64,000 nucleotides of DNA from Parapedobacter luteus (GTDB lineage Bacteria; Bacteroidota; Bacteroidia; Sphingobacteriales; Sphingobacteriaceae): NCBI RefSeq assembly GCF_900168055.1, contig NZ_FUYS01000003.1, forward strand, positions 62,001 through 126,000. Direction: 5' to 3'. The notes under the pieces are model-generated. The model did no database searches. It was not told the origin of the DNA and worked only from the letters and a program-made list of their open reading frames with translations. Position numbers and translations under genes: made by a program. Below, piece by piece: positions 1-64,000 of the stretch (its first letter is position 1; each line of letters begins with the position of its first letter).

Positions 1-368
1 ATGTGATTGTATTCAACTCGTTGGATAAAGAGCACATTTTCAAAATCATCGACATCGAGTTGAAATCGCTTTTCGTTCGCATCGAGGCCTTAGGCTACCG
101 CATCAAACTGACAGACGGAGCCAAGGAGTTTATTGCCGAAAAAGGTTTCGACAGCAACTTCGGTGCCCGTCCGCTCAAACGGGCCATCCAGAAATACCTG
201 GAAGACCCCATCGCGGAAGAAATCCTCAAAGGTGTGGTAGCTGAGGGCAATACGCTTGAAGTTGACTACGACAAAGACAAACAGGAAATCGTCGTGAACG
301 TGCAAGCAGCCGACAGCGGTTCATCCAGACCTTCGGATTTCGCCGAAGAGAAGAAAGAAGATGAGTAA
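1..368 (+). CDS. clpC: ClpC-type AAA+ unfoldase, C-terminal end (partial)
   Basis: This is the last ~120 residues of a Hsp100/Clp ATPase; the gene starts left of the window. The first in-frame codon at position 3 is an internal GTG (Val), not a start. The visible part covers the end of the second AAA+ module and the C-terminal D2-small domain. It carries the family hallmark GFDSNFGARPLKRAIQ, whose GAR is the sensor-2 arginine motif, followed by the EDPIAEEIL segment. The ending looks more like ClpC, the partner of ClpP protease, than ClpB, but with only the C-terminus visible that is a judgement. A hairpin with a T-run follows the stop codon. Confidence 0.85.
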   Translation, partial: VIVFNSLDKEHIFKIIDIELKSLFVRIEALGYRIKLTDGAKEFIAEKGFDSNFGARPLKRAIQKYLEDPIAEEILKGVVAEGNTLEVDYDKDKQEIVVNVQAADSGSSRPSDFAEEKKEDE

Positions 369-393
369 TAAGCATCCCGCTTATTTCAAATAC

Positions 394-428
394 AAAGCGC
401 CGTTTATAAAAATAAGCGGCGCTTTTTT
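394..428 (+). terminator. Rho-independent terminator after clpC
   Basis: An 8-bp perfect stem (AAGCGCCG/CGGCGCTT) with a 14-nt loop is followed by a run of seven T, 27 bp after the clpC stop codon. Confidence 0.75.
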
Positions 429-546
429 TGTAACATCCTTAGTGTAGTCAATCTTGGAGCAATTATTGCGTTAAACTTTTCAACGTCATTTGCCGTCATA
501 CATACAGGAACAAAAAACAAAAATTATTTACCCAAAGCTAACGCAT

Positions 547-978
547 ATGAAGCATTACCTTACCTTAGCCGTTGGATTTTTAGTCGTCCTCGGCATATCA
601 TCTTGCAAAAAAGAATATTACGACGTCGTAAATCCCAACCCCAATAGCACGTATGTCTACGCTATCGGTACGAACGCATGGCAATGGGAATCAGGCGTCA
701 GTCATCAGGTCTTCCATACCAAATCCCTTCCGGAACTAACAGAATACTATTTACTGGAAGGAAATGTCAGTGTGGCAATAAGTTTCGACGGTGAAAGCAG
801 CTACGATATTTTGCCAACCACGTTCAATGGTATCGCTTATTCTGTAAACTACACAGTGGGTTCCATTACGATATACGCTGAAGATCCGTTAGCAGAGCCG
901 GGTATAGAAATTGACTTACCCAGTCCCGCGGTAGTTAAGGTTGTACTCTCCGAGTCCGATTTCATACGCGAATTGTAA
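547..978 (+). CDS. Small predicted lipoprotein of unknown function
   Basis: Not recognised. From the ATG at 547 the product is 143 residues, with a lipoprotein signal: a charged start, a hydrophobic core (LAVGFLVVLGIS) and a lipobox-like SSC with Cys about residue 18, followed by KKE. The frame is open upstream to 490, but that extension adds a polar stretch ahead of the signal peptide, so 547 is preferred. The rest is rich in Tyr, Ser, Val and acidic residues with no obvious motif, and probably folds as a beta-rich domain. It stands alone, with terminators on both sides. Confidence 0.6.
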   Translation: MKHYLTLAVGFLVVLGISSCKKEYYDVVNPNPNSTYVYAIGTNAWQWESGVSHQVFHTKSLPELTEYYLLEGNVSVAISFDGESSYDILPTTFNGIAYSVNYTVGSITIYAEDPLAEPGIEIDLPSPAVVKVVLSESDFIREL

Positions 979-990
979 CGGCGACAACTC

Positions 991-1026
991 CCATAAAAAA
1001 AGCGGCTTTTGCCGCTTTTTTTATGG
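991..1026. terminator. Bidirectional terminator, perfect 16-bp palindrome
   Basis: Two 16-nt arms (991-1006 and 1011-1026) are exact reverse complements around a TTTT loop, with A-run and T-run edges, so it can work in both directions. It lies between the convergent lipoprotein gene and fabI. Confidence 0.85.
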
Positions 1027-1046
1027 GTTATACAGTCATCCTGCCG

Positions 1047-1865
1047 TTACTTCTCCCCCATTCCCTCGATCACCGCTTCGCTCACGCCCGTAAACGAAAA
1101 GCCTCCATCGTGGAAGAGGTTTTGCATGGTCACCATCTTCGTCAGATCTGAAAATAACGTAACCGTGTAATCTGCGCATTGGTCGGCCGTGGCGTTGCCC
1201 AATGGCGACATCTTATCGGCATACGAGATAAAATCCCCGAACCCCTTCACCCCTGAGCCGGCCGTCGTCTGCGTAGGTGACTGGCTGATGGTATTCACCC
1301 GCACCTTTTTGCGAACACCGTACTGGTATCCGAAATTACGGGTGATGCTCTCCAGTAGCGCTTTGGCATCGGCCATATCGTTGTAATCTGGGAACACACG
1401 CTGCGCCGCAATGTACGTAAGCGCCACCACGGATCCCCATTCATTGAGGGCATCCTTCTTCATGGCTGTAGCCAGCACGCGGTGCAGGCTGATTGCTGAT
1501 ATGTCAAACGCTTTGTGCATGAAATCGTAATTGTTTTCGGTGTAATGGATTCCCTTACGTACGTTGATGCTCATCCCTACTGAGTGCAGGATAAAATCCA
1601 CGCCCCCGCCGAAGTGCTCCAATGTCTGGTCAAACAGGTTTTCAATGTCCTCACTGCTGGTCACATCAGCAGGAATAACGGGTGCTCCATTGCACTCCTC
1701 TGCCAACTGCTTGATGGTGCCCATCCGTAACGCAACCGGTGCGTTTGTCAACACAATCTCTGCGCCTTCCTGCACACAGCGTTGAGCAGTCTTCCAAGCG
1801 ATAGATTTCTCGTCCAACGCGCCAAAAATAATTCCTTTCTTTCCTTTCAGTAGGTTATGGGACAT
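1047..1865 (-). CDS. fabI: Enoyl-[acyl-carrier-protein] reductase FabI
   Basis: This enzyme performs the NAD(P)H-dependent last reduction of each type II fatty-acid elongation cycle, in the cytosol. The 272-residue short-chain dehydrogenase has the FabI form of the nucleotide site (GALDEKSIAW, residues 15-24). The catalytic set is Tyr151, then Tyr161 and Lys168 in YNDMADAK, the Y-x6-K spacing of FabI. SQSPTQTTAGSGVKGF is the substrate-loop region and is normal for Bacteroidota FabI. Length is typical. It ends at a perfect palindromic terminator; recN lies 57 bp upstream on the same strand and may share a transcript. Confidence 0.95.
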   Translation of the reverse strand: MSHNLLKGKKGIIFGALDEKSIAWKTAQRCVQEGAEIVLTNAPVALRMGTIKQLAEECNGAPVIPADVTSSEDIENLFDQTLEHFGGGVDFILHSVGMSINVRKGIHYTENNYDFMHKAFDISAISLHRVLATAMKKDALNEWGSVVALTYIAAQRVFPDYNDMADAKALLESITRNFGYQYGVRKKVRVNTISQSPTQTTAGSGVKGFGDFISYADKMSPLGNATADQCADYTVTLFSDLTKMVTMQNLFHDGGFSFTGVSEAVIEGMGEK

Positions 1866-1922
1866 AGTTCCTTGTTTTATAAAGTCAACGAAATATAAAG
1901 TGGGTAAAAATAATGCTTTTTT

Positions 1923-3584
1923 TTAATTCGCCAACAACTCCGCCGCGTGTTGTAAGGCCGCTTCGCCCGGATTGGCCCCGCTCAGCATCTGCGCGATTTC
2001 CTGAATCCGCTCCGGCTGTTCCAATTGGACGATGCTCGTAGCGGTCTTATCCGTCGACTCCTTTTTGTAGACCCTGAAATGTGTTTTCCCTTTGGAAGCT
2101 ATCTGCGGTAAGTGTGTGATGGCGATAACCTGCATACGGTCCGCTAATCGTTCCATGATATTCCCCACCTTCAGGGCTACTTCTCCGGATATCCCCGTAT
2201 CGATCTCGTCAAAAATGATGGTGGGCAGCGATGACGTCTTGGCTATCAATGATTTAATTGCCAGCATCAACCGTGAGAGCTCGCCCCCTGACGCCACCTT
2301 GCCGATAGGCTGCGGATTCTGCCCTTTATTGGCGGTGAACAGAAACTCCGCTTTATCCTGCCCGCTGCTTCTTATCTGATCGGCGTCGACCTGGCTCAGC
2401 ACAATGTGCAGCCGGCTCTGGGGCATTCCGACCTCGTGCAGTATCCGACTTACTTCGTCCTGCACGGTCGGAATAGCGGCTTGCCGAAGCGCACTGAGTT
2501 CCGCAGCCAACGCGAGGGTTTCAGCCTTTAGCCGGGCGACGTCCTTTTCCAGCCTGCCGATTTCCGCTTCGTCGGACGATAAAGCGTCCAGCCGTCCGCG
2601 TAGTTCCTCGCGCAATGCAATGAGTTCGGCAACACTATCCACGCGATGTTTTTGTTGCAAGGTATACAGCAGGCTAAGCCGCTCATTGACTTCAGCCAAA
2701 CGCGCTTCATCCAGCACAATTCCTTGTTCGGTACGGCTGATTTCGTCGGCTAAATCTTTCAGTTCGATAAAGCTGCTCTGCAGCCGTTCGGCCTGCGGAG
2801 CAAGTGCGGCCATATACCGTTCGGCCTGCTGGAGCTGTTGCACGGCTTCCTTGAGCAATGCCAGCGCATTTAATTCCTGTTCTTGCAGCGCATAGACTAC
2901 GCCAAACAGATTCCGTTTGATCTCTTCGGCATGTTCGAGCTGCTGTTGTTCGGCTTCTAACAGGCCTTGTTCATCGGCATCCAGATTGGCCTTGGCAAGC
3001 TCGTCATATAGAAACTGGTGGTAATCGGCCTCCGCGCGGGTTTGCTGTGCCTCTTCTTTTAGCTGGTTTAGCCGCGCTTGTGTGGTTTTATACGTCTGGT
3101 AAGCCGCTGTGTACCGGCCTCGTAGGTGCTGACTTTGGGCAACACTGTCCAACGTCAGCAACTGGAAGGCTTCGGTATTAAGCTGAAGTGTTGCATGCTG
3201 CGAGTGGATGTCAATCAATTTTTCAGCCAGTGCCTTAAGTACAGCGAGCGTTACCGGGGTGTCGTTTACGAATGCGCGGGACTTACCATCGACGCTGATT
3301 TCGCGCCTTAGGATCGTTTCTTGCTCATAATCCAAATCCTGCTCGATGAAAAACGGCTCCAATTGGTAATCCGATACATCGAAATACCCTTCGATAATAC
3401 ACTTTTTGTGCTGGTTGAAAAAATAGCGGCTCTCTACACGCTGCCCCAAGATGAGCGATAACCCACCCATGATAATGGATTTGCCTGCTCCCGTTTCTCC
3501 GGTCAGGATGTTCAACCCGCTGTCAAAGCGGATGTCCAGGGAATCAATCAGCGCATAATTTTGAATAGATAGACGACTAAGCAT
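1923..3584 (-). CDS. recN: DNA repair protein RecN
   Basis: RecN is an SMC-like ATPase that acts in recombinational double-strand break repair. The 553-residue protein has Walker A GETGAGKS at residues 29-36 after the N-terminal LSIQNYALIDSLDIRF, a long Glu/Gln/Ala-rich coiled coil (about 155-370), the ABC signature ASGGELSRLMLA and Walker B/D-loop FDEIDTGISG near residues 460-480. Length matches the family. It is 24 bp downstream of the porD-like gene on the same strand, an order common in Bacteroidota, so the two are probably co-transcribed. Confidence 0.95.
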   Translation of the reverse strand: MLSRLSIQNYALIDSLDIRFDSGLNILTGETGAGKSIIMGGLSLILGQRVESRYFFNQHKKCIIEGYFDVSDYQLEPFFIEQDLDYEQETILRREISVDGKSRAFVNDTPVTLAVLKALAEKLIDIHSQHATLQLNTEAFQLLTLDSVAQSQHLRGRYTAAYQTYKTTQARLNQLKEEAQQTRAEADYHQFLYDELAKANLDADEQGLLEAEQQQLEHAEEIKRNLFGVVYALQEQELNALALLKEAVQQLQQAERYMAALAPQAERLQSSFIELKDLADEISRTEQGIVLDEARLAEVNERLSLLYTLQQKHRVDSVAELIALREELRGRLDALSSDEAEIGRLEKDVARLKAETLALAAELSALRQAAIPTVQDEVSRILHEVGMPQSRLHIVLSQVDADQIRSSGQDKAEFLFTANKGQNPQPIGKVASGGELSRLMLAIKSLIAKTSSLPTIIFDEIDTGISGEVALKVGNIMERLADRMQVIAITHLPQIASKGKTHFRVYKKESTDKTATSIVQLEQPERIQEIAQMLSGANPGEAALQHAAELLAN

Positions 3585-3608
3585 AATGTTGTAGTGGGTC
3601 GTAGTTCG

Positions 3609-4520
3609 TTACCTCGAATTTCGTAAGGATTCATATTTATTCGCATTGGCTGGATCTACTTCAGCCAGCACATTGAAAGCTTGCACGCGCTCCGAGGGGC
3701 CCATTCCGCTAAATATACCAACAAATTCATCGGACTTTGCCGTAAAAAATACTTGGTTGAATACGGCCCCCTGGGCCAGCCGGTCGACCTTTTGCAATGA
3801 TGGCAATAACGCCAGAATAGACTTGCGGGCCGCCTGCGCATTTTCAGACATGGTGTCCAAACCTTCTCGATAAAAACTATACAAAAAATCACGCAAGGGC
3901 TGGTATCGCCGATCAAGCAGGTTGTTGACCAGCCAGAACCGGTTGTTCATGGCTTCCATGGAACGCCAGCCCGCAAAACCGGTATTCTGCGCGTAGTTTA
4001 CGATATTCTGCGCCGCGGAATAAAACGGTGTGCCGCCATTGTGCTCGAAGGTATCCGCATCTAACCCCACGATGATGTATGCATAGTAGGCAAGCAAGGA
4101 GGTGAGGTTATTCATGTACTGTTGGTCGGAATAATCCATCAATTGTCCTTCCGTGTAACTGAAATCGAAGTGATTGTCTGAAATGCTTAGCACTGGACTG
4201 TTATAAGAAGTATTGAACACCGGCCTTGTGGAAATGATTTGCGCCTGTGCCGTGAAATTGGAAGAGCCATCCCATGCGTTGATGGTGATGACGAAACTGC
4301 AATCGATTCGTTCCTGGGGCTGTATTTGATTAGCGCTCCACGAACGGTTATTAAGAAAGTCGGATATCGCTTTCTGCAGTACTTCCAGTGCCCGCTTATT
4401 GGTATTTTGCACTTGGGGCGAAAGAATTTGTACACGTGCGTTCAAATCCTGAGCTTGTGCAGTGACAGCCCATGCACCCAGCAGCAGTATGCCCGCCAAG
4501 AATCCCAATCGTTGAATCAT
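3609..4520 (-). CDS. porD: PorD/DUF4835 family protein
   Basis: This is a DUF4835 family member; in Porphyromonas PorD is required for type IX secretion, although its molecular role is unclear. The product has an N-terminal signal peptide (IQRLGFLAGILLLGAWAVTA ending AQAQ) and starts its mature part with DLNARVQILSPQVQ, the family's typical opening. The ORF extends two codons further to a TTG; the ATG at 4520 is preferred because it begins the signal peptide directly. It sits immediately upstream of recN. A TATCTTTG sequence at 4524-4531 (minus strand) resembles a -7 box but is so close to the ATG that it may be chance. Confidence 0.82.
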   Translation of the reverse strand: MIQRLGFLAGILLLGAWAVTAQAQDLNARVQILSPQVQNTNKRALEVLQKAISDFLNNRSWSANQIQPQERIDCSFVITINAWDGSSNFTAQAQIISTRPVFNTSYNSPVLSISDNHFDFSYTEGQLMDYSDQQYMNNLTSLLAYYAYIIVGLDADTFEHNGGTPFYSAAQNIVNYAQNTGFAGWRSMEAMNNRFWLVNNLLDRRYQPLRDFLYSFYREGLDTMSENAQAARKSILALLPSLQKVDRLAQGAVFNQVFFTAKSDEFVGIFSGMGPSERVQAFNVLAEVDPANANKYESLRNSR

Positions 4521-4589
4521 GCCCAAAGATATAGATAATGGACGAAATAATTTATGTTGTTAATTTTATGAATACTTATGCCATTGTTT

Positions 4590-4597
4590 TAAGTTTG
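4590..4597 (+). promoter_or_regulatory. Candidate -7 box (TAAGTTTG) before the SprT-like gene
   Basis: Perfect match to the Bacteroidota TAnnTTTG element, but no TTG at the expected -33 distance. It lies 4 nt before the GTG at 4602, so a transcript from here would be almost leaderless or would favour the later ATG at 4635. Confidence 0.35.
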
Positions 4598-4601
4598 CAG
4601 G

Positions 4602-5210
4602 GTGCAAGACTACAGCGTTCAACTTAGCAAATACATGCCCGCCCCGGCTGCTCCGGTGATTTCGCGCTGGATCAACGACAGCAAGTGCCAATTTCGCGTC
4701 AGCCGGAGCCGTACATCCAAGTTTGGCGATTACCGCCCGCCGCATGGCGGTCACGGGCATCGCATTTCGGTAAACCACAACCTCAACCCCTATGCATTCC
4801 TTATCACCACGGTGCATGAATTTGCGCATCTCAAAACATGGAATACATACAAAAACCGTGTAAAGCCGCATGGCCAAGAATGGAAAGCCTGTTATAGGCA
4901 GCTCATGCAACCGTTCCTGCAAGCTGCTGTCTTTCCGCAGGACATCCAGATGGCCATTTCGAATTACATGAACAATCCGGCAGCCTCCAGCTGTTCGGAC
5001 TTGAATTTGTTTCGGGTGCTGCAGCGCTATGACGCCAACAAAGATGATATCCAGACCGTAGAACAACTGCCTGAAAATACCGTATTCGTACTTAAAAATG
5101 GCAGGGTTTTCCAAAAGAAAGAAAAAATCAGGAAACGATACCGCTGTATAGAGGTAAAGACCCAACGGGTGTATCTCTTCAGCCCCATAGCTGAAGTGTT
5201 TGTTCGCTAA
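4602..5210 (+). CDS. SprT-like zinc metalloprotease domain protein
   Basis: A 202-residue protein with the SprT/Spartan-type metal site: TVHEFAHL carries HExxH, and a downstream His (RVKPHGQEWK) fits the third ligand. FGDYRPPHGGHGHRISVNHNLNP is split here as FGDYRPP and GHRISVNHNLNP, the conserved block of the Bacteroidota SprT-like family. Relatives act on DNA-protein crosslinks in eukaryotes; the role of the bacterial branch is not settled. The reported start is GTG at 4602, since the upstream frame is closed at 4590; the residues SVQLSKYMPAPAA resemble the family N-terminus. ATG at 4635 is the alternative. Confidence 0.8.
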   Translation: MQDYSVQLSKYMPAPAAPVISRWINDSKCQFRVSRSRTSKFGDYRPPHGGHGHRISVNHNLNPYAFLITTVHEFAHLKTWNTYKNRVKPHGQEWKACYRQLMQPFLQAAVFPQDIQMAISNYMNNPAASSCSDLNLFRVLQRYDANKDDIQTVEQLPENTVFVLKNGRVFQKKEKIRKRYRCIEVKTQRVYLFSPIAEVFVR

Positions 5211-5291
5211 TCGGCAACTTTCACCGATCACCGACTAGCTGATGACAAGTATTTAAATTAATTCCGTATTTTTAGCGCATAAAAAACACAT

Positions 5292-6941
5292 ATGAAACGA
5301 TTCGACCCAATCATCCTGATAGCCATCATGATGCTAGCGTCCTGCGGAAACCATACCGGCAATACGACTTCAGAAGCCCTTGACACTGCAGCACTGAACC
5401 GTATTGAAGCGGAAAGTTTCATCCAATATGTAAAGGATTTGTCAGCTGATGAATTTTTCGGACGTAAGCCCTTCACGAAGGGCGACACGCTGGCCGTGAC
5501 TTACATTGCCGAAGAATTTGAGCGTATCGGATTGGAGCCGGGCAATGGCGAACACTATTTCCAGGCGGTTCCTATGGTAGAAATTATGTCTACCCCCGCC
5601 ACACCGCTCACATTCAGCAAGGGCAACAGCCAGTTTAGCTTGGATCATCTTGACGATTTCGTTATCGGGAGCAAGCGATTAACTGCACAGGTCAATGTTC
5701 CTGAAACCGACGTCGTATTTGCCGGCTTTGGCATCGTCGCCCCGGAATACGGTTGGAACGACTACGCGGGGCTTGACGCCAAAGGGAAGACCGTGGTTGT
5801 CATGGTGAATGACCCCGGATTTTATGACAAAACATTGTTCAAAGGCGACACGATGACCTATTACGGCCGCTGGACATATAAATTTGAAGAAGCGGCGCGG
5901 CAGGGCGCTACCGGCGTCTTGATTATCCATGATACAGACGCAGCCAGCTACGGATGGAACGTGGTGCGGAGCGGATGGGCCGGCCCGCAACTGAGCTTGG
6001 TCACGCCAGACAACGGTGCGTCAAGAGCTGCCTTTGAAGGTTGGCTTACAGCGGAAGCTACCGAAAAATTATTTGAACTCGCGGGAGGCGCGGACAGTCT
6101 GATTAGCCAGGCAAAGAAACCTGGATTCAAGCCCGTGGAGCTGGGCATAAAAACGGGCATTTCATTGAAAAACGAGTTCAGGAAATCGGCATCCAACAAC
6201 GTGTTGGGTAAATTGTCCGGCAGCAAGTATCCTGACGAATATATCATCTACAGCGCTCATTGGGACCACCTCGGCGTCGGCGAACCTATCGATGGCGACT
6301 CCATCTACAACGGCGCTATTGACAATGCCAGCGGCGTAGCCGCACTTTTTGAACTGGCCAAAGCCTTCAAAGGCGCCGCCGTACCTCCGGAGCGCTCCAT
6401 CCTATTTCTCGCGGTAACCGCCGAGGAACAAGGCCTTCTTGGATCGGCCTACTACGCCGCCAACCCGGTATATCCCCTCGGCAAAACCGTTGCCAACATC
6501 AATATCGATGCATTGAGCCCCATAGGGCAAACCAGTGATGTAGCCGTCGTCGGACTTGGCCAGTCTGATATGGACGACTATGCCCGCCGTGCCGCAGCCC
6601 GGCAGAACCGGGAGGTTGTGCCGGGCGGAAATCCTTCAGCCGGCAGTTTCTTCCGTTCTGACCATTTCAACTTTGCCAAGGTAGGCGTGCCGGCGCTGTA
6701 TACAGGTAGCGGCAAGAACGTGATCGATAAAGACAGCACGGAGGTCGCCGCATTGCAGGATGCGTTCGGTAAACGCTACCATGATGTAAGCGATGAATAC
6801 GACGAAACCTGGGACGTCAGCGGCATGATAGCCGACATCCGCCTCGTGTTTGATATCGGCTACAGCTTAAGCCAGGAAAGAACCTTCCCGAAATGGAAAA
6901 CAGGCTCGGAATTTAAGGCAATCGGAGACGCCAGGTTTTAG
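5292..6941 (+). CDS. M28-family zinc aminopeptidase, lipoprotein
   Basis: A 549-residue M28 peptidase with a lipoprotein signal (IILIAIMMLASCGN, Cys about 18), so probably anchored in an envelope membrane. A PA-type insert spans about residues 130-240 (FAGFGIVAPEYGWNDYAG). The two-zinc catalytic centre is visible: SAHWDHLGVG (His and the following Asp), GAIDNASGVA (bridging Asp), AVTAEEQGLLGS (catalytic Glu-Glu), NIDALSP (Asp) and FFRSDHFNFAK (His). This is the usual Bacteroidota M28 plus PA architecture. It stands alone, 80 bp after the SprT-like gene and with no obvious partner, which fits general peptide turnover. Confidence 0.9.
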   Translation: MKRFDPIILIAIMMLASCGNHTGNTTSEALDTAALNRIEAESFIQYVKDLSADEFFGRKPFTKGDTLAVTYIAEEFERIGLEPGNGEHYFQAVPMVEIMSTPATPLTFSKGNSQFSLDHLDDFVIGSKRLTAQVNVPETDVVFAGFGIVAPEYGWNDYAGLDAKGKTVVVMVNDPGFYDKTLFKGDTMTYYGRWTYKFEEAARQGATGVLIIHDTDAASYGWNVVRSGWAGPQLSLVTPDNGASRAAFEGWLTAEATEKLFELAGGADSLISQAKKPGFKPVELGIKTGISLKNEFRKSASNNVLGKLSGSKYPDEYIIYSAHWDHLGVGEPIDGDSIYNGAIDNASGVAALFELAKAFKGAAVPPERSILFLAVTAEEQGLLGSAYYAANPVYPLGKTVANINIDALSPIGQTSDVAVVGLGQSDMDDYARRAAARQNREVVPGGNPSAGSFFRSDHFNFAKVGVPALYTGSGKNVIDKDSTEVAALQDAFGKRYHDVSDEYDETWDVSGMIADIRLVFDIGYSLSQERTFPKWKTGSEFKAIGDARF

Positions 6942-7036
6942 CAGGGAACGGAAACCCCGGGATCGGGAGATACCAAGCAGGAGACTTCGGATTAGTTAAA
7001 CAGATAAAAGACTTGAGACATTAAACAACAACAACT

Positions 7037-7462
7037 ATGTATACAGGAATCAGACACTTGCACTCAACACTCGCCTATGTATTATTGGCTGGATTAATTA
7101 TTTCAATCCTTTATGTCCTCTTTGCATACCTGCGAAACAAACCATATAACCGGAAAATGGCGCTCCTGGGACTGATATGCGCACACCTGCAATTCGTTGT
7201 GGGACTGATTATGTACTTCGTTTCGCCTTATGGCATCAAGAACGCCTCTGGAGCAGCGATGAAAGATGGTATTGCCCGCCTCTATTTTCTCGAACATCCG
7301 CTCATCATGCTGATAGCCATCGCACTCATTACCGTTGGCTATTCCCGGGCTAAGCGGCAGGTGCCTGCCAAAAAGCAAAATGCCACCGTATTGGCATTTT
7401 ACCTCATCGCACTTGTCCTCGTCCTGTCCCGCATTCCTTGGCACGTTTGGCCGCGGATATAA
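7037..7462 (+). CDS. Conserved four-helix membrane protein, function unknown
   Basis: The 141-residue protein has four hydrophobic segments (about residues 13-32, 42-62, 85-103 and 116-134) and little else. Histidines sit near segment ends (IRHLHST, AHLQF, LEHPLIM, IPWHVW), an arrangement seen in small b-type cytochrome-like proteins, but haem binding cannot be claimed from this. Similar proteins are common in Sphingobacteriaceae as hypotheticals. It is preceded by 95 bp without a clear promoter and followed by a 216-bp gap. Confidence 0.6.
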   Translation: MYTGIRHLHSTLAYVLLAGLIISILYVLFAYLRNKPYNRKMALLGLICAHLQFVVGLIMYFVSPYGIKNASGAAMKDGIARLYFLEHPLIMLIAIALITVGYSRAKRQVPAKKQNATVLAFYLIALVLVLSRIPWHVWPRI

Positions 7463-7678
7463 CGGCGACCGCCAAGCGACCAAACATATATTGCAAAACC
7501 TAACGTAACAGCCACACGTTGGTTTTTTTTATTTCGAAAATCTTCCTATCTTTATCTCCGTACTTGCCGAACACCAATTATATACGATAGCCGCGCATAG
7601 GTTTATCCATGTTTTGTGTACCCCTGTTTTAATCTTCATCTACCCGAAGAGCTTTCGCATCATTAAATTATTGGAATC

Positions 7679-8107
7679 ATGAAAACCGTTAAGCACATTC
7701 TCAACAACAAGCCTGCTGCCGTTTATTCGGTATCTCAAGACGTTTCGGTGCTGGAAGCGCTGAAAATCATGATGGAAAAAAACATCAGCGCATTATTGGT
7801 TATTGAAAACGGGCGCCTACAAGGCATTTTTACGGAACGCGATTACGCGCGCAAGATCATTTTACAAGGTAAATCTTCGAAAGACACGCCAATCCGGGAC
7901 GTCATGACAAGGGAACCGCATACCATCACGCAACACGAGGCGATCGAACGCTGCATGCAGCTCATGACCCACAACCACTACAGGCATCTGCCCGTGGTGG
8001 AAGATAATATGGTCATCGGTATGCTGTCTATCGGAGACCTCGTGAAATACATCATCGAAGACCAACGCCAGACCATCAACCAATTGGAAAGTTATATCAA
8101 TAGCTGA
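7679..8107 (+). CDS. CBS-pair domain protein
   Basis: A 142-residue protein made of two CBS motifs and no other domain. Each repeat is visible: VSVLEALKIMMEKNISALLV...GIFTERDYARKI is the first, and TITQHEAIERCMQLMTHNHYRHLPVV...GMLSIGDLVKY the second (shown broken here). Such stand-alone CBS pairs bind adenosine nucleotides and regulate partner enzymes; the partner is unknown. It is not part of an evident operon: the next gene is on the opposite strand, 12 bp from its stop codon. Confidence 0.85.
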   Translation: MKTVKHILNNKPAAVYSVSQDVSVLEALKIMMEKNISALLVIENGRLQGIFTERDYARKIILQGKSSKDTPIRDVMTREPHTITQHEAIERCMQLMTHNHYRHLPVVEDNMVIGMLSIGDLVKYIIEDQRQTINQLESYINS

Positions 8108-8119
8108 AAAAGCAACAAG

Positions 8120-8338
8120 TTATTTCATGATCCGGAATACCACACGGAATACGATGAACCAGCCAAGGGCCAGCAAAATATTCGATATGGTAGAGATCAG
8201 AAACGAATCCTGAACAAACCGGAAAAACGTTCCTGCAAGTCCTATGGCCACTGCAATAGCCAACGTTACATAATGACGGGTCTGATTCGCTTCATTATCG
8301 GTCTTCCTCGGTGGTGTTTTTTCTAATGTCGTTGCCAT
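8120..8338 (-). CDS. Small two-helix membrane protein
   Basis: Not recognised. From the ATG at 8338 the product is 72 residues: a polar N-terminus with TPPRKTDNEANQTRH, then two membrane segments (about 25-45 and 48-68) separated by FRFVQDSF. An upstream TTG at 8359 extends the frame by seven residues but lies inside a possible -7 element (TAATTTTG on the minus strand), so the ATG is preferred. The gene is convergent with the CBS gene. Confidence 0.5.
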   Translation of the reverse strand: MATTLEKTPPRKTDNEANQTRHYVTLAIAVAIGLAGTFFRFVQDSFLISTISNILLALGWFIVFRVVFRIMK

Positions 8339-8425
8339 GTAAATAACAGTTTGCGCCAAAATTACAAAAAAAACCGAACGGTCATAATGATTGGCCTAAT
8401 AATTCCGATTGACGGAGGTATTTGT

Positions 8426-8433
8426 TACCTTTG
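8426..8433 (+). promoter_or_regulatory. Candidate -7 box (TACCTTTG) for the YqeY gene
   Basis: Perfect TAnnTTTG, 22 bp before the ATG at 8456; a TTG at 8410 is too close (about 13-14 nt) to be a canonical -33 element. Confidence 0.45.
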
Positions 8434-8455
8434 CCTTTCATCAATTGCGTGACAA

Positions 8456-8911
8456 ATGGCTTTACAGGATAAAATCGATCAAGACATCAAATTGGCCATG
8501 CTGGCCAAAGATAACGCACGGCTTCGGGGCCTCCGGGCTATCAAAGCGGCTATATTGCTTGCGAAAACAGAAAAAGGGCCCGCGGAGACACTTACCCAAG
8601 ATACGGAAACCAGGGTGTTGCAAAAACTGGCCAAACAACGCAAGGAGTCTGCTGAAATCTATCAACAGCAAAGCCGTGATGACCTCTATCAGATCGAAAT
8701 GGAAGAACTCGCCGTGATTGAAAGCTACCTGCCCAAACAACGCTCCCGCGAAGAAATTGAGCGTGCCGTCAAGCAGATCATTGCAGAATCCGGAGCTTCC
8801 AGTCCGAAAGACATGGGCAAAGTAATGGGACTGGCCAATCAGCAACTTGCCGGCGAAGCCGATGGAAAGACGATAGCCGAAATCGCGAAAGCCCTTTTGG
8901 CCGGAAATTAG
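8456..8911 (+). CDS. GatB/YqeY domain-containing protein
   Basis: A 151-residue YqeY-type protein, homologous to the C-terminal tRNA-binding tail of the amidotransferase subunit GatB but free-standing. Characteristic segments are the N-terminal LQDKIDQDIKLAMLAKDN, the middle KQRKESAEIYQQQSRDDL, the ESYLPKQ turn and the C-terminal SPKDMGKVMG helix with a final three-helix domain. Length is typical. Function in bacteria is not firmly known; a role linked to tRNA or amidotransferase activity is inferred from the domain. It is monocistronic, ending at a 14-bp-arm hairpin. Confidence 0.88.
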   Translation: MALQDKIDQDIKLAMLAKDNARLRGLRAIKAAILLAKTEKGPAETLTQDTETRVLQKLAKQRKESAEIYQQQSRDDLYQIEMEELAVIESYLPKQRSREEIERAVKQIIAESGASSPKDMGKVMGLANQQLAGEADGKTIAEIAKALLAGN

Positions 8912-8922
8912 CCCTAAGCAAC

Positions 8923-8968
8923 CAGCTTTCGGCTGTCGGCAATCAAATCAACTAACAGCCGAAAGCTG
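8923..8968. terminator. Inverted repeat between convergent genes
   Basis: Arms CAGCTTTCGGCTGT (8923-8936) and its exact reverse complement (8955-8968) surround an 18-nt loop between the YqeY gene and the GlsB-like gene. No long T-run follows on either strand, so termination is likely but not certain. Confidence 0.55.
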
Positions 8969-8979
8969 AATATACATTA

Positions 8980-9936
8980 CTACATCACCTTCCGGCTTCC
9001 GATTTCCTTGTCTCGTTCGTACGTCGAGATGTGGCGTTCTTTTTTGCTCTCGAAGATGTCGTCTATGGTAATCATAATTCCCGTCTCTTCAACCGTGCCA
9101 AATTCGTCATTGACGGCCGTACCAAATGTCTTCATGGTAGAGGAAAGGTTCATATACGTGTTGATTAAGGGCGGTATATTTTCGCCAAGCGCCCTTACCC
9201 TGCTGTTTAGGACCTTGTACCCGTCTTTATACTCCAATCCGTCAAAAAGTTGTTTGTAGGGCGCGGGATCGCCGACATAACCCAGCGGATTAATCGGCCA
9301 CACCAGCCGTTCATGGTCAGGAAAATAATGGTGCATGAAATAGATCAACAGGTCGCGGGCCTCCCTGTTGTAATGCGGATACATGGTCACCTTGCCAAAC
9401 AGGTATTTGACATCCGGATTGAGTTTCACGACCGCCCCAAGCCCATCCCACAGATTGTCCAACGAAAACAACCCTTTACGGTTGTCTTTGCCAGGTTGGT
9501 ATTTGGGTTGTACAAATGAGCGTCCCAATTCAATGGTATAAGGCAGATATTCCTGGATAAACTTCGGCGAAAAATGAAAATAATGCGCTGTTGACAGATT
9601 GATTTCCCCATCACTGTTTACCCCTACATCCTTGCACTTTATCAACCGGTAGCCTGCAATGATTTCCTCGTCTTCGGGATTCCAGGCAATGAGTTGATCG
9701 TAAGCGTCAAGACAGGTGTCGTTGTAGTCCAAATCCAGCGCCATGCCGGTACCGCCGCCAGCGGCTCTGAACGTCAATTCCCGCAGCCGCCCGATTTCCC
9801 TCACGGTATGGGGCGCATTGTGGTGATTTATCAAATAAATTTCGTTATTTCCATTGTTGGTATAACGGACAAATACCTCCTGAGTAAGCTCCTTTTTTAT
9901 GGAGTTCCGTTCAACAGGTGCTATTATTTCTTGCAT
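8980..9936 (-). CDS. GlsB-like acyl-ACP N-acyltransferase (GNAT fold)
   Basis: A 318-residue member of the OlsB/GlsB group that moves a 3-hydroxy fatty acyl chain from acyl carrier protein to an amino acid; in Bacteroides the GlsB enzyme makes N-acyl glycine (commendamide). Visible family features are REIGRLRELTFRAAGGGTG near residue 45-65, the AGYRLIKC strand, and ELGRSFVQPKYQ with the GNAT core after it. A C-terminal extension of about 80 residues follows the catalytic part. It is 4 bp downstream of a lyso-lipid O-acyltransferase on the same strand, the pairing known for glycine-lipid synthesis. Glycine as the substrate is inferred. Confidence 0.72.
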   Translation of the reverse strand: MQEIIAPVERNSIKKELTQEVFVRYTNNGNNEIYLINHHNAPHTVREIGRLRELTFRAAGGGTGMALDLDYNDTCLDAYDQLIAWNPEDEEIIAGYRLIKCKDVGVNSDGEINLSTAHYFHFSPKFIQEYLPYTIELGRSFVQPKYQPGKDNRKGLFSLDNLWDGLGAVVKLNPDVKYLFGKVTMYPHYNREARDLLIYFMHHYFPDHERLVWPINPLGYVGDPAPYKQLFDGLEYKDGYKVLNSRVRALGENIPPLINTYMNLSSTMKTFGTAVNDEFGTVEETGIMITIDDIFESKKERHISTYERDKEIGSRKVM

Positions 9937-9940
9937 ATAG

Positions 9941-10804
9941 TTAGTTTTCAGGGGCTAAGTTGTAAACCGTTCGTTTAACATCTGCAGCCCACTCCTTTTC
10001 ACTTTTGGAGCTGTCAAAATAGGTATAAGAAATTGGTTTTCCTATACATATGGTTACTTTTTTGTTTCGCTGCGCAAACATTTCATCCGCAAGGTAAAAC
10101 ATTTCAACGTTGGCTTTAATACCAATGGATTCCCTGAAACGGGCGAAATTATAAAAAAAACTGGAATTTTTCCCATCGATGTAAACCGGCACGATGTCTT
10201 TCCGATATCTTTTTGCTTTGCTGATGAAGCTTTTCTTCCATTCCAGATCTTCAATCTTCCCTTGTTGCTTCCGCGACACCAGTCCGGCAGGGAACACCAG
10301 CAATGCGTGTTCCTGCGCATAGGCTTCCTCGATCTGTGCAATGCCCTGCCGCCCCTGCGCGCCGTGCTTATTGACCCCTATAAACAAAGGCTCGAGATTC
10401 TTTATGTTTAGCAGGATATCATTGACCAGAAACTTGATATCTTGCCGGTACCTGCCCAATGCGTGCATAAAAGCAATTCCGTCCAACCCGCCAAGCGGGT
10501 GATTCGAGGCGAAAATCACGCCGCCCGTCTTGGGGATATACGTTTCGCCCGTTAATTCAACAACAACCCCCAGCTCCGCTATCAGTGCATCTACAAAAGC
10601 CAAGCCATGTAGATGCCCGATCTTGGCCATAATGTGATTGATATCCTCTTCATGGACCACCCGCTCGATGTAACGCAGCACAAACCTGGGCATCCACCTG
10701 AGCAATGCCGGGTTTTTCTTACGGATAACCTCCCTGATAACAATATATTTGTCCTTGTCTTCCAAAACGATATTCAGTACAAATTTTCGATGCGCAATCG
10801 CCAC
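9941..10804 (-). CDS. GlsA-like lysophospholipid/lyso-glycine-lipid O-acyltransferase
   Basis: The 287-residue PlsC-type acyltransferase has the active-site block SNHPLGGLDG, in which His and Asp are separated by five residues instead of the usual four (HX4D), and the second block FPAGLVSRKQQGKIED in place of the FPEG/SR motif. A further block is KRYRKDIVPVYIDG. With the N-acyltransferase next door it probably O-acylates N-acyl glycine to a two-chain glycine lipid in the inner membrane. The start is GTG at 10804; 29 nt upstream is a perfect -7 box on the same strand. It may instead be a general 1-acyl-glycerol-phosphate acyltransferase. Confidence 0.72.
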   Translation of the reverse strand: MAIAHRKFVLNIVLEDKDKYIVIREVIRKKNPALLRWMPRFVLRYIERVVHEEDINHIMAKIGHLHGLAFVDALIAELGVVVELTGETYIPKTGGVIFASNHPLGGLDGIAFMHALGRYRQDIKFLVNDILLNIKNLEPLFIGVNKHGAQGRQGIAQIEEAYAQEHALLVFPAGLVSRKQQGKIEDLEWKKSFISKAKRYRKDIVPVYIDGKNSSFFYNFARFRESIGIKANVEMFYLADEMFAQRNKKVTICIGKPISYTYFDSSKSEKEWAADVKRTVYNLAPEN

Positions 10805-10832
10805 AACGGTGGCTGCCGAAGTGATTAGCAGC

Positions 10833-10840
10833 CAAAAGTA
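10833..10840 (-). promoter_or_regulatory. Candidate -7 box (TACTTTTG) for the acyltransferase pair
   Basis: Perfect TAnnTTTG on the minus strand; a start site about 7 nt downstream would leave a leader of about 20 nt before the GTG at 10804. No TTG is seen at the -33 distance. Confidence 0.45.
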
Positions 10841-11148
10841 GTAAAAGTTCTGGTATTGTCATTCCTTTGTTTAATTCACCAGGGGAAACCGCATTGAACA
10901 TATACTGATGTTCTGCGGCGCGCTAGGCACCTGCTCTGCAACATGTCGTTCCTGACGGACACGCATGCTGGCACCTGCCTGAAGTTAGGCCGCCTACGGG
11001 ATTTCGCATCCAAGTCCGCAGGATGGCGGAAAAGCCTGCTTTTAACGACGTCTTACGGAGAGCTAATCCGCTGATAGTTTTAAATGCCGTTGCCCGGTAA
11101 TTCACGTGTGGCAACCACTTAAAAGCGAAAAAAAAAGTAAAATAATCG
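10841..11148. other. Intergenic block without a recognisable gene
   Basis: Most of the 444-bp gap between the acyltransferase and CBS genes. An 85-codon minus-strand ORF (10923-11180) has no credible protein features. The part from about 10910 to 11100 is GC-richer than the flanks and holds a 9-bp direct repeat GGCACCTGC (10926-10934 and 10970-10978) and an imperfect hairpin around TGTCGTTCC. It could be a remnant of a small repeat element; nothing firmer can be said. Confidence 0.4.
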
Positions 11149-11176
11149 TTGTTGTCAGCAAAACGAATTAATTTTG
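11149..11176 (+). promoter_or_regulatory. Promoter for the CBS-nadK cluster
   Basis: TTG at 11149-11151, 17 nt spacer, then TAATTTTG at 11169-11176, a full match to the Bacteroidota promoter form. The predicted start leaves a leader of about 65 nt before the ATG at 11249. Confidence 0.6.
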
Positions 11177-11248
11177 ACAAACAACAACGGATAATTTAAA
11201 CGATTGGCGGTTTTATTCGTTTAACTAAAAAAGGAGTATAACAAAACC

Positions 11249-11911
11249 ATGAATATAGGTCAAGTCATCATAGACCGCGACTACGCGGTGAGCCCATCGG
11301 ATAGCGTACGCTATACGCTGGACAAAATGGCCGATCTCCGATTGGCACAGTTGCCGTTGGTAAAAGGCGACCTTTTTCTTGGCTTGATATCCTACGAGTC
11401 GTTGGCAGGGCTCGCCAAACTCAATAACAGCATCCAGCAGACTGATATCGCATACCAACAGGTACACATCTATGATACCCAGCACATCTATGACGCCATG
11501 CTTTTCTTCCAAATCCATCAGCTGGATGTGTTGCCGGTCATTGATGAACAGCACATTTATCTGGGGGCGGTGACTGCACTTGATTTGATCAATACCCTAA
11601 GCCAAGCCATGTCTATCCAGCAGCCCGGGGGAATTATCGTCTTGGAAATGGGAACCCGGGATAATGCATTGTCGCATATCGCTCACATTGTGGAATCGGA
11701 CAACGCGCAGATATTGAACTCCTATGTCCATACGTTTTCGGATTCGTCCCGCTTGGAAGTCACCATAAAAGTCAACAAATCGGACATCTCTTCGATAATT
11801 GCTGCTTTTCTGCGGCATGACTATACCGTTAAAGCCTCCTACAATGATGAAAATAGCCGCGACAACTCCCGCGACCGCTACGAGCAACTGATGAACTATA
11901 TCAATATGTAA
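11249..11911 (+). CDS. CBS-pair protein with C-terminal ACT-like region
   Basis: The 220-residue protein begins with a CBS pair (first repeat MNIGQVIIDRDYAVSPSDSV, second DTQHIYDAMLFFQIHQLDVL, split by a short linker) and continues with about 80 residues (GIIVLEMGTRDNALSHIA onward) predicted to be an ACT-like ligand-binding fold. It opens the cluster CBS-nadK-porG-uppS-bamA-skp, a gene order widely kept in Bacteroidota. Only 2 bp separate it from nadK, so translation is probably coupled. A role in sensing a nucleotide for the neighbouring NAD kinase is a guess from context. Confidence 0.8.
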   Translation: MNIGQVIIDRDYAVSPSDSVRYTLDKMADLRLAQLPLVKGDLFLGLISYESLAGLAKLNNSIQQTDIAYQQVHIYDTQHIYDAMLFFQIHQLDVLPVIDEQHIYLGAVTALDLINTLSQAMSIQQPGGIIVLEMGTRDNALSHIAHIVESDNAQILNSYVHTFSDSSRLEVTIKVNKSDISSIIAAFLRHDYTVKASYNDENSRDNSRDRYEQLMNYINM

Positions 11912-11913
11912 TT

Positions 11914-12798
11914 ATGAAGATAGCGGTTTATGGGAGAGAATTCCATCCATCGGTCGTTCCTTATGTGCAGCATTTATTTGATTCCCTAATCGCCAGAGAT
12001 ACCGAGTTGTGGATATACAAGGATTTTCGCGACTTTCTGGAGCAGCAGGTCAATTGCCCGCAAAAATTATATACGTATGCCACATATGACGAGTTGCCCC
12101 AAGACGTTGGTTTTATGCTGAGCCTGGGCGGCGATGGTACGATGCTGGCTGCGGTCGCTATCGTAGCCGATTCGGGCATCCCGGTAGCGGGCATCAATTT
12201 TGGCAGACTGGGCTTTTTGGCTGACATCAGTAAGGATGATATCGACCCCTCGCTTGAAGCTATCCTGATTGGCGAATACAATATCCAAAAACGGACGTTG
12301 CTGTCCGTACAATCCGACCAGATGGAGCTGTTTGGAGGAAGTCATTTTGCACTGAATGACATCACGCTTTTCAAGTCTGACAGCTCGGCGATGATCACGG
12401 TAAGTGCTTACCTCAACGGAGAACTCCTGAATGCCTATTGGGCAGACGGCATTATCGTAGCCACGCCCACCGGCTCGACCGCCTATTCGCTGAGTTGCGG
12501 CGGCCCTATTATTACGCCCGGTAGCGGCAACTTCGTCATCACACCGATTTCACCGCATAACCTCAACGTCAGGCCTGTGGTCATATCGGACGACATGGAG
12601 CTGGATTTGGAAATCGAAAGCCGGAGTGGCAAGTTCCTGTTGTCATGCGATTCCAAAACTACCTCCATATCCACCGATGTGAAGCTCAAAATCAGTAAGG
12701 CGCACTACCAGGTCAACCTGATCAGACTGAAAAACTACAGCTATTTCGCCAACTTACGCAATAAATTGCTTTGGGGTCTTGATGCACGGAATTATTAA
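11914..12798 (+). CDS. nadK: NAD kinase
   Basis: NAD kinase phosphorylates NAD to NADP in the cytosol. The 294-residue protein has the GGDGT motif (residues 72-76), the INFGRLGFLADI block and the glycine-rich TPTGSTAYSLSCGGPII block that together form the nucleotide site. Length and order are standard. It is the second gene of the CBS-nadK-porG cluster, 2 bp behind the CBS gene. Confidence 0.95.
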   Translation: MKIAVYGREFHPSVVPYVQHLFDSLIARDTELWIYKDFRDFLEQQVNCPQKLYTYATYDELPQDVGFMLSLGGDGTMLAAVAIVADSGIPVAGINFGRLGFLADISKDDIDPSLEAILIGEYNIQKRTLLSVQSDQMELFGGSHFALNDITLFKSDSSAMITVSAYLNGELLNAYWADGIIVATPTGSTAYSLSCGGPIITPGSGNFVITPISPHNLNVRPVVISDDMELDLEIESRSGKFLLSCDSKTTSISTDVKLKISKAHYQVNLIRLKNYSYFANLRNKLLWGLDARNY

Positions 12799-12833
12799 TA
12801 TCTTTACCCCCCACATATATACCCTGCTGAATT

Positions 12834-13619
12834 GTGCTTCAACGATTGCTGATACTCATCTTTTTTGCCCATGCTGCGGTAGCCCATGCGCAGGAATGGG
12901 AAGCTGGCCTGCAAGGCGGTGCTTCGGGGTATATGGGCGACCTTAATCCGGAAAATCCGCTGGCCTTCAACGATTGGTCGGCCGGTGTGTTTATCAAATA
13001 TAACTTCGATCATACGTGGGGCCTTCGCGGTAATTTCGCTTATGCCAACTTATTTGCACACGATGCTTATTCTAACGTCCAACAGCGGCAAAATCGATAC
13101 CTCGGTTTTTTCGGCGCGGTCAAAGAGGCTTCGTTATTGGTAGATTTCAATTTTTTCAAATGGCTGCCGCAACGGGGCAGAATTGTATATACGCCTTACA
13201 TTTTCGCGGGCATCGGTGGTATTCTGTTCGAGCCGAAGTGGCGGAACGCATCGGGAAATGACGTCAAATTGCGGCACTATTATACCGAGGGCATGATCTA
13301 TCAAAATCGGGCGGTCACCATCCCATTCGGTGCGGGCTTCAAATACAACCTCCGGGGCCCATGGTCTATCGGAGTCGAGCTTGGATACCGGCTGGCACTT
13401 ACAGACTACCTGGACGATGTGAGTGGGGAATATTTCGATTATGACGATTTGGGCAGTTATGCGCCGGTTCCACGCGCCGATTGGACGCTGATCGCCAACC
13501 CCAGCAACGCACCTATCGGTTCCCAACGCGGTGACGGACGCCCCTATGATTCGTTCATGACGGTAGGCATCACCCTGTCTTACACCTTCTTCAAGGGCGG
13601 CTGTCCGGAATGGCGATGA
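12834..13619 (+). CDS. porG: PorG/DUF6089-type outer-membrane beta-barrel protein
   Basis: The DUF6089 family includes PorG, an outer-membrane protein tied to the PorK-PorN ring of the type IX secretion system. The product has a signal peptide (LLILIFFAHAAVA ending HAQ) and a mature start EWEAGLQGGASGYMGDLN, typical of the family. Alternating hydrophobic strands with aromatic girdles run to the end, the last one VGITLSYTFF. The start is a GTG at 12834; no ATG lies close by in frame. It is 35 bp after nadK and 42 bp before uppS. The PorG call rests on family and gene order, not on function. Confidence 0.78.
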   Translation: MLQRLLILIFFAHAAVAHAQEWEAGLQGGASGYMGDLNPENPLAFNDWSAGVFIKYNFDHTWGLRGNFAYANLFAHDAYSNVQQRQNRYLGFFGAVKEASLLVDFNFFKWLPQRGRIVYTPYIFAGIGGILFEPKWRNASGNDVKLRHYYTEGMIYQNRAVTIPFGAGFKYNLRGPWSIGVELGYRLALTDYLDDVSGEYFDYDDLGSYAPVPRADWTLIANPSNAPIGSQRGDGRPYDSFMTVGITLSYTFFKGGCPEWR

Positions 13620-13639
13620 TCCCGTTCGAAAAATTATAT

Positions 13640-13647
13640 TAACTTTG
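13640..13647 (+). promoter_or_regulatory. Candidate -7 box (TAACTTTG) for uppS
   Basis: Perfect TAnnTTTG 14 bp before the uppS ATG, in the porG-uppS gap. No clear TTG at -33, so it may be an internal promoter or chance. Confidence 0.4.
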
Positions 13648-13661
13648 CGCCAAATTAACTG

Positions 13662-14405
13662 ATGGATATCAAAGAAACGATAGATAAGGCTCGTCTCCCC
13701 CAACATATCGCCATCATCATGGACGGCAATGGGCGATGGGCGAAAGAGCGCGGCAAGCTACGCGTCTTCGGCCATCAAAATGGCGTGGCGGCTGTCCGCG
13801 ATACCGTGGAGGGCGCTGTCGAAATCGGGGTTAAGTACCTGACGCTTTATGCTTTTTCCACCGAAAACTGGAACCGGCCTAAACTGGAAGTGTCTGCACT
13901 GATGGAGCTCCTTGTCAACACCATAAATAAAGAAACCAAAACCCTTATGGATAATGGTGTACGGCTCAATGCCATCGGCGATTTAACAAAGCTGCCTGCT
14001 AAATGCCGCCGCCAGCTACAAGAGGCGATGGAAAAAACAGCTGCCAACACCAATTGCACGCTGACTTTGGCACTAAGCTACAGCGCGCGCTGGGAAATCA
14101 CCGAAGCTGCAAAACAGTTGGCCCGCCAAGTCCAGTCGGGGCAAATCAGTCCCGACGATATTGACGAAAATTTATTCGCCCAACACCTTGCCACCCGGAC
14201 CATGCCTGATCCGGAGCTCATGGTACGTACAAGCGGCGAACAGCGTATCAGCAATTACCTGCTATGGCAATTAGCGTATGCCGAACTGTACTTTATTGAC
14301 AAAATGTGGCCTGAATTCCGGAGGATGGACTTATTTGAAGCCATTGTTGCCTATCAAAAACGCGAAAGGCGTTTCGGAAAGACCAGCGAGCAATTGGCAG
14401 AGTAG
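13662..14405 (+). CDS. uppS: Isoprenyl (undecaprenyl) diphosphate synthase
   Basis: This cis-prenyltransferase builds the C55 lipid carrier for peptidoglycan and glycan export. The 247-residue protein shows the catalytic Asp21 in IIMDGNGRWA, the HQNGVAAVRD segment, YAFSTENWNRP and the C-terminal DPELMVRTSGEQRISNYLLW block (shown only in part) that binds the diphosphates. Length is normal. Its place before bamA is standard in Bacteroidota. Confidence 0.95.
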   Translation: MDIKETIDKARLPQHIAIIMDGNGRWAKERGKLRVFGHQNGVAAVRDTVEGAVEIGVKYLTLYAFSTENWNRPKLEVSALMELLVNTINKETKTLMDNGVRLNAIGDLTKLPAKCRRQLQEAMEKTAANTNCTLTLALSYSARWEITEAAKQLARQVQSGQISPDDIDENLFAQHLATRTMPDPELMVRTSGEQRISNYLLWQLAYAELYFIDKMWPEFRRMDLFEAIVAYQKRERRFGKTSEQLAE

Positions 14406-14491
14406 GGATGGCCGTCAATTAACTCAAAAAATAACCTTTTAACAAAAATTAACAACTGTTTGACGTACTTTAGCGGCGATAAATTAGATAG

Positions 14492-17047
14492 ATGAAGCGG
14501 ATACTCTTTTTTGTACTTATTACCCTATTGGCGGTAGAGACTTCCATTGCCCAGCAACGCGGAATACCCGTGGGTAATTCAGATGAATTTAGCTACCTTA
14601 ACCCACAGAATTACATCATTGGGGGAATATCGGTAAGTGGTACGGAATACCTTGACAACGATGTGCTTATCACCATCTCCAAGCTGGTGGTCGGATCCCG
14701 TATTGAAGTGCCGAGCGACGCTACGTCGAATGTGGTAAAAAACTTGATGAACCAGGGCCTGTTTGACAACGTGGAACTGTATGCAGACGCCGTAAAAGGC
14801 GACTCCATTTTTTTCAATATACATGTCGTCGAACGTCCCCGCCTCACACGCATCGATATCGAAGGGCTCAGCAAAACCCAAACGGAAGACGTCCGGAAGC
14901 AGCTCAACGAAAACACAGGCAAAATCGTCAATCAAAACCTGATGAATACGACGCGAAATACCATTACCCGATACCTGAGTGAAAAGGGATATTTATACCC
15001 CGAGATCACGATGGCACCGGTGAAGGATTCGACCCAAGCAAACAACCAAATCCTCGTGGTAAATGTAGATCGTAACCGTAAGGTACGTGCACATCGCATC
15101 AATTTCACAGGCAATGAAGAATTTTCACAACGCCAGCTCCGCAAGTTTTTCAAGGGGGTAAGGCAGCGCACGTGGTGGCGCATCACGGGGCCGGGCAAGT
15201 TCAAAGCAGAGAAATACAAGGAAGCAAAAGAAAACCTGATTGCCAAGCTACATGATCGCGGTTATCGCGATGCTGAAATTCTCAGGGATACGTTCTATAA
15301 ATACAACAACCGCAATGTCATTGTAGACATCGATCTCTATGAAGGCCCTAAATATTATTTCGGTAACATCACCTGGCAGGGAAATGCCAAATATTCGGAT
15401 TCGGTGCTGAATGTTATCTTGGGTATCGAAAAGGGTGAAGTATTCAGCGAAGAAAAGCTGAACACCAAGTTGATGGGGCCCACCCGAAACAGCGACGACA
15501 TCCTTTCGCTGTATATGAATGATGGCTACCTCACCTTTACGGTAGATCCGGTCCAAACCCGGATATATAACGACACCATCGATTTGGATCTCCGCATCTA
15601 TGAAGGAGCGCAGTTCACGGTCAACAACATTATCCTCAAGGGTAATGACGTGACCAACGACCGCGTATTGCTCCGGTCCATATACACCAAGCCGGGCCAA
15701 AAGTTTTCCAAGGAGCTGCTCATGCGCAGTACCCGTGAAATTGCCCAATTAGGCAACTTTGACGAGCAAAAAACCAACCCGGTGCCCACCAACCTCAACC
15801 ACGCTGAAGGGACGGTGGACATCGAATACAACGTAACAGAGAAACCATCGGATCAGGTTGAACTGTCGGGCGGTTTTGGTGCAGGACAGGTCATCGGTAC
15901 CTTGGGGCTTAACTTCAACAACTTTTCTACCCGGAATATTTTTGACAAAAGTGCCTGGAAGCCCCTACCCAGAGGTGATGGCCAACGGCTGAGTCTACGC
16001 GGCCAAACCAGTGGCAAACGCTATCAGTCTTACAGCTTCTCATTTTCCGAACCTTGGCTGGGCGGTAAGAAGCCGATCTATTTTGGGGTCAGTGCGTTTA
16101 CCTCATCATCGTCCTTTGGAGGCTTTGACTACTTGACGGGGCGGCAAATCGTAGGCGACGCAGATTTGAACCGAATCTGGATGAACGGGGTCACCGTGAG
16201 CTTGGGTAAACGCCTCCAATGGCCGGACAACTATTTTCAGCTGAATTATTCATTGGGTTTCCAGCAATACAAGCTGCAGAATTATCCGGGCTTTTTGTTT
16301 GAAAATGGCACATCGTACAACATTAACCTTACGCAGGAAATCAGTCGTAATTCGGTGGATGCGCCGATATATCCGACATCCGGTTCGCATCTGCGGTTGA
16401 CCATTCAGGTCACCCCTCCGTACTCAAGGTTCAACAACATTAACTATCCCACTGCGCCGAATGATGAGCGGTATAAATGGACAGAATACCACAAATGGAA
16501 ATTTGACTCCCAGTGGTTCACCCGCATAACCGGCAAGTTAGTACTCAAGGCGCAAGCGCAGTTTGGCTTTTTGGGCACATACAGCAGCGTGACGGGCCAA
16601 TCGGCATTTGAGCGGTTTAAGCTCGGTGGCGATGGGATGATGGGCTTTGACTTTTTGCAAGGCTCGGAAATCATCGCGATGCGGGGATATGCAAACGGGA
16701 TGGTAATCCCTGACGGAGCAGATGTGAATATCGCGCGCAACTCGGGTAGCCCCATCTACAATAAATACCAACTGGAATTGCGGCACCCCGTGATGTTGAA
16801 TGATCAGGCGACGGTATTCGTCTTGGCTTTCGCCGAAGGGGGCAATACGTGGAATAATTTCCGGGACTTCAACCCTTTCAAAGTACGCCGTTCGGTCGGT
16901 GTCGGTGCGCGTATCTTCCTGCCGATATTCGGGTTGCTGGGCATCGATTACGGCCATGCATTTGATCCGATACCGGGTGTCCCCTCGAGCACATGGCGGC
17001 AGAATTTCACGTTCAGCATCATGCAACAGATGGGCGGTTTTAATTAA
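14492..17047 (+). CDS. bamA: Outer-membrane assembly factor BamA
   Basis: BamA folds and inserts beta-barrel proteins into the outer membrane. The 851-residue precursor has a signal peptide (ILFFVLITLLAVETSIA), five POTRA repeats up to about residue 440 (the first starting at YIIGGISVSGTEYLDNDVL) and a C-terminal Omp85 barrel. The VELSGGFGAGQVIGTLGL region opens the barrel, and FKLGGDGMMG plus SEIIAMRGY carry the conserved L6-loop area (RGY for the usual RGF/RGY). The last residues are MQQMGGFN, so the terminal Phe signal is one residue from the end. Two Skp-like chaperone genes follow. Confidence 0.93.
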   Translation: MKRILFFVLITLLAVETSIAQQRGIPVGNSDEFSYLNPQNYIIGGISVSGTEYLDNDVLITISKLVVGSRIEVPSDATSNVVKNLMNQGLFDNVELYADAVKGDSIFFNIHVVERPRLTRIDIEGLSKTQTEDVRKQLNENTGKIVNQNLMNTTRNTITRYLSEKGYLYPEITMAPVKDSTQANNQILVVNVDRNRKVRAHRINFTGNEEFSQRQLRKFFKGVRQRTWWRITGPGKFKAEKYKEAKENLIAKLHDRGYRDAEILRDTFYKYNNRNVIVDIDLYEGPKYYFGNITWQGNAKYSDSVLNVILGIEKGEVFSEEKLNTKLMGPTRNSDDILSLYMNDGYLTFTVDPVQTRIYNDTIDLDLRIYEGAQFTVNNIILKGNDVTNDRVLLRSIYTKPGQKFSKELLMRSTREIAQLGNFDEQKTNPVPTNLNHAEGTVDIEYNVTEKPSDQVELSGGFGAGQVIGTLGLNFNNFSTRNIFDKSAWKPLPRGDGQRLSLRGQTSGKRYQSYSFSFSEPWLGGKKPIYFGVSAFTSSSSFGGFDYLTGRQIVGDADLNRIWMNGVTVSLGKRLQWPDNYFQLNYSLGFQQYKLQNYPGFLFENGTSYNINLTQEISRNSVDAPIYPTSGSHLRLTIQVTPPYSRFNNINYPTAPNDERYKWTEYHKWKFDSQWFTRITGKLVLKAQAQFGFLGTYSSVTGQSAFERFKLGGDGMMGFDFLQGSEIIAMRGYANGMVIPDGADVNIARNSGSPIYNKYQLELRHPVMLNDQATVFVLAFAEGGNTWNNFRDFNPFKVRRSVGVGARIFLPIFGLLGIDYGHAFDPIPGVPSSTWRQNFTFSIMQQMGGFN

Positions 17048-17054
17048 TAGAAAT

Positions 17055-17081
17055 TTGATAACAAAAATGGAATTACTTTTG
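17055..17081 (+). promoter_or_regulatory. Candidate promoter for the first skp gene
   Basis: TTG at 17055-17057, 16 nt spacer, TACTTTTG at 17074-17081. A transcript from here would start after the ATG at 17084, which supports the ATG at 17114 as the true start. Confidence 0.45.
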
Positions 17082-17113
17082 CAGTGATGTTCCAACACCA
17101 AAGTCATACAGTT

Positions 17114-17656
17114 ATGAGCATAAAAAAAATAATAGGGGTCGTTGTCTTAATGGTCGTTACTTCGTCTGCGGCTTTGGCCCAGCGATTTGCCTATGTCGAT
17201 TCGGAATATATCCTAAAACATATCCCCGAGTACCTTGCTGCGCAGAAGCAGCTGGACGCACTATCCGTACAATGGCAAGAAGAGGTAGATAACCGGTTTG
17301 CTGAAATCGAAAAGCTTTACAAAGCCTACCAGGAAGACCAAGTATTACTCAGTGAGGAGATGCGTAGGAAACGGGAAGACGAAATTGTACTCAAAGAACG
17401 GGAAGCACGGGAATTCCAACGGCAGAAATTCGGTTTCGAAGGCGATCTTTTCCAAGAGCGGATCAAGTTGGTAAAACCCATCCAGGATCGGGTGGCCCAA
17501 GCTATCCAGACAATCGCTACCGATCAAAGTCTGGATATTATCTTGGATAAGGGCAGTGAGGTTACATTTCTGTACGCCAACCCCAAATTGGATAAAAGCA
17601 ACGATGTGATTACCCGGTTAGGATATAAACCTGATCCGTCGCTTGCGGAAAATTAA
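17114..17656 (+). CDS. OmpH/Skp-family periplasmic chaperone
   Basis: This 180-residue Skp-type protein would hold unfolded outer-membrane proteins in the periplasm. From the ATG at 17114 it starts with a clean signal peptide (IKKIIGVVVLMVVTSSAALA-Q). The mature part opens RFAYVDSEYILKHIPEY, followed by a long charged coiled coil (about 50-130) and a C-terminal beta segment ILDKGSEVTFLYANPKLD. The longer frame from 17084 would put ten extra residues ahead of the signal. It lies between bamA and a second skp gene. Confidence 0.88.
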   Translation: MSIKKIIGVVVLMVVTSSAALAQRFAYVDSEYILKHIPEYLAAQKQLDALSVQWQEEVDNRFAEIEKLYKAYQEDQVLLSEEMRRKREDEIVLKEREAREFQRQKFGFEGDLFQERIKLVKPIQDRVAQAIQTIATDQSLDIILDKGSEVTFLYANPKLDKSNDVITRLGYKPDPSLAEN

Positions 17657-17761
17657 TCCGTTTCGTATCATTGCGGAGTTTTAAGAAAGTAATAGTAAAT
17701 AACGTATAATCACAGACAAAGGGGTATGTGATAATAACCCCCAACAACAAGTAAAATCAAA

Positions 17762-18337
17762 ATGGATAGCATGAAAAATTTGTTTAAAGGTGTAGTGGTG
17801 GTAGGGCTGCTGTTTTTATCAACCGGACTCGTAAGTGCACAACAAAAGATTGGCCACGTCAATTCCAATGAGATCATCCAGGCAATGCCCGAGTTCAAAA
17901 CCGCAAACGCGGAGTTTGAAAACCTTTCAAAAAGCAAAGAGGGTGAGCTGCAACAGATGGGTGCAGAATACCAAAAGAAGGTGACCTCCGCGCAGGAACT
18001 GCAACGCAACCGCAGCGAAGCCAACCGGGATTCCATCGACGCGAAGCTACAGACGCTTGGTGTAGAATTACAAGATATCGACCGGAGGATCCAAGAGTTT
18101 CAACAAGTAGCCCAGCAGGAATTGGAGCAAAAGCGCGAAGAACTATTTGCGCCAATCTTCCAGAAGGCCAATACAGCGGTACAAGCCGTAGCCAAAGAAA
18201 AAGGGTATGCCTATGTCTTTGACATCGCGGCAGCTGCCATTCCTTATTTCGCTGGTGGCGACGATTTGACTAATGATGTCAAAACCAAATTGGGAATCAC
18301 AAGCTCGACTCCTGCAGCCACACCGTCTAATCAGTAA
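17762..18337 (+). CDS. OmpH/Skp-family periplasmic chaperone, second copy
   Basis: A 191-residue Skp-type protein with signal peptide (LFKGVVVVGLLFLSTGLVSA-Q is its span, residues 6-25) and mature start KIGHVNSNEIIQAMPEF. The coiled-coil middle is rich in Gln and Glu, and an alanine-rich C-terminal part ends in a Ser/Thr/Pro tail. It differs clearly from the first copy, so this is an old tandem pair, common after bamA in Bacteroidota. A strong terminator follows. Confidence 0.88.
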   Translation: MDSMKNLFKGVVVVGLLFLSTGLVSAQQKIGHVNSNEIIQAMPEFKTANAEFENLSKSKEGELQQMGAEYQKKVTSAQELQRNRSEANRDSIDAKLQTLGVELQDIDRRIQEFQQVAQQELEQKREELFAPIFQKANTAVQAVAKEKGYAYVFDIAAAAIPYFAGGDDLTNDVKTKLGITSSTPAATPSNQ

Positions 18338-18364
18338 GCGAATATATAGCTAACACAATATCAG

Positions 18365-18399
18365 AAAGCGGAGCGCCCGGCGGGCACTCCGCTTTTTTT
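18365..18399 (+). terminator. Rho-independent terminator after the second skp
   Basis: GC-rich hairpin with arms AAGCGGAG-GCCC and GGGC-CTCCGCTT, one bulged base on each side, followed by seven T. It closes the nadK-bamA-skp cluster. Confidence 0.85.
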
Positions 18400-18449
18400 A
18401 CGTTATCCCCCTCGGCAATCTTAAAATTCATCTAAATAATTTATTATGC

Positions 18450-18479
18450 TTGCATAGCATTTTAAATTCCGTATTTTCG
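18450..18479 (+). promoter_or_regulatory. Promoter for the Fe-S protein gene pair
   Basis: TTGC at 18450, 19 nt between TTG and TATTTTCG (18472-18479), one mismatch to TAnnTTTG. Lies 35 bp before the ATG at 18515. Confidence 0.5.
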
Positions 18480-18514
18480 TAATGATTAGATTACCCTGTG
18501 CTATATAATCCTAT

Positions 18515-19819
18515 ATGATAGGCCAGCTTATTTTCGGAGTACTATTCATTGGGGCGATGGCTCTGGCTATTTACAACGCCAGGAACATCTTCCGGAACAT
18601 CCAGTTGGGACAGGATGAACGGCGGACGGACCAACCGGCGAAACGGTGGAAAGCCATGCTCCTTGTTGCTTTTGGCCAGAAAAAAATGTTTAAGCGGCCT
18701 TTCCCTGCACTGCTGCATCTTTTTGTGTATCTTGGATTCTGCATCATCAACATTGAGATGCTCGAAATCATCATTGATGGGCTGTTTGGCACGCACCGCG
18801 TATTTTCTCGCTTGGGCGGTTTTTACGCTTTTCTCATCGGCGCTTTTGAATGGCTGGCATTGAGCGTGCTTATAGGCTGTGTCCTATTCCTCACGCGGCG
18901 GAATATTTCGCGGTTAAAGCGCTTTTTCGGCATAGAGATGACCCCTTGGCCCCGGACAGATGCCAACCTCATCCTAATCGCTGAAATAGCCTTAATGGCA
19001 GCATTTCTGACCATGAATGCGGCTGATTATAAATTGCAACTGCTGGGGGCACCAAATTATGCGCGTGCCGGCGCATTTCCGGTGAGCGGATGGTTGCTTC
19101 CTTTATTGCCGGACACGATCCCGACGCTTGTCGGCATTGAGCGCTTTTGCTGGTGGTTTCATATCATCGGCGTGCTTATTTTCCTCAACTACCTCCCCTA
19201 CTCCAAGCACTTGCACATCCTGTTGGCTTTTCCGAACACCTATTTTTCAAACCTGAACCCCAAGGGACGCTTTTCCAATATGGGTAGTGTGACCAACGAA
19301 GTCAAAGCGATGCTCGACCCCTCCTATACGCCGGAGGCTGCAGCTACGCCACTCCACTTCGGCGCGAAAGATATTCAAGATCTCACCTGGAAAAATTTGC
19401 TCGAAGCTTACACCTGTACCGAGTGCGGACGGTGTACGGCCGTGTGTCCGGCCAACATGACGGGGAAGCTGCTTTCGCCCCGCAAGATCATGATGGATAC
19501 GCGTGATCGCATGGTAGAAGTGGGCAACAATATCCGTAAAAGTAAAAATAACGAACAAAAGGACGATGGTAAGTCGCTGTTGGATGATTACATCACGCGC
19601 GAGGAAATCTGGGCCTGTACCACGTGCAATGCCTGTGTGGAGGCCTGCCCGGTAAACATCAATCCGCTGGAAATCATTATGGAACTCAGACGCTACATGG
19701 TCATGGAGGAATCCCAAGCCCCTGCCAGTCTCAACACCATGTTCGGCAACGTAGAAAATAATGGTGCACCATGGAAGTATGCACAGGCTGACCGGGCCAA
19801 TTGGGTGAAAGGCAGTTAA
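18515..19819 (+). CDS. Membrane-bound 4Fe-4S electron-transfer protein (HdrC/NarI-like fusion)
   Basis: The 434-residue protein joins a membrane part (five or so helices, residues 1-240, with His residues such as ALLHLFVYLGF and FHIIGVLIFLNYLPYSKH) to a cytosolic domain with two 4Fe-4S motifs. These are CTECGRCTAVCP and, about 70 residues later, CTTCNACVEACP. This is the common heterodisulfide-reductase-type arrangement for passing electrons to or from the quinone pool. The next gene encodes a CCG-domain protein that completes the unit. In Bacteroidota such pairs are often linked to electron-transfer flavoproteins; the donor here is not known. Confidence 0.82.
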   Translation: MIGQLIFGVLFIGAMALAIYNARNIFRNIQLGQDERRTDQPAKRWKAMLLVAFGQKKMFKRPFPALLHLFVYLGFCIINIEMLEIIIDGLFGTHRVFSRLGGFYAFLIGAFEWLALSVLIGCVLFLTRRNISRLKRFFGIEMTPWPRTDANLILIAEIALMAAFLTMNAADYKLQLLGAPNYARAGAFPVSGWLLPLLPDTIPTLVGIERFCWWFHIIGVLIFLNYLPYSKHLHILLAFPNTYFSNLNPKGRFSNMGSVTNEVKAMLDPSYTPEAAATPLHFGAKDIQDLTWKNLLEAYTCTECGRCTAVCPANMTGKLLSPRKIMMDTRDRMVEVGNNIRKSKNNEQKDDGKSLLDDYITREEIWACTTCNACVEACPVNINPLEIIMELRRYMVMEESQAPASLNTMFGNVENNGAPWKYAQADRANWVKGS

Positions 19820-19828
19820 CGGTAGGCG

Positions 19829-19862
19829 GTAGGCAATAAGCTGGTAGCTGTAGGCAATAAGC
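19829..19862 (+). repeat. Short direct repeat between the Fe-S genes
   Basis: GTAGGCAATAAGC occurs exactly at 19829-19841 and 19850-19862, inside an 80-bp spacer with further AAAGCT/AGCTT repeats. Confidence 0.6.
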
Positions 19863-19899
19863 ACAAAGCTCAAAGCTTGTAGCTTAAAGTATAAAGCAA

Positions 19900-20691
19900 A
19901 TGAATGAACTCAAAATACCAACGATGGCCGAATTGACGGCAAACGGCGAGACCGCCGATATTTTATTTTGGGTGGGCTGTGCGGGCAGCTTTGATGAACG
20001 CGCCCAGCGCATAACCCGTGATATCTGCAAAATCCTGCACCACGTCGGCATCAAATACGCCATCCTCGGCACCGAGGAAAACTGCACGGGTGATCCGGCC
20101 AAACGTGCGGGCAACGAATTTCTGTTCCAAATGCAGGCCTTGACGAATATCCAAATTCTCAATGGGTATGAGGTTAAGAAAATTGTCACCGCTTGTCCGC
20201 ATTGTTTTAATACACTCAAAAATGAATACCCCGACTTGGGTGGCCAATATGAGGTCATTCATCATACACAACTTATCCAGCAGCTAATAGACGAAGGCAA
20301 GCTGAAGGCTGAGGGCGGTGAGTCTTTCCGGGGGCGGCGGATCACGTACCACGACCCTTGCTACCTGGGACGCGGCAACAATGTCTATGAAGCCCCGCGC
20401 AAAGCTTTGGAACACCTCGACGCCCAACTCGTCGAAATGAAACGTTGCCGCAGCAACGGCCTATGCTGCGGCGCGGGAGGTGCGCAGCTATTCAAGGAAC
20501 CTGAAAGGGGAACGAAAGACATCAACATCGAACGCACCGAGGAAGCGTTGGAAACCCAACCTGAAATCATTGCCGCAGCCTGCCCGTTTTGCATGATCAT
20601 GCTGCGCGACGGTATCAAAAGCAAGGAAAAAGAACAGGATACCCAGGTTCTCGACGTTGCCGAAATTACGGCAAGGGCCAATGGGCTATAG
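19900..20691 (+). CDS. CCG-domain Fe-S protein (HdrB-like)
   Basis: A 263-residue protein with two cysteine-rich CCG domains. The first has WVGCAGSFDERA, ENCTGDPAKR and ACPHCFNTLKNEYP; the second has HDPCYLGRGNN, NGLCCGAGGAQLF and AACPFCMIML. In HdrB such motifs bind non-cubane 4Fe-4S clusters at a redox active site. It follows the membrane ferredoxin gene after an 80-bp repeat-containing spacer and most likely forms one complex with it. It is convergent with the acetyl esterase gene at 20724, which begins the xylan region. Confidence 0.85.
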   Translation: MNELKIPTMAELTANGETADILFWVGCAGSFDERAQRITRDICKILHHVGIKYAILGTEENCTGDPAKRAGNEFLFQMQALTNIQILNGYEVKKIVTACPHCFNTLKNEYPDLGGQYEVIHHTQLIQQLIDEGKLKAEGGESFRGRRITYHDPCYLGRGNNVYEAPRKALEHLDAQLVEMKRCRSNGLCCGAGGAQLFKEPERGTKDINIERTEEALETQPEIIAAACPFCMIMLRDGIKSKEKEQDTQVLDVAEITARANGL

Positions 20692-20723
20692 TTTACGCAC
20701 CGCGCGCCATGGTGGGTTTGATA

Positions 20724-22649
20724 TTAGTTGATTTGGATTTCAAACGGCGAAGCTGGCAGTCCTTCTTTATTATACAGGTTGGGATTTACGGGATTATCGG
20801 CCCAGGCGTAGCGGACATACATCGGATCACCGACTTTCTCGCTCCATACCACTACCCGGTCTCCTCTTATTTCTGCCTTGGCCCAAACAAACTTCCTATC
20901 CGGCCCAGCGATGGCAAATTCGCTTAGTGCCCCCCCATCTCGGGCAACCAATCCACTACCTACATGGTCGAATGAAAGTGACACTTTATGCCCGTCTTTC
21001 TGGTACGACTGATACATCGGACCGGAGGCAACCAGGTCTTCGCCGTAAACAAGCTTCCGGGCAAGCAGGGCTAAGCGTTCGCCGACTTCCTTTTTCCTAT
21101 CAGGATGGATGTCATTCCATTCCCCCAGATCAATCGCAACCGCCATCGCCGTTTGGGGGACAGCCAGCGCCTTGCGTTGGGATTCGCGCAACGCTGCCCA
21201 ACTACTCTCGGACGGCAGGTAATTGTACTCCATGAAGCCGGGAAGCTGCACATACAAAAACGGTAGCATTTGGTTGCCCCATTTCGTGCGCCAGTCGTTT
21301 ATCAACGCGGGTAGGCGTAGCGCATAGTCGGCGTGCTGGCCTACATTGCTTTCGCCCTGGTACCATAGCACGCCTTTCAAGGCATAGTCAATTGCCGGAG
21401 CTACCATACCATTGAACAGCGCAGCCGGTTGGTTCTGGATGTTGATGCTGGGCACCGTTGCATGGTGATAGTCGAATACCTCCCCGACTTTATACTGCCA
21501 GGTGCCTTTTAAATCAACAGTGTCCTGGCCAGCAAAAATGCAATACGGCTTATCCGGCACGAAACCGCCCTTACCACCATGGTTGGTTACCTTGACGAGA
21601 AAACTATTTTTCCCCGCCTTCAATACGCCGCCAGGGACCTTATACCTGCGCTGCGGATACATATAGGTCGTCCGGCCCACCTCAATGCCATTGATCGTTA
21701 AAACGTCTTCATCTACAATCCGGCCGAGAAAGACCCGTGCGGGTTTACCCGCCATTGCGGCCGGAATGTCCACTTCTTTCCGGTACCATACGACACCATC
21801 TAAATCCCTGATTCCCTGATCTTCCCAATAACCGGGCACGTTAATGTTGCGCCATCCACCTGCGGACGGGACAAAGGACTTGCGCCTTGCTGCTTGTGCC
21901 GCGGCACGGTTGACGGATTGTACATATGCGGTATCTTTATTTTGCTGTATGGTGCCGTTGAGAGCTGGAAATACGCGCAGCCGCTCTTCACTAATCCAAG
22001 CTTCTATGGGCGTGCCGCCTACACTGGCATTGATGATACCAATGGGTACCCTATGAGTATCGTATATTTTCTTGGCAAAAAAATATGCGACCGCTGAAAA
22101 GGACCGCACATCCTCCCCCATGGCCCTTGTCCAAGAGCCCGACGGAAAATCGTTTTGCGGTGCCAGCAAATCGGCGGCGGTTGGCACCAGAAATTGCCGG
22201 ATCTCCTGATAATTGGCTTCCGCGATATCCGTTGCGTATGTTACATCGTGGATGTTCAGCATATGCACCATGTTGGATTGCCCCGAGCAAAACCATACAT
22301 CGCCAACTAAGACATCATTTACCGTCACTTCATTGTCGCCCGTTATGGTCATCGTGTACGGCCCCCCTGCGTCAAGGGGCGGGAGTAAAACATGCCATTT
22401 TCCGTCGGCATCGGCGACCGCATCATATGTTTTGCCTGCAAAATCTACACGAATGTATTCGTCCCGTGATGCCCAACCCCATATCTTGAGCGCTGTCTCG
22501 CGCTGCAATACCATCCCGTCGCTGATTAAACGGGGAAGCGTGACGTCGGCCAATATAAACGAGCAAAATATCACCTGAAAAAAAATAGACAGTGCAGCGG
22601 CGCGAATGACATTCGCTAATAACATGTTTGACGCTCCTGTACTGCTCAT
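20724..22649 (-). CDS. SGNH acetyl esterase with beta-sandwich insert (CE20-like)
   Basis: A 641-residue sialate-O-acetylesterase-family enzyme. The SGNH blocks are CSGQSNM with nucleophile Ser125, INASVGGTPIEAW, the VLWYQGESN block and DLGEWNDIHPDRK with the catalytic Asp/His. A beta-galactosidase-type jelly roll is inserted at about 270-390 (VPGYWEDQGIRDLDGVVWYR). Families with this insert include CE20, whose characterised member deacetylates xylan, so acetylxylan esterase is the best reading. It has a hydrophobic N-terminus; ATG at 22625 is an alternative start. It is divergent from GH43_1 with a shared LacI-type operator between them. Confidence 0.8.
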   Translation of the reverse strand: MSSTGASNMLLANVIRAAALSIFFQVIFCSFILADVTLPRLISDGMVLQRETALKIWGWASRDEYIRVDFAGKTYDAVADADGKWHVLLPPLDAGGPYTMTITGDNEVTVNDVLVGDVWFCSGQSNMVHMLNIHDVTYATDIAEANYQEIRQFLVPTAADLLAPQNDFPSGSWTRAMGEDVRSFSAVAYFFAKKIYDTHRVPIGIINASVGGTPIEAWISEERLRVFPALNGTIQQNKDTAYVQSVNRAAAQAARRKSFVPSAGGWRNINVPGYWEDQGIRDLDGVVWYRKEVDIPAAMAGKPARVFLGRIVDEDVLTINGIEVGRTTYMYPQRRYKVPGGVLKAGKNSFLVKVTNHGGKGGFVPDKPYCIFAGQDTVDLKGTWQYKVGEVFDYHHATVPSINIQNQPAALFNGMVAPAIDYALKGVLWYQGESNVGQHADYALRLPALINDWRTKWGNQMLPFLYVQLPGFMEYNYLPSESSWAALRESQRKALAVPQTAMAVAIDLGEWNDIHPDRKKEVGERLALLARKLVYGEDLVASGPMYQSYQKDGHKVSLSFDHVGSGLVARDGGALSEFAIAGPDRKFVWAKAEIRGDRVVVWSEKVGDPMYVRYAWADNPVNPNLYNKEGLPASPFEIQIN

Positions 22650-22687
22650 GATGGTTTTAATAAAATTTGGTTAAACACACTGGTTAC

Positions 22688-22719
22688 TTGGCAAGTATAC
22701 GGAAAATTCGGTAATATTG
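22688..22719 (+). promoter_or_regulatory. Candidate promoter for GH43_1
   Basis: TTG at 22688-22690, 21 nt, TAATATTG at 22712-22719 (one mismatch). The end of the -7 box overlaps the LacI-type operator by two bases; the ATG is 60 bp downstream. Confidence 0.45.
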
Positions 22720-22722
22720 CAA
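22692..22722 (-). promoter_or_regulatory. Candidate promoter for the CE20-like gene
   Basis: On the minus strand, TTG (22722-22720), 20 nt, TATACTTG (22699-22692; one mismatch to TAnnTTTG). The TTG lies inside the LacI-type operator. Confidence 0.45.
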
Positions 22723-22731
22723 TCGGTTGCA
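22718..22731. promoter_or_regulatory. LacI-type operator in CE20/GH43_1 intergenic region
   Basis: TGCAATCGGTTGCA, an imperfect palindrome with a central CG step typical of LacI-family sites. It is the exact reverse complement of the site before the LacI gene at 57109-57122. It overlaps both divergent promoters. Confidence 0.65.
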
Positions 22732-22778
22732 TTTTTAGGAAAAGACGCACCTTGATTATTAACCATTTGACCTTAGTC

Positions 22779-23894
22779 ATGATGAAGAAAAAAACCTATT
22801 TTTCAGTGTTGGCAGCCTCCGCTGGTTGCTCGCTCCTATTGGCCACATGCCAACAACAACAGCGCCCCGCTCAATCAACCGACAGCGCCCCGCTTTTTGA
22901 GGGAGCCATATCCCAACCCTTGGTATCGCATATTTATACCGCTGACCCCTCGGCCCATGTCTTCGAAGGTAAAATTTACGTCTACCCATCGCATGACATC
23001 GATGCCGGCACGCCCGAAAACGACAATGGCGACCACTTTGACATGCGGGATTACCATGTGTTTTCCATGGACAGCGTGGGCGGCGAAGTCACGGACCACG
23101 GCGTTGCATTGAAATTGGAAGACATACCCTGGGCCGGGAGGCAGCTATGGGCGCCCGATGCAGCATACAAAAACGGGAAATATTACTTTTATTTCCCTGC
23201 CAAAGACAAGCAGGATATCTTCCGCATCGGCGTGGCTACGTCCGACAAACCTTATGGCCCTTTTGTCGCCGAACCTGAGCCCATCAAGGGTAGTTTCAGC
23301 ATGGATCCGGCCGTATTTACAGATACCGATGGCACATCCTACCTATACTTTGGTGGCATATGGGGAGGACAATTGCAACGCTGGGCTTCAGGCGAATATG
23401 ATCCGCAGGGCTCATCGACAGACCTCGAAAACGATAGCCTGCCCGCCTTGACACCAAAAATGGCCCGACTGACAGACGATATGCTGCAATTTGCTGAAGC
23501 CGTACGGGATATCGTTATTTTGGACGAAAACGGACGACCGTTGCTGACCGGCGACCATGACAGGCGCTTCTTCGAAGGCTCCTGGGTACACAAATACCAA
23601 GGCAAATACTACCTGTCGTATTCGACAGGCGATACCCATCAATTGGTATACGCTACTGGCGACAGCCCCTACGGCCCCTTTACTTATCAAGGCGTCATTA
23701 TGACTCCGGTAATCGGCTGGACCACCCATCATTCGATTGTAGAGCATGGCGGCAGGTGGTGGCTGTTCTACCATGACACCCAACTATCCGGTGGCAAAAC
23801 CCATCTCCGCAATATCAAGGCCACCGAACTGCGGTATGATGGCGATGGAAAGATCGTGACCATTCACCCGTATGGTGAGTTGAGTACGCAATAA
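22779..23894 (+). CDS. GH43 (subfamily 1-like) beta-xylosidase/arabinofuranosidase, lipoprotein
   Basis: A 371-residue five-bladed-propeller hydrolase that probably releases xylose or arabinose from xylo-oligosaccharides. It opens with a lipoprotein signal (LLLATC). The catalytic base is in HIYTADPSAHVF, the pKa-modulating Asp in FSMDPAVFTDTDG, and the general acid Glu in FFEGSWVHKY. The sequence pattern is that of subfamily 1. Its last 96 bp recur almost unchanged at 51673. ATG 22779 or 22782 are equally possible; the longer frame lacks a sensible signal. Divergent from the CE20-like gene with a shared operator. Confidence 0.88.
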   Translation: MMKKKTYFSVLAASAGCSLLLATCQQQQRPAQSTDSAPLFEGAISQPLVSHIYTADPSAHVFEGKIYVYPSHDIDAGTPENDNGDHFDMRDYHVFSMDSVGGEVTDHGVALKLEDIPWAGRQLWAPDAAYKNGKYYFYFPAKDKQDIFRIGVATSDKPYGPFVAEPEPIKGSFSMDPAVFTDTDGTSYLYFGGIWGGQLQRWASGEYDPQGSSTDLENDSLPALTPKMARLTDDMLQFAEAVRDIVILDENGRPLLTGDHDRRFFEGSWVHKYQGKYYLSYSTGDTHQLVYATGDSPYGPFTYQGVIMTPVIGWTTHHSIVEHGGRWWLFYHDTQLSGGKTHLRNIKATELRYDGDGKIVTIHPYGELSTQ

Positions 23895-23907
23895 AGACAT
23901 TACGCAC

Positions 23908-23933
23908 GGGCGCCCCATTAGTCACGGGCGCCC
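23908..23933. terminator. Possible hairpin between convergent GH43_1 and HTCS genes
   Basis: GGGCGCCC occurs twice (23908-23915, 23926-23933); each copy is self-complementary, so the pair can form an 8-bp stem with a 10-nt loop. No T-run follows. Confidence 0.45.
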
Positions 23934-23957
23934 AATCTCTCCGCGTGAAAAGCGTCG

Positions 23958-26900
23958 CTAAACGTCATTCGTAGTATAATAAGCTGTGGGAGATACGCCA
24001 TACAGCTGTTTGAATGCGACGGAGAAGGTGTTCGCATCGGCATAGCCGACAGCATATGCCACCTCAGAAACACTCAAACCCTTATGGGTAATCAATTCAG
24101 CGGCCTGCTTCAATCGGATATTTCGGATCAAATCCCGGGTGGTTAATCCGGTCAATTCCTTCAATTTACGATGAAGATGTACCCGACTAATGCCGATTTC
24201 ACTAGCGATCATTTCGACACTTAATCGCGATTCGTTAAGATTCCGGTCAATAATACGGTGAACCTTTTCCAACAACTTTTCGTCGGAACTTTTCAGCTTG
24301 ACTTTGGAAATAAATTCACCTTGAAACTGCGCTTCGCGCTCACTGTTTTTGACCAGCTCACGGTTCCGGATTAAGCTTTTCGCGGTTTTCAGTAGAACGG
24401 TCATATAAAATGGTTTGACGAGATAAGCATCGGCTCCTGCATCAAAGCCGTCTTCGGTATCCGACTCTTCCGCTTTGGCCGTCAGCAGAATGATAGGTAC
24501 GTGTCTGACAAGCGGACAGGATTTTATCCGACCACAGAGCGTCATTCCATCCATGCCAGGCATCATCACGTCGCTTACTATCAAGTCCGGTGTATCTTTC
24601 AATATTCCTTTGTAGGCGTCTTCTCCATTATGATATGTGACCACGGTATAAAACGATTCAAATTCGCTTCGTATGTAGTCGCAAATTTCCAAGTCATCGT
24701 CGACGATTACAATTTTGGATGATTTCCTATGTTTCATCTCGTCCTGGTCGCTGTCAGCTATTGGTGTGATTCGAATTCGATCGGTCGTTCCAAAGTGGGT
24801 AGGACTGAATACCGGGATCTGGGATACATCGCCAATAGGCAACTGTAATTGGAAGCGGCAACCTTCCCCCGCTACATTTTCGACGCCGATGGTACCGCTA
24901 TGCATTTCCATTAATTGCTTCGCAAGGTAAAGGCCGATGCCCGTACCATTTGGATGGTGATCCCGATGGTGCGGTGATTGATAGAAACATTCAAAAATCC
25001 GTTCCTTTTCGTCCTCATTGATAAACTGACCCGAGTCTGTTATTGCGATAGTCAGATATTCCGTCGCATCCATTCCAATGAACTCTGATCGCAATGAAAC
25101 GCGAATAGTCCCCCCCAAAGGTGTAAACTTGCAGGCATTTGAAAGGATATTGATCAATATCTTATCAAAATGACGCGGATCAATAATGGCAAACAATTCA
25201 CTTTCTGGGCAATCTATCTCCAGTCGAATGTCTTTTGCATCCAGCTGTTCTTCAAATAATAAGCAGACGGCCCTGGTAAACTGATTCATCTCCACACGCT
25301 CAAATCGCAGTGTCATCTGACGTTTTTCAATCTTCCGGATATCCATCAGTTGGTTGACCAAGTCGAGCATGCGACGCGCATTGCGATTCATGATAGCATA
25401 CAAATGCCCACGTTTACCATCCCCATCGTTTTCGATGAGTTTTTTCAGCGGACTGATGATTAGGGTCAATGGCGTTCGGATTTCATGTGCAATGTTGATA
25501 AAAAACTGTAGCTTGGCCTCGTTGACCGCTTCGGCTTGCTGATGGACCTGCATTTGTTGTTGTATGCGTCGCCGGTTTCGATAGGCCTTTGCAATGGCAA
25601 CCGAAATCATAATCGTTACCAGCGCATACATCCATTTGGCCAATGTAGACTGGAACCAAACAGGATGAATGATAATCCGGGCCTCCTTAATATCGGAAAA
25701 TGTATCGTTTGATCGGGCACGGATGCGCAAGCGATATTCACCGGCCTCCAGGTTGTCGAACGCCAGGCGATTGTTGCCCGGCCGCAAAGCAAGCCATTCG
25801 TTGTTATTTAGTGAATACACGTATGAAACCCTTTCGGAGTCATTGAAATCCATCGTGGAAAATTCCACACTGAATGAATTGTCACGGTAGTCCAAATGGA
25901 ATGTTTGCGCATGGTTTACCGCGGTATCCACAATCGCATAGCGCCCGGATTTCATACCTTTTCTCACCGCCTTATCACGCACGTAAAAATCAACAATGTT
26001 CACGATCCGTTTTTTATTTTGAATGTGGATTTCGCCTGGTCTGAAGTAAGTGACGCCGTGTATTCCTCCAAAATATAAATCCCCGTTTTTCGCCGCGAGC
26101 GAAACCTTGGTCATAAACTCGTTGCCCTGAAGTCCATCCCCGGCATAAAAATTTAAAAATCGGGATTCCGACACGTCCATTTTTGCGATTCCGCGGTTCG
26201 TACTTACCCAGATATCCCCGTTTGGGCCTCCCTCCACAGCACAGATGAGGTTGCTGGGCAGGCCGTTATCCATATCAAAGATATTCATTTCAAGGGTAGC
26301 AATATTGAGGCATACCAGTCCCCGGGAAGTACCCGCCCACAAATGCCCTTTATCGTCGTCATGAAGTGAATACACCACCGTGTTACTGAGCAACCGGTTG
26401 GTCCCAAACGCCGTCACAAAATTTTCATTTTCCAAATCCAAACAGGCTAACCCATCAAAAGTGCCGATATAAAGCTTATTATTTCTCGATAACAGTAGAC
26501 AATTGATCCAATCGTTGGGTAGATAGTTGCCATCCGGGCGGTATACCGTGCCGTCAACGGCGCTAAAATTACGGATGGTACCGGATTTCAAATCGAGACA
26601 GAACAGTCCAGATCCCATGGAGGCTATCCAAAGGCGCTGTTCCTTATCCTCCCGTAGCCCGTATATGCGCTGTACGTTATCTCCGTTTTTATCCACAAGC
26701 TCCGTTAAGTAGGTGCTTTGACCGGTGTGCGGGTTAAACTTTGCTAAACCATCCGAATAGGAGCCAATCCAGAGATCTCCATATGAGTCTTCATAAATGG
26801 ACATAATGGTGGAAGGTACCGACCGTACTCCACCGCGGCACCCGTAATGCCTGCTCGAACCGCCATCTGGACCCAGGGCATATAGTCCGTCGTTATCAGT

Positions 26901-27998
26901 GCCAATCCAAAACGTGCCCTTACTATCCTCAAATATCGACATCACGCAATTTGAACCAATCAAATTACGGTTTACCGATTTATACCCGATATAGCCAAAG
27001 CTGTTTTTATGCGTGGGCAGCAAAAATACTCCGCGTTGGTACATACCCATCCAGATGTTTCCAGCATTGTCTTCAAGGATCGAGTTTATTTTTGTTGTAT
27101 TGAAATCGAACGTCGTCATCGTCAGGTCCATGTCCTTAACCACGCCTGATTCCTCATCGTATAGTTTCATCCCCGCTCCGTTGGTAGCTATGTACAACTC
27201 ATTCCGCGAACTGACCAGCAAATCTGCCACGGCAAGATCCCCTCCGCCACTATAATGTACCCGAACAAACGCATCGTCAATCGTGTTGTATCGGAATAGT
27301 CCACCGCTCATATTGCCGACGAAGATCGTACCGTATTTGTCTTCGCATATACTGGACACCACATTATTCTGGACTTTTTTAGCTGCAAAGTAATCCGTTA
27401 GTTTTCCGTCGCCGAACCTGAATAACCCGTTGTCTTCCGTCGCAATCCAAAGATTTTCTTTTTGGTCTTCGAATATCCGGATGATCATATTGCTTGGCAC
27501 CAGCCCTTCAAGCTTAGTACCCTCCCACCGGCCAGACCTTTGTTGCAGTTCAAATATGCCGTGGCCCGACGTTCCAATAAGCATCTGGCCGTTTTTTCGT
27601 TGGACGATGGTCAAGACATGGGCAGCTATTTCCTGACCATTCTGAAGTTTAAGCGGGATATGATGAAACGAATCGCTCGCAGCATCGTAGTATTGAACAC
27701 CATTAATGTAACCTACGTACATCTGCCCCTGCTTATCCTCGGCAAGAACCAACGCCATATCGTTCAGCACGGAATGAGGGTCGTGCTCGTTGTGCCTATA
27801 CACCTTGAATTTGATACCGTCGAATCTATTTAACCCATCTTCGGTTGCAATCCATACGTAGCCACTCCGTCCCTGATGGACGTCCGTGACCATGCTGCTG
27901 GAAAGTTCCGAGTCTACAGTAAAGAGTTTACCTGATTGGGCAGACGCACACCTCGAACATAGCAATGCGGCTGATAAAAAGAAAATGTGTCGGAACAT
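23958..27998 (-). CDS. Hybrid two-component system regulator (HTCS), XusR-like
   Basis: A 1346-residue one-protein signalling system that senses oligosaccharide in the periplasm and activates its PUL. In order: signal peptide (residues 1-20), two seven-bladed propellers of Reg_prop repeats (about 25-690; e.g. GYVWIATEDGLNRFDG), a Y_Y_Y domain (about 700-785), one membrane helix (WMYALVTIMISVAIA), histidine kinase with INIAHEIRTPLT, an ATPase domain with GTGIGLYLAKQL, a receiver (VIVDDDLE, phospho-acceptor Asp in LIVSDVMMPGMDG, Lys in YLVKPF) and an AraC-type HTH at the C-terminus. All catalytic residues are present. It closes the SusCD-GH10 operon, 73 bp after GH95, where XusR sits in known xylan loci. 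Confidence 0.93.
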   Translation of the reverse strand: MFRHIFFLSAALLCSRCASAQSGKLFTVDSELSSSMVTDVHQGRSGYVWIATEDGLNRFDGIKFKVYRHNEHDPHSVLNDMALVLAEDKQGQMYVGYINGVQYYDAASDSFHHIPLKLQNGQEIAAHVLTIVQRKNGQMLIGTSGHGIFELQQRSGRWEGTKLEGLVPSNMIIRIFEDQKENLWIATEDNGLFRFGDGKLTDYFAAKKVQNNVVSSICEDKYGTIFVGNMSGGLFRYNTIDDAFVRVHYSGGGDLAVADLLVSSRNELYIATNGAGMKLYDEESGVVKDMDLTMTTFDFNTTKINSILEDNAGNIWMGMYQRGVFLLPTHKNSFGYIGYKSVNRNLIGSNCVMSIFEDSKGTFWIGTDNDGLYALGPDGGSSRHYGCRGGVRSVPSTIMSIYEDSYGDLWIGSYSDGLAKFNPHTGQSTYLTELVDKNGDNVQRIYGLREDKEQRLWIASMGSGLFCLDLKSGTIRNFSAVDGTVYRPDGNYLPNDWINCLLLSRNNKLYIGTFDGLACLDLENENFVTAFGTNRLLSNTVVYSLHDDDKGHLWAGTSRGLVCLNIATLEMNIFDMDNGLPSNLICAVEGGPNGDIWVSTNRGIAKMDVSESRFLNFYAGDGLQGNEFMTKVSLAAKNGDLYFGGIHGVTYFRPGEIHIQNKKRIVNIVDFYVRDKAVRKGMKSGRYAIVDTAVNHAQTFHLDYRDNSFSVEFSTMDFNDSERVSYVYSLNNNEWLALRPGNNRLAFDNLEAGEYRLRIRARSNDTFSDIKEARIIIHPVWFQSTLAKWMYALVTIMISVAIAKAYRNRRRIQQQMQVHQQAEAVNEAKLQFFINIAHEIRTPLTLIISPLKKLIENDGDGKRGHLYAIMNRNARRMLDLVNQLMDIRKIEKRQMTLRFERVEMNQFTRAVCLLFEEQLDAKDIRLEIDCPESELFAIIDPRHFDKILINILSNACKFTPLGGTIRVSLRSEFIGMDATEYLTIAITDSGQFINEDEKERIFECFYQSPHHRDHHPNGTGIGLYLAKQLMEMHSGTIGVENVAGEGCRFQLQLPIGDVSQIPVFSPTHFGTTDRIRITPIADSDQDEMKHRKSSKIVIVDDDLEICDYIRSEFESFYTVVTYHNGEDAYKGILKDTPDLIVSDVMMPGMDGMTLCGRIKSCPLVRHVPIILLTAKAEESDTEDGFDAGADAYLVKPFYMTVLLKTAKSLIRNRELVKNSEREAQFQGEFISKVKLKSSDEKLLEKVHRIIDRNLNESRLSVEMIASEIGISRVHLHRKLKELTGLTTRDLIRNIRLKQAAELITHKGLSVSEVAYAVGYADANTFSVAFKQLYGVSPTAYYTTNDV

Positions 27999-28071
27999 AA
28001 CTTACGTTTTTGGTATATAAATGGCGTTCTGCGAATTTAAGTGTTTATTCGACAACTATCAACCGAATACC

Positions 28072-30522
28072 TTATAAAACATGATAAGTCTTGCCTTTTT
28101 GTGTGGCTATATCATATTCAAACACATCAGACATCCCATCGGGATATACCAATTGTTTGTCTATGTGCTGGTTTATTGCCGGCACATAAAAGAATGGATT
28201 TGGGTTTGCACCATCCGATGCCGCCTTAAGGTTAGCATGTGGCATCGGCGCGCCCAATCGCAACCGGAGGTTTCCGCCAAGTTCAGAGCGTATAGTGAGC
28301 CGGGTAATCCGGCCATTCTTCCATGCTAAGTGTTCGATAACAAAGCCGCCAAGCGCGCGCAAACCACTTACTGATCCACTTGGTTTCCAATCATCAGGCA
28401 GGGCAGGTAATAGGTGAATAGCCCCATCGTGGCTTTGCAGAAGCATTTCGGCAATTCCTGAGGTACAGCCGAAATTACCGTCAATTTGAAATGGAGGGTG
28501 GGCATCAAGGAGGTTCGGATAGCTACCGCCTCCGTCCTTGTTTGTTCCCACCGGGCTTAACTGCTCCCGGATCAGCTTCCACGCACGGTTTCCGTCCAAC
28601 ATACGCGCCCACCAATTTACTTTCCACCCCATACTCCAACCGGTGCTGACATCGCCGCGCTGTTCCAAGGTCACCCGCGCCGCCGCAAAAAGGCCGGGTG
28701 TCCGAAACGGCGATATTTGCCGGGATGGAAACAGTCCGTATAGGTGCGAAATATGCCGATGTTTATCCTCCGGATCATCCAAATCGGCCAACCATTCCTG
28801 TAGCTGACCATGCCTGCCGACCTGCATCGGCGGCAACAAGGCCTGCTTTTCCTTCAACAAGGTTGCAAACGCCTCATCAGTGCCCAACACATCGGCCGCC
28901 CGGATGGTCGCATCAAATACATCAAAAACCAATTGGTTATCCATGGTCGTACCGGCGTCAATCGACACTCCTGGGCGGCTTTGGGGTGCGTTTTCGGGAG
29001 AGATACTGGGCGACACCAACAGCCAGCCATGCGTGGGTTCCGGTATAAGGTAATCGACAAAAAATGCCGCGCTTCCTTTTAAAATCGGATAAACATGCCG
29101 CAAAAATTCCAAATCCCCATGGTACAGATAATGTTCCCATAAATGTTGCGAAAGCCAAGCACCGCCCATGGGCCACATACCCCAGAAAACACCGTCTACC
29201 GGCCCAGTAATACGCCACAGATCTGTATTGTGGTGGGCAACCCATCCTCCGCTTCCATACATCACCCGCGCAGTTTCCTTTCCGGTATCAGAAATATCCT
29301 TAATGAGGTCAAATAGTGGTTGATGAGTTTCCGGCAGATTGGTCCGCTCCGCTGGCCAATAATTCATCTGCGTATTGATATTAATCGTGTATTTGCTGTC
29401 CCAGGGCGGACTCATATCCTTATTCCAAATCCCTTGAAGGTTGGCGGGTTGCCCGCCCGGTTGGGAAGAAGCGATCAACAGGTAACGGCCGTATTGAAAA
29501 TACAGATTGACCATATCAAGGTCCATCCCCTGCCGGAACGCTGCCAATCGTTCGTCCGTTGGCTTCGACGAGGGAGACGGTTTGCCGATTTGTAAGGCAA
29601 CCCGGTTGAATAGCGGCTGATATTGTTTGACATGTTCATCCACCAGGCGCTTATAGGATTTGCCGCGCGCATTGATGAGGTATTTTTTTGCCCTTTTTGC
29701 TTCGTCGCCCCCTAAATCAGCGTAATGGATATGATTGGTGCCTATGCTGACTAAAATTGTGGCAGCATTTGCATCCGTAACATGGAGGCGCCCGTTTGTG
29801 GCAGTCAGTTTCCCACCGCTGACTCGCACTTGGGCCAAGCACTGAAACCGAAGTGCCCCGCCCGGCACGGATTCAAAACCCCCGGTGGCCCCGCTAATAC
29901 TACATATGTTACCGCTGCATTCGACAGTTGCTTCCGGCTGCGGCGTAGACAACGCAACATCAAAACGCAGCGACCCGCGCTTACTGGCCGTCAACCGGAT
30001 AATGATCAGGCGCGCCGGATTTGACGCGAAATATTCCCGGCGGTAAGTAATCCCATCTATCTCATATTCTGTCGCCGCTATGGCCCGCTCGATATCCAGT
30101 TCGCGCCGGTAGGAAGTAGGCTCCTGATGGTCCGGAAAGATTAGGTGCAAACTGCCCACGGGCTGAAATGCTTGACCGTTCGACTTCCCGGCCATCATGG
30201 TTTGGTCCGCAAGTGTTTGCGCTTCGCGGTGCTTGCCTTCAAAAATCAGCTTCCTAATTTCCGGTAATGCGGCCAGTGCCGTCGGACTATCGTTCCGATT
30301 TGGGCTTCCTGTCCATACCGTACCCTCATTGAGTTGGATTTCGTCCTTTTCCACGTTGCCATATACCATGGCCCCCTGGAAGCCATTGCCAATGGGTAGC
30401 GCACGCAGCCAGTCGTCGCCCGCAGGGGCATCGTACCATAGCGTCAGTGATCGTTCTTGCGCAGCAGCATAACCTGTCACTACTACCAAAAGCAAAAAGA
30501 GTCTAAGCACCTGTTTTGTCAT
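28072..30522 (-). CDS. GH95 family alpha-L-fucosidase/alpha-L-galactosidase
   Basis: An 816-residue GH95 enzyme with signal peptide ([17 protein letters not shown]). The N-terminal beta domain starts [22 protein letters not shown]; the (alpha/alpha)6 barrel holds [12 protein letters not shown] and [11 protein letters not shown] (catalytic Asn/Asp region), [11 protein letters not shown] (general acid Glu) and [14 protein letters not shown]. The family removes alpha-1,2-L-fucose or L-galactose. In a complex-xylan PUL of Bacteroides ovatus a GH95 acts on L-galactose decorations, which is the best guess here because it sits between GH10 and the HTCS. The ATG at 30522 is preferred to GTG at 30528. 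Confidence 0.88.
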
Positions 30523-30538
30523 ACACACGTGCGTTATT

Positions 30539-32221
30539 TTATTGGCCGGTTAACGCTTCGGCAAAAGCTGCATAAGCCGGCTTCCTGACATACCCTTCCG
30601 TCCACAATCCAATCGGCTCACCCGCCCGCCAGCTTGAACCTTGGGGACTATCCAGCGGACTCCAGACCGTAATGCCGTAACGCTGTGCCGGAGGAATCAG
30701 CTCAAAATACTTTTCGACCACGTATCGGTACATCTCCGCCTGTGCTTGATAATCTTGCTCGGTCGCCTGGGCTGTCGGCACGCCCACACCAATGTCAAGT
30801 TCCGATATTTTTATCAACTTCCCTGTAGCGGCCAACAGTTCGAACATCTCTGCTATCCGCTCCTTGTCATTGGATGTGCTGATATGCATCTGCGTACCTA
30901 TTCCATCTACCCGTGCTCCCTGACTTTCGATGTATTTTGCATATTCAATCAGGCCCTTGCACTTATCCAGGCTTGATTCCAGGCCGTAGTCGTTGATGAA
31001 CAGCAGGTCACCCGGCTTGCCATACTGCTCCGCCAACTTAAAAGCTACTACGGCATAATCCGCTCCTAAATAGTCCTGCCAGTAAAACTCGTCGCTGGCC
31101 ATGTCCGTTTTTCCCACGCCTGTTTTCAACTGATAAGGATCCGGCCAGTCTGACATGGGCTCATTGACCACATCCCATGCGTGTACATGGTCCTTCGCGA
31201 CTTCCATCATGCCCGCTATCCAGGTTTCCAAAGCCGTTGTCAAAATCTCGTTCTTTTCCTCGGGGGTCTTTTCAATGATTTGATCGCCCACTCCACCGAA
31301 GCCTTCTCCGTACGCTGACACGCCTCTGGTCGATCCATTCCCCCATCCCGCCCATCCTTGGTCGGTCCCGCTCTCAAAATCACCGTTTGCAATCAAATTT
31401 GAAGCACTGTTTTTAACGGTTAGCGACACATTGTCGATATACACCGTACCCACATAGTCGCCAAAACTGATTACAAGCCGGTTGCGGTCGCCTTTGGTTG
31501 TAGTAGTCGTAAATTCATATTCGTGCCATGCCGGACTTACCGCGAAAGTGCCGAAGCTATTGGACGAATAATCCGACGTAGACTGGACTTCAGCACGTAT
31601 AGTCCCTGCTTCCGTGGCCTTTACGGCAAACTTCAGCACGTATTCCTGATTGTTTTCCAAATTCGGCAAATCATACGCTACCTGTGCTTCCCAGAAGTTT
31701 ACCGCAGACTGATTGGTAAATGTATACGCATAGCCGGCATCTCCTCCGCCGCCCGCCTCATCAGTCCCAGGAATGACCGTGGGTTCTATCAGCTTATTGA
31801 GGTAAGCGGCATTTTGATTGACATGCCAGCACAGCGTATGGCCATATACGGATAAGCCTGCCGCGTTGGCCATCGCCAAGAAACCAGCCACGTCCGACAG
31901 GGCAAGGCTGCCGTCGGCCTGTACCACTGCGCCGTGTTTCATTGCATAGCCCAGGGTTATCTCGTCAAAATTTCTATTCATCAGCCGGTACATCACCCCT
32001 TTTTGGACATAGCTGGAAAGGGAAGTCGCCCCCCCTAATTTGAACTGGTTGTGGACGCTTCTATCGATATACGACTTTAGCGCATCGTATGAATCAATAT
32101 CCTCCTGCAGGACCACGCTCTCGGGCTTAACTGCATGGAAGGCAAGTGGCTCATACTCATTACAAGCGGCTGCCATGAACAACGCTATTGCCGGTAAGCC
32201 CATTTTACATAGTTGGTTCAT
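30539..32221 (-). CDS. GH10 endo-beta-1,4-xylanase with inserted CBM-like module, lipoprotein
   Basis: A 560-residue surface-type xylanase resembling Xyn10C of Xus loci. Lipobox ends at Cys20. The GH10 barrel is split: first part residues 40-155 ([11 protein letters not shown]), then an inserted beta-sandwich region (about 160-315), then the rest (315-557). Acid/base is Glu354 in WDVVNEP and nucleophile Glu474 in ISELDIGV. The insert reads as the later part of a CBM4/22-like module ([10 protein letters not shown]... to IDNVSLTV) followed by the opening motif of another ([11 protein letters not shown]), so it may be shortened relative to the tandem CBMs of relatives. It is 24 bp after the DUF1735 gene. 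Confidence 0.92.
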
Positions 32222-32245
32222 CTTACTTTTGCTAAATGGTTAGAT

Positions 32246-33274
32246 TTACTTTAATACGGGGGTAAATGTTTCCATTGATACCCCCCTGTTGCGGACGACC
32301 AGTGTATCCGTTGCGGCAATATGCATCTGGGGTAAATCGATCTCGTATTCCAGGTAAATCGCGTCGCGGTCCTGCGCTCCCCAACTGTTCTTTTCCCCAC
32401 GCTTTACAAACTTACCGCTGCCCGATGCGGTGTATCCGGCCGCCGCCGAAGTCACGTTGCAGTTGCCATCCTCGTCAAACGTCAGCAGAATATCAGCTGT
32501 GACATTGACGCCGTCGACATCTGGAAATGCCAATGGGAACTCCACTTCGCCCCGGGATCGGGTAACCAACTGATTGACTTCGTCGTTCTCTATAAATTCG
32601 GCATGCCGAATAACCGTGCGGGTCAGGGAAGCATTTCCGTTCTTTCCGGTAATGACGTCTTTGCCCCTTCTCAGGTAAAAGCCATGCCACGGGTTGATAT
32701 ACTTCACCGCGTATAAGGTAAAGTCTTTGGGTGCCACCTCCCAATGCGCGGGGACACTCCGCTGCGGATTAGCGACTAACGGAACTCCAGACAGAATAGA
32801 GTCTGCGCCATTGACGCCCGTCATCCGTACCGGTACCACATACGTCCGCTTCAGCGCCAAAGGATCGGCAAAAAAAGCGTCTGTCAGCTGTACTTCCACG
32901 CCACCCGCGATTTCCCCAGCTGGAATGACCATGCGATCAGAAGCCAATGCATAGTAGTTTGACGGCATCGGTACCACATCGCCGTCGCCCCCTCCGAATA
33001 ACAACCCCTGGCATAGCGCATCATCCACCACGAAATCAATAATGATATCCTTTCGTGTGGTATACACGCCTCCCGTGGTGGCCATGATCCGAAATTTGCC
33101 CTCGTTATCGAGCGTCGTATCAAAAATATCCTCCCCTAACGTAATGGTACGCACCGGGTACTGATAGGCAAAATACACAGTCTGGTAGTCAAAGTCCGGG
33201 AACTCCCAGTCGTCATTCTTACACGATGTGAAGCACGTGACAAGTATTACGCTGATATAAACTATATGTTTCAT
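32246..33274 (-). CDS. DUF1735/DUF5627-type surface glycan-binding lipoprotein (XusE position)
   Basis: A 342-residue lipoprotein (VILVTCFTSC, Cys about 18). The N-terminal half (to about 160) resembles DUF1735 with YQTVYFAYQYPVRTITLG and DRMVIPAGE; the C-terminal half (VPAHWEVAPKDFTLYAVKYINPW onward, split here) matches DUF5627-like beta domains. No catalytic residues are evident. Genes in this place, just after the second SusD and before GH10, are the xusE-type surface binding proteins of xylan loci. Binding of xylan is inferred from position. Confidence 0.72.
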   Translation of the reverse strand: MKHIVYISVILVTCFTSCKNDDWEFPDFDYQTVYFAYQYPVRTITLGEDIFDTTLDNEGKFRIMATTGGVYTTRKDIIIDFVVDDALCQGLLFGGGDGDVVPMPSNYYALASDRMVIPAGEIAGGVEVQLTDAFFADPLALKRTYVVPVRMTGVNGADSILSGVPLVANPQRSVPAHWEVAPKDFTLYAVKYINPWHGFYLRRGKDVITGKNGNASLTRTVIRHAEFIENDEVNQLVTRSRGEVEFPLAFPDVDGVNVTADILLTFDEDGNCNVTSAAAGYTASGSGKFVKRGEKNSWGAQDRDAIYLEYEIDLPQMHIAATDTLVVRNRGVSMETFTPVLK

Positions 33275-33323
33275 GTCTAAATGATTTATCTTCTAAAACA
33301 ACCTCCAATTGACTCCGCAGTAC

Positions 33324-35087
33324 TCACCACCCGTTATTTTGCCGTAATGCACTGAATTTCAATATTTCGCTATACGGTATTGGACCGTAAATCATAAAAT
33401 CCCGGTACACCCGATCTTCTACATCGATAATTCGGTGATTTCCGTTTTCGATGTGGTCGCCCTTTGCTGTCTCGGTAAGGTTGGCTTTCCAACGGCGCAG
33501 ATCCCAAAAACGGAATCCCTCAAAGCAGAGTTCCAACCTGCGCTCATTACGGATTAACTCCCGCATGGCTGCCTGATCTGCTTTGACCGACTCTAAATAG
33601 GCATCACCATTGTCGAGGCCAATCCCTGCCCGTTGACGGATAGCTTTGATTACGTCATAGGCGGAATAGTTATTGCCACCGGTAGCAGTCGGCCCCCATG
33701 CTTCATTAGCCGCTTCGGCATAAATCAGGTAAATTTCGGTATACCGGATATGCGGTTTGATGTGCCGTTGGGCGTTAACACTGGTTGGATTGAGGTTAAC
33801 ATCGCCCCGCAGCAGCTTACGCATATAATAGCCGGTACGTGTGGATGTCTCTACCCGGTTCAGCCCGTCATTGGTGCCTCCGTCTACTGCTGTGTAAATG
33901 GCCGTATTGTTGGCCCCTGCTGTACTTCCATTGACAATAATAAATTGCTGTAGCCGGGGATCCCGGTTTGCATAGGGTGTGTTATCATTATATTGTGCCT
34001 GTTCCGCAGTAATGGGATAGCCGTTGGCCATCGGAAATGCATCGACCAGGTTTTGGGTTGGGTTCAGCAATCCGGCTCCATATAGCGTGGGCGGGAAATG
34101 CTGCGCCTCCAGAGTGCTGCTTGTTCCTTCGATGTTTGTACGCCAGAGGATTTCGCGCGGGTTTACTCCAGACCCAAGCCCATCGATTTCGTTGCGGTTG
34201 TCGTACCACGTAACCCCGTTGGGTGCCAGTCCGGTAATCCCGCCGTTTAGATCGATCACTTCGGCAGCATAGTTCGCTGCATCAGCCCAAGTGGTGGTGT
34301 TCCCGTGGCTGAATGCCGGGCTTGCCGCCAGCAATGCCGCCTGTGCGCGTACCGCCCGCAGGATACGCCCCGACAACCGCAAACGCATCACTTGTCCGAA
34401 CACCCGGTTATATTCGCTGATCCCAATACCGAGCGAGGTGTATTTGGCCGGTATTGCTGACACGTTGCTGACATCTTCATAATCATGGGGCAGCAAGCCA
34501 AGTGCTGTCTCCACATCACTGTACAGCTGCTGCATACAGGCCTCGAACGTAGCTCTCGGCTGATTAAAGTCGGAAGACGGGTCTTCCGGTTCCAGCACGA
34601 TTGGCACACCCAACAATTCGCCATTGGCGTCGCCGCCATGTGCCTGGAGCAAATGATACATGAACAGCGCCCGCAGTCCGTAAGCTTCCCCTTTCGTGCG
34701 CTCAACAAAGAGCTGATTGATTACCGGATCATCGGAAAATTTCACCATATCAACCTCCCTCAGCATCACATTGAGGTATTGGATAGCCGCCAGTGAATTT
34801 GTCCATTGATTCAGAGGGTTGTTGTTTGAAGCCCATTGCCCTGTGGCTACTGTATAATATGCATTGGCTTCGTCATTGGAAACGGCATTATCCGTGGCCA
34901 TATCGCTGAAAGACCAGCCATTCGTAGGGAGCCGTGTATAGCCATTGTACAACAATCCGGCAGCGTACTTTGGCTCATCGTGGATGTCACTCAAATCCCG
35001 GTTGTTCCGGATGGCCGGTTCAAAAAGATCGGAACAACCCGATGCCGCGACAAGCACCACAACTACATATACAAGTTTCTTATTCAT
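33324..35087 (-). CDS. SusD-family outer-membrane glycan-binding lipoprotein (XusD-like)
   Basis: A 587-residue SusD homologue that caps the TonB transporter encoded just upstream. Lipoprotein signal VVVLVAASGC with Cys18; N-terminal SusD-like TPR region (ERTKGEAYGLRALFMYHLLQ) and C-terminal RagB/SusD part (LIRNERRLELCFEGFRFWDLRRW is spread over residues 525-550). It ends ILKFSALRQNNGW, whereas many SusD proteins end NPGW. It follows the second SusC by 23 bp and precedes the DUF1735 gene by 49 bp, the xusD position. Confidence 0.92.
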   Translation of the reverse strand: MNKKLVYVVVVLVAASGCSDLFEPAIRNNRDLSDIHDEPKYAAGLLYNGYTRLPTNGWSFSDMATDNAVSNDEANAYYTVATGQWASNNNPLNQWTNSLAAIQYLNVMLREVDMVKFSDDPVINQLFVERTKGEAYGLRALFMYHLLQAHGGDANGELLGVPIVLEPEDPSSDFNQPRATFEACMQQLYSDVETALGLLPHDYEDVSNVSAIPAKYTSLGIGISEYNRVFGQVMRLRLSGRILRAVRAQAALLAASPAFSHGNTTTWADAANYAAEVIDLNGGITGLAPNGVTWYDNRNEIDGLGSGVNPREILWRTNIEGTSSTLEAQHFPPTLYGAGLLNPTQNLVDAFPMANGYPITAEQAQYNDNTPYANRDPRLQQFIIVNGSTAGANNTAIYTAVDGGTNDGLNRVETSTRTGYYMRKLLRGDVNLNPTSVNAQRHIKPHIRYTEIYLIYAEAANEAWGPTATGGNNYSAYDVIKAIRQRAGIGLDNGDAYLESVKADQAAMRELIRNERRLELCFEGFRFWDLRRWKANLTETAKGDHIENGNHRIIDVEDRVYRDFMIYGPIPYSEILKFSALRQNNGW

Positions 35088-35110
35088 CGCTTTTCATTTT
35101 TTGTAGCTAA

Positions 35111-37933
35111 CTAAAACAGCACCTTCGCGCCAACGTTAAAAAACCGTGTTTGGGGTGCACTTCCAATATTCAACTCCATGATTTTCCGGTTGGGGGAAAT
35201 GGTCAGCAGGTTTGCCCCGTTTATATATACCCCAAGCTCGTTGAAAAAGCCATCACCGATGATACGCTTTGGCAACGTGTAGGAGACCTGTACCCTGGCC
35301 AGATCAAACCGGTCCGTACTGTAAAGCCAAAAGTCGGATGATCTGAAATTGTTATTTCCATTCAGTGTAGTCAACCGCGGATAGGTCGCCTGGCCGCTGG
35401 TTTCCGGGGTCCAACGCCCTCTCACCACCTCCGAATACTTGTTTTCACCTGCAATCCAGAAATAGGAGTTGTCGCGCAGGGCATAAGCTCCTGTCCTGGC
35501 CATTCCCAGTACAAATACGGTAAGGTTGCGGTATTTTGCAGTCAGGTGTATCCCTGCGGTAAACGGTGCGCCGAACCAGCCACCCCGACCGAGATAGACC
35601 GCGTCTTGATCATTGATGACACCGTCGTTATTTTGGTCCTTGTATTTAATGTCACCGGGCCGCACCTGGCCGAATGCCTGCGTAGGCGAATTTTCAATCT
35701 CCTCGACGCTGCTGAAAAATCCTTCCGCCTGCAATCCCCAGATTGCATCCAGTTCCCTGCCTATCCTGTTCTGATAGCTGTCCTCAAAAATATCAGCCCT
35801 TCGGGTTGCTATCGCTTTGTAGTACGTACCGGTCAAACCCAAACTTAAATCCGCATTGCCGACTTTTTTATTCAGTTGCAAATCGAAATCAAAACCGGAA
35901 CGCTCATCTTCGTCATAATTCACATAAGGAATGAAAGAAGACACCGGCCAGCCCGTGGTAAAATAACTCGGAAATAAGTTTCCGTTCTGGACAACCAATC
36001 CCTTCATCCGGCTTGCGAACCACGACGCGTTGAAGGATACCAGTTGGTTGAAAAAGGATGCATTCAGGTTTACGCTGACCTCTTCCCGTTTGGGAAAAGT
36101 CAGGTTGGGGTTCGCGCCACGCCTGGAGTCCGTTGTCCGTTCGCCCGCCGACATGTCTCGCCAGCCATACCATGCGCCACCTTCATCCCCGGCGTTCGCG
36201 TAAATGGCCTCATACAGGTAATAGTCGGCAATATCCAAATCGGTATGCAGGATCCCGCCTGATACCGACACCATCAGGTTGTCTATCGCCGATGAGCCAG
36301 CGATAAAAGGCTCGTTGCTGATCCGCCATCCAATCGTAGCAGTTGGGTTAAAGGCTTGCCGGTTGCGTTCGGGAAGCCGGGCTGAGTGGACCAAAGCACC
36401 ATTGAATTCGGCATAGTAGGTACCCTGGTAGTTATATCCTGCATGTAAACCAAGGTTTGCATTGCTCGTCTTGTGGTAAACACCGGAAGTAGTCTGTTGG
36501 AAGCCTCCGGCCAGCAGCGTGGCCGAAACGTTGTGCCGGCTATCGAACTGCCGCCGGTAGTTGAGCTGGCCTGATGCGGCGATTGTCTGCCTGAATGCAC
36601 TGTTGCTGACATTCTGGGTGCGCGAACTGGCATCCTGGCCATAGCGGGTCAGGCTGCCGATCAGGTCGTCCCCTGCATAATTATTCCATACAGGCTCGTA
36701 TACTGCGTACTCATGGTTGAACGATTGATTATAGGATGTTGCGTAGTCCATTCCGAACATCGAGCTGAACGACAACCCGGGCAGTACATTCCGGAGGTCA
36801 AAGTCTACCGCGGTATTGAACTGGAATTGACGGCTGGTGTAGGTGTTCGAACCACCTGCATAGATATCAGCAAACGGATTCGTCTGATCCAGTTGCGTTC
36901 CACCGAGAAGGTACCTTCCATCGATCAGATTACTGCTGAGCCCCACCAACCTCATCGACTCCTCATCGTCCGCTTCAATCATGCTTATTGGAATCAGCGG
37001 TGCAAACCTGTGCGGCCTTAGGGTTGCAGCACCGTTCCAGTAATCGGTATTCACCCCTTTTCCATTGTAAAAAATTGCGGCTGCGTCTACCTTGGCATCA
37101 ATAAACTGGTTGATATTCATATCTACATTGCCACGGATATTAAACCGCTCATTTTTGTTGTCAGCAGCCTGCCCGAAGTTCAGGAGCGTGCCCTCTGACC
37201 AGTAACCGAAGTTGGTGTAATATGCTGCCCGCTGGTTCCCTCCCGCTATTTCCACAGTGGCGTCATAGCGATTGTAGGTATTCTTCAGGTATTCGGGCGA
37301 ATAATAGTCCACATTGGGATACCGGTACGGGTTGGCGCCCGCAGCATGGTGATAAATATCTTCTGCTGAATATAGCGCACCCAAACCATCGTTCAACCGC
37401 GCTTCGTTATATAGCGTCATGTATTCCGCAGACCCCAGGTATTGCGGATAGCGTCTTACGGTATGCAGGCCTGCATTTGCCCGTACCTCAACAGTCTGCT
37501 CAGCGGCCCGTCCTCGTTTAGTTGTGATCATCACAACTCCCTTTGCCGCGCGGCTGCCATAAAGCGCTACGGCCGCAACGCCCTTCAAAAAGGTTACCTG
37601 TTCGATTTCCGTGGGCATTACACTGCCTGCATCGCGCGGCACGCCGTCTACCAGCACCAGAAACGAATTATTCCCCCACAGGTTGCCGTGAAAGCCAGCA
37701 GCAAAAGCTTCCATTTCCGACAGGGAGTAGGTAAAATAATTTTTGTCCAGCAGTTGCGGGACGTCCACATAGGCCACTCCTCCCGTCAACTCGTGGGATT
37801 CGACTGTCCGGAAGGCCACCTGGACGGAATCACCTATATTCGCTTTGATGGTGTCCTGTGCTTGCAATGTCGCCGAAAACAGCGTCATGGTGACACTACA
37901 CACCATCGCTAATCGTATATCTTTCATTGTCAT
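35111..37933 (-). CDS. SusC-family TonB-dependent transporter without N-terminal regulatory domain (XusC-like)
   Basis: A 940-residue outer-membrane transporter for xylo-oligosaccharides. After the signal peptide (LAMVCSVTMTLFSATLQA) it goes almost straight to the plug (LVLVDGVPRD, FLKGVAAVALYGSRAAKGVVMI over residues 95-140), lacking the CarboxypepD_reg-like domain of ordinary SusC. The barrel ends NVGAKVLF. Shorter second SusC proteins are also found in known Xus loci. It is 26 bp after the first SusD. Confidence 0.92.
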   Translation of the reverse strand: MTMKDIRLAMVCSVTMTLFSATLQAQDTIKANIGDSVQVAFRTVESHELTGGVAYVDVPQLLDKNYFTYSLSEMEAFAAGFHGNLWGNNSFLVLVDGVPRDAGSVMPTEIEQVTFLKGVAAVALYGSRAAKGVVMITTKRGRAAEQTVEVRANAGLHTVRRYPQYLGSAEYMTLYNEARLNDGLGALYSAEDIYHHAAGANPYRYPNVDYYSPEYLKNTYNRYDATVEIAGGNQRAAYYTNFGYWSEGTLLNFGQAADNKNERFNIRGNVDMNINQFIDAKVDAAAIFYNGKGVNTDYWNGAATLRPHRFAPLIPISMIEADDEESMRLVGLSSNLIDGRYLLGGTQLDQTNPFADIYAGGSNTYTSRQFQFNTAVDFDLRNVLPGLSFSSMFGMDYATSYNQSFNHEYAVYEPVWNNYAGDDLIGSLTRYGQDASSRTQNVSNSAFRQTIAASGQLNYRRQFDSRHNVSATLLAGGFQQTTSGVYHKTSNANLGLHAGYNYQGTYYAEFNGALVHSARLPERNRQAFNPTATIGWRISNEPFIAGSSAIDNLMVSVSGGILHTDLDIADYYLYEAIYANAGDEGGAWYGWRDMSAGERTTDSRRGANPNLTFPKREEVSVNLNASFFNQLVSFNASWFASRMKGLVVQNGNLFPSYFTTGWPVSSFIPYVNYDEDERSGFDFDLQLNKKVGNADLSLGLTGTYYKAIATRRADIFEDSYQNRIGRELDAIWGLQAEGFFSSVEEIENSPTQAFGQVRPGDIKYKDQNNDGVINDQDAVYLGRGGWFGAPFTAGIHLTAKYRNLTVFVLGMARTGAYALRDNSYFWIAGENKYSEVVRGRWTPETSGQATYPRLTTLNGNNNFRSSDFWLYSTDRFDLARVQVSYTLPKRIIGDGFFNELGVYINGANLLTISPNRKIMELNIGSAPQTRFFNVGAKVLF

Positions 37934-37959
37934 TTCTCCATTTAATTTTCAGCATGCCA

Positions 37960-39876
37960 TTACCAACCCGGATTCTGGTGTAACTCCGGGTACAACGTCA
38001 CATCAGCGACCTTCAGCGGCAACCAATAATGCTTTTCGCTGAAATTACGCTCCAAAATCACTGCTTCCCTCAGGTTTACCACCCGGTTCTCTGCTGGATC
38101 TTCCGTATTGAACTCCCCGGCCCTATCAAATTCAATGGATGTCTTGATGGTGTATGGCCGCTCAATCAAAAGCAACCACCTTCTCAGGTCGTTGAACCGA
38201 TGGCTTTCCATCGCCAGCTCAACGGCGCGCTCGCGGCGCAATTCGGGCAAAAAGGCCTCGGTTGACCCTAAAAATCTGGCATGCACCGGTTCAACACCAG
38301 CGCGCTGGCGGATGACATTCACCGCATCCTCAGCCGTCTTGGCAAAAGTCGAAGACTGCCCCGATGGCGAGCTGTACCCGACTGCTACCGACTCTGCATA
38401 CATCAGGTAGATGTCGGCCAACCGCATATAAGGAATCATGATATGGAGCGCATATCCATAGTCGAATCCCCTGTCGATGTTGTTGGCCGTAATTGGAATG
38501 AACTTCCGATTCACGTAGCCCGTTCGGCTTCCCGTACTGACGTTGCGGTAACTTCCTCCGGTGAATAGGTTGGCATACCGTTCTCCCGCCATGTTTGCCG
38601 GTATGGAGCCTTGCACCACTTTCACGCCATCAAAAAGTATGTTGTTATAAAACCGCGGATCACGCCCACGCCAGGGAAATTCCGGGTCGTAGCCGGACTC
38701 CGGGTCGGGCTTGGTAATGTCATCCGGAAGCGGCAACCCATTGGCCATACCGTAAAAATTTACATAGTTGGCAGTGGGCAGGAACTTGATGTCACCGTCG
38801 CCAATGTGCGCTGGCAAATACTGTTTTGATGCGCCCCAGTTTGTATGGTTGCCCCGGTGGTAAGGTGGACGGAAAATAGCTTCTGTGCCACCAGGTATGG
38901 CCCAGTTCTGACCATAGGTGTAAAAATTCATGTGATAGTTCGCAAATGGCATCAATGCATATTGCGTCTGCCCGCTTTCCACCAATTGAAGCAGTTCGCC
39001 GAAAGCGTCCGCTGCCCGCCGGCAATAATCTGTATTGTAGGTTCGGCTGCCCGTAGACTCATAATTCATCAATGGGCTTCCTGCCCAAAGCAGATTCTTG
39101 CCCAGGTAGCCCAACGCCATGATCTTGTTGGCGCGCAACGCATTCTTGCCAAGGGTTCGTCTGCCTGCCTCGGTATCGTCCCAATTGATGGGTAGCAAGT
39201 CCGCCGCCCGCCTGAAATCCGCCGCGGCTTTTTCCGCACATTCGTGGTAGCTCAGGCGAGGTTCACGAAACGGTTCGTCCGCCGGGAGTACCCTGTCAAT
39301 GTAGGGAAGCCCTCCGAAATATTGGATCAACTGAAAATGAAACCATCCTCTGAAAAAAAGCAGTTGCCCCTCAATCAAGTTACGCTCCTCCTGTGTACCG
39401 TCGGTCAGCATATGCAGGTTTTCCAACCCCAGGTTGGTTTTACGGATTCCATACCACGCCAGTATCCAAAGTCCCTTGTCGATACGATCCTGGTCTACAC
39501 TACCCGAATTGTAGGATGTACGCACATAGCTTTTGTCCATCCAACCGGCTCCCCACCCATCATGTTCGACCTGCCATCCCCAGAAATCACCGTTTTCGAT
39601 TTTCACGCCGAAATGGAAGTTGTTTGCTGTGGATTGGATTTCATCGTCGCCCCAGTTGAAGGAAGTGGTCCAGTAACTGGTTGCAAAATTGGGCACACAA
39701 TGGTACAACTCTTCGGTAAATCCCTGGAAATTGACAAAATTCTGGAAAGCAATTTCCTCTGAAATAATTGACTCCGGTGTCCGTTCCAGATAATGCTCAC
39801 AGGAGGACACTACCAGCACTGCCGGCACCAGCAGGCTACGTATAAACTTGGATTTTATATTCATTATCATAACCAT
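37960..39876 (-). CDS. SusD-family outer-membrane glycan-binding lipoprotein (XusB-like)
   Basis: A 638-residue SusD homologue and partner of the transporter whose gene ends 5 bp upstream. The signal is IRSLLVPAVLVVSSC. SusD features are the TPR-like FFRGWFHFQLIQYFGGLPYI and RRERAVELAMESHRFNDLRRW, and the typical end ELHQNPGW. The frame starts at 39876; ATG 39870 or 39864 would give the same signal peptide with fewer leading residues and cannot be excluded. Confidence 0.93.
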   Translation of the reverse strand: MVMIMNIKSKFIRSLLVPAVLVVSSCEHYLERTPESIISEEIAFQNFVNFQGFTEELYHCVPNFATSYWTTSFNWGDDEIQSTANNFHFGVKIENGDFWGWQVEHDGWGAGWMDKSYVRTSYNSGSVDQDRIDKGLWILAWYGIRKTNLGLENLHMLTDGTQEERNLIEGQLLFFRGWFHFQLIQYFGGLPYIDRVLPADEPFREPRLSYHECAEKAAADFRRAADLLPINWDDTEAGRRTLGKNALRANKIMALGYLGKNLLWAGSPLMNYESTGSRTYNTDYCRRAADAFGELLQLVESGQTQYALMPFANYHMNFYTYGQNWAIPGGTEAIFRPPYHRGNHTNWGASKQYLPAHIGDGDIKFLPTANYVNFYGMANGLPLPDDITKPDPESGYDPEFPWRGRDPRFYNNILFDGVKVVQGSIPANMAGERYANLFTGGSYRNVSTGSRTGYVNRKFIPITANNIDRGFDYGYALHIMIPYMRLADIYLMYAESVAVGYSSPSGQSSTFAKTAEDAVNVIRQRAGVEPVHARFLGSTEAFLPELRRERAVELAMESHRFNDLRRWLLLIERPYTIKTSIEFDRAGEFNTEDPAENRVVNLREAVILERNFSEKHYWLPLKVADVTLYPELHQNPGW

Positions 39877-39881
39877 CTGTA

Positions 39882-42800
39882 TTAAAAGGTAACATTGCAG
39901 CCCAGGTTCAACCGCCTCACGGTGGGGTACGCCCCTTGCGAAGCCCAGCCCGTGCCGGCGAAGTTAGATTCCCGGTCGTCGGGCATATCCGTCCACAACA
40001 ACAAGTTGTTGCCACTGACGAATACGCGGAAATCGGCTACGCCAAGCCGTCGCGTCCATTCAGGTTGGAAACGGTAGCCGATTTCGGCATTTTTCAGCCG
40101 CAGGTAAGAGCCATCGTAGAAATAGCGGTGTCCGGCGTTGAACCCGGCGGTCAGTGTCTGCCACCGCAACATGGGAACGTCCGCATGGATATTATCCTTC
40201 GACCAATAGGTTCCCTCTTCGTAAACCCGGTTTACCTGGCCTGTCAAACTGTTGAATACGACTTGCCTGGAAACGTTGTTAACGCCGTAGAATTGGAGGA
40301 ATACGTTGAAGCCCTTCCATTCGAACCCGAGATTGGTGTTGTACGTATTCTGCGGTATACCGGAATACCCGTACGGAGCCGAATCAAATGCATCGATTAT
40401 GCCATCCCCGTTGATGTCGAGGATATGGTAGTTCCCGGGCAATTTATTGGCATCGTTAGTATTGTGCGGCGTGCTGGCATAAAGCTCATCCCAAGAGTTG
40501 TAATACCCATGGCCGATGTGCGTGCGTGCTTGGCCGAGCTGATACCCCTGCTGCTTCTGGTAATCGTGCAACAGCTGCGGATCATCGCGGAAAAGCACTT
40601 CATCCTTGGCGTGCGTCATGGCAAAGTCGGCCCATATGCGGATGCCGTTGCTAAACGTATGGTTGAAGTTAAGCGTCAGTTCAAAACCTTTGGTCCGCAT
40701 GCGGCCCAGGTTCGCCGCGGGGGCGTCCGTGCCGTAATAGCTCGGTACCGATCGATCGCCTGCCATTAGGATATCTTTGCGGTTATCCTGGAAAAAGTCT
40801 AACCTTCCACCGATGAGGCCATCGAGGAAACCGAAATCAAGGGCGAGATTGTATTTATAGGCAGTTTCCCATCGAACCGCAGGATTGCCCACCATCGTTT
40901 CGCGGTACCAAGTGTATGGGCTGAATTCTCCGGCTTCACCAACCACGCCCAATTGAGACGCATCGCCATATGCCCACTGGTTCATGAACAGAAAGCGATC
41001 CGGACCGATATTATCGGCACCGACTTCCCCGTAAGATGCGCTGATCTTCAACAGGTCGAGGCCCTTTACCTTCTTCATAAACGGCTCTTCGGAAATGTTC
41101 CACCCCACTCCGCCGGATGAAAAAAATCCGAACCGATATTCGGGGGCAAACTGTTCCGAGCCATTGTAGGCTCCGTTATATTCGACCATGTACTTGTTGC
41201 GGAAGTTATAGGTTCCCCGGAACACCCAATCTTCGCGGTAGCGCGGCACCATGCTTCCGGTAGCTTCCTCCTGACGGCTCATCAAGCCCATCGCCGTGTA
41301 ATTGTGGTCATTGGCAACTGTACCCGCATAGTTCAACTGCAACTGGTAGAATAGCCTACGCTGTGTCTGCCCGCCGCTTACGCTTCCGCCGGTAGGCGAC
41401 CAAGCGGCCCCCTGATCATAATAATCAAAGCCGGTTTGGCTGTCGAAAGCCTCTTTAAAAATGACCTGACCGGTCCGCGGATTGATCCATTTTTGCTGAA
41501 AACTGTTGTAAAGGTCATTTACACCCCTCCCCGTTTCCACGAAACGATTGTCTACCGCCAGCGTCCCTTTGAAATTCAAGCCTTTCAGCAGCATATCCAA
41601 TTGTTGGTCGAGCACGAAATTGGTGGACAATTGGGCGGTGGTGGTATAGGATACTCCCCCGAGCGACAGTATTCTTATGGAATTCAAGGCTGCCTGCTCA
41701 TTCGGTTGATAATAGCCCCACGTTCCGTCTGAATACCGTGGAATCAATGCATCGGGTGGATTCTGGTAGGCGGCGATCCAGAATCCGTATTCATTCCCTC
41801 CGCCCCAGGGGCTTTTTCGAACGCCGTAGGTACCGCTAAGATTGGATTGCAGTTTGGTGGACGGTGTTAACTGGAAATCCAAATTACTCCTAAAGTTCAA
41901 CCGATTGTAATCGTATCCGGGCGTGTATCCGCGATTATTTTCAAATTGCCGGAACAAATCGCCTTCCTTTTGGTAATCGACGCTCGAGAAATATTTGGTG
42001 ACCCTCGTGCCTCCCCGGATAGCAACGTTGGCATTATATGCCATCGCATAATCCTTAAACATCAGATCCTGCCAGTCGACGTTAGGGTATCGTTCGGCTT
42101 CTTCCTGATTAAGCGGCGAACGGTATTTATACCGAATATCATAAGGGATGATATCGTTCCAACTGGCTGGGTTCAATGAAAGCTCATATTCGATAGCCCG
42201 ATTGCGAACACCTATTGCATCATAAGCATCCATCTTACCGGGTAGCTGCGAAACAAATTTGGACGTAGTGTTTACCCGCCCAGTGATCTCTGCTCTACCC
42301 TCAGCCCCCCGCTTGGTGGTCACGATGATGACACCGTTGGCGCCCCGGGAACCGAACACCGCTGTCGCCGACGCATCTTTAAGCACCGATATAGATTCGA
42401 CCGACAAAATATCCATCTGACTGAAAAACTCCGGTCGCTCCACGCCATCCACCAATATCAATGGGTCGTTGCCGTTCCAGCTGTTTTGCCCCCGGATAAC
42501 AATACGAGGGTTTTCCTCGCCGGGCATCCCGGTGCTCGCATGCGTGACCAAACCCGGCAAATTACCGGTCAACGCAGCCCCGAGACTGGAGACCCCGCCC
42601 GTTCGCTCCAATACCTTGCCGGTTGTTTGGGTGATGGCGCCAACCACCGTTTCACGCTTTTGCTGGCCATAGCCCACCACTACCGTTTCTTCCAGCATAA
42701 TATCCGCACTGCTCAATACCACTTTGATGTCCGTTTCATTTTCGACAGCCAGTTCCAGCCGTTCCGACCCCAAATGGGAGACCACCAATACCTGCTTTCC

Positions 42801-43052
42801 ACTGGGTATGCGCAAAACGAAACGGCCGTTATTGTCCGTCGCCACAGCGATACTTGTTCCCTTCACGGCTACCGATGCTCCTGCTATCGGCGTCTCAGCG
42901 GCATCCATTACGATTCCCTGTACCTGCCGGTAATCTTGTGCTGAAAGCTGGAGATAAATCATCACCAAAAAGGGCAACAGCCACCCCCCTTTTCGATGCG
43001 TATACCTCCATAAATCTTTCCAGCATTTAATCGGATAAAAATTTATGATCAT
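39882..43052 (-). CDS. SusC-family TonB-dependent transporter (XusA-like)
   Basis: A 1056-residue outer-membrane importer for large xylan fragments, first gene of the Xus-like operon. It has an N-terminal signal-anchor region, a CarboxypepD_reg-like domain (about 40-115, QGIVMDAAETPIAGASV), a TonB-box-like EETVVVGYGQQKRE, the plug with ILVDGVERPEF and LKDASATAVFGSRGANGVII, and a long barrel ending LNLGCNVTF. It is read away from a 570-bp intergenic region that carries a 21-bp-period direct repeat, the likely binding site of the HTCS. Confidence 0.94.
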   Translation of the reverse strand: MIINFYPIKCWKDLWRYTHRKGGWLLPFLVMIYLQLSAQDYRQVQGIVMDAAETPIAGASVAVKGTSIAVATDNNGRFVLRIPSGKQVLVVSHLGSERLELAVENETDIKVVLSSADIMLEETVVVGYGQQKRETVVGAITQTTGKVLERTGGVSSLGAALTGNLPGLVTHASTGMPGEENPRIVIRGQNSWNGNDPLILVDGVERPEFFSQMDILSVESISVLKDASATAVFGSRGANGVIIVTTKRGAEGRAEITGRVNTTSKFVSQLPGKMDAYDAIGVRNRAIEYELSLNPASWNDIIPYDIRYKYRSPLNQEEAERYPNVDWQDLMFKDYAMAYNANVAIRGGTRVTKYFSSVDYQKEGDLFRQFENNRGYTPGYDYNRLNFRSNLDFQLTPSTKLQSNLSGTYGVRKSPWGGGNEYGFWIAAYQNPPDALIPRYSDGTWGYYQPNEQAALNSIRILSLGGVSYTTTAQLSTNFVLDQQLDMLLKGLNFKGTLAVDNRFVETGRGVNDLYNSFQQKWINPRTGQVIFKEAFDSQTGFDYYDQGAAWSPTGGSVSGGQTQRRLFYQLQLNYAGTVANDHNYTAMGLMSRQEEATGSMVPRYREDWVFRGTYNFRNKYMVEYNGAYNGSEQFAPEYRFGFFSSGGVGWNISEEPFMKKVKGLDLLKISASYGEVGADNIGPDRFLFMNQWAYGDASQLGVVGEAGEFSPYTWYRETMVGNPAVRWETAYKYNLALDFGFLDGLIGGRLDFFQDNRKDILMAGDRSVPSYYGTDAPAANLGRMRTKGFELTLNFNHTFSNGIRIWADFAMTHAKDEVLFRDDPQLLHDYQKQQGYQLGQARTHIGHGYYNSWDELYASTPHNTNDANKLPGNYHILDINGDGIIDAFDSAPYGYSGIPQNTYNTNLGFEWKGFNVFLQFYGVNNVSRQVVFNSLTGQVNRVYEEGTYWSKDNIHADVPMLRWQTLTAGFNAGHRYFYDGSYLRLKNAEIGYRFQPEWTRRLGVADFRVFVSGNNLLLWTDMPDDRESNFAGTGWASQGAYPTVRRLNLGCNVTF

Positions 43053-43329
43053 GTTTATTCAATTAAGTTAGTCAATGTCAGGTCATTCGTTTCCATGGAG
43101 TGCAGCATCAAGACACTCTAGGTAAACGGTGTGTATTAGCGGTTCAATTACCCTTTATGTATCAATTAGGTTTAACATCACTTCATTGGTTTATATGGTC
43201 CAAAAATTCAGGTAGCACTATCTGTAGCACCAAGCGTTAGCTCACACGGGCCACCTTTATAAATGTTATTAAAACACTTTTTTAAACGGGAACAAAACGG
43301 CAAGCTCTCATAATCAAAGTCGAATAAAA

Positions 43330-43353
43330 GGTTAATAATACTTGGTTAATAAT
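43330..43353. repeat. Direct repeat GGTTAATAAT, period 14
   Basis: Exact copies at 43330-43339 and 43344-43353, downstream of the minus-strand promoter and the HTCS-type repeat. Possibly a second regulator site. Confidence 0.5.
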
Positions 43354-43418
43354 CTTCAGCCTGTGATTTTGAAACTGAGACGCAATGATAACACAGCAAA
43401 AAAAGAAAGCAAAAAAAA

Positions 43419-43449
43419 CATGTTACATAAATCATCGGGCATGTTACAT
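43419..43449 (-). promoter_or_regulatory. Predicted HTCS binding site, 21-bp-period direct repeat
   Basis: CATGTTACAT occurs exactly at 43419-43428 and 43440-43449, two helical turns apart, as expected for a dimer of AraC-type DNA-binding domains. It is 367 bp upstream of the SusC operon and recurs in weaker form at 48719-48748. Confidence 0.6.
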
Positions 43450-43484
43450 TACCACACAAACAACAGAAAATCAGCAATATAAAT

Positions 43485-43513
43485 CAAATCTAAAAATCAT
43501 TGATTGTCGGCAA
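43485..43513 (-). promoter_or_regulatory. Candidate minus-strand promoter toward SusC operon
   Basis: TTG (43513-43511), 18 nt, TAGATTTG (43492-43485): a full match on the minus strand, but 430 bp from the SusC start and upstream of the HTCS-type repeat. Confidence 0.4.
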
Positions 43514-43518
43514 TCGGG

Positions 43519-43549
43519 TTGTACGATTCAAGATTAGTATGTAGGTTTG
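43519..43549 (+). promoter_or_regulatory. Promoter for the CE1 esterase gene
   Basis: TTG at 43519-43521, 20 nt, TAGGTTTG at 43542-43549, a full match. The expected start leaves a leader of about 70 nt before the ATG at 43625. Confidence 0.55.
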
Positions 43550-43552
43550 TAA

Positions 43553-44464
<912 letters not shown>

Positions 44465-44491
44465 CTTTACGGCTCGGTATCTAAGCGGCCA

Positions 44492-46876
44492 TCACTTACT
44501 TTCCATCAAACGTATATGGAACACGCGCCCGGTCTCTCGGCCTGCTGCCGACTGAAACCGCACCGTGATGTATGCTTTATTCTTAACCAGCGTATTCGGG
44601 ATGGGATATACGACATCCCTGAATCGTTGTTCGTCCCGCTCACCGGTTATGTCTTCCACGCCCAACCGTTGGCCATCGATCAGTATATCAACGGTTCGGC
44701 CTTCGGGTTCAGCCCCCCAATATCTCACCATCAATACCAGGCCCTGCCTACCTTTCGTTTCCAGCTCATATTGGAAATACCCCCCGTCGCGTGCACTCCG
44801 CCACGAAGCGTCGCGATGCCTGCCCGTATGGGATTGGTGTGTCTTCATCGCATGGTCTACCTCAGGCTGCTGTTCTCCCGGCGTAACCGCATCGATGGTT
44901 CGTCGGTCAAGTGCCAAACGCCGCTCTTCTTCCGCTTTCTTCTCGGCCACGATTTCGGCGTAGCGCTCAGGTGTTACGGCCAGCCAATACATCATATAAC
45001 GACTGTCGTGGATACGGTAAAACGGCTCCAGGACCAAACTGCTGTCGTTTTCGCGTTGCAAAAACTTCGGTACGGTATAGCTCATCGGCTTACCCACCAT
45101 CGGTTGCATCGCCCTAAGTGCTTTCAGCAAAGTTTCGCGGTCGGCAATCAAGGCTGGGGCTTCAAACAATGAGACCAACGGACCGTGGGCGACGTGTGCC
45201 CAACGGTGATCGTCGGCGATCAACCCGTCAAGTCGGTGGTCGCCCACCCGCGCTCCCAACAAGATGGGGCCCCGCATAATGGCCACGTAATCCGGCACAT
45301 CCGGCAATTCCTCAACGGCCATCTCCATGGGCATAGCCATCTCAATCACGTCCCCATCGTGCCACTCTCGGGTTATGGCAACGTAAGATGCAGGAGAAGC
45401 ACCCGATGCATAGTTTCGTCCTCCCACATTGACCTGCATTTTCCCGGCGCCGACCCATCGCGGATACCGCACTAATACAGTAAGGTGCATAGGTTTATCT
45501 ACCCTTACTGTCATCCTACTGGTTTCTTCATCCGGAAACCGCGTATCCTGGATAAGCCGCAGCCCCTGTTCTTCCCAGTTCAGTTCAGATGCGATAAAGA
45601 GATTGACCAGCAACGAATCACCCGTATAACCATATATCATTTCCCCGTATTTACCGTGGTTTTCCATCCCCGTACCCACGCAGCACCACATAGCGCTGTT
45701 CGGAGCCGAATAAACACGGTAATGCGCCGGACGTGCAGGTGTAAAATACACATAGCCCCCATGCACGGGATGTTGTGTTGATAAGATGTGGTTATACAGC
45801 GCCCGCTCGTAGAAATCCATGTATTCCGCCTCGTGATCCATCCGGAATAGTCCGGCGGTAAGCCTCAGCATATTGTTCGTGTTGCACGATTCGGGACCTT
45901 CGCGTTCATATACGTAGCTGATGGCATCATCTTTCGAAGGAAAATGCTCGCGGCGGCTATTGCCCCCCAAGGCCAGCGAGCGATTATAGGCCACTGTCTG
46001 CCAGAAGAACTTCGCTGCTTCGCCATACGCTGGTTCCCCACCGAGCTCAGCTACCCGTTGGTAACCGACGGCTTTGGGCACTTGCGTATTTGCGTGTTTG
46101 TTATCCAAGTCGTCTATGCCCGCGGCCATGCTATCCAAGATTTCGCGGTGCGAAAACCGTTTGGCGGCTTCAAGGTATCTCCTGTCCCCGGTAATGCCGT
46201 ACGCATCGGCATACACCTCATTCATGCCGCCGAACTCATTGGCTAGCATCGCTTCCATTTGCTGGTCATCAAGGTGATCGATGAGCTCCACCCCCCAGTC
46301 GCATAACTCCAGAAACATCGCTTTGGCCGTCTCATTGCCAGCGTAGATCCACGCATCCCGTAGACCCGCATAGGTCTTGTGCAGGTTATACCAGGGCACC
46401 CAGAATTGCCAGACGATCGCGGTATTGCCGCTGCGGATTTCGGCCCACGCCTCCTTTCCGTTGGGTACACCGCCCACATAACCATCGCCGTTATGCTCTT
46501 GGCACTTGGACAGCTCCGATATCATGTACTCCATGCGTTGTTTACACGCTGTGTCGCCTGTCGCAGCATAGTGGATTGCCAGCGCAGACAGGTAATGGCC
46601 GCCCACGTGACCGTCCAAACCAAGCCAGTTCGGGAAGCTCTCACCTTTCGGGGTCAATCCCGCTTCCTTGAAGTAAGGAGCAAGCAGCCGGTCGACATCA
46701 TACGCAAGTAGTACCCGGGTATTCAGCTCGCAAGCCTGTTTAAAAGGGCCGTCCAGCAGCTTGACACGCTCCAAGGGAAAAGTTCTCCGATAGAAACTGT
46801 CTTGGCCGAACGCCGGACGGCACAAGCAAATCAACAATAATAACAGGTATATAAGGCTCCTCTTCAACACGTTCAC
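44492..46876 (-). CDS. GH127/GH146 (DUF1680) beta-L-arabinofuranosidase
   Basis: A 794-residue enzyme expected to remove beta-L-arabinofuranose. Signal peptide (LIYLLLLLICLCRPAFG), (alpha/alpha)6 barrel (about 30-430) with LDGHVGGHYLSALA, then a beta-sandwich and a C-terminal DUF4986-like domain (about 640-790). The unusual cysteine-zinc active site is visible: Glu329-x-Cys331 in GPESCNTNN and Cys398-Cys399 in MWCCVGTGMENH. The GTG start overlaps the GH43 stop codon by 4 nt (GTGA), so the two are translationally coupled. GH127 and GH146 cannot be told apart by eye here. Confidence 0.88.
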   Translation of the reverse strand: MNVLKRSLIYLLLLLICLCRPAFGQDSFYRRTFPLERVKLLDGPFKQACELNTRVLLAYDVDRLLAPYFKEAGLTPKGESFPNWLGLDGHVGGHYLSALAIHYAATGDTACKQRMEYMISELSKCQEHNGDGYVGGVPNGKEAWAEIRSGNTAIVWQFWVPWYNLHKTYAGLRDAWIYAGNETAKAMFLELCDWGVELIDHLDDQQMEAMLANEFGGMNEVYADAYGITGDRRYLEAAKRFSHREILDSMAAGIDDLDNKHANTQVPKAVGYQRVAELGGEPAYGEAAKFFWQTVAYNRSLALGGNSRREHFPSKDDAISYVYEREGPESCNTNNMLRLTAGLFRMDHEAEYMDFYERALYNHILSTQHPVHGGYVYFTPARPAHYRVYSAPNSAMWCCVGTGMENHGKYGEMIYGYTGDSLLVNLFIASELNWEEQGLRLIQDTRFPDEETSRMTVRVDKPMHLTVLVRYPRWVGAGKMQVNVGGRNYASGASPASYVAITREWHDGDVIEMAMPMEMAVEELPDVPDYVAIMRGPILLGARVGDHRLDGLIADDHRWAHVAHGPLVSLFEAPALIADRETLLKALRAMQPMVGKPMSYTVPKFLQRENDSSLVLEPFYRIHDSRYMMYWLAVTPERYAEIVAEKKAEEERRLALDRRTIDAVTPGEQQPEVDHAMKTHQSHTGRHRDASWRSARDGGYFQYELETKGRQGLVLMVRYWGAEPEGRTVDILIDGQRLGVEDITGERDEQRFRDVVYPIPNTLVKNKAYITVRFQSAAGRETGRVFHIRLMESK

Positions 46877-48603
46877 TTATTGGGCAGAATGTCATTTACC
46901 GAAGTCGCGTACAATCCGATCAGCGCACCGGTAAATCCGCCCGCCACATTCGTCGATAAAATATCTCCCGAAACGGTGCCGCCCAGGTTTCTGAAGCCGC
47001 CTCCGCCCTCGGCGTAGTTGAACCGATAATCATTGCCTTCAGCGGTTACCTGCAGCCGTATCGGTTTGTCCAAATCTACCACTTCGCTGGCCAGTACGGC
47101 AGCGTTACCATCTTCGGTACGCTGCAGCACAATGTAGTGGTCGTCTCCCATTTTCGTCACACCGAACACGTAGTGGTAAGTCTCTTTCTGTAAACATACC
47201 AGTCCGGCCAGATCTTTTTCGGACGCGGGCGCATAATCCAACGTGGTCGTTGCGGTAAAGGCGTTGTGCTGTTGGCGGTAAAATAATGTCGAAGTCGGTT
47301 TGATTTCGTCGATACTTGTAGCAAACGGCGTGATGCGCAAGCCCTCTTTGGTCAAACGGATAAACCGCTCGCGAGGCCCCCTTAAACCAAACCACCGGAG
47401 GTCCAGCACATCACCCTTAAAGTCCTCTTCGAAGATGAAGTTACCGTTAGGGAAGTAACCATGCTCGCCGGTCTTGTTTTTTACACCTGCGGGCATTTTC
47501 AGCTTAGGTGACAACGGTTGCATGCCTTCCTTGAAAACCGGAAATTCCCCGGTCCAGTCGACGGGCAGTATAAACGTCTCCCGCCCCGTATTCACTCTGC
47601 CCTTTTCATTCGGCCGGATACCCAGAAACACCCCGTAGTACCGTCCGTCCGGTCCTTCCACCAAATCGGCATGTCCCGCCCAGTCTACCTTGTACGGCCT
47701 GTCTTTCGGCAGGTGGCGTTGCGATAATATCGGGTTTTCGGCCGCCGGGACGTACGGTCCCCGCGGTTGGTCGCTGGAGAAAATGACTTCGCTGTGGTTG
47801 TCGCCCGTACCGCCCTCCGCACACATGAGGTAGTAGCGGCCGTTCTTCTTGTAAATATGCGGTGCCTCGATCCAGATGGGCTTTTTGCTGATATCCACTC
47901 CACCATCTACGATGATTTTATCCGTACCCGGCACAACCTGATCTTTTTCCAAATCGTAATCCCAGATCTTGATGACCCGATGCCCCTGGTACTGCTCCTT
48001 TCCCTTGTCCGGCGCATCATTGTGTACCACGTAAGCTTTGCCGTCATCGTCGAAGAAAAGCGATGGGTCTATCCCATCGAAGGCGAGTTTAATGGGATCG
48101 CTCCATCCCTGATGGGGGTTCTTCGTTTTCACCACGATGTTACCGAATCCACCGGCAAATTGGGTGGTTATCATATAAAAGGTCTCGTTGACAGGATTGT
48201 ATCGGATAGCGGGTGCATAGACGCCCATGCTCATACCTGCGGAGTCGACCTTAAGCTGTGAAGTCCTATCCAGCACATGGCCGATTTGCGTCCAGTTAAC
48301 CAGATCGGTGGAATGGAAGATTGGTACACCGGGAAAAAAGGCAAACGACGAACACACGAGGTAGTAATCACCTCCTTTACGGGTGATGCTGGGGTCAGGA
48401 TAGGTACCCTGGAGTATCGGCGAGTAAAACTCATCGGGTTCTAGCGGATGTTCTTTGTATACCTGATCGTCTCCGCGATAGTTAAAATTCTTGAAGACTA
48501 CTACTTTACTCGCATCCTTTTGTTGCGCGAAAGAAGTCTCATACCGTAATAACGTCGCCGAAAACACTATCAACGACCCTAAAAATACCCATACGTTTTT
48601 CAT
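46873..48603 (-). CDS. GH43 arabinofuranosidase/xylosidase with C-terminal beta-sandwich
   Basis: A 576-residue secreted GH43. The chosen ATG at 48603 starts the signal peptide NVWVFLGSLIVFSATLLRYE; an open frame reaches 48882 but its residues are not signal-like and lie over the upstream gene's end. The propeller has GTYPDPSITRKGGDYY (catalytic base), GIDPSLFFDDDG (modulating Asp) and IWIEAPHIYKKNGRYY (general acid Glu). A DUF1349/concanavalin-like domain covers about 365-570. It is upstream partner of GH127, and a degenerate 21-bp-period repeat sits 116 bp before its start. Confidence 0.88.
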   Translation of the reverse strand: MKNVWVFLGSLIVFSATLLRYETSFAQQKDASKVVVFKNFNYRGDDQVYKEHPLEPDEFYSPILQGTYPDPSITRKGGDYYLVCSSFAFFPGVPIFHSTDLVNWTQIGHVLDRTSQLKVDSAGMSMGVYAPAIRYNPVNETFYMITTQFAGGFGNIVVKTKNPHQGWSDPIKLAFDGIDPSLFFDDDGKAYVVHNDAPDKGKEQYQGHRVIKIWDYDLEKDQVVPGTDKIIVDGGVDISKKPIWIEAPHIYKKNGRYYLMCAEGGTGDNHSEVIFSSDQPRGPYVPAAENPILSQRHLPKDRPYKVDWAGHADLVEGPDGRYYGVFLGIRPNEKGRVNTGRETFILPVDWTGEFPVFKEGMQPLSPKLKMPAGVKNKTGEHGYFPNGNFIFEEDFKGDVLDLRWFGLRGPRERFIRLTKEGLRITPFATSIDEIKPTSTLFYRQQHNAFTATTTLDYAPASEKDLAGLVCLQKETYHYVFGVTKMGDDHYIVLQRTEDGNAAVLASEVVDLDKPIRLQVTAEGNDYRFNYAEGGGGFRNLGGTVSGDILSTNVAGGFTGALIGLYATSVNDILPNK

Positions 48604-48718
48604 GTATTCATCAACCAATTTAGTCATTAAATTTATCAAATACCCATTAGCGTAGACCCAAAGCGATGAATCGCGGGACGCAAAACTAACGAGGAAATGT
48701 CGTCGCTTACTTAAGGCT

Positions 48719-48748
48719 ATGTTTCGTAAACACTCGAATATGTTACAT
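48719..48748 (-). promoter_or_regulatory. Possible second HTCS-type site, imperfect 21-bp-period repeat
   Basis: ATGTTTCGT (48719-48727) and ATGTTACAT (48740-48748) match at 7 of 9 bases with exactly the 21-bp period and orientation of the site at 43419. The second copy overlaps the last codons of the upstream GH43. The next gene in the matching direction is the GH43-GH127 operon. Confidence 0.4.
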
Positions 48749-50314
48749 TCCGTCTGAAAATCGCACGTAATCGACATCCACGAATCCGCCGGTTGCTTTT
48801 GTGGCATAGTTGAACACACCGTAGCGATATCCCATAAAATGAGGTAACGTATATTCCATCTTAATAGGCGACCCGATAGCAATCCATTGTTTCCCGTCTA
48901 AACTATAATAGAAATAGCCGGTATCCACTCGGTCTTTGAAATCACCTACGGCCTTGAAGTATACCATCGGCTGGCGCAGCGGGACACGCATCTTTTCTAC
49001 AGGCCGTTCCGATTCTCCACTGACCATGACAATCGACTTGACGCCATTTTCCGATACCACTCCAACCCAGCCATATTTACGCTGAAGCAGCGCCAACCCA
49101 GCCGCGTCGCCATCTTTCATATGGGAGATATCAATGGCAGTTTCCGCGGAAGATTTCGGTCCAAATGTACGCTGTGTTAAGGTATTCCTTGCCTGTAAAA
49201 TGGTAGTATCCAGCCGTCCGGTGGTTAGCCGAAGGTAACCCGGGCGCTCCGTCACCGACCACAGGTCATTATCCGGATTATGATTCCATTGCCATGCTAA
49301 CGGCAGGGGTGGTTCACCCACTGTCCGCTCAAACTCGTCCGAAGCCACAATACCGGGCATTAGCCCTTTCGAGGCAGGGAGATCCAGTGTCTCAGGCACT
49401 TTCCCATCCACACCCAAAACAGGCCACCCATCTTCCCATCGCACCGGGACGAGGTATGGGATGCGCCCAACTGCACCGTAGTCGCGGAATAAATAAGCAT
49501 ACCACGCCCCTTCCGGCGTACTGATCAAGCCACCTTGGGCAACGCCCTTATCCTGTAAAACCACCCGCCCCTCCCAAGGACCGGTCAATTGTTCTGCCCG
49601 GTGAATGATCACAGTACGCATCCCACCTTGGGGCCAACTGATATTGAACAGGTAATATTTCCCCTCCACCTTGAAAAGCTGCGACCCTTCTGCAGGCAGC
49701 ATGACATTCGGGCCGGACGGCGCGGTTGCATTTTCGATGATGACACGCTCACTGGTACCCCGCTTCAGTCCCGAAAGGTCATCGTTCAATTCCAGCAAAC
49801 GGATTTCTCCGCCCCCGTAGACCATATACACCCGGCCATCGTCATCGAAAAACAAGGAATTGTCATGGTAGCTTGGCGCGAATGACGATCGTTTCCATTG
49901 CCTTGCTGCGATATCCGTGGTCGAGAAAATATAGGTTTTTCCAGTAGTCTGCGAGAATGTAGACACATAATACGTACCATCATGGTATCGTAGGCTACTT
50001 GCCCACGAACCTCTACCATAGGCATTTTTTCCATTCGCCAGCTTTAGATCGTCAATATTGGCTAACGTATCATAAGCGTATCCAATGATTTTCCAGTTGA
50101 CTAAGTCACCTGATTTCATTATCGGTACGCCTGGACTCAAATGCATGGTCGTGCTACTCATATAATAGCAATTGCCTACACGAATCATCGACACATCGGG
50201 AACATCAGCATACATGATTGGGTTGCGTGCCACCTCCTGTGCCGCAAGCCGTAAGGGTAAAAATCCGCACCAAATCAGCAAAAAACATAAGGAACATTTG
50301 TTTAAATTGGTCAT
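48743..50314 (-). CDS. GH43 family glycosidase with C-terminal beta-sandwich
   Basis: A 523-residue secreted GH43 of the type with a C-terminal DUF1349-like sandwich (about 330-515). Signal peptide CSLCFLLIWCGFLPLRLAA. The propeller has ADVPDVSMIRVGNCYYM (base), YHDNSLFFDDDGRVYM (modulating Asp) and EGSQLFKVEGKYYL (acid). It resembles subfamily-12-like xylosidases/arabinofuranosidases; substrate is not decided by sequence. It is divergent from the GH10 gene at 50406, with a LacI-type operator in the 91-bp gap. Confidence 0.86.
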   Translation of the reverse strand: MTNLNKCSLCFLLIWCGFLPLRLAAQEVARNPIMYADVPDVSMIRVGNCYYMSSTTMHLSPGVPIMKSGDLVNWKIIGYAYDTLANIDDLKLANGKNAYGRGSWASSLRYHDGTYYVSTFSQTTGKTYIFSTTDIAARQWKRSSFAPSYHDNSLFFDDDGRVYMVYGGGEIRLLELNDDLSGLKRGTSERVIIENATAPSGPNVMLPAEGSQLFKVEGKYYLFNISWPQGGMRTVIIHRAEQLTGPWEGRVVLQDKGVAQGGLISTPEGAWYAYLFRDYGAVGRIPYLVPVRWEDGWPVLGVDGKVPETLDLPASKGLMPGIVASDEFERTVGEPPLPLAWQWNHNPDNDLWSVTERPGYLRLTTGRLDTTILQARNTLTQRTFGPKSSAETAIDISHMKDGDAAGLALLQRKYGWVGVVSENGVKSIVMVSGESERPVEKMRVPLRQPMVYFKAVGDFKDRVDTGYFYYSLDGKQWIAIGSPIKMEYTLPHFMGYRYGVFNYATKATGGFVDVDYVRFSDGM

Positions 50315-50389
50315 TATTGATTAATATAAAAGCACAAATTTTATTGGTGTTAAAAATACAATTAATAAATAGTATTTTTACATCAGTAA

Positions 50390-50403
50390 CGCAATCGGTT
50401 GAA
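50390..50403. promoter_or_regulatory. LacI-type operator in GH43/GH10 intergenic region
   Basis: CGCAATCGGTTGAA shares the full 10-bp core CAATCGGTTG with the site at 22718 (12 of 14 bases overall). It ends 2 bp before the GH10 ATG at 50406, downstream of a possible -7 box TATTTTTA (50373-50380), a position fit for repression. Confidence 0.55.
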
Positions 50404-50405
50404 TA

Positions 50406-51542
50406 ATGAAAAAAATGAAGACAGTCCATCTCCGTTTTATCCTATGTTTAGGAAGCCTCGTATTTAACACTTACGCCGCACGTTGTCAAGCCGTACAGAC
50501 CGACAGGATTCCATCACTTAAAACCATATTCCAAGATGACTTTTTAATAGGCACCTGCCTGAACACGAGCCAAATAGCAGGCAAAGACAGTGCCGAGTCC
50601 AACTTGATCGAGCAGCAGTTCAGCGCCATTACGCCGGAGAATATCATGAAGGCTCACATCCTTCATCCTGCTTGGAATCGATTTGATTTTGAACTCGCTG
50701 ACAAGCTGGTGGCCTATGCAGCCAAGCATCGCTTGAAAGTGAATGGACACACCTTGATATGGCATAGCCAATTGCCGGACTACATACGTCAGATAAATGA
50801 CGTCGACTCTGTTCGGCAGTATTTCGTAAACCATATCGAAACGGTCGCCAGCCGCTACGACGGCCTGATCGAATCATGGGATGTCGTCAACGAAGCACTG
50901 AATGAAGATGGTACCCTGCGGAATTCTATTTTTCTTGAAAAGCTCGGTAAAAATTACATCATTGAAGCGTTCCGGCTTGCTCAAAAGGCGGCACCAAACA
51001 CTAAATTATATTATAACGACTATAATATCGAACAGCCCCAAAAACGTGCAGGGGCTATTTCACTAATCAAATCGATACAAGCTGCCGGTGTACGGATCGA
51101 CGGTGTCGGGATACAGGGGCATTGGCGGGCCGGTGATGTTCCAATGGAAGATATCGAAGAGAGCATACAGGAGTTCAGCGCATTGGGTATCGAAGTGATG
51201 TTTACGGAGCTCGATTTAAGCGTATTACCCAATCCGTGGGATAGCAATATAGCCGATATTGGTCGGAAGGCGGCATACCGTGCCGAAATGGATCCCTATT
51301 CGGGCGGCCTGCCCGATTCCATCCAACACGTGCAAGCCCTTGCGTATGAATCCCTTTTCCGGCTGTTTATCAAATACCGGGATAGCATCAGCCGAATCAC
51401 CTTTTGGGGTGTTAGCGATGGTCAGTCCTGGTTGAATAACTGGCCTGTTCGTGGACGGACCAATTACCCGTTATTATTCGACAGACAGTTTAAACCCAAG
51501 GCTGCGTTTTACCGCGTAATTGCGGCAGGGTCAGTAAACTAA
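50406..51542 (+). CDS. GH10 endo-beta-1,4-xylanase
   Basis: A 378-residue single-domain GH10 that cuts xylan or xylo-oligosaccharides inside the chain. A hydrophobic N-terminus (LRFILCLGSLVFNTYAA) serves as signal peptide. Visible motifs: AITPENIMK, VNGHTLIWHSQLP, acid/base Glu163 in WDVVNEAL, GVGIQGHWRAG and nucleophile Glu268 in MFTELDLSVL. Unlike the GH10 at 30539 it has no inserted module and no lipobox, so a periplasmic role on imported oligosaccharides is likely. ATG 50415 is an alternative start. Divergent from GH43 with a shared operator. Confidence 0.93.
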   Translation: MKKMKTVHLRFILCLGSLVFNTYAARCQAVQTDRIPSLKTIFQDDFLIGTCLNTSQIAGKDSAESNLIEQQFSAITPENIMKAHILHPAWNRFDFELADKLVAYAAKHRLKVNGHTLIWHSQLPDYIRQINDVDSVRQYFVNHIETVASRYDGLIESWDVVNEALNEDGTLRNSIFLEKLGKNYIIEAFRLAQKAAPNTKLYYNDYNIEQPQKRAGAISLIKSIQAAGVRIDGVGIQGHWRAGDVPMEDIEESIQEFSALGIEVMFTELDLSVLPNPWDSNIADIGRKAAYRAEMDPYSGGLPDSIQHVQALAYESLFRLFIKYRDSISRITFWGVSDGQSWLNNWPVRGRTNYPLLFDRQFKPKAAFYRVIAAGSVN

Positions 51543-51546
51543 AAGA

Positions 51547-51660
51547 GGCTATCCGCATTACACGCCCGCACCAACGTTATTATCGCCCGTACCATGGGAT
51601 AAGTAATCGTTCCGGGTCCTCATCCAGAAAGGTCTATATCGGCTTACCCTGGCCGACAGG
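51547..51660 (-). pseudogene. Fragment of a SusD gene
   Basis: Read on the minus strand this gives TFLDEDPERL in one frame and NNVGAGV in another, separated by an indel and stops. The intact SusD 0.8 kb away (51850-53784) has LTFLDEEPDQAI and SNVGAGI in the same order and spacing. Only about 40 codons remain. It is a decayed paralogue, not a copy of recent date. Confidence 0.6.
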
Positions 51661-51672
51661 CAAGCTATTAGC

Positions 51673-51779
51673 ACTATCCGGTGGCAAAACCCATCTCCGC
51701 AATATCAAGGCTACCGAACTGCGGTATGATGGCGATGAAAAGATCGTGACGATTCACCCGTATAGTGATAGCCAATAGC
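51673..51779 (+). pseudogene. Duplicated 3' end of the GH43_1 gene
   Basis: Bases 51673-51768 match 23783-23878 of the GH43_1 gene at 92 of 96 positions; the match ends abruptly on the left and runs, with a 6-nt deletion, to a stop codon at 51777-51779. The encoded tail is LSGGKTHLRNIKATELRYDG plus a shortened end. No upstream part of a GH43 gene is present, so it is a non-functional fragment. Confidence 0.85.
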
Positions 51780-51794
51780 CGCACCTAACAAAAC

Positions 51795-51828
51795 GAAAGC
51801 CGCTCCAACAAAGGAGCGGCCCGCTTTC
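51795..51828 (-). terminator. Terminator of the third SusCD operon
   Basis: Perfect stem GCCGCTCC/GGAGCGGC with AACAAA loop, extended by GAAA/TTTC flanks; on the minus strand it is followed by a T-rich stretch, 22 bp after the SusD stop codon. Confidence 0.8.
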
Positions 51829-51849
51829 AACCTTGACGGTATTAACTGA

Positions 51850-53784
51850 CTAATTATATCCTGGATTTTGATAAGTTTCTCGATCGCCTTCCATGGCATC
51901 GAGCTGAGATCGCGGTATCGGACGCAGGTAATGGTAGGGTTGGATGCTGCGTGTCACCGTTATCGGCGTATGGTCGCCGATATTGGGGCCACAGATCTCA
52001 TACACGCCAGCCAGCTCCTCCCATTTCTGTGTACGCACCAGATCATACCACCGATAGCCTTCGCCGTAATACTCGCGCGAACGTTCGGCAAGAATGTAAT
52101 TGATATCGATCGTTGCCGGCGTCCCAGCCACCATGGCGGCGCTGTTGTCTGCCACCTTTTCCGTATTCCCGTTGTTGTCCCAGCGCCATTTTCCGGCCCT
52201 TGCACGGATAACGTTGATGAGATCCCGTGCGTTACGAGCGCCCGACGCACCCTTGACGGCCGCTTCAGCCGCAATAAAATAGAGCTCCGAGAATTTAGCG
52301 ATATTGAATGGGCGAGTGCTCGCTGCGTTCGGTTCTCCCAGCCCATTGCCGTTGTCCGTGCGGTAGGGTCCGAGCTTCCATAGCCCCGGATAAACCCGCC
52401 GGCTGATTCCCCGAGGTGATATCACAAAATCACTCCGTCCGGGCAATATCCCTGCGCCTACATTACTATTATACATTGAATTGGAATAGTCAATGGCTTG
52501 GTCCGGCTCTTCATCCAAAAAGGTCAGGATGGCATCTCCGGGGCTGACTGGTGCGTAATTCACGTTGTAAACCGGGCCACTGACGCCGGCTTTATTCCAA
52601 TTCCCACGGTAAACGGTGGTAAATGTACCATCGTAGCGCGAATCGTTTGTCTTGTCGGCAAACGTGTTGGTTATCGCTCCGATGGTGGGGCTCATCCGTA
52701 CCCAAGGCCGCCCCAACGCCTGAACAGCCTCCCGCTGGACTGAACTCACAGCCGTCCACGCCGAATTCGACGAACTGCTCCGGATTTCGGTATAATTCCA
52801 GGTCATCATCCAACCGGCGAAATTCTCTGTCCCTTCGCCGTTGCTATACGTCAAGCTGCTCCCATTATAAAACTCACTGGTCTCCGTATGGTCGGCATAC
52901 AGGAGCAATTCATTGTTGCGATCATTCGGCCCCAAATTGACATCGTAGAATGTCTCCTGTAAACCGAAGGGACCGGGGTTGTCAATGGCTTCCGTCGCGA
53001 TATCATAGGCTTGCTGGAAATACCATTGGGCGTCATGTCCATCCGGATCGGTCCGATCCGTTTCCGGATAGGTGGGGATGTTGTTTGGGTTTTCCAGCCA
53101 CCAGGCATACGTCAAATACGCTTTTGCCAAGTAAAGCCGGGCAAGTGTTTTGGTTGCACCACCTGTTACACGACCTGCATCCGGCAAATCGTTTACGGCA
53201 ATGCGCAGATCCGGGAATATTGCCCGGGTGTACACCTCGGGTACCGTATTGCGCGCCGAAGTTCTGGAAGGATTGGTATTGAATGCCAGCTCACCCGCCC
53301 CCAGATCCAGCGGTACCCCGCCAAAAGTCTGCACGAGCATGAAATAGTCAAACGCCCGGAAAAATCGTGCCTCGGCAATCAGGGCATCCGAGACCGTCTC
53401 CATCTGGGCGGCATGCTCAATGATGCCGCTTGCCGTATTGATGTTGCTGTAAACCACATTCCACAGCACATCGGCCCGGCTATTGTTGGAATTGAGTTCT
53501 GCGCGCCCACTCAAGTCCATGGCCAGAAAATTGTCGTCTGCTTGCTGGCCGTACGTCACTTCATCCGTACCGGTGAGCGTAGCGTTGTAATAATAGGCAT
53601 TTCCGTAGATATAACGTAAATGCGCATACATCGAGGTGATACCGCCCTGGATACCCTTTTCCGTTGTGAAGAACCCAGGCTCATAGATACTACGTGGCTG
53701 TTCATCCAGGATTTTGGAACATGCCGACAGGAACAGCACGATTGCCGCCGTTCCGATATAGTTGATATTACGTGTATATTTCAT
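51850..53784 (-). CDS. SusD-family glycan-binding lipoprotein (third pair)
   Basis: A 644-residue SusD homologue with lipoprotein signal IVLFLSAC (Cys22) and mature start SKILDEQPRSIYEPGFFTTE. SusD hallmarks are the TPR-like EARFFRAFDYFMLVQTFGGVP and the C-terminal ILAERSREYYGEGYRWYDLV, ending ETYQNPGYN. It partners the SusC whose gene ends 11 bp upstream. There is no HTCS next to this pair; a LacI-family gene is divergent from it. Confidence 0.93.
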   Translation of the reverse strand: MKYTRNINYIGTAAIVLFLSACSKILDEQPRSIYEPGFFTTEKGIQGGITSMYAHLRYIYGNAYYYNATLTGTDEVTYGQQADDNFLAMDLSGRAELNSNNSRADVLWNVVYSNINTASGIIEHAAQMETVSDALIAEARFFRAFDYFMLVQTFGGVPLDLGAGELAFNTNPSRTSARNTVPEVYTRAIFPDLRIAVNDLPDAGRVTGGATKTLARLYLAKAYLTYAWWLENPNNIPTYPETDRTDPDGHDAQWYFQQAYDIATEAIDNPGPFGLQETFYDVNLGPNDRNNELLLYADHTETSEFYNGSSLTYSNGEGTENFAGWMMTWNYTEIRSSSSNSAWTAVSSVQREAVQALGRPWVRMSPTIGAITNTFADKTNDSRYDGTFTTVYRGNWNKAGVSGPVYNVNYAPVSPGDAILTFLDEEPDQAIDYSNSMYNSNVGAGILPGRSDFVISPRGISRRVYPGLWKLGPYRTDNGNGLGEPNAASTRPFNIAKFSELYFIAAEAAVKGASGARNARDLINVIRARAGKWRWDNNGNTEKVADNSAAMVAGTPATIDINYILAERSREYYGEGYRWYDLVRTQKWEELAGVYEICGPNIGDHTPITVTRSIQPYHYLRPIPRSQLDAMEGDRETYQNPGYN

Positions 53785-53795
53785 GGCTATTTCGT

Positions 53796-56700
53796 TTAAA
53801 AAGCTAGGTTAACACCAAACAGGAAGCTGCGTGTTGCGGGCGCATTCGTACCGATGGTCAGCAGGCGGCTTTGGTAAGTCGTGGTTACCGCGGCGTTTTC
53901 ATCGCCAAACGAGTTGGTTTCGGGATCCATGCCCGTCTCCCGGTGAAACGGCGATAACAGGACAAACGGATTTTGCACCATTACGTAACACCGCAATTGG
54001 TCGATGCCTACCCTGTCCATCCAGTTGTGCTGACCGAAATTATAACCCAGTGACAGCGTCCGTATCTTCAGGTGCGACGCATCAAAATACCCTAGGGTGC
54101 TTCCGTACCGCGGGTTGTCACCGCTGATGGCACCACCCGGCGCGGGATAACGGGCACCGGTGTTTTCCGGTGTCCAATAATCCACCTGTACATTATTTCG
54201 GCGTCCGCTCATCAGGTTGAGGTAACCGGATGACGAATGCAAGGTACTGATGAGCTTACCACCGCTTTGGAACATACCTACGGCACTTAAGTCGACATTC
54301 TTATACGCGATACGGGTGTTAAAACCACCTTGAAAATTCGGCTGCATGCTGATGATCTGCCGGTCATCGGGCCCGATTGCCCGCACGGGAGTCCCATCTG
54401 CATTATAATCGCCGGTGTACCTCACCTTAATCATGCCCACGTTGCCGCCTGGTTCGAGGATATCCAGGTATGGATCTCCTTCCTGCCAAAGCCCGATGTA
54501 CTCATGGTCAAAGACGACGTCAATGGGGTGGCCCACAAACCACCAGTTGTTTTCATCCCGATCCTGTCCCGACGACAAGGCCACCAGCTTATTTCGGTTG
54601 CCATAGATGTTTATGCCGGCCTCCCACGTCCAGCCATTACGGTCTTCCAGTATGACGCCATTAAGTGAAAGCTCAAGGCCTTTGTTCTGTGTTTGCCCAA
54701 CGTTGGCCGTATAGCTGCCCACCCCTGCGGTACTCGGCAGGTTCACATTCATCAGCAGGTCTTTCGTTTGGGTGGAGTAATACTCCAACGTGCCGGACAG
54801 GCGGCTATTCCAGAACGCGAAGTCCACTCCATAATTCCAGGTCTCTGAATATTCCCAACCCAACCCCGCATTTGGCAGTTGAGAAACGTAATACCCAACA
54901 GCATAGTTGTCATTACCAAAATTGTACGGCCTCGTATTCAAACGTCCCAGTGTGGCATAAGGAGCAATCGCCTGATTGGAGGTCTGCCCATAACCCACAC
55001 GGAGTTTCAACATATCGACAAACGAAACATCACGCATAAATGCTTCCCTGCCGATATTCCAACCGGCAGAGATCGCCGGATAGGTATGCCATTTGTGGCT
55101 GGTTGCCAGCCTCGAGGACCCGTCCGACCGCAAGGTAGCCGACAGCATATAACGGTCGTCATAGGAATACATCACACGGCCCATCCACGACATCAGCCCC
55201 CATAACTCATATTGCTGGCCGGCGGGGTCAATCGTAATTTCGCCAAGCGCCTGCCCGAGGTTATAAAACTGGAACGCATCGGCGGGGATATCCCGCGCAG
55301 CCATTGCCGAGCGGTTGAATTTATTCTGCTCGGCAGAATAAAGGCCGGTTATGTTAATATGGTGTTTTCCCGCGAACGTCCGATCATAACTCAGCAGGTT
55401 TTCGACGACCCAGTGATAGGTGTGCGAGTTGCTGATGGAAGCGGTTGATGGTGTCGTGGGGTTGTTACTATTTATCCCCTCTCCGGTATAAGCCCCACCA
55501 TTGCTCTGGCGATAGTCGAGGCCGAGGTTAATGCGGTACTTCAGCCCCTCAACCCAAGGGACGCTCACTTCGCCGTATAGCGAGTTGTACGTGGCATAAG
55601 CCCGCGTCTCATTCAACCACTGGTCTTGCACACTCTCGATGATCTCTCTGGAAACTGTCCACGGATCGTCCAGGGGCATGCGTATGGTCCGTTTCCATGT
55701 ACCGTCTTCGTTGTACGGATTGGCAATGGGCGACATGCTTAAAACACTGTACAGTCCCACTTGAGAGCCTGCCGTAACGTTGTAATTATTATTGGTCGTA
55801 AATCCAATCCGGAAATAATCACCCAGCTGCTGATCGACCGTACCGCGCAATGAGATACGGCTGTATTTTTGCGTGGGTACCACGCCTTCATCCTGGAAAT
55901 AGCCTCCACCGAAGTTATAGTTGCCCCGTTCAGTCCCTGCTGAGACGCCTACATCCTGACTGATTACGTTCCCTGTTCGGTAAAACAGGTCCTGCCAATC
56001 GGTGTCTACGTCATCGGATTCATCCAAGCCATTCTGGTATTGGCCAGCTGCCGTCCGAAGCGCCACAAATTCCGGCCCATTCATCATGGGATATTTGGAA
56101 AAAACATTCTTTAAGCCCTGAAAGCTGTTGTAAGACACCCGTGCCGGTTGTCCGCTCTGTCCTTTGTTGGTCGTCACCAGGATAACCCCGTTGGCGCCGC
56201 GTGATCCATAAATGGCGGTAGCAGAGGCATCCTTTAGGATATCTATACTTTTAATATCATTCGGGTTGATGTCTCCGATTGATCCCGGAAAGGGAATACC
56301 ATCAAGGACGACCAACGGATCGTTGCTCGCATTCAAAGAGCGCGTGCCGCGGATGCGGATTTGCGTGGTTGCACCCGGTTGGGAAGAGGTTTGCGACAAT
56401 TGCACTCCTGGCAAACGGCCCTGCAACGCCTGCGAAATATTGGCTGATGGCACATCGCGCATCTGATCACCGCCAATGGTCGCAACGGAACCCGTAACCG
56501 CTTCTTTCCGTTGGGTACCGTATCCAACCACGACCACTTCGTCCAGCGCACTGGCTTCCGCCACCATCGTGACGGTCAGTTGCTGGTCGGCACCCCCCAC
56601 CTTGATTTCTTGCGCAGTGTATCCAACATAGCTGAATATCAATGTACTGTTTGCCGGAACACGGATGGTGAAACGGCCTCCGTCGTCCGTGGATGTGCTG

Positions 56701-56897
56701 GCCGTGCCAGCACTCGACCGTATGGAAACACCGCTTAGCACTTCGCCCGTTTCATCAACGACAACTCCGGATATTCCCACGCCGTCGTCCTGTGCGATAA
56801 CATATGCCGAACAAAAAAATAATAGCAACGATACACAAGCGGCCCTTATCGAATATTTTCGCTGCCGCCGCAATCCCGATTTGTATACGCTTATCAT
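53796..56897 (-). CDS. SusC-family TonB-dependent transporter (third pair)
   Basis: A 1033-residue outer-membrane importer. Signal peptide about 18-35 (CVSLLLFFCSAYVIA), CarboxypepD_reg-like domain (about 40-115, ISGVVVDETGEVLSGVSI), TonB-box-like DEVVVVGYGTQRKE, plug with VVLDGIPFPGSI and LKDASATAIYGSRGANGVIL, barrel to the C-terminal FGVNLAF. It is divergent from the LacI-family gene; a minus-strand promoter with its -33 element inside the LacI operator precedes it. Xylo-oligosaccharides are the probable cargo by context. Confidence 0.94.
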   Translation of the reverse strand: MISVYKSGLRRQRKYSIRAACVSLLLFFCSAYVIAQDDGVGISGVVVDETGEVLSGVSIRSSAGTASTSTDDGGRFTIRVPANSTLIFSYVGYTAQEIKVGGADQQLTVTMVAEASALDEVVVVGYGTQRKEAVTGSVATIGGDQMRDVPSANISQALQGRLPGVQLSQTSSQPGATTQIRIRGTRSLNASNDPLVVLDGIPFPGSIGDINPNDIKSIDILKDASATAIYGSRGANGVILVTTNKGQSGQPARVSYNSFQGLKNVFSKYPMMNGPEFVALRTAAGQYQNGLDESDDVDTDWQDLFYRTGNVISQDVGVSAGTERGNYNFGGGYFQDEGVVPTQKYSRISLRGTVDQQLGDYFRIGFTTNNNYNVTAGSQVGLYSVLSMSPIANPYNEDGTWKRTIRMPLDDPWTVSREIIESVQDQWLNETRAYATYNSLYGEVSVPWVEGLKYRINLGLDYRQSNGGAYTGEGINSNNPTTPSTASISNSHTYHWVVENLLSYDRTFAGKHHINITGLYSAEQNKFNRSAMAARDIPADAFQFYNLGQALGEITIDPAGQQYELWGLMSWMGRVMYSYDDRYMLSATLRSDGSSRLATSHKWHTYPAISAGWNIGREAFMRDVSFVDMLKLRVGYGQTSNQAIAPYATLGRLNTRPYNFGNDNYAVGYYVSQLPNAGLGWEYSETWNYGVDFAFWNSRLSGTLEYYSTQTKDLLMNVNLPSTAGVGSYTANVGQTQNKGLELSLNGVILEDRNGWTWEAGINIYGNRNKLVALSSGQDRDENNWWFVGHPIDVVFDHEYIGLWQEGDPYLDILEPGGNVGMIKVRYTGDYNADGTPVRAIGPDDRQIISMQPNFQGGFNTRIAYKNVDLSAVGMFQSGGKLISTLHSSSGYLNLMSGRRNNVQVDYWTPENTGARYPAPGGAISGDNPRYGSTLGYFDASHLKIRTLSLGYNFGQHNWMDRVGIDQLRCYVMVQNPFVLLSPFHRETGMDPETNSFGDENAAVTTTYQSRLLTIGTNAPATRSFLFGVNLAF

Positions 56898-57082
56898 ACT
56901 GTAGGATTTTATTGGTTTAATAATTTAGTTAATTGCGCTTTATAGAAGTCCATACAACCCGCTTCTCACCTGCACCGTTCCAACGTTGGCATATTCACCT
57001 TTTACAACGACCCTACCATTGAAAATAAAAATGGGTAAGGTTTATAATGTCCGCATGGACTTTGGTTATCTCTTACTGTGGG

Positions 57083-57113
57083 TAAAGATAAAAACAAAAA
57101 TTACTTTATGCAA
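57083..57113 (-). promoter_or_regulatory. Candidate promoter for the third SusCD operon
   Basis: Minus strand: TTG (57113-57111, inside the operator), 20 nt, TATCTTTA (57090-57083, one mismatch). The layout is the same as at the CE20-like gene. Confidence 0.4.
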
Positions 57114-57122
57114 CCGATTGCA
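57109..57122. promoter_or_regulatory. LacI-type operator in SusC/LacI intergenic region
   Basis: TGCAACCGATTGCA, the exact reverse complement of the site at 22718-22731. It covers the -33 elements of both divergent promoters, which predicts autoregulation of the LacI gene and control of SusCD. Confidence 0.65.
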
Positions 57123-57146
57123 AAAAAATTTTTTTTCTTATTTTAG
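57118..57146 (+). promoter_or_regulatory. Candidate promoter for the LacI-GH67-GH115 genes
   Basis: TTG at 57118-57120 within the operator, 18 nt, TATTTTAG at 57139-57146 (one mismatch); the ATG is 35 bp downstream. Confidence 0.45.
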
Positions 57147-57181
57147 CCGAACCATTTTGTGAACCGTATTTTACCAAACAG

Positions 57182-58213
57182 ATGAGTACGCCCAACGAGA
57201 AAAAAGAAGTAACCATTTATGACATTGCAGAGGCATTGCACATATCGGCAGCCACGGTAAGCCGGGGGCTTAAAAACCATCCGGCCATAAAACAGGCCAC
57301 CAAAGACAAGATTTTTGCCCAAGCCGAGCGCATGGGCTATCGCTTCAATACATTTGCACGCAACCTGCGAACAAAACGTACCTATACAATCGGTGTGATT
57401 GTGCCACGGTTGAATAGCATGTTTATGTCTGATGTCATCGCAGGTATGGAAAAGGTTTCGAACGAAGCAGGCTATGAATTAATCATCAGCCAATCGTTGG
57501 AGACCATGGAAAAGGAAATGAAAAACGCCGTCACGATGTTCAACAACCGGGTAGACGGCCTTTTGGTATCCTTAGCCTACACCACAACTGGAATTGACCA
57601 TTTCAAACGCTTCATGGACAAGAATATTCCCTTGATTTTCTTTGATCGTGTCTTTGAACATCCCAACTGTCCGAATATCGTTATCAATAACCATAAGGCA
57701 GCTTACGAACTGACGTCCTACCTTATCCAACAAGGTGCAAGGCGTATCATGCATATTGCAGGCAATCTCAACCGGAACGTCTATAGCCAGCGCTTCAAAG
57801 GATACAAAGATGCCCTGTCTGACGCCGGCATTCAATTCAAAGAAGACTGGCTTATCGTCAACAATCTGAGCGCGGAAGATGGTATCCGTACGGCTAAACA
57901 CATCTGTGCACTGACGGAACGGCCTGATGCCATCTTCGGGGCCAATGATACTTGTGCGGTGGCCTGTATGCAGGAATTGAGACGTAATGGCGTATACGTT
58001 CCGAAAGATATGCTCGTTGCAGGGTTCAACAACGACCCGATCGCTACGGTCGTTGAGCCCAACCTCACCACGGTCAATTATCGAGGGCACGAAATGGGAG
58101 AAGTGGCGGCTAGGACACTCATCAACCTGCTGAATGAAGGCAGCGAACAACAAACCGCTGCAACTATCGTGCTGCGCCATGAATTGATTATACGGGATTC
58201 TACCCGACGATAA
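57182..58213 (+). CDS. LacI-family transcriptional regulator
   Basis: A 343-residue repressor of the LacI/GalR family. The helix-turn-helix is VTIYDIAEALHISAATVSRG (about residues 10-29), the hinge helix FNTFARNLRTKRT (about 55-67), and the effector domain begins YTIGVIVPRLNS. GRRRIMH-like and FGANDTCAVACMQEL blocks are normal for the periplasmic-binding-protein fold. It is divergent from a SusCD pair and 30 bp upstream of GH67. A matching operator lies in its own promoter and in two other divergent regions of this locus, so it is the likely controller of those genes. The inducer is probably a xylan-derived sugar; that is inference. Confidence 0.92.
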   Translation: MSTPNEKKEVTIYDIAEALHISAATVSRGLKNHPAIKQATKDKIFAQAERMGYRFNTFARNLRTKRTYTIGVIVPRLNSMFMSDVIAGMEKVSNEAGYELIISQSLETMEKEMKNAVTMFNNRVDGLLVSLAYTTTGIDHFKRFMDKNIPLIFFDRVFEHPNCPNIVINNHKAAYELTSYLIQQGARRIMHIAGNLNRNVYSQRFKGYKDALSDAGIQFKEDWLIVNNLSAEDGIRTAKHICALTERPDAIFGANDTCAVACMQELRRNGVYVPKDMLVAGFNNDPIATVVEPNLTTVNYRGHEMGEVAARTLINLLNEGSEQQTAATIVLRHELIIRDSTRR

Positions 58214-58243
58214 TAATTAAATTAGTCATGAAATAAACCGATT

Positions 58244-60403
58244 ATGAACATCACTATTCGCATTTTACTGTTTCTTGCCTGTGTGTGCTGCCACAATCTT
58301 CCCCTTGCGGCCCAATCCGGTTATCGACTGTGGCTGGATTTCAAACCGCTACCTACCGAAACGGCCGCCAACTACAAACAGCAGCTCAGAGCCTTACTTT
58401 TCCCGGTGACAAGTCAAACAGACAGTGTCGCCAGGCAGGAGCTGCTCACCGCGGTGAACGGTTTGCTGGGAGAATGCCTAAAATCGGTCGACACGCTCCA
58501 GGAGACCGGCACGTTGGTCATAGGCACACCTGCTACCCTCCCCTGGCTGGCGGGTGAAGCCATAGCGGAGCATCTCCGGCACGTCGGTGACGAGGGATAT
58601 GGTATCCATCATACTGCTATCAAAGGCAAGCCTACGACGGTCATCCTTGCCAATACAAGCAGCGGCATATTATACGGTGTCTATGCATTTCTTGGTGTCT
58701 TGCAACGCGGTGAGGACATCTCCCAGCTAGCCACCACTACCCAACCCAAGATTGCTTTGCGTCTGCTCAATCATTGGGATAACCTCGACCGCACTGTGGA
58801 ACGCGGCTATGCAGGCTTCTCCCTGTGGGACTGGCATCGCCTGCCGGGGTACCGCGACCCGCGCTATACAGACTATGCCCGGGCCAATGCCTCCATCGGC
58901 ATCAACGGCACCGTGCTCAACAACGTCAATGCCAACGCGCTCATGCTCACAGCACCTTATCTCGAAAAAGCAGCCACGTTAGCCGACATCTTTCGGCCCT
59001 ATGGTATCAAGGTATACCTGTCTGCGCGGTTCAGCGCACCCATTGAACTGGGCAGCCTTGCTGACGCCGACCCGCTCAACCCCGAGGTGCAGCAGTGGTG
59101 GAACGACAAAGTAGCCGAGATTTACCGCTATATTCCCGATTTTGGTGGCTTCCTCGTGAAGGCCAATTCCGAAGGGCAGCCCGGCCCGCAAAACTACGGA
59201 CGCAGCCATGCCGAGGGAGCCAATATGTTAGCCGATGCGCTGAATCCGCACGGCGGCGTGGTCATGTGGCGGGCGTTTGTCTATGAAGATACGGAGCCCG
59301 AAGATCGCGCCAAGCAGGCTTACAACGAATTTAAACCCCTTGATGGCCAATTCCGTGACAACGTCATCGTCCAAGTCAAGAACGGCGCCATCGACTTCCA
59401 GCCGCGCGAGCCATTTCATCCGCTCTTCGGCGCCATGCCCGGCACGCCGCTGATGATGGAATTTCAAATCACACAAGAATACCTCGGTTTTGCCACCAAC
59501 CTAGCCTATTTGGGCACATTATTCAGTGAAACACTACTGGCCGACACGTATGCCGATGGCCCACATTCCACCGTTGCACGTGTAATTGATGGCTCATTAA
59601 CCGGGCAAAAGCTCACAGCCATGGCGGGCGTAGCCAATACAGGTACAGCCATCAACTGGACAGGGCATCCCTTTGCCCAGGCCAACTGGTTTGCCTATGG
59701 AAAAATGGCTTGGGACCCCGATGCCGATGCCGGTACTATTGCCGAAGATTGGCTGCGCCGCACCTTCGGCAACGATGCTTCCCTTATCGGTACTTTGCTG
59801 CCGATGATGATGCAGTCGCGCGAGACTGTCGTCAATTACATGACCCCCCTTGGCCTCCATCACCTGATGGGATGGAGCCACCACTATGGCCCCGGTCCCT
59901 GGATCAAGGACAAACAACGGGCCGACTGGACATCGGTTTATTACCACCAAGCTGGCAAGGACGGCATTGGTTTCGATCGGACGGCCTCAGGCAGTGGAGC
60001 CCTCAGCCAATATGCGCCCGAAGTACAGGCACTGTTTGCAGACCCGCAGACCTGCCCCGATGAATACCTCCTTTGGTTTCATCACCTCCCATGGGATTTC
60101 CGGATGAAATCCGGCGAAACACTCTGGGAAGCACTCTGCGGCCACTACTATGGCGGCGTGGAGGAAGTAGCCGATATGCAAGCCGTATGGGAAGCACAGC
60201 GCGGCAAGGTCGATTCGACGGTCTTTCAGGAGGTCAGTGATTTGCTGGCCATCCAGCACCAGGAGGCCACCCTATGGCGCGATGCCTGCGTGTTGTACTT
60301 CCAGCAATTTTCGGGCATGCCCATCCCTGATGGATTGGAGCAGCCGGAACATCCGCTGGAATACTACGAAAACCTGCAATTCCATTTTGTGCCGGGTATA
60401 TAA
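58244..60403 (+). CDS. GH67 alpha-glucuronidase
   Basis: A 719-residue GH67 enzyme that removes (4-O-methyl-)glucuronic acid from the non-reducing end of xylo-oligosaccharides. Signal peptide (ILLFLACVCCHNLPLAA), N-terminal beta domain to about 160, then the barrel: general acid Glu310 in KANSEGQPGP, and Asp384 and Glu412, whose 28-residue spacing equals that of the two carboxylates in the Cellvibrio enzyme. Helical C-terminal domain from about 480. It lies 30 bp behind the LacI gene, in an apparent operon with GH115, with a GH10 remnant between. Confidence 0.95.
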   Translation: MNITIRILLFLACVCCHNLPLAAQSGYRLWLDFKPLPTETAANYKQQLRALLFPVTSQTDSVARQELLTAVNGLLGECLKSVDTLQETGTLVIGTPATLPWLAGEAIAEHLRHVGDEGYGIHHTAIKGKPTTVILANTSSGILYGVYAFLGVLQRGEDISQLATTTQPKIALRLLNHWDNLDRTVERGYAGFSLWDWHRLPGYRDPRYTDYARANASIGINGTVLNNVNANALMLTAPYLEKAATLADIFRPYGIKVYLSARFSAPIELGSLADADPLNPEVQQWWNDKVAEIYRYIPDFGGFLVKANSEGQPGPQNYGRSHAEGANMLADALNPHGGVVMWRAFVYEDTEPEDRAKQAYNEFKPLDGQFRDNVIVQVKNGAIDFQPREPFHPLFGAMPGTPLMMEFQITQEYLGFATNLAYLGTLFSETLLADTYADGPHSTVARVIDGSLTGQKLTAMAGVANTGTAINWTGHPFAQANWFAYGKMAWDPDADAGTIAEDWLRRTFGNDASLIGTLLPMMMQSRETVVNYMTPLGLHHLMGWSHHYGPGPWIKDKQRADWTSVYYHQAGKDGIGFDRTASGSGALSQYAPEVQALFADPQTCPDEYLLWFHHLPWDFRMKSGETLWEALCGHYYGGVEEVADMQAVWEAQRGKVDSTVFQEVSDLLAIQHQEATLWRDACVLYFQQFSGMPIPDGLEQPEHPLEYYENLQFHFVPGI

Positions 60404-60418
60404 TAACCAATACCAGCT

Positions 60419-60676
60419 ATGAAAAGGACTACCATTGCTCATCGGTTTACTGGCGTTGGCCAGCACATCGTTCGTCGGCTCCCGGCAGGAGAAAGGGCTA
60501 AAAGATTATTATGCAGACTATTTTCCTATTGGCGTAGTCGTCACCCGAGAAGTCCTGTCGGCGAGGAAGACAAAAATATCCCGATACACGGCGCGGGGTT
60601 GCAGGCACCCTGGTCCATTTTTGAGCCATCAGAAGACCACCACAGAAGATACATCTTACTTCGGCGCACCGGCTAA
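60419..60676 (+). pseudogene. Degenerate GH10 xylanase gene
   Basis: An ATG at 60419, 15 bp after GH67, starts MKRTTI; a one-base shift near 60435 leads into IGLLALASTSFVGS and GLKDYYADYFPIGVVVT, the usual opening of a secreted GH10. The frame then returns to that of 60419 at about 60560 with KNIPIHGAGLQAPWSIFEPS, a GH10 block that in the intact enzyme at 50406 (VRIDGVGIQGHW) lies about 180 residues further on. Both catalytic glutamates are missing. It is a dead gene with a frameshift, an internal deletion of about 0.5 kb and a lost 3' end. Confidence 0.75.
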
Positions 60677-60721
60677 ACAGCGGGGCAAAATCAAGGAGAT
60701 GACTAAAACAAGAACAACACA

Positions 60722-63307
60722 ATGATGAGGGACTTTCTATTGACCGTATTACTGGCAGCGATCGGCTTACAGGCACTGGCTATTGACCATAAGGGAATAA
60801 CGTCCACGCAATTGTCTCCTGACCGGTTTACATTAATTGAAAACGCCACGCCGGGTACGATTTTGATTGATGAAAACGAAGATGGGGGGGTAATGATCGC
60901 TGCCCGGAACCTCCAGGAAGATTTTGGCAGGGTATCGGGCAACCGTGCAACCCTTGTCTTCCGGCCGGATAGCAGCCGGTTGATCATCGTGGGCACATTG
61001 AAGAGCCGTTACATCAACGAGTTGATCACGGAAAAGAAGATCGACGGCACTGAATTGAAAGGCAAAAACGAAAAATACCTGATGACGGTAGTCGACCATC
61101 CATTGCCGGGAGTAAAAGAAGCGCTGGTGATTGCCGGCAGCGACAAACGGGGGGTGATATACGGCATATACGAACTGTCCGAACAGATAGGCGTGTCGCC
61201 GTGGTACGACTGGGCGGATGTCCCGGTAGTCCTCCAGCAAAATTTGTCCATCGCCCGAGGCAGCTATACAGCGGGAGAACCGGCAGTGAAATACCGAGGT
61301 ATATTCCTGAACGACGAAGCGCCTTGTTTGACCACTTGGGTACTCAATACGTATGGAACCCAGTACGGCGACCACCGGTTTTATGCCCGGGTGTTCGAAC
61401 TGATCCTCCGTTTGCGCGGCAACTTCCTCTGGCCGGCCATGTGGAGCTGGAGCTTCTACGCGGACGACCCGGAAAACAGCAAGACAGCCCATGAGATGGG
61501 GATCATCATCGGAACCACCCACCACGAGCCGATGGCGCGCAACCACCAGGAGTGGGCCAGGAAGCGAAACGAGTACGGCGCGTGGGATTACAGTACCAAT
61601 CAGGAGGTGATAGACCGCTTTTTCCGCGAGGGGATCGAGCGGGCATCAGGTACCGAAGACCTGATCACCATCGGTATGCGCGGCGATGGCGATACCCCTA
61701 TGGGCGCCAAGGAAGGCGAAGACCACAAGTATGTGCCGCGTGATGAGGATAATATTAAACTTCTGGAGAAAATCATCAAAAACCAGCGGCAGATTATCCA
61801 AGAGGCCTCTGGTAAGGCACCCGAAAAAACTCCCCAGGTTTGGGCTATATACAAGGAAGTGCAGCGTTATTTTGATATGGGGCTGCGGGTGCCCGACGAT
61901 GTTATCATGCTGTTGTGCGACGACAACTGGGGTAACGTGCGCCGCCTGCCGAGGGGAGAAAAAGAACGGAACCACCCCGGAGGTTGGGGGATGTATTACC
62001 ATTTCGACTACGTAGGCGCGCCCCGCAATACGAAATGGTTGAACGTCACCCCTATCCAGAACATGTGGGAACAACTCCAACTGACCTACGATTATGGCGT
62101 GGATAAAATTTGGATCGTGAATGTGGGCGACCTGAAACCTATGGAATACCCGATCACGCTTTTCCTGGATATGGCATGGAATCCGGGCAAGTTCACCGTG
62201 GATAACCTGCTGGACCATACCCGGGAGTTCTGCGCCCAGCAATTCGGGGAAGAGCAAGCCGAAGAAGCGAGCCGTATCCTGAACGTATACAGTAAATACA
62301 ACGGACGCGTCACGCCGGAGATGCTAGACCGCCACACCTACAATATCGAGACCGGGGAGTGGAAAAAAGTATCCGATGAATACGTCAAACTGGAAGCGGA
62401 AGCTTTGCGCCAGTATCTCACGCTCAAGCCGGAATACCGGGATGCCTATCAGCAACTGATCCGCTACCCGGTGCAGGCCATGGCAAATCTGTACGAGATG
62501 TACTATGCCCAGGCCATGAACCATAAGCTGTACAAGGAAAACAATCCACAGGCAAACGCCTGGGCCGACAAGGTGGAGGCGGCGTTCAAGCGAGACAAGG
62601 AGTTGAGCCATCAGTACAACAAGGTGATGGCCGGCGGCAAATGGGATGGCATGATGATTCAGAAAAAGATCGGATACACCTCGTGGAACGATAACTTCCC
62701 CGAAGATACCCTACCGGAAATACACCGCATTGCGGACCCCGAGAAAGCCGTTGGCGGTTATCTGTTTACCGGCAAGGATGATGTCGTAGTAATCGAGGCG
62801 GAGCATTATTTTGAAGCGAAAGACGCCCCGGAAGCCAAATGGACGGTTATTCCTCATATGGGACGTACGTTGAGCGGCATGGCCGTGATGCCTTATTCGA
62901 AACCGATTGGCAGCGCTTCCCTTTCCTATAAGATGCAGATCCCGAAAGACGTCACCGAGGTGACGGTACATGTGGTCGTCAAATCGACCTTGGCGTTCCA
63001 TGATGACGAAGGCCATGAGTACACCATAGGATTTGAGGGCGGTGAGGAAAAAACCATAAACTTCAATGCCGACCTGAACGAAAAACCGGAGAATATCTAT
63101 ACGACATTTTACCCAACAGTGGCCCGCCGGGTGGTCAGGAAAGAAGCGAAGCTCCCGCTGCCCGCTACGGCCGACGGGGTACAGACATTAATCGTAAAGC
63201 CATTGGACCCTGGTATTGTATTTCAAAAAATAATCGTTGATTTTGGTGGCTATCAGGATACGTACCTTTTTATGGACGAGTCGCCCAACCAGCGAATTGC
63301 CCCATAG
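60722..63307 (+). CDS. GH115 alpha-glucuronidase
   Basis: GH115 enzymes remove (4-O-methyl-)glucuronic acid from internal positions of polymeric xylan, complementing GH67. The 861-residue protein has a signal peptide (LLTVLLAAIGLQALA), an N-terminal GH67-like beta domain (IVGTLKSRYINEL, SDKRGVIYGIYELSEQIG), the catalytic barrel (KYRGIFLNDEAP, FLWPAMWSWSF, GTTHHEPMARN, LLCDDNWGNVRRLP, WIVNVGDLKPMEYP) and the C-terminal beta domain (EAEHYF, YSKPIGSASLSYKM). Length is typical. It is the last gene of the LacI-GH67 set. Confidence 0.94.
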   Translation: MMRDFLLTVLLAAIGLQALAIDHKGITSTQLSPDRFTLIENATPGTILIDENEDGGVMIAARNLQEDFGRVSGNRATLVFRPDSSRLIIVGTLKSRYINELITEKKIDGTELKGKNEKYLMTVVDHPLPGVKEALVIAGSDKRGVIYGIYELSEQIGVSPWYDWADVPVVLQQNLSIARGSYTAGEPAVKYRGIFLNDEAPCLTTWVLNTYGTQYGDHRFYARVFELILRLRGNFLWPAMWSWSFYADDPENSKTAHEMGIIIGTTHHEPMARNHQEWARKRNEYGAWDYSTNQEVIDRFFREGIERASGTEDLITIGMRGDGDTPMGAKEGEDHKYVPRDEDNIKLLEKIIKNQRQIIQEASGKAPEKTPQVWAIYKEVQRYFDMGLRVPDDVIMLLCDDNWGNVRRLPRGEKERNHPGGWGMYYHFDYVGAPRNTKWLNVTPIQNMWEQLQLTYDYGVDKIWIVNVGDLKPMEYPITLFLDMAWNPGKFTVDNLLDHTREFCAQQFGEEQAEEASRILNVYSKYNGRVTPEMLDRHTYNIETGEWKKVSDEYVKLEAEALRQYLTLKPEYRDAYQQLIRYPVQAMANLYEMYYAQAMNHKLYKENNPQANAWADKVEAAFKRDKELSHQYNKVMAGGKWDGMMIQKKIGYTSWNDNFPEDTLPEIHRIADPEKAVGGYLFTGKDDVVVIEAEHYFEAKDAPEAKWTVIPHMGRTLSGMAVMPYSKPIGSASLSYKMQIPKDVTEVTVHVVVKSTLAFHDDEGHEYTIGFEGGEEKTINFNADLNEKPENIYTTFYPTVARRVVRKEAKLPLPATADGVQTLIVKPLDPGIVFQKIIVDFGGYQDTYLFMDESPNQRIAP

Positions 63308-63390
63308 GAAAAGCTACCGAGAGGTATTAAAAATTATCCATCCAGCACCAAACCGTTCGTGGATCTTCCGTACATTAGCGACCGACCCAA

Positions 63391-63581
63391 TGGCCGATGC
63401 CATTGGGGTTATTACCGCTATTACTATAGGATATATGTCAATCTATGACACGCACAATATCCTCGGGTTTTACGTGCTTATCCCGGCGTTGGCATTAGCG
63501 ATTACAGGACTGGCCGCTTTCCATCGGCACCACCTGTTCGGCAATGAACAACACCGCGGTGGCGGAAACTCAGCGGGATGA
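63391..63581 (+). CDS. Short possible membrane protein, doubtful
   Basis: Not recognised. A 63-codon frame from ATG 63391 gives two hydrophobic stretches (VITAITIGYMSIY and FYVLIPALALAITGLAAF) that recall small DUF2892-type membrane proteins, but without the usual cysteine. The frame is open upstream into the end of GH115. It overlaps the end of the convergent LacI-type gene by 12 bp. Apart from it the GH115-LacI gap (63308-63569) shows nothing clear. Confidence 0.25.
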
Positions 63582-64000
63582 GCTTTCACGGACGAGCAAG
63601 CGCGGCGTCAGGACGATTTTTTCGGGTTTATGCTTGTAATAGTCGCCTTTTTTAAGCAGTTTAAGGAACAAACGCGCCACCTCCTCTCCCATTTCCACCG
63701 TACACTGGTCAACGGTGGATATCGTCGGGCTCACCAGGTTGGTAAACGCTTCATTAGCGAAGCCGACAATGCCAACATCTGCGGGAATACGTTTGCCTAT
63801 CGCCTTTAATTCCTGCACTACCCCCATGGCCGTAAAGTCTTCCAACGTAAATATCGCATCGAAATCAATGCGCGCAGCCATCAATTCACGCACGCATTGG
63901 CGCCCAAATTCCAGGGAAAAGTCTCCTTTGATGATCAAATTTTCGTCGATAGGGAGTCCATATTGTTTCAAAGCGTCCAAGTAGCCACGCAAACGTTCGT
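63570..64000 (-). CDS. LacI-family transcriptional regulator, C-terminal part (partial)
   Basis: The last ~143 residues of a second LacI/GalR-type regulator; the HTH end lies beyond the right edge. The frame runs through 64000 (RLRGYLDALKQYGL), and the codon at 63990-63992 is an internal Leu. Visible effector-domain blocks are FDAIFTLEDFTAMGVVQEL, DVGIVGFANEAFTNLVSP and TISTVDQCTVEMGEEVARL. It is different from the regulator at 57182. It faces GH115 and may control genes to the right. Confidence 0.9.
   Translation of the reverse strand, partial: ERLRGYLDALKQYGLPIDENLIIKGDFSLEFGRQCVRELMAARIDFDAIFTLEDFTAMGVVQELKAIGKRIPADVGIVGFANEAFTNLVSPTISTVDQCTVEMGEEVARLFLKLLKKGDYYKHKPEKIVLTPRLLVRESSSR

Follow-up and report, generated by a model that had tools for sequence, protein, structure and literature searches.

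Why does the end of a glycoside hydrolase gene occur twice in a xylan cluster, 28 kb apart and in the same orientation, and does the second copy do anything where it lies? The question arises in a stretch of 64,000 nucleotides from Parapedobacter luteus (contig NZ_FUYS01000003.1, positions 62,001 to 126,000), referred to here as the window. Direct repeats that bracket such a block could be a means of excising it, a trace of how it was inserted, or debris. We find that the observation is sound and its explanation fairly ordinary: the second copy is most likely what is left of a gene where modules meet, in a xylan cluster that has recombined a great deal. The features concerned are collected in Table 1.

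Table 1. Features of the window that bear on the origin of the GH43_1 fragment
Feature	Position	Strand	Remarks
Intact GH43_1 (Glyco_hydro_43)	22752-23894	+	380 aa from TTG; first ATG 22779; repeated part 23783-23878
HTCS regulator, chimeric	23958-27998	-	residues 1-892 identical to G002 at 890/892, the rest at 273/450
Tract exchanged recently with a G002-like species	25324-48480		99.4% identical to G002
GH10 gene	50406-51542	+	between GH43c and SusD in the window; absent there in G002
Scrap of SusD gene interior	51565-51672	-	aligns to 52451-52551 of the intact SusD; directly adjacent to the GH43_1 scrap
5'-truncated copy of the GH43_1 3' end	51673-51779	+	96 bp at 96%, diverged tail, in-frame TAG
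Hairpin with T-rich tail, terminator-like	51797-51822	-	same strand as the SusD transcript; z -4.35 when the + strand is folded as RNA
SusD-like gene, oriented towards the fragment	51850-53784	-	partner SusC 53796-56897

Results

A repeat search of the window returned exactly the pair that a sequence-only reading had described as a near-copy of the GH43_1 3' end. Bases 23783-23878 and 51673-51768 are equal at 92 of 96 positions (96% identity), lie in direct orientation, and are spaced 27,890 bp apart. Within the window, the search reported no other direct repeat of 40 nt or more and no inverted one. With the GH43_1 3' end as query, the whole genome (4.83 Mb, 28 contigs) yielded the two repeat copies and no third, and the E-value of the second site, 8.2e-39, excludes chance. 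The mismatches, at 23822, 23848, 23861 and 23874, leave shared exact runs of 39, 25, 12, 12 and 4 bases; two are silent, one changes Gly to Glu, and one changes Gly to Ser, so that the nonsynonymous share is 2/4, with n = 4 too few for a test of constraint. Self-comparison of the corresponding stretches from five congeners (388.8 kb) turned up just one further repeat at the thresholds of 40 bp and 85% identity, 51 bp long and located in G007. Thus, repeats of this kind are uncommon around the cluster.

The fragment keeps the reading frame of GH43_1, and a TAG stop at 51777-51779 closes it, the tail reading HPYSDSQ rather than the HPYGELSTQ of the intact gene. It comprises the last 107 bp only, with neither the start nor the catalytic part, as fits a 5'-truncated gene remnant (a pseudogene copy), and no open reading frame of at least 20 aa with an ATG, GTG, or TTG start is present in the GH43_1 frame within the scar. 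That nothing else of GH43_1 is found at the second site was likewise borne out, adjacent alignments reaching only chance-level scores. The sole match that might have extended the fragment, 25 bp near 23124, was rejected as being at chance level. The fragment sits 130 bp behind the GH10 gene and points at the SusD gene; the intact GH43_1 points toward the HTCS regulator.

Orthologues of GH43_1 adjoin the same esterase in two congeners, G003 (86% amino acid identity) and G007 (83%). Compared with the ends of the congeners' genes, the fragment agrees at 71/96 positions with G007, 63/96 with G003, 57/96 with G002, and 51/96 with G008, as against 92/96 with the gene in its own genome. Being far nearer to the latter than to any of the four, it probably arose in this lineage, which we take from these alignments as its most likely origin. 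The intact gene has a peculiarity of its own in the repeated part, where identity between the window and G003 drops from 722/881 over the gene to 63/96. The drop ranks 132 of 4560 orthologue pairs (those kept of 4851, the dropped pairs having too few aligned bases) and third of 222 close pairs, a weak hint that a foreign 3' end may have been swapped into the GH43_1 of the window or of G003. The mean drop at the GH43_1 C terminus over all pairs is 6.6 points, and the window-G003 mismatches are dense only from about 23819. The drop may reflect a fast-evolving C terminus, and because that terminus evolves fast in general, a chimeric intact GH43_1 is kept as a hint only.

Remnants of two genes lie in the gap between GH10 and SusD, and the GH43_1 fragment is one half of this small graveyard. 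The other half, a piece of the interior of a SusD gene, also aligns at the corresponding place in the SusD of G003 and, partly, in that of G007, and 0 of 300 dinucleotide shuffles of 51543-51672 equalled the score of the real sequence with the SusD of the window, of G003, or of G007. The scrap agrees with G003 at 74/105 positions, with the SusD of the window itself at 67/107, and with G007 at 62/105, with a weaker local match to the SusD of G002 and no significant match to that of G008. No donor was found among the SusDs compared, the best being G003 at 70%, and the scrap would thus appear to derive from some SusD other than these. Two unrelated scraps set edge to edge are not the product of a single repeat-mediated event. 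Just beyond the fragment, the hairpin in Table 1 resembles a terminator of the SusD transcript.

Neither the GH10 gene nor the junction pointed to a source. The best match to GH10 in the search for a close donor was 66%, in G004, and in the 10 further genomes whose GH10 match reached E ≤ 1e-120, no GH43_1 or SusD relative lay within about 1.5 kb downstream; in G008, a SusD lies upstream of GH10. Searched with the junction region, 6 of 301 genomes of the family (own included) gave any match, three of them short and in the GH43_1 part, and in the 300 other genomes no match spans the junction of the two scraps; a search of six genomes (own included) likewise gave no relative with a match across it.

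Between the copies lie the genes for the HTCS, GH95, a GH10-CBM protein, a DUF5627 protein, two SusD, two SusC-like proteins, an esterase, GH127, two GH43, and GH10, which confirms the content earlier ascribed to the interval (HTCS, a Xus-like core, a CE1-like esterase, GH127, GH43s, and GH10). A Pfam scan of 19 genes of the window between 20724 and 60403, of which 13 belong to this interval, and of 60722-63307, small ORFs apart, hit no integrase or transposase family, and the window holds no tRNA gene. We therefore rejected the idea that the copies are att-type repeats of an integrated mobile element.

Much of this interval has a history distinct from that of its surroundings. At 25323/25324, the identity of the window to G002 rises abruptly, from about 70% to about 100%, and it drops back beyond 48480; the match lies on contig C23 of G002, and the flanks are about 68-72% identical. 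From 25330 to 48498, 23,020 of 23,165 aligned columns agree, about 460 G002-only bases near 31760 being uncounted. Both ends are very sharp, one inside the HTCS and one inside GH43b, and they mark the recent breakpoints of an exchange between species that took in most of the xylan cluster. At 31759-31764, G002 has these approximately 460 extra bases inside the GH10-CBM gene (30539-32221), either a deletion in the window or an insertion in G002. Elsewhere in the window, the region of the GH115 gene (60685-63319) is 94.4% identical to G002 as against 70% over 51889-60477, a second exchanged tract, apparently older.

The exchange, which ends inside the HTCS, made that regulator chimeric. The break falls at the end of HisKA (HisKA 828-891, HATPase from 940), the front being 99.8% identical to G002 and the HATPase/receiver/AraC part 60.7%, so that the protein pairs an exchanged sensor with a different output half. 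The repeat copies lie 1.4 kb and 3.2 kb outside the tract. As the tract ends elsewhere, in the HTCS and GH43b, we rejected the repeats as ends of the recently moved segment; an older insertion bounded by them is possible. The divergence of the copies (4/96) exceeds that of the tract from G002 (145/23,165; Fisher p = 0.003), and since constraint differs between fragment and tract, this result only hints that the repeat and the exchange were separate events.

A SusC at 67-87% identity to that of the window is carried by 4 of 8 congeners, namely G002, G003, G007, and G008, and the content between GH43_1 and SusD differs among them. In G003, the nearest relative, synteny ends within the left copy, at 23839, and is picked up again at 51851, which lies 72 bases past the stop of the fragment. 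The site is not an empty junction there; it carries about 8.9 kb of other genes and no close HTCS, the order being esterase, GH43_1, GH10-CBM, a glycan-binding protein, another SusD and SusC, and then the SusD and SusC. G007 has esterase, GH43_1, HTCS, a truncated GH95, GH43, other genes, SusD, and SusC. In G002, a GH43_1 relative and GH10 are on the other strand, and the HTCS and the block through to GH43c are followed by SusD and SusC. G008 is compact, with a GH43_1 relative and GH10 in line with SusD, on the other strand relative to the window. The 96-bp repeat is absent from all four. The proposal that relatives might show a locus lacking exactly the interval between the repeats failed among these four congeners, none of which has the pre-insertion state in which the 3' end of GH43_1 would directly face SusD.

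G007 does hold a parallel of another kind. A 51-bp copy of a SusD 3' end (G007:C9:80698-80748) is 90% identical to 83226-83275, in direct orientation (L042:10698-10748 and L042:13226-13275), with approximately 2.5 kb of extra DNA between the orphan and the intact SusD ends. By eye, the orphan reads on the minus strand to a stop, QNPGYN-stop against QNPGY-stop, and a hairpin-like sequence lies beside it. It resembles the scar of the window, in that the end of the gene is retained, the 5' edge is ragged, and extra DNA separates the two copies. The GH95 of G007 is cut to its C-terminal part (an ORF of 215 aa, L042:6325-6972), which is another scrap in the same interval.

Discussion

At a probability of roughly 60%, we read the fragment as an inert orphan 3' end, a scar left by illegitimate or one-sided recombination during remodelling of the cluster. 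That the cluster has been rebuilt by recombination, as the sequence-only reading supposed, is upheld by the sharp-ended tract, 99.4% identical to G002, and by the turnover of content among the congeners. A gene end at a ragged SusD junction, the turnover between GH43_1 and SusD, and the parallel in G007 all fit recombination of the illegitimate or one-sided sort. In such a process, the last ~107 bp of a GH43_1 allele would have been orphaned, its 5' side joined to a piece of another SusD and its 3' side to the intergenic region of the resident SusD, with the terminator of that gene. Rebuilding of the cluster at the GH10 end may have combined homologous pairing at one site with end-joining at a second; alternatively, a truncated donor molecule may have recombined through one crossover. 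Either route would push the resident 3' end aside. The fragment has what an orphan 3' end should have, in that it keeps an in-frame stop, meets the SusD scrap at an abrupt 5' edge, and has a SusD analogue in G007. Most likely, it does nothing behind GH10, and the cell probably gains nothing from it.

Several observations count against a scar of this origin. The intermediate, a GH43_1 3' end facing SusD, was seen in no relative compared. A single donor ill fits two scraps of which one is 96% (GH43_1) and the other 63% (SusD) identical to the resident genes. About 600 bp of SusD 3' end are absent between GH10 and the SusD scrap, which requires a further deletion. Finally, an in-frame stop within a few codons can come by chance.

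Other explanations have been weighed against these data. In a draft genome of 28 contigs, a short-read assembler might have misjoined at the repeat. The longest exact run that the copies share is 39 bp, and the word lengths usual in assembly exceed this; both copies lie in mid-contig, the adjacency of GH43_1 and HTCS recurs in G007, and SusD and SusC continue in order, all of which makes an artefact scarcely credible. A biological source for the fragment could be a second, complete GH43_1 that once followed GH10 in an operon and later lost its 5' part. The fragment does follow GH10 on the same strand, and a GH10 with a GH43_1 relative behind it in the same direction recurs elsewhere (e.g. L111, L112, L113, L116, L127, and L129). 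However, the relatives of GH43_1 that lie near GH10 in G002 and G008 reach no more than 61-63% identity to this gene, against 96% between the fragment and the gene on the esterase side, and a SusD scrap intervenes between GH10 and the fragment; we regard such an operon remnant as improbable. Less doubtful, yet still unlikely, is that the segment from HTCS to GH10 was inserted beside GH43_1, which would then have faced SusD, by a single crossover or one-sided homologous integration that duplicated the gene end. The direct orientation, a gene end on the SusD side, and a truncated end on the side of the block are the leftovers that such an insertion should produce, and duplications of 109-950 bp at the end of a homologous gene are described for sequenced single-crossover plasmid integrants of E. 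coli (PMC3240628). The limits of synteny in G003 and its want of a close HTCS at this place agree with an insertion, as does the SusD pair of G007, a smaller case of the same pattern that brackets its own extra DNA. These are the parts of the earlier suggestion (that the repeat reflects how the segment entered) that stand. On the other side, the G003 site is filled with other genes, the recent tract does not end at the repeats, and a compact pre-insertion state in the orientation of the window occurs in none of the four congeners, G008 being compact with strands that differ. Moreover, the order GH43_1-HTCS-GH95-GH43-SusD exists in G007 with no repeat, and G002 has the HTCS through GH43c to SusD, so the order is probably older than a repeat diverged by 4%, unless it was lost and regained.

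A further proposal is that the copies are active now, with RecA-dependent recombination excising the 27.9-kb block and so switching the xylan cluster on and off. After a crossover between the copies, the GH43_1 frame would indeed stay open and end in a slightly altered tail, and this part of the sequence-only reading holds. The 39-bp exact run is longer than the minimal homology of 23-27 bp given for RecA/RecBC and shorter than the 44-90 bp given for RecA/RecF, according to a Salmonella study (PMC12074656). The same source describes identical direct repeats of 113 bp that flank an excisable locus of 2558 bp, and it states that distance and mismatches lower the rate of recombination between repeats (PMC12074656); here, there are four mismatches and a span of 28 kb. 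No recombinase is among the Pfam hits in the interval, the excision junction is found in no relative searched, and the assembly contains the undeleted form only, in which a minority form would be invisible. We consider present-day excision very improbable, and equally remote the milder version in which the copies still recombine rarely, so that some cells would lack the 27.9-kb HTCS/Xus block and keep an intact GH43_1 with the flanking SusCD. If true, excision would amount to an on/off switch of a polysaccharide locus.

As the scar that we take it to be, the fragment is a small, readable trace of the rebuilding of xylan clusters in these Bacteroidota. Gene-end scraps lie at module junctions in two congeners, GH43_1 in the window and SusD in G007, and the scrap in the window adjoins a 23-kb tract that passed between species with little change and made a chimera of the regulator. 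A literature search on PUL recombination with Pedobacter and xylan found no paper, and the closest points of comparison come from other systems. The repeats at Salmonella wzy resemble ours in length (113 versus 96 bp) and in direct orientation. They are, however, identical and about 2.6 kb apart, with deleted forms seen, whereas ours are 96% identical and 28 kb apart, with no deleted form known (PMC12074656). In Vibrio T6SS effector arrays and in Rhs loci, a 3' end is displaced downstream of an incoming module, for which the authors tentatively invoke homology-facilitated illegitimate recombination (PMC5361080). The downstream shift of a gene 3' end is shared with our locus. In contrast, those orphans form arrays that retain complete immunity genes, and here a single 107-bp scrap has no usable start and shows no sign of use (PMC5361080). 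The mosaicism of Bacteroides PULs is attributed to interspecies homologous recombination, with crossovers placed in conserved node genes that flank the PULs (PMC8845570). As there, content in our cluster varies between conserved neighbors and transfer between species is inferred; unlike there, the exchanged tract ends inside two genes of the PUL itself, the HTCS and GH43b, with the scrap-bearing junction beside it (PMC8845570).
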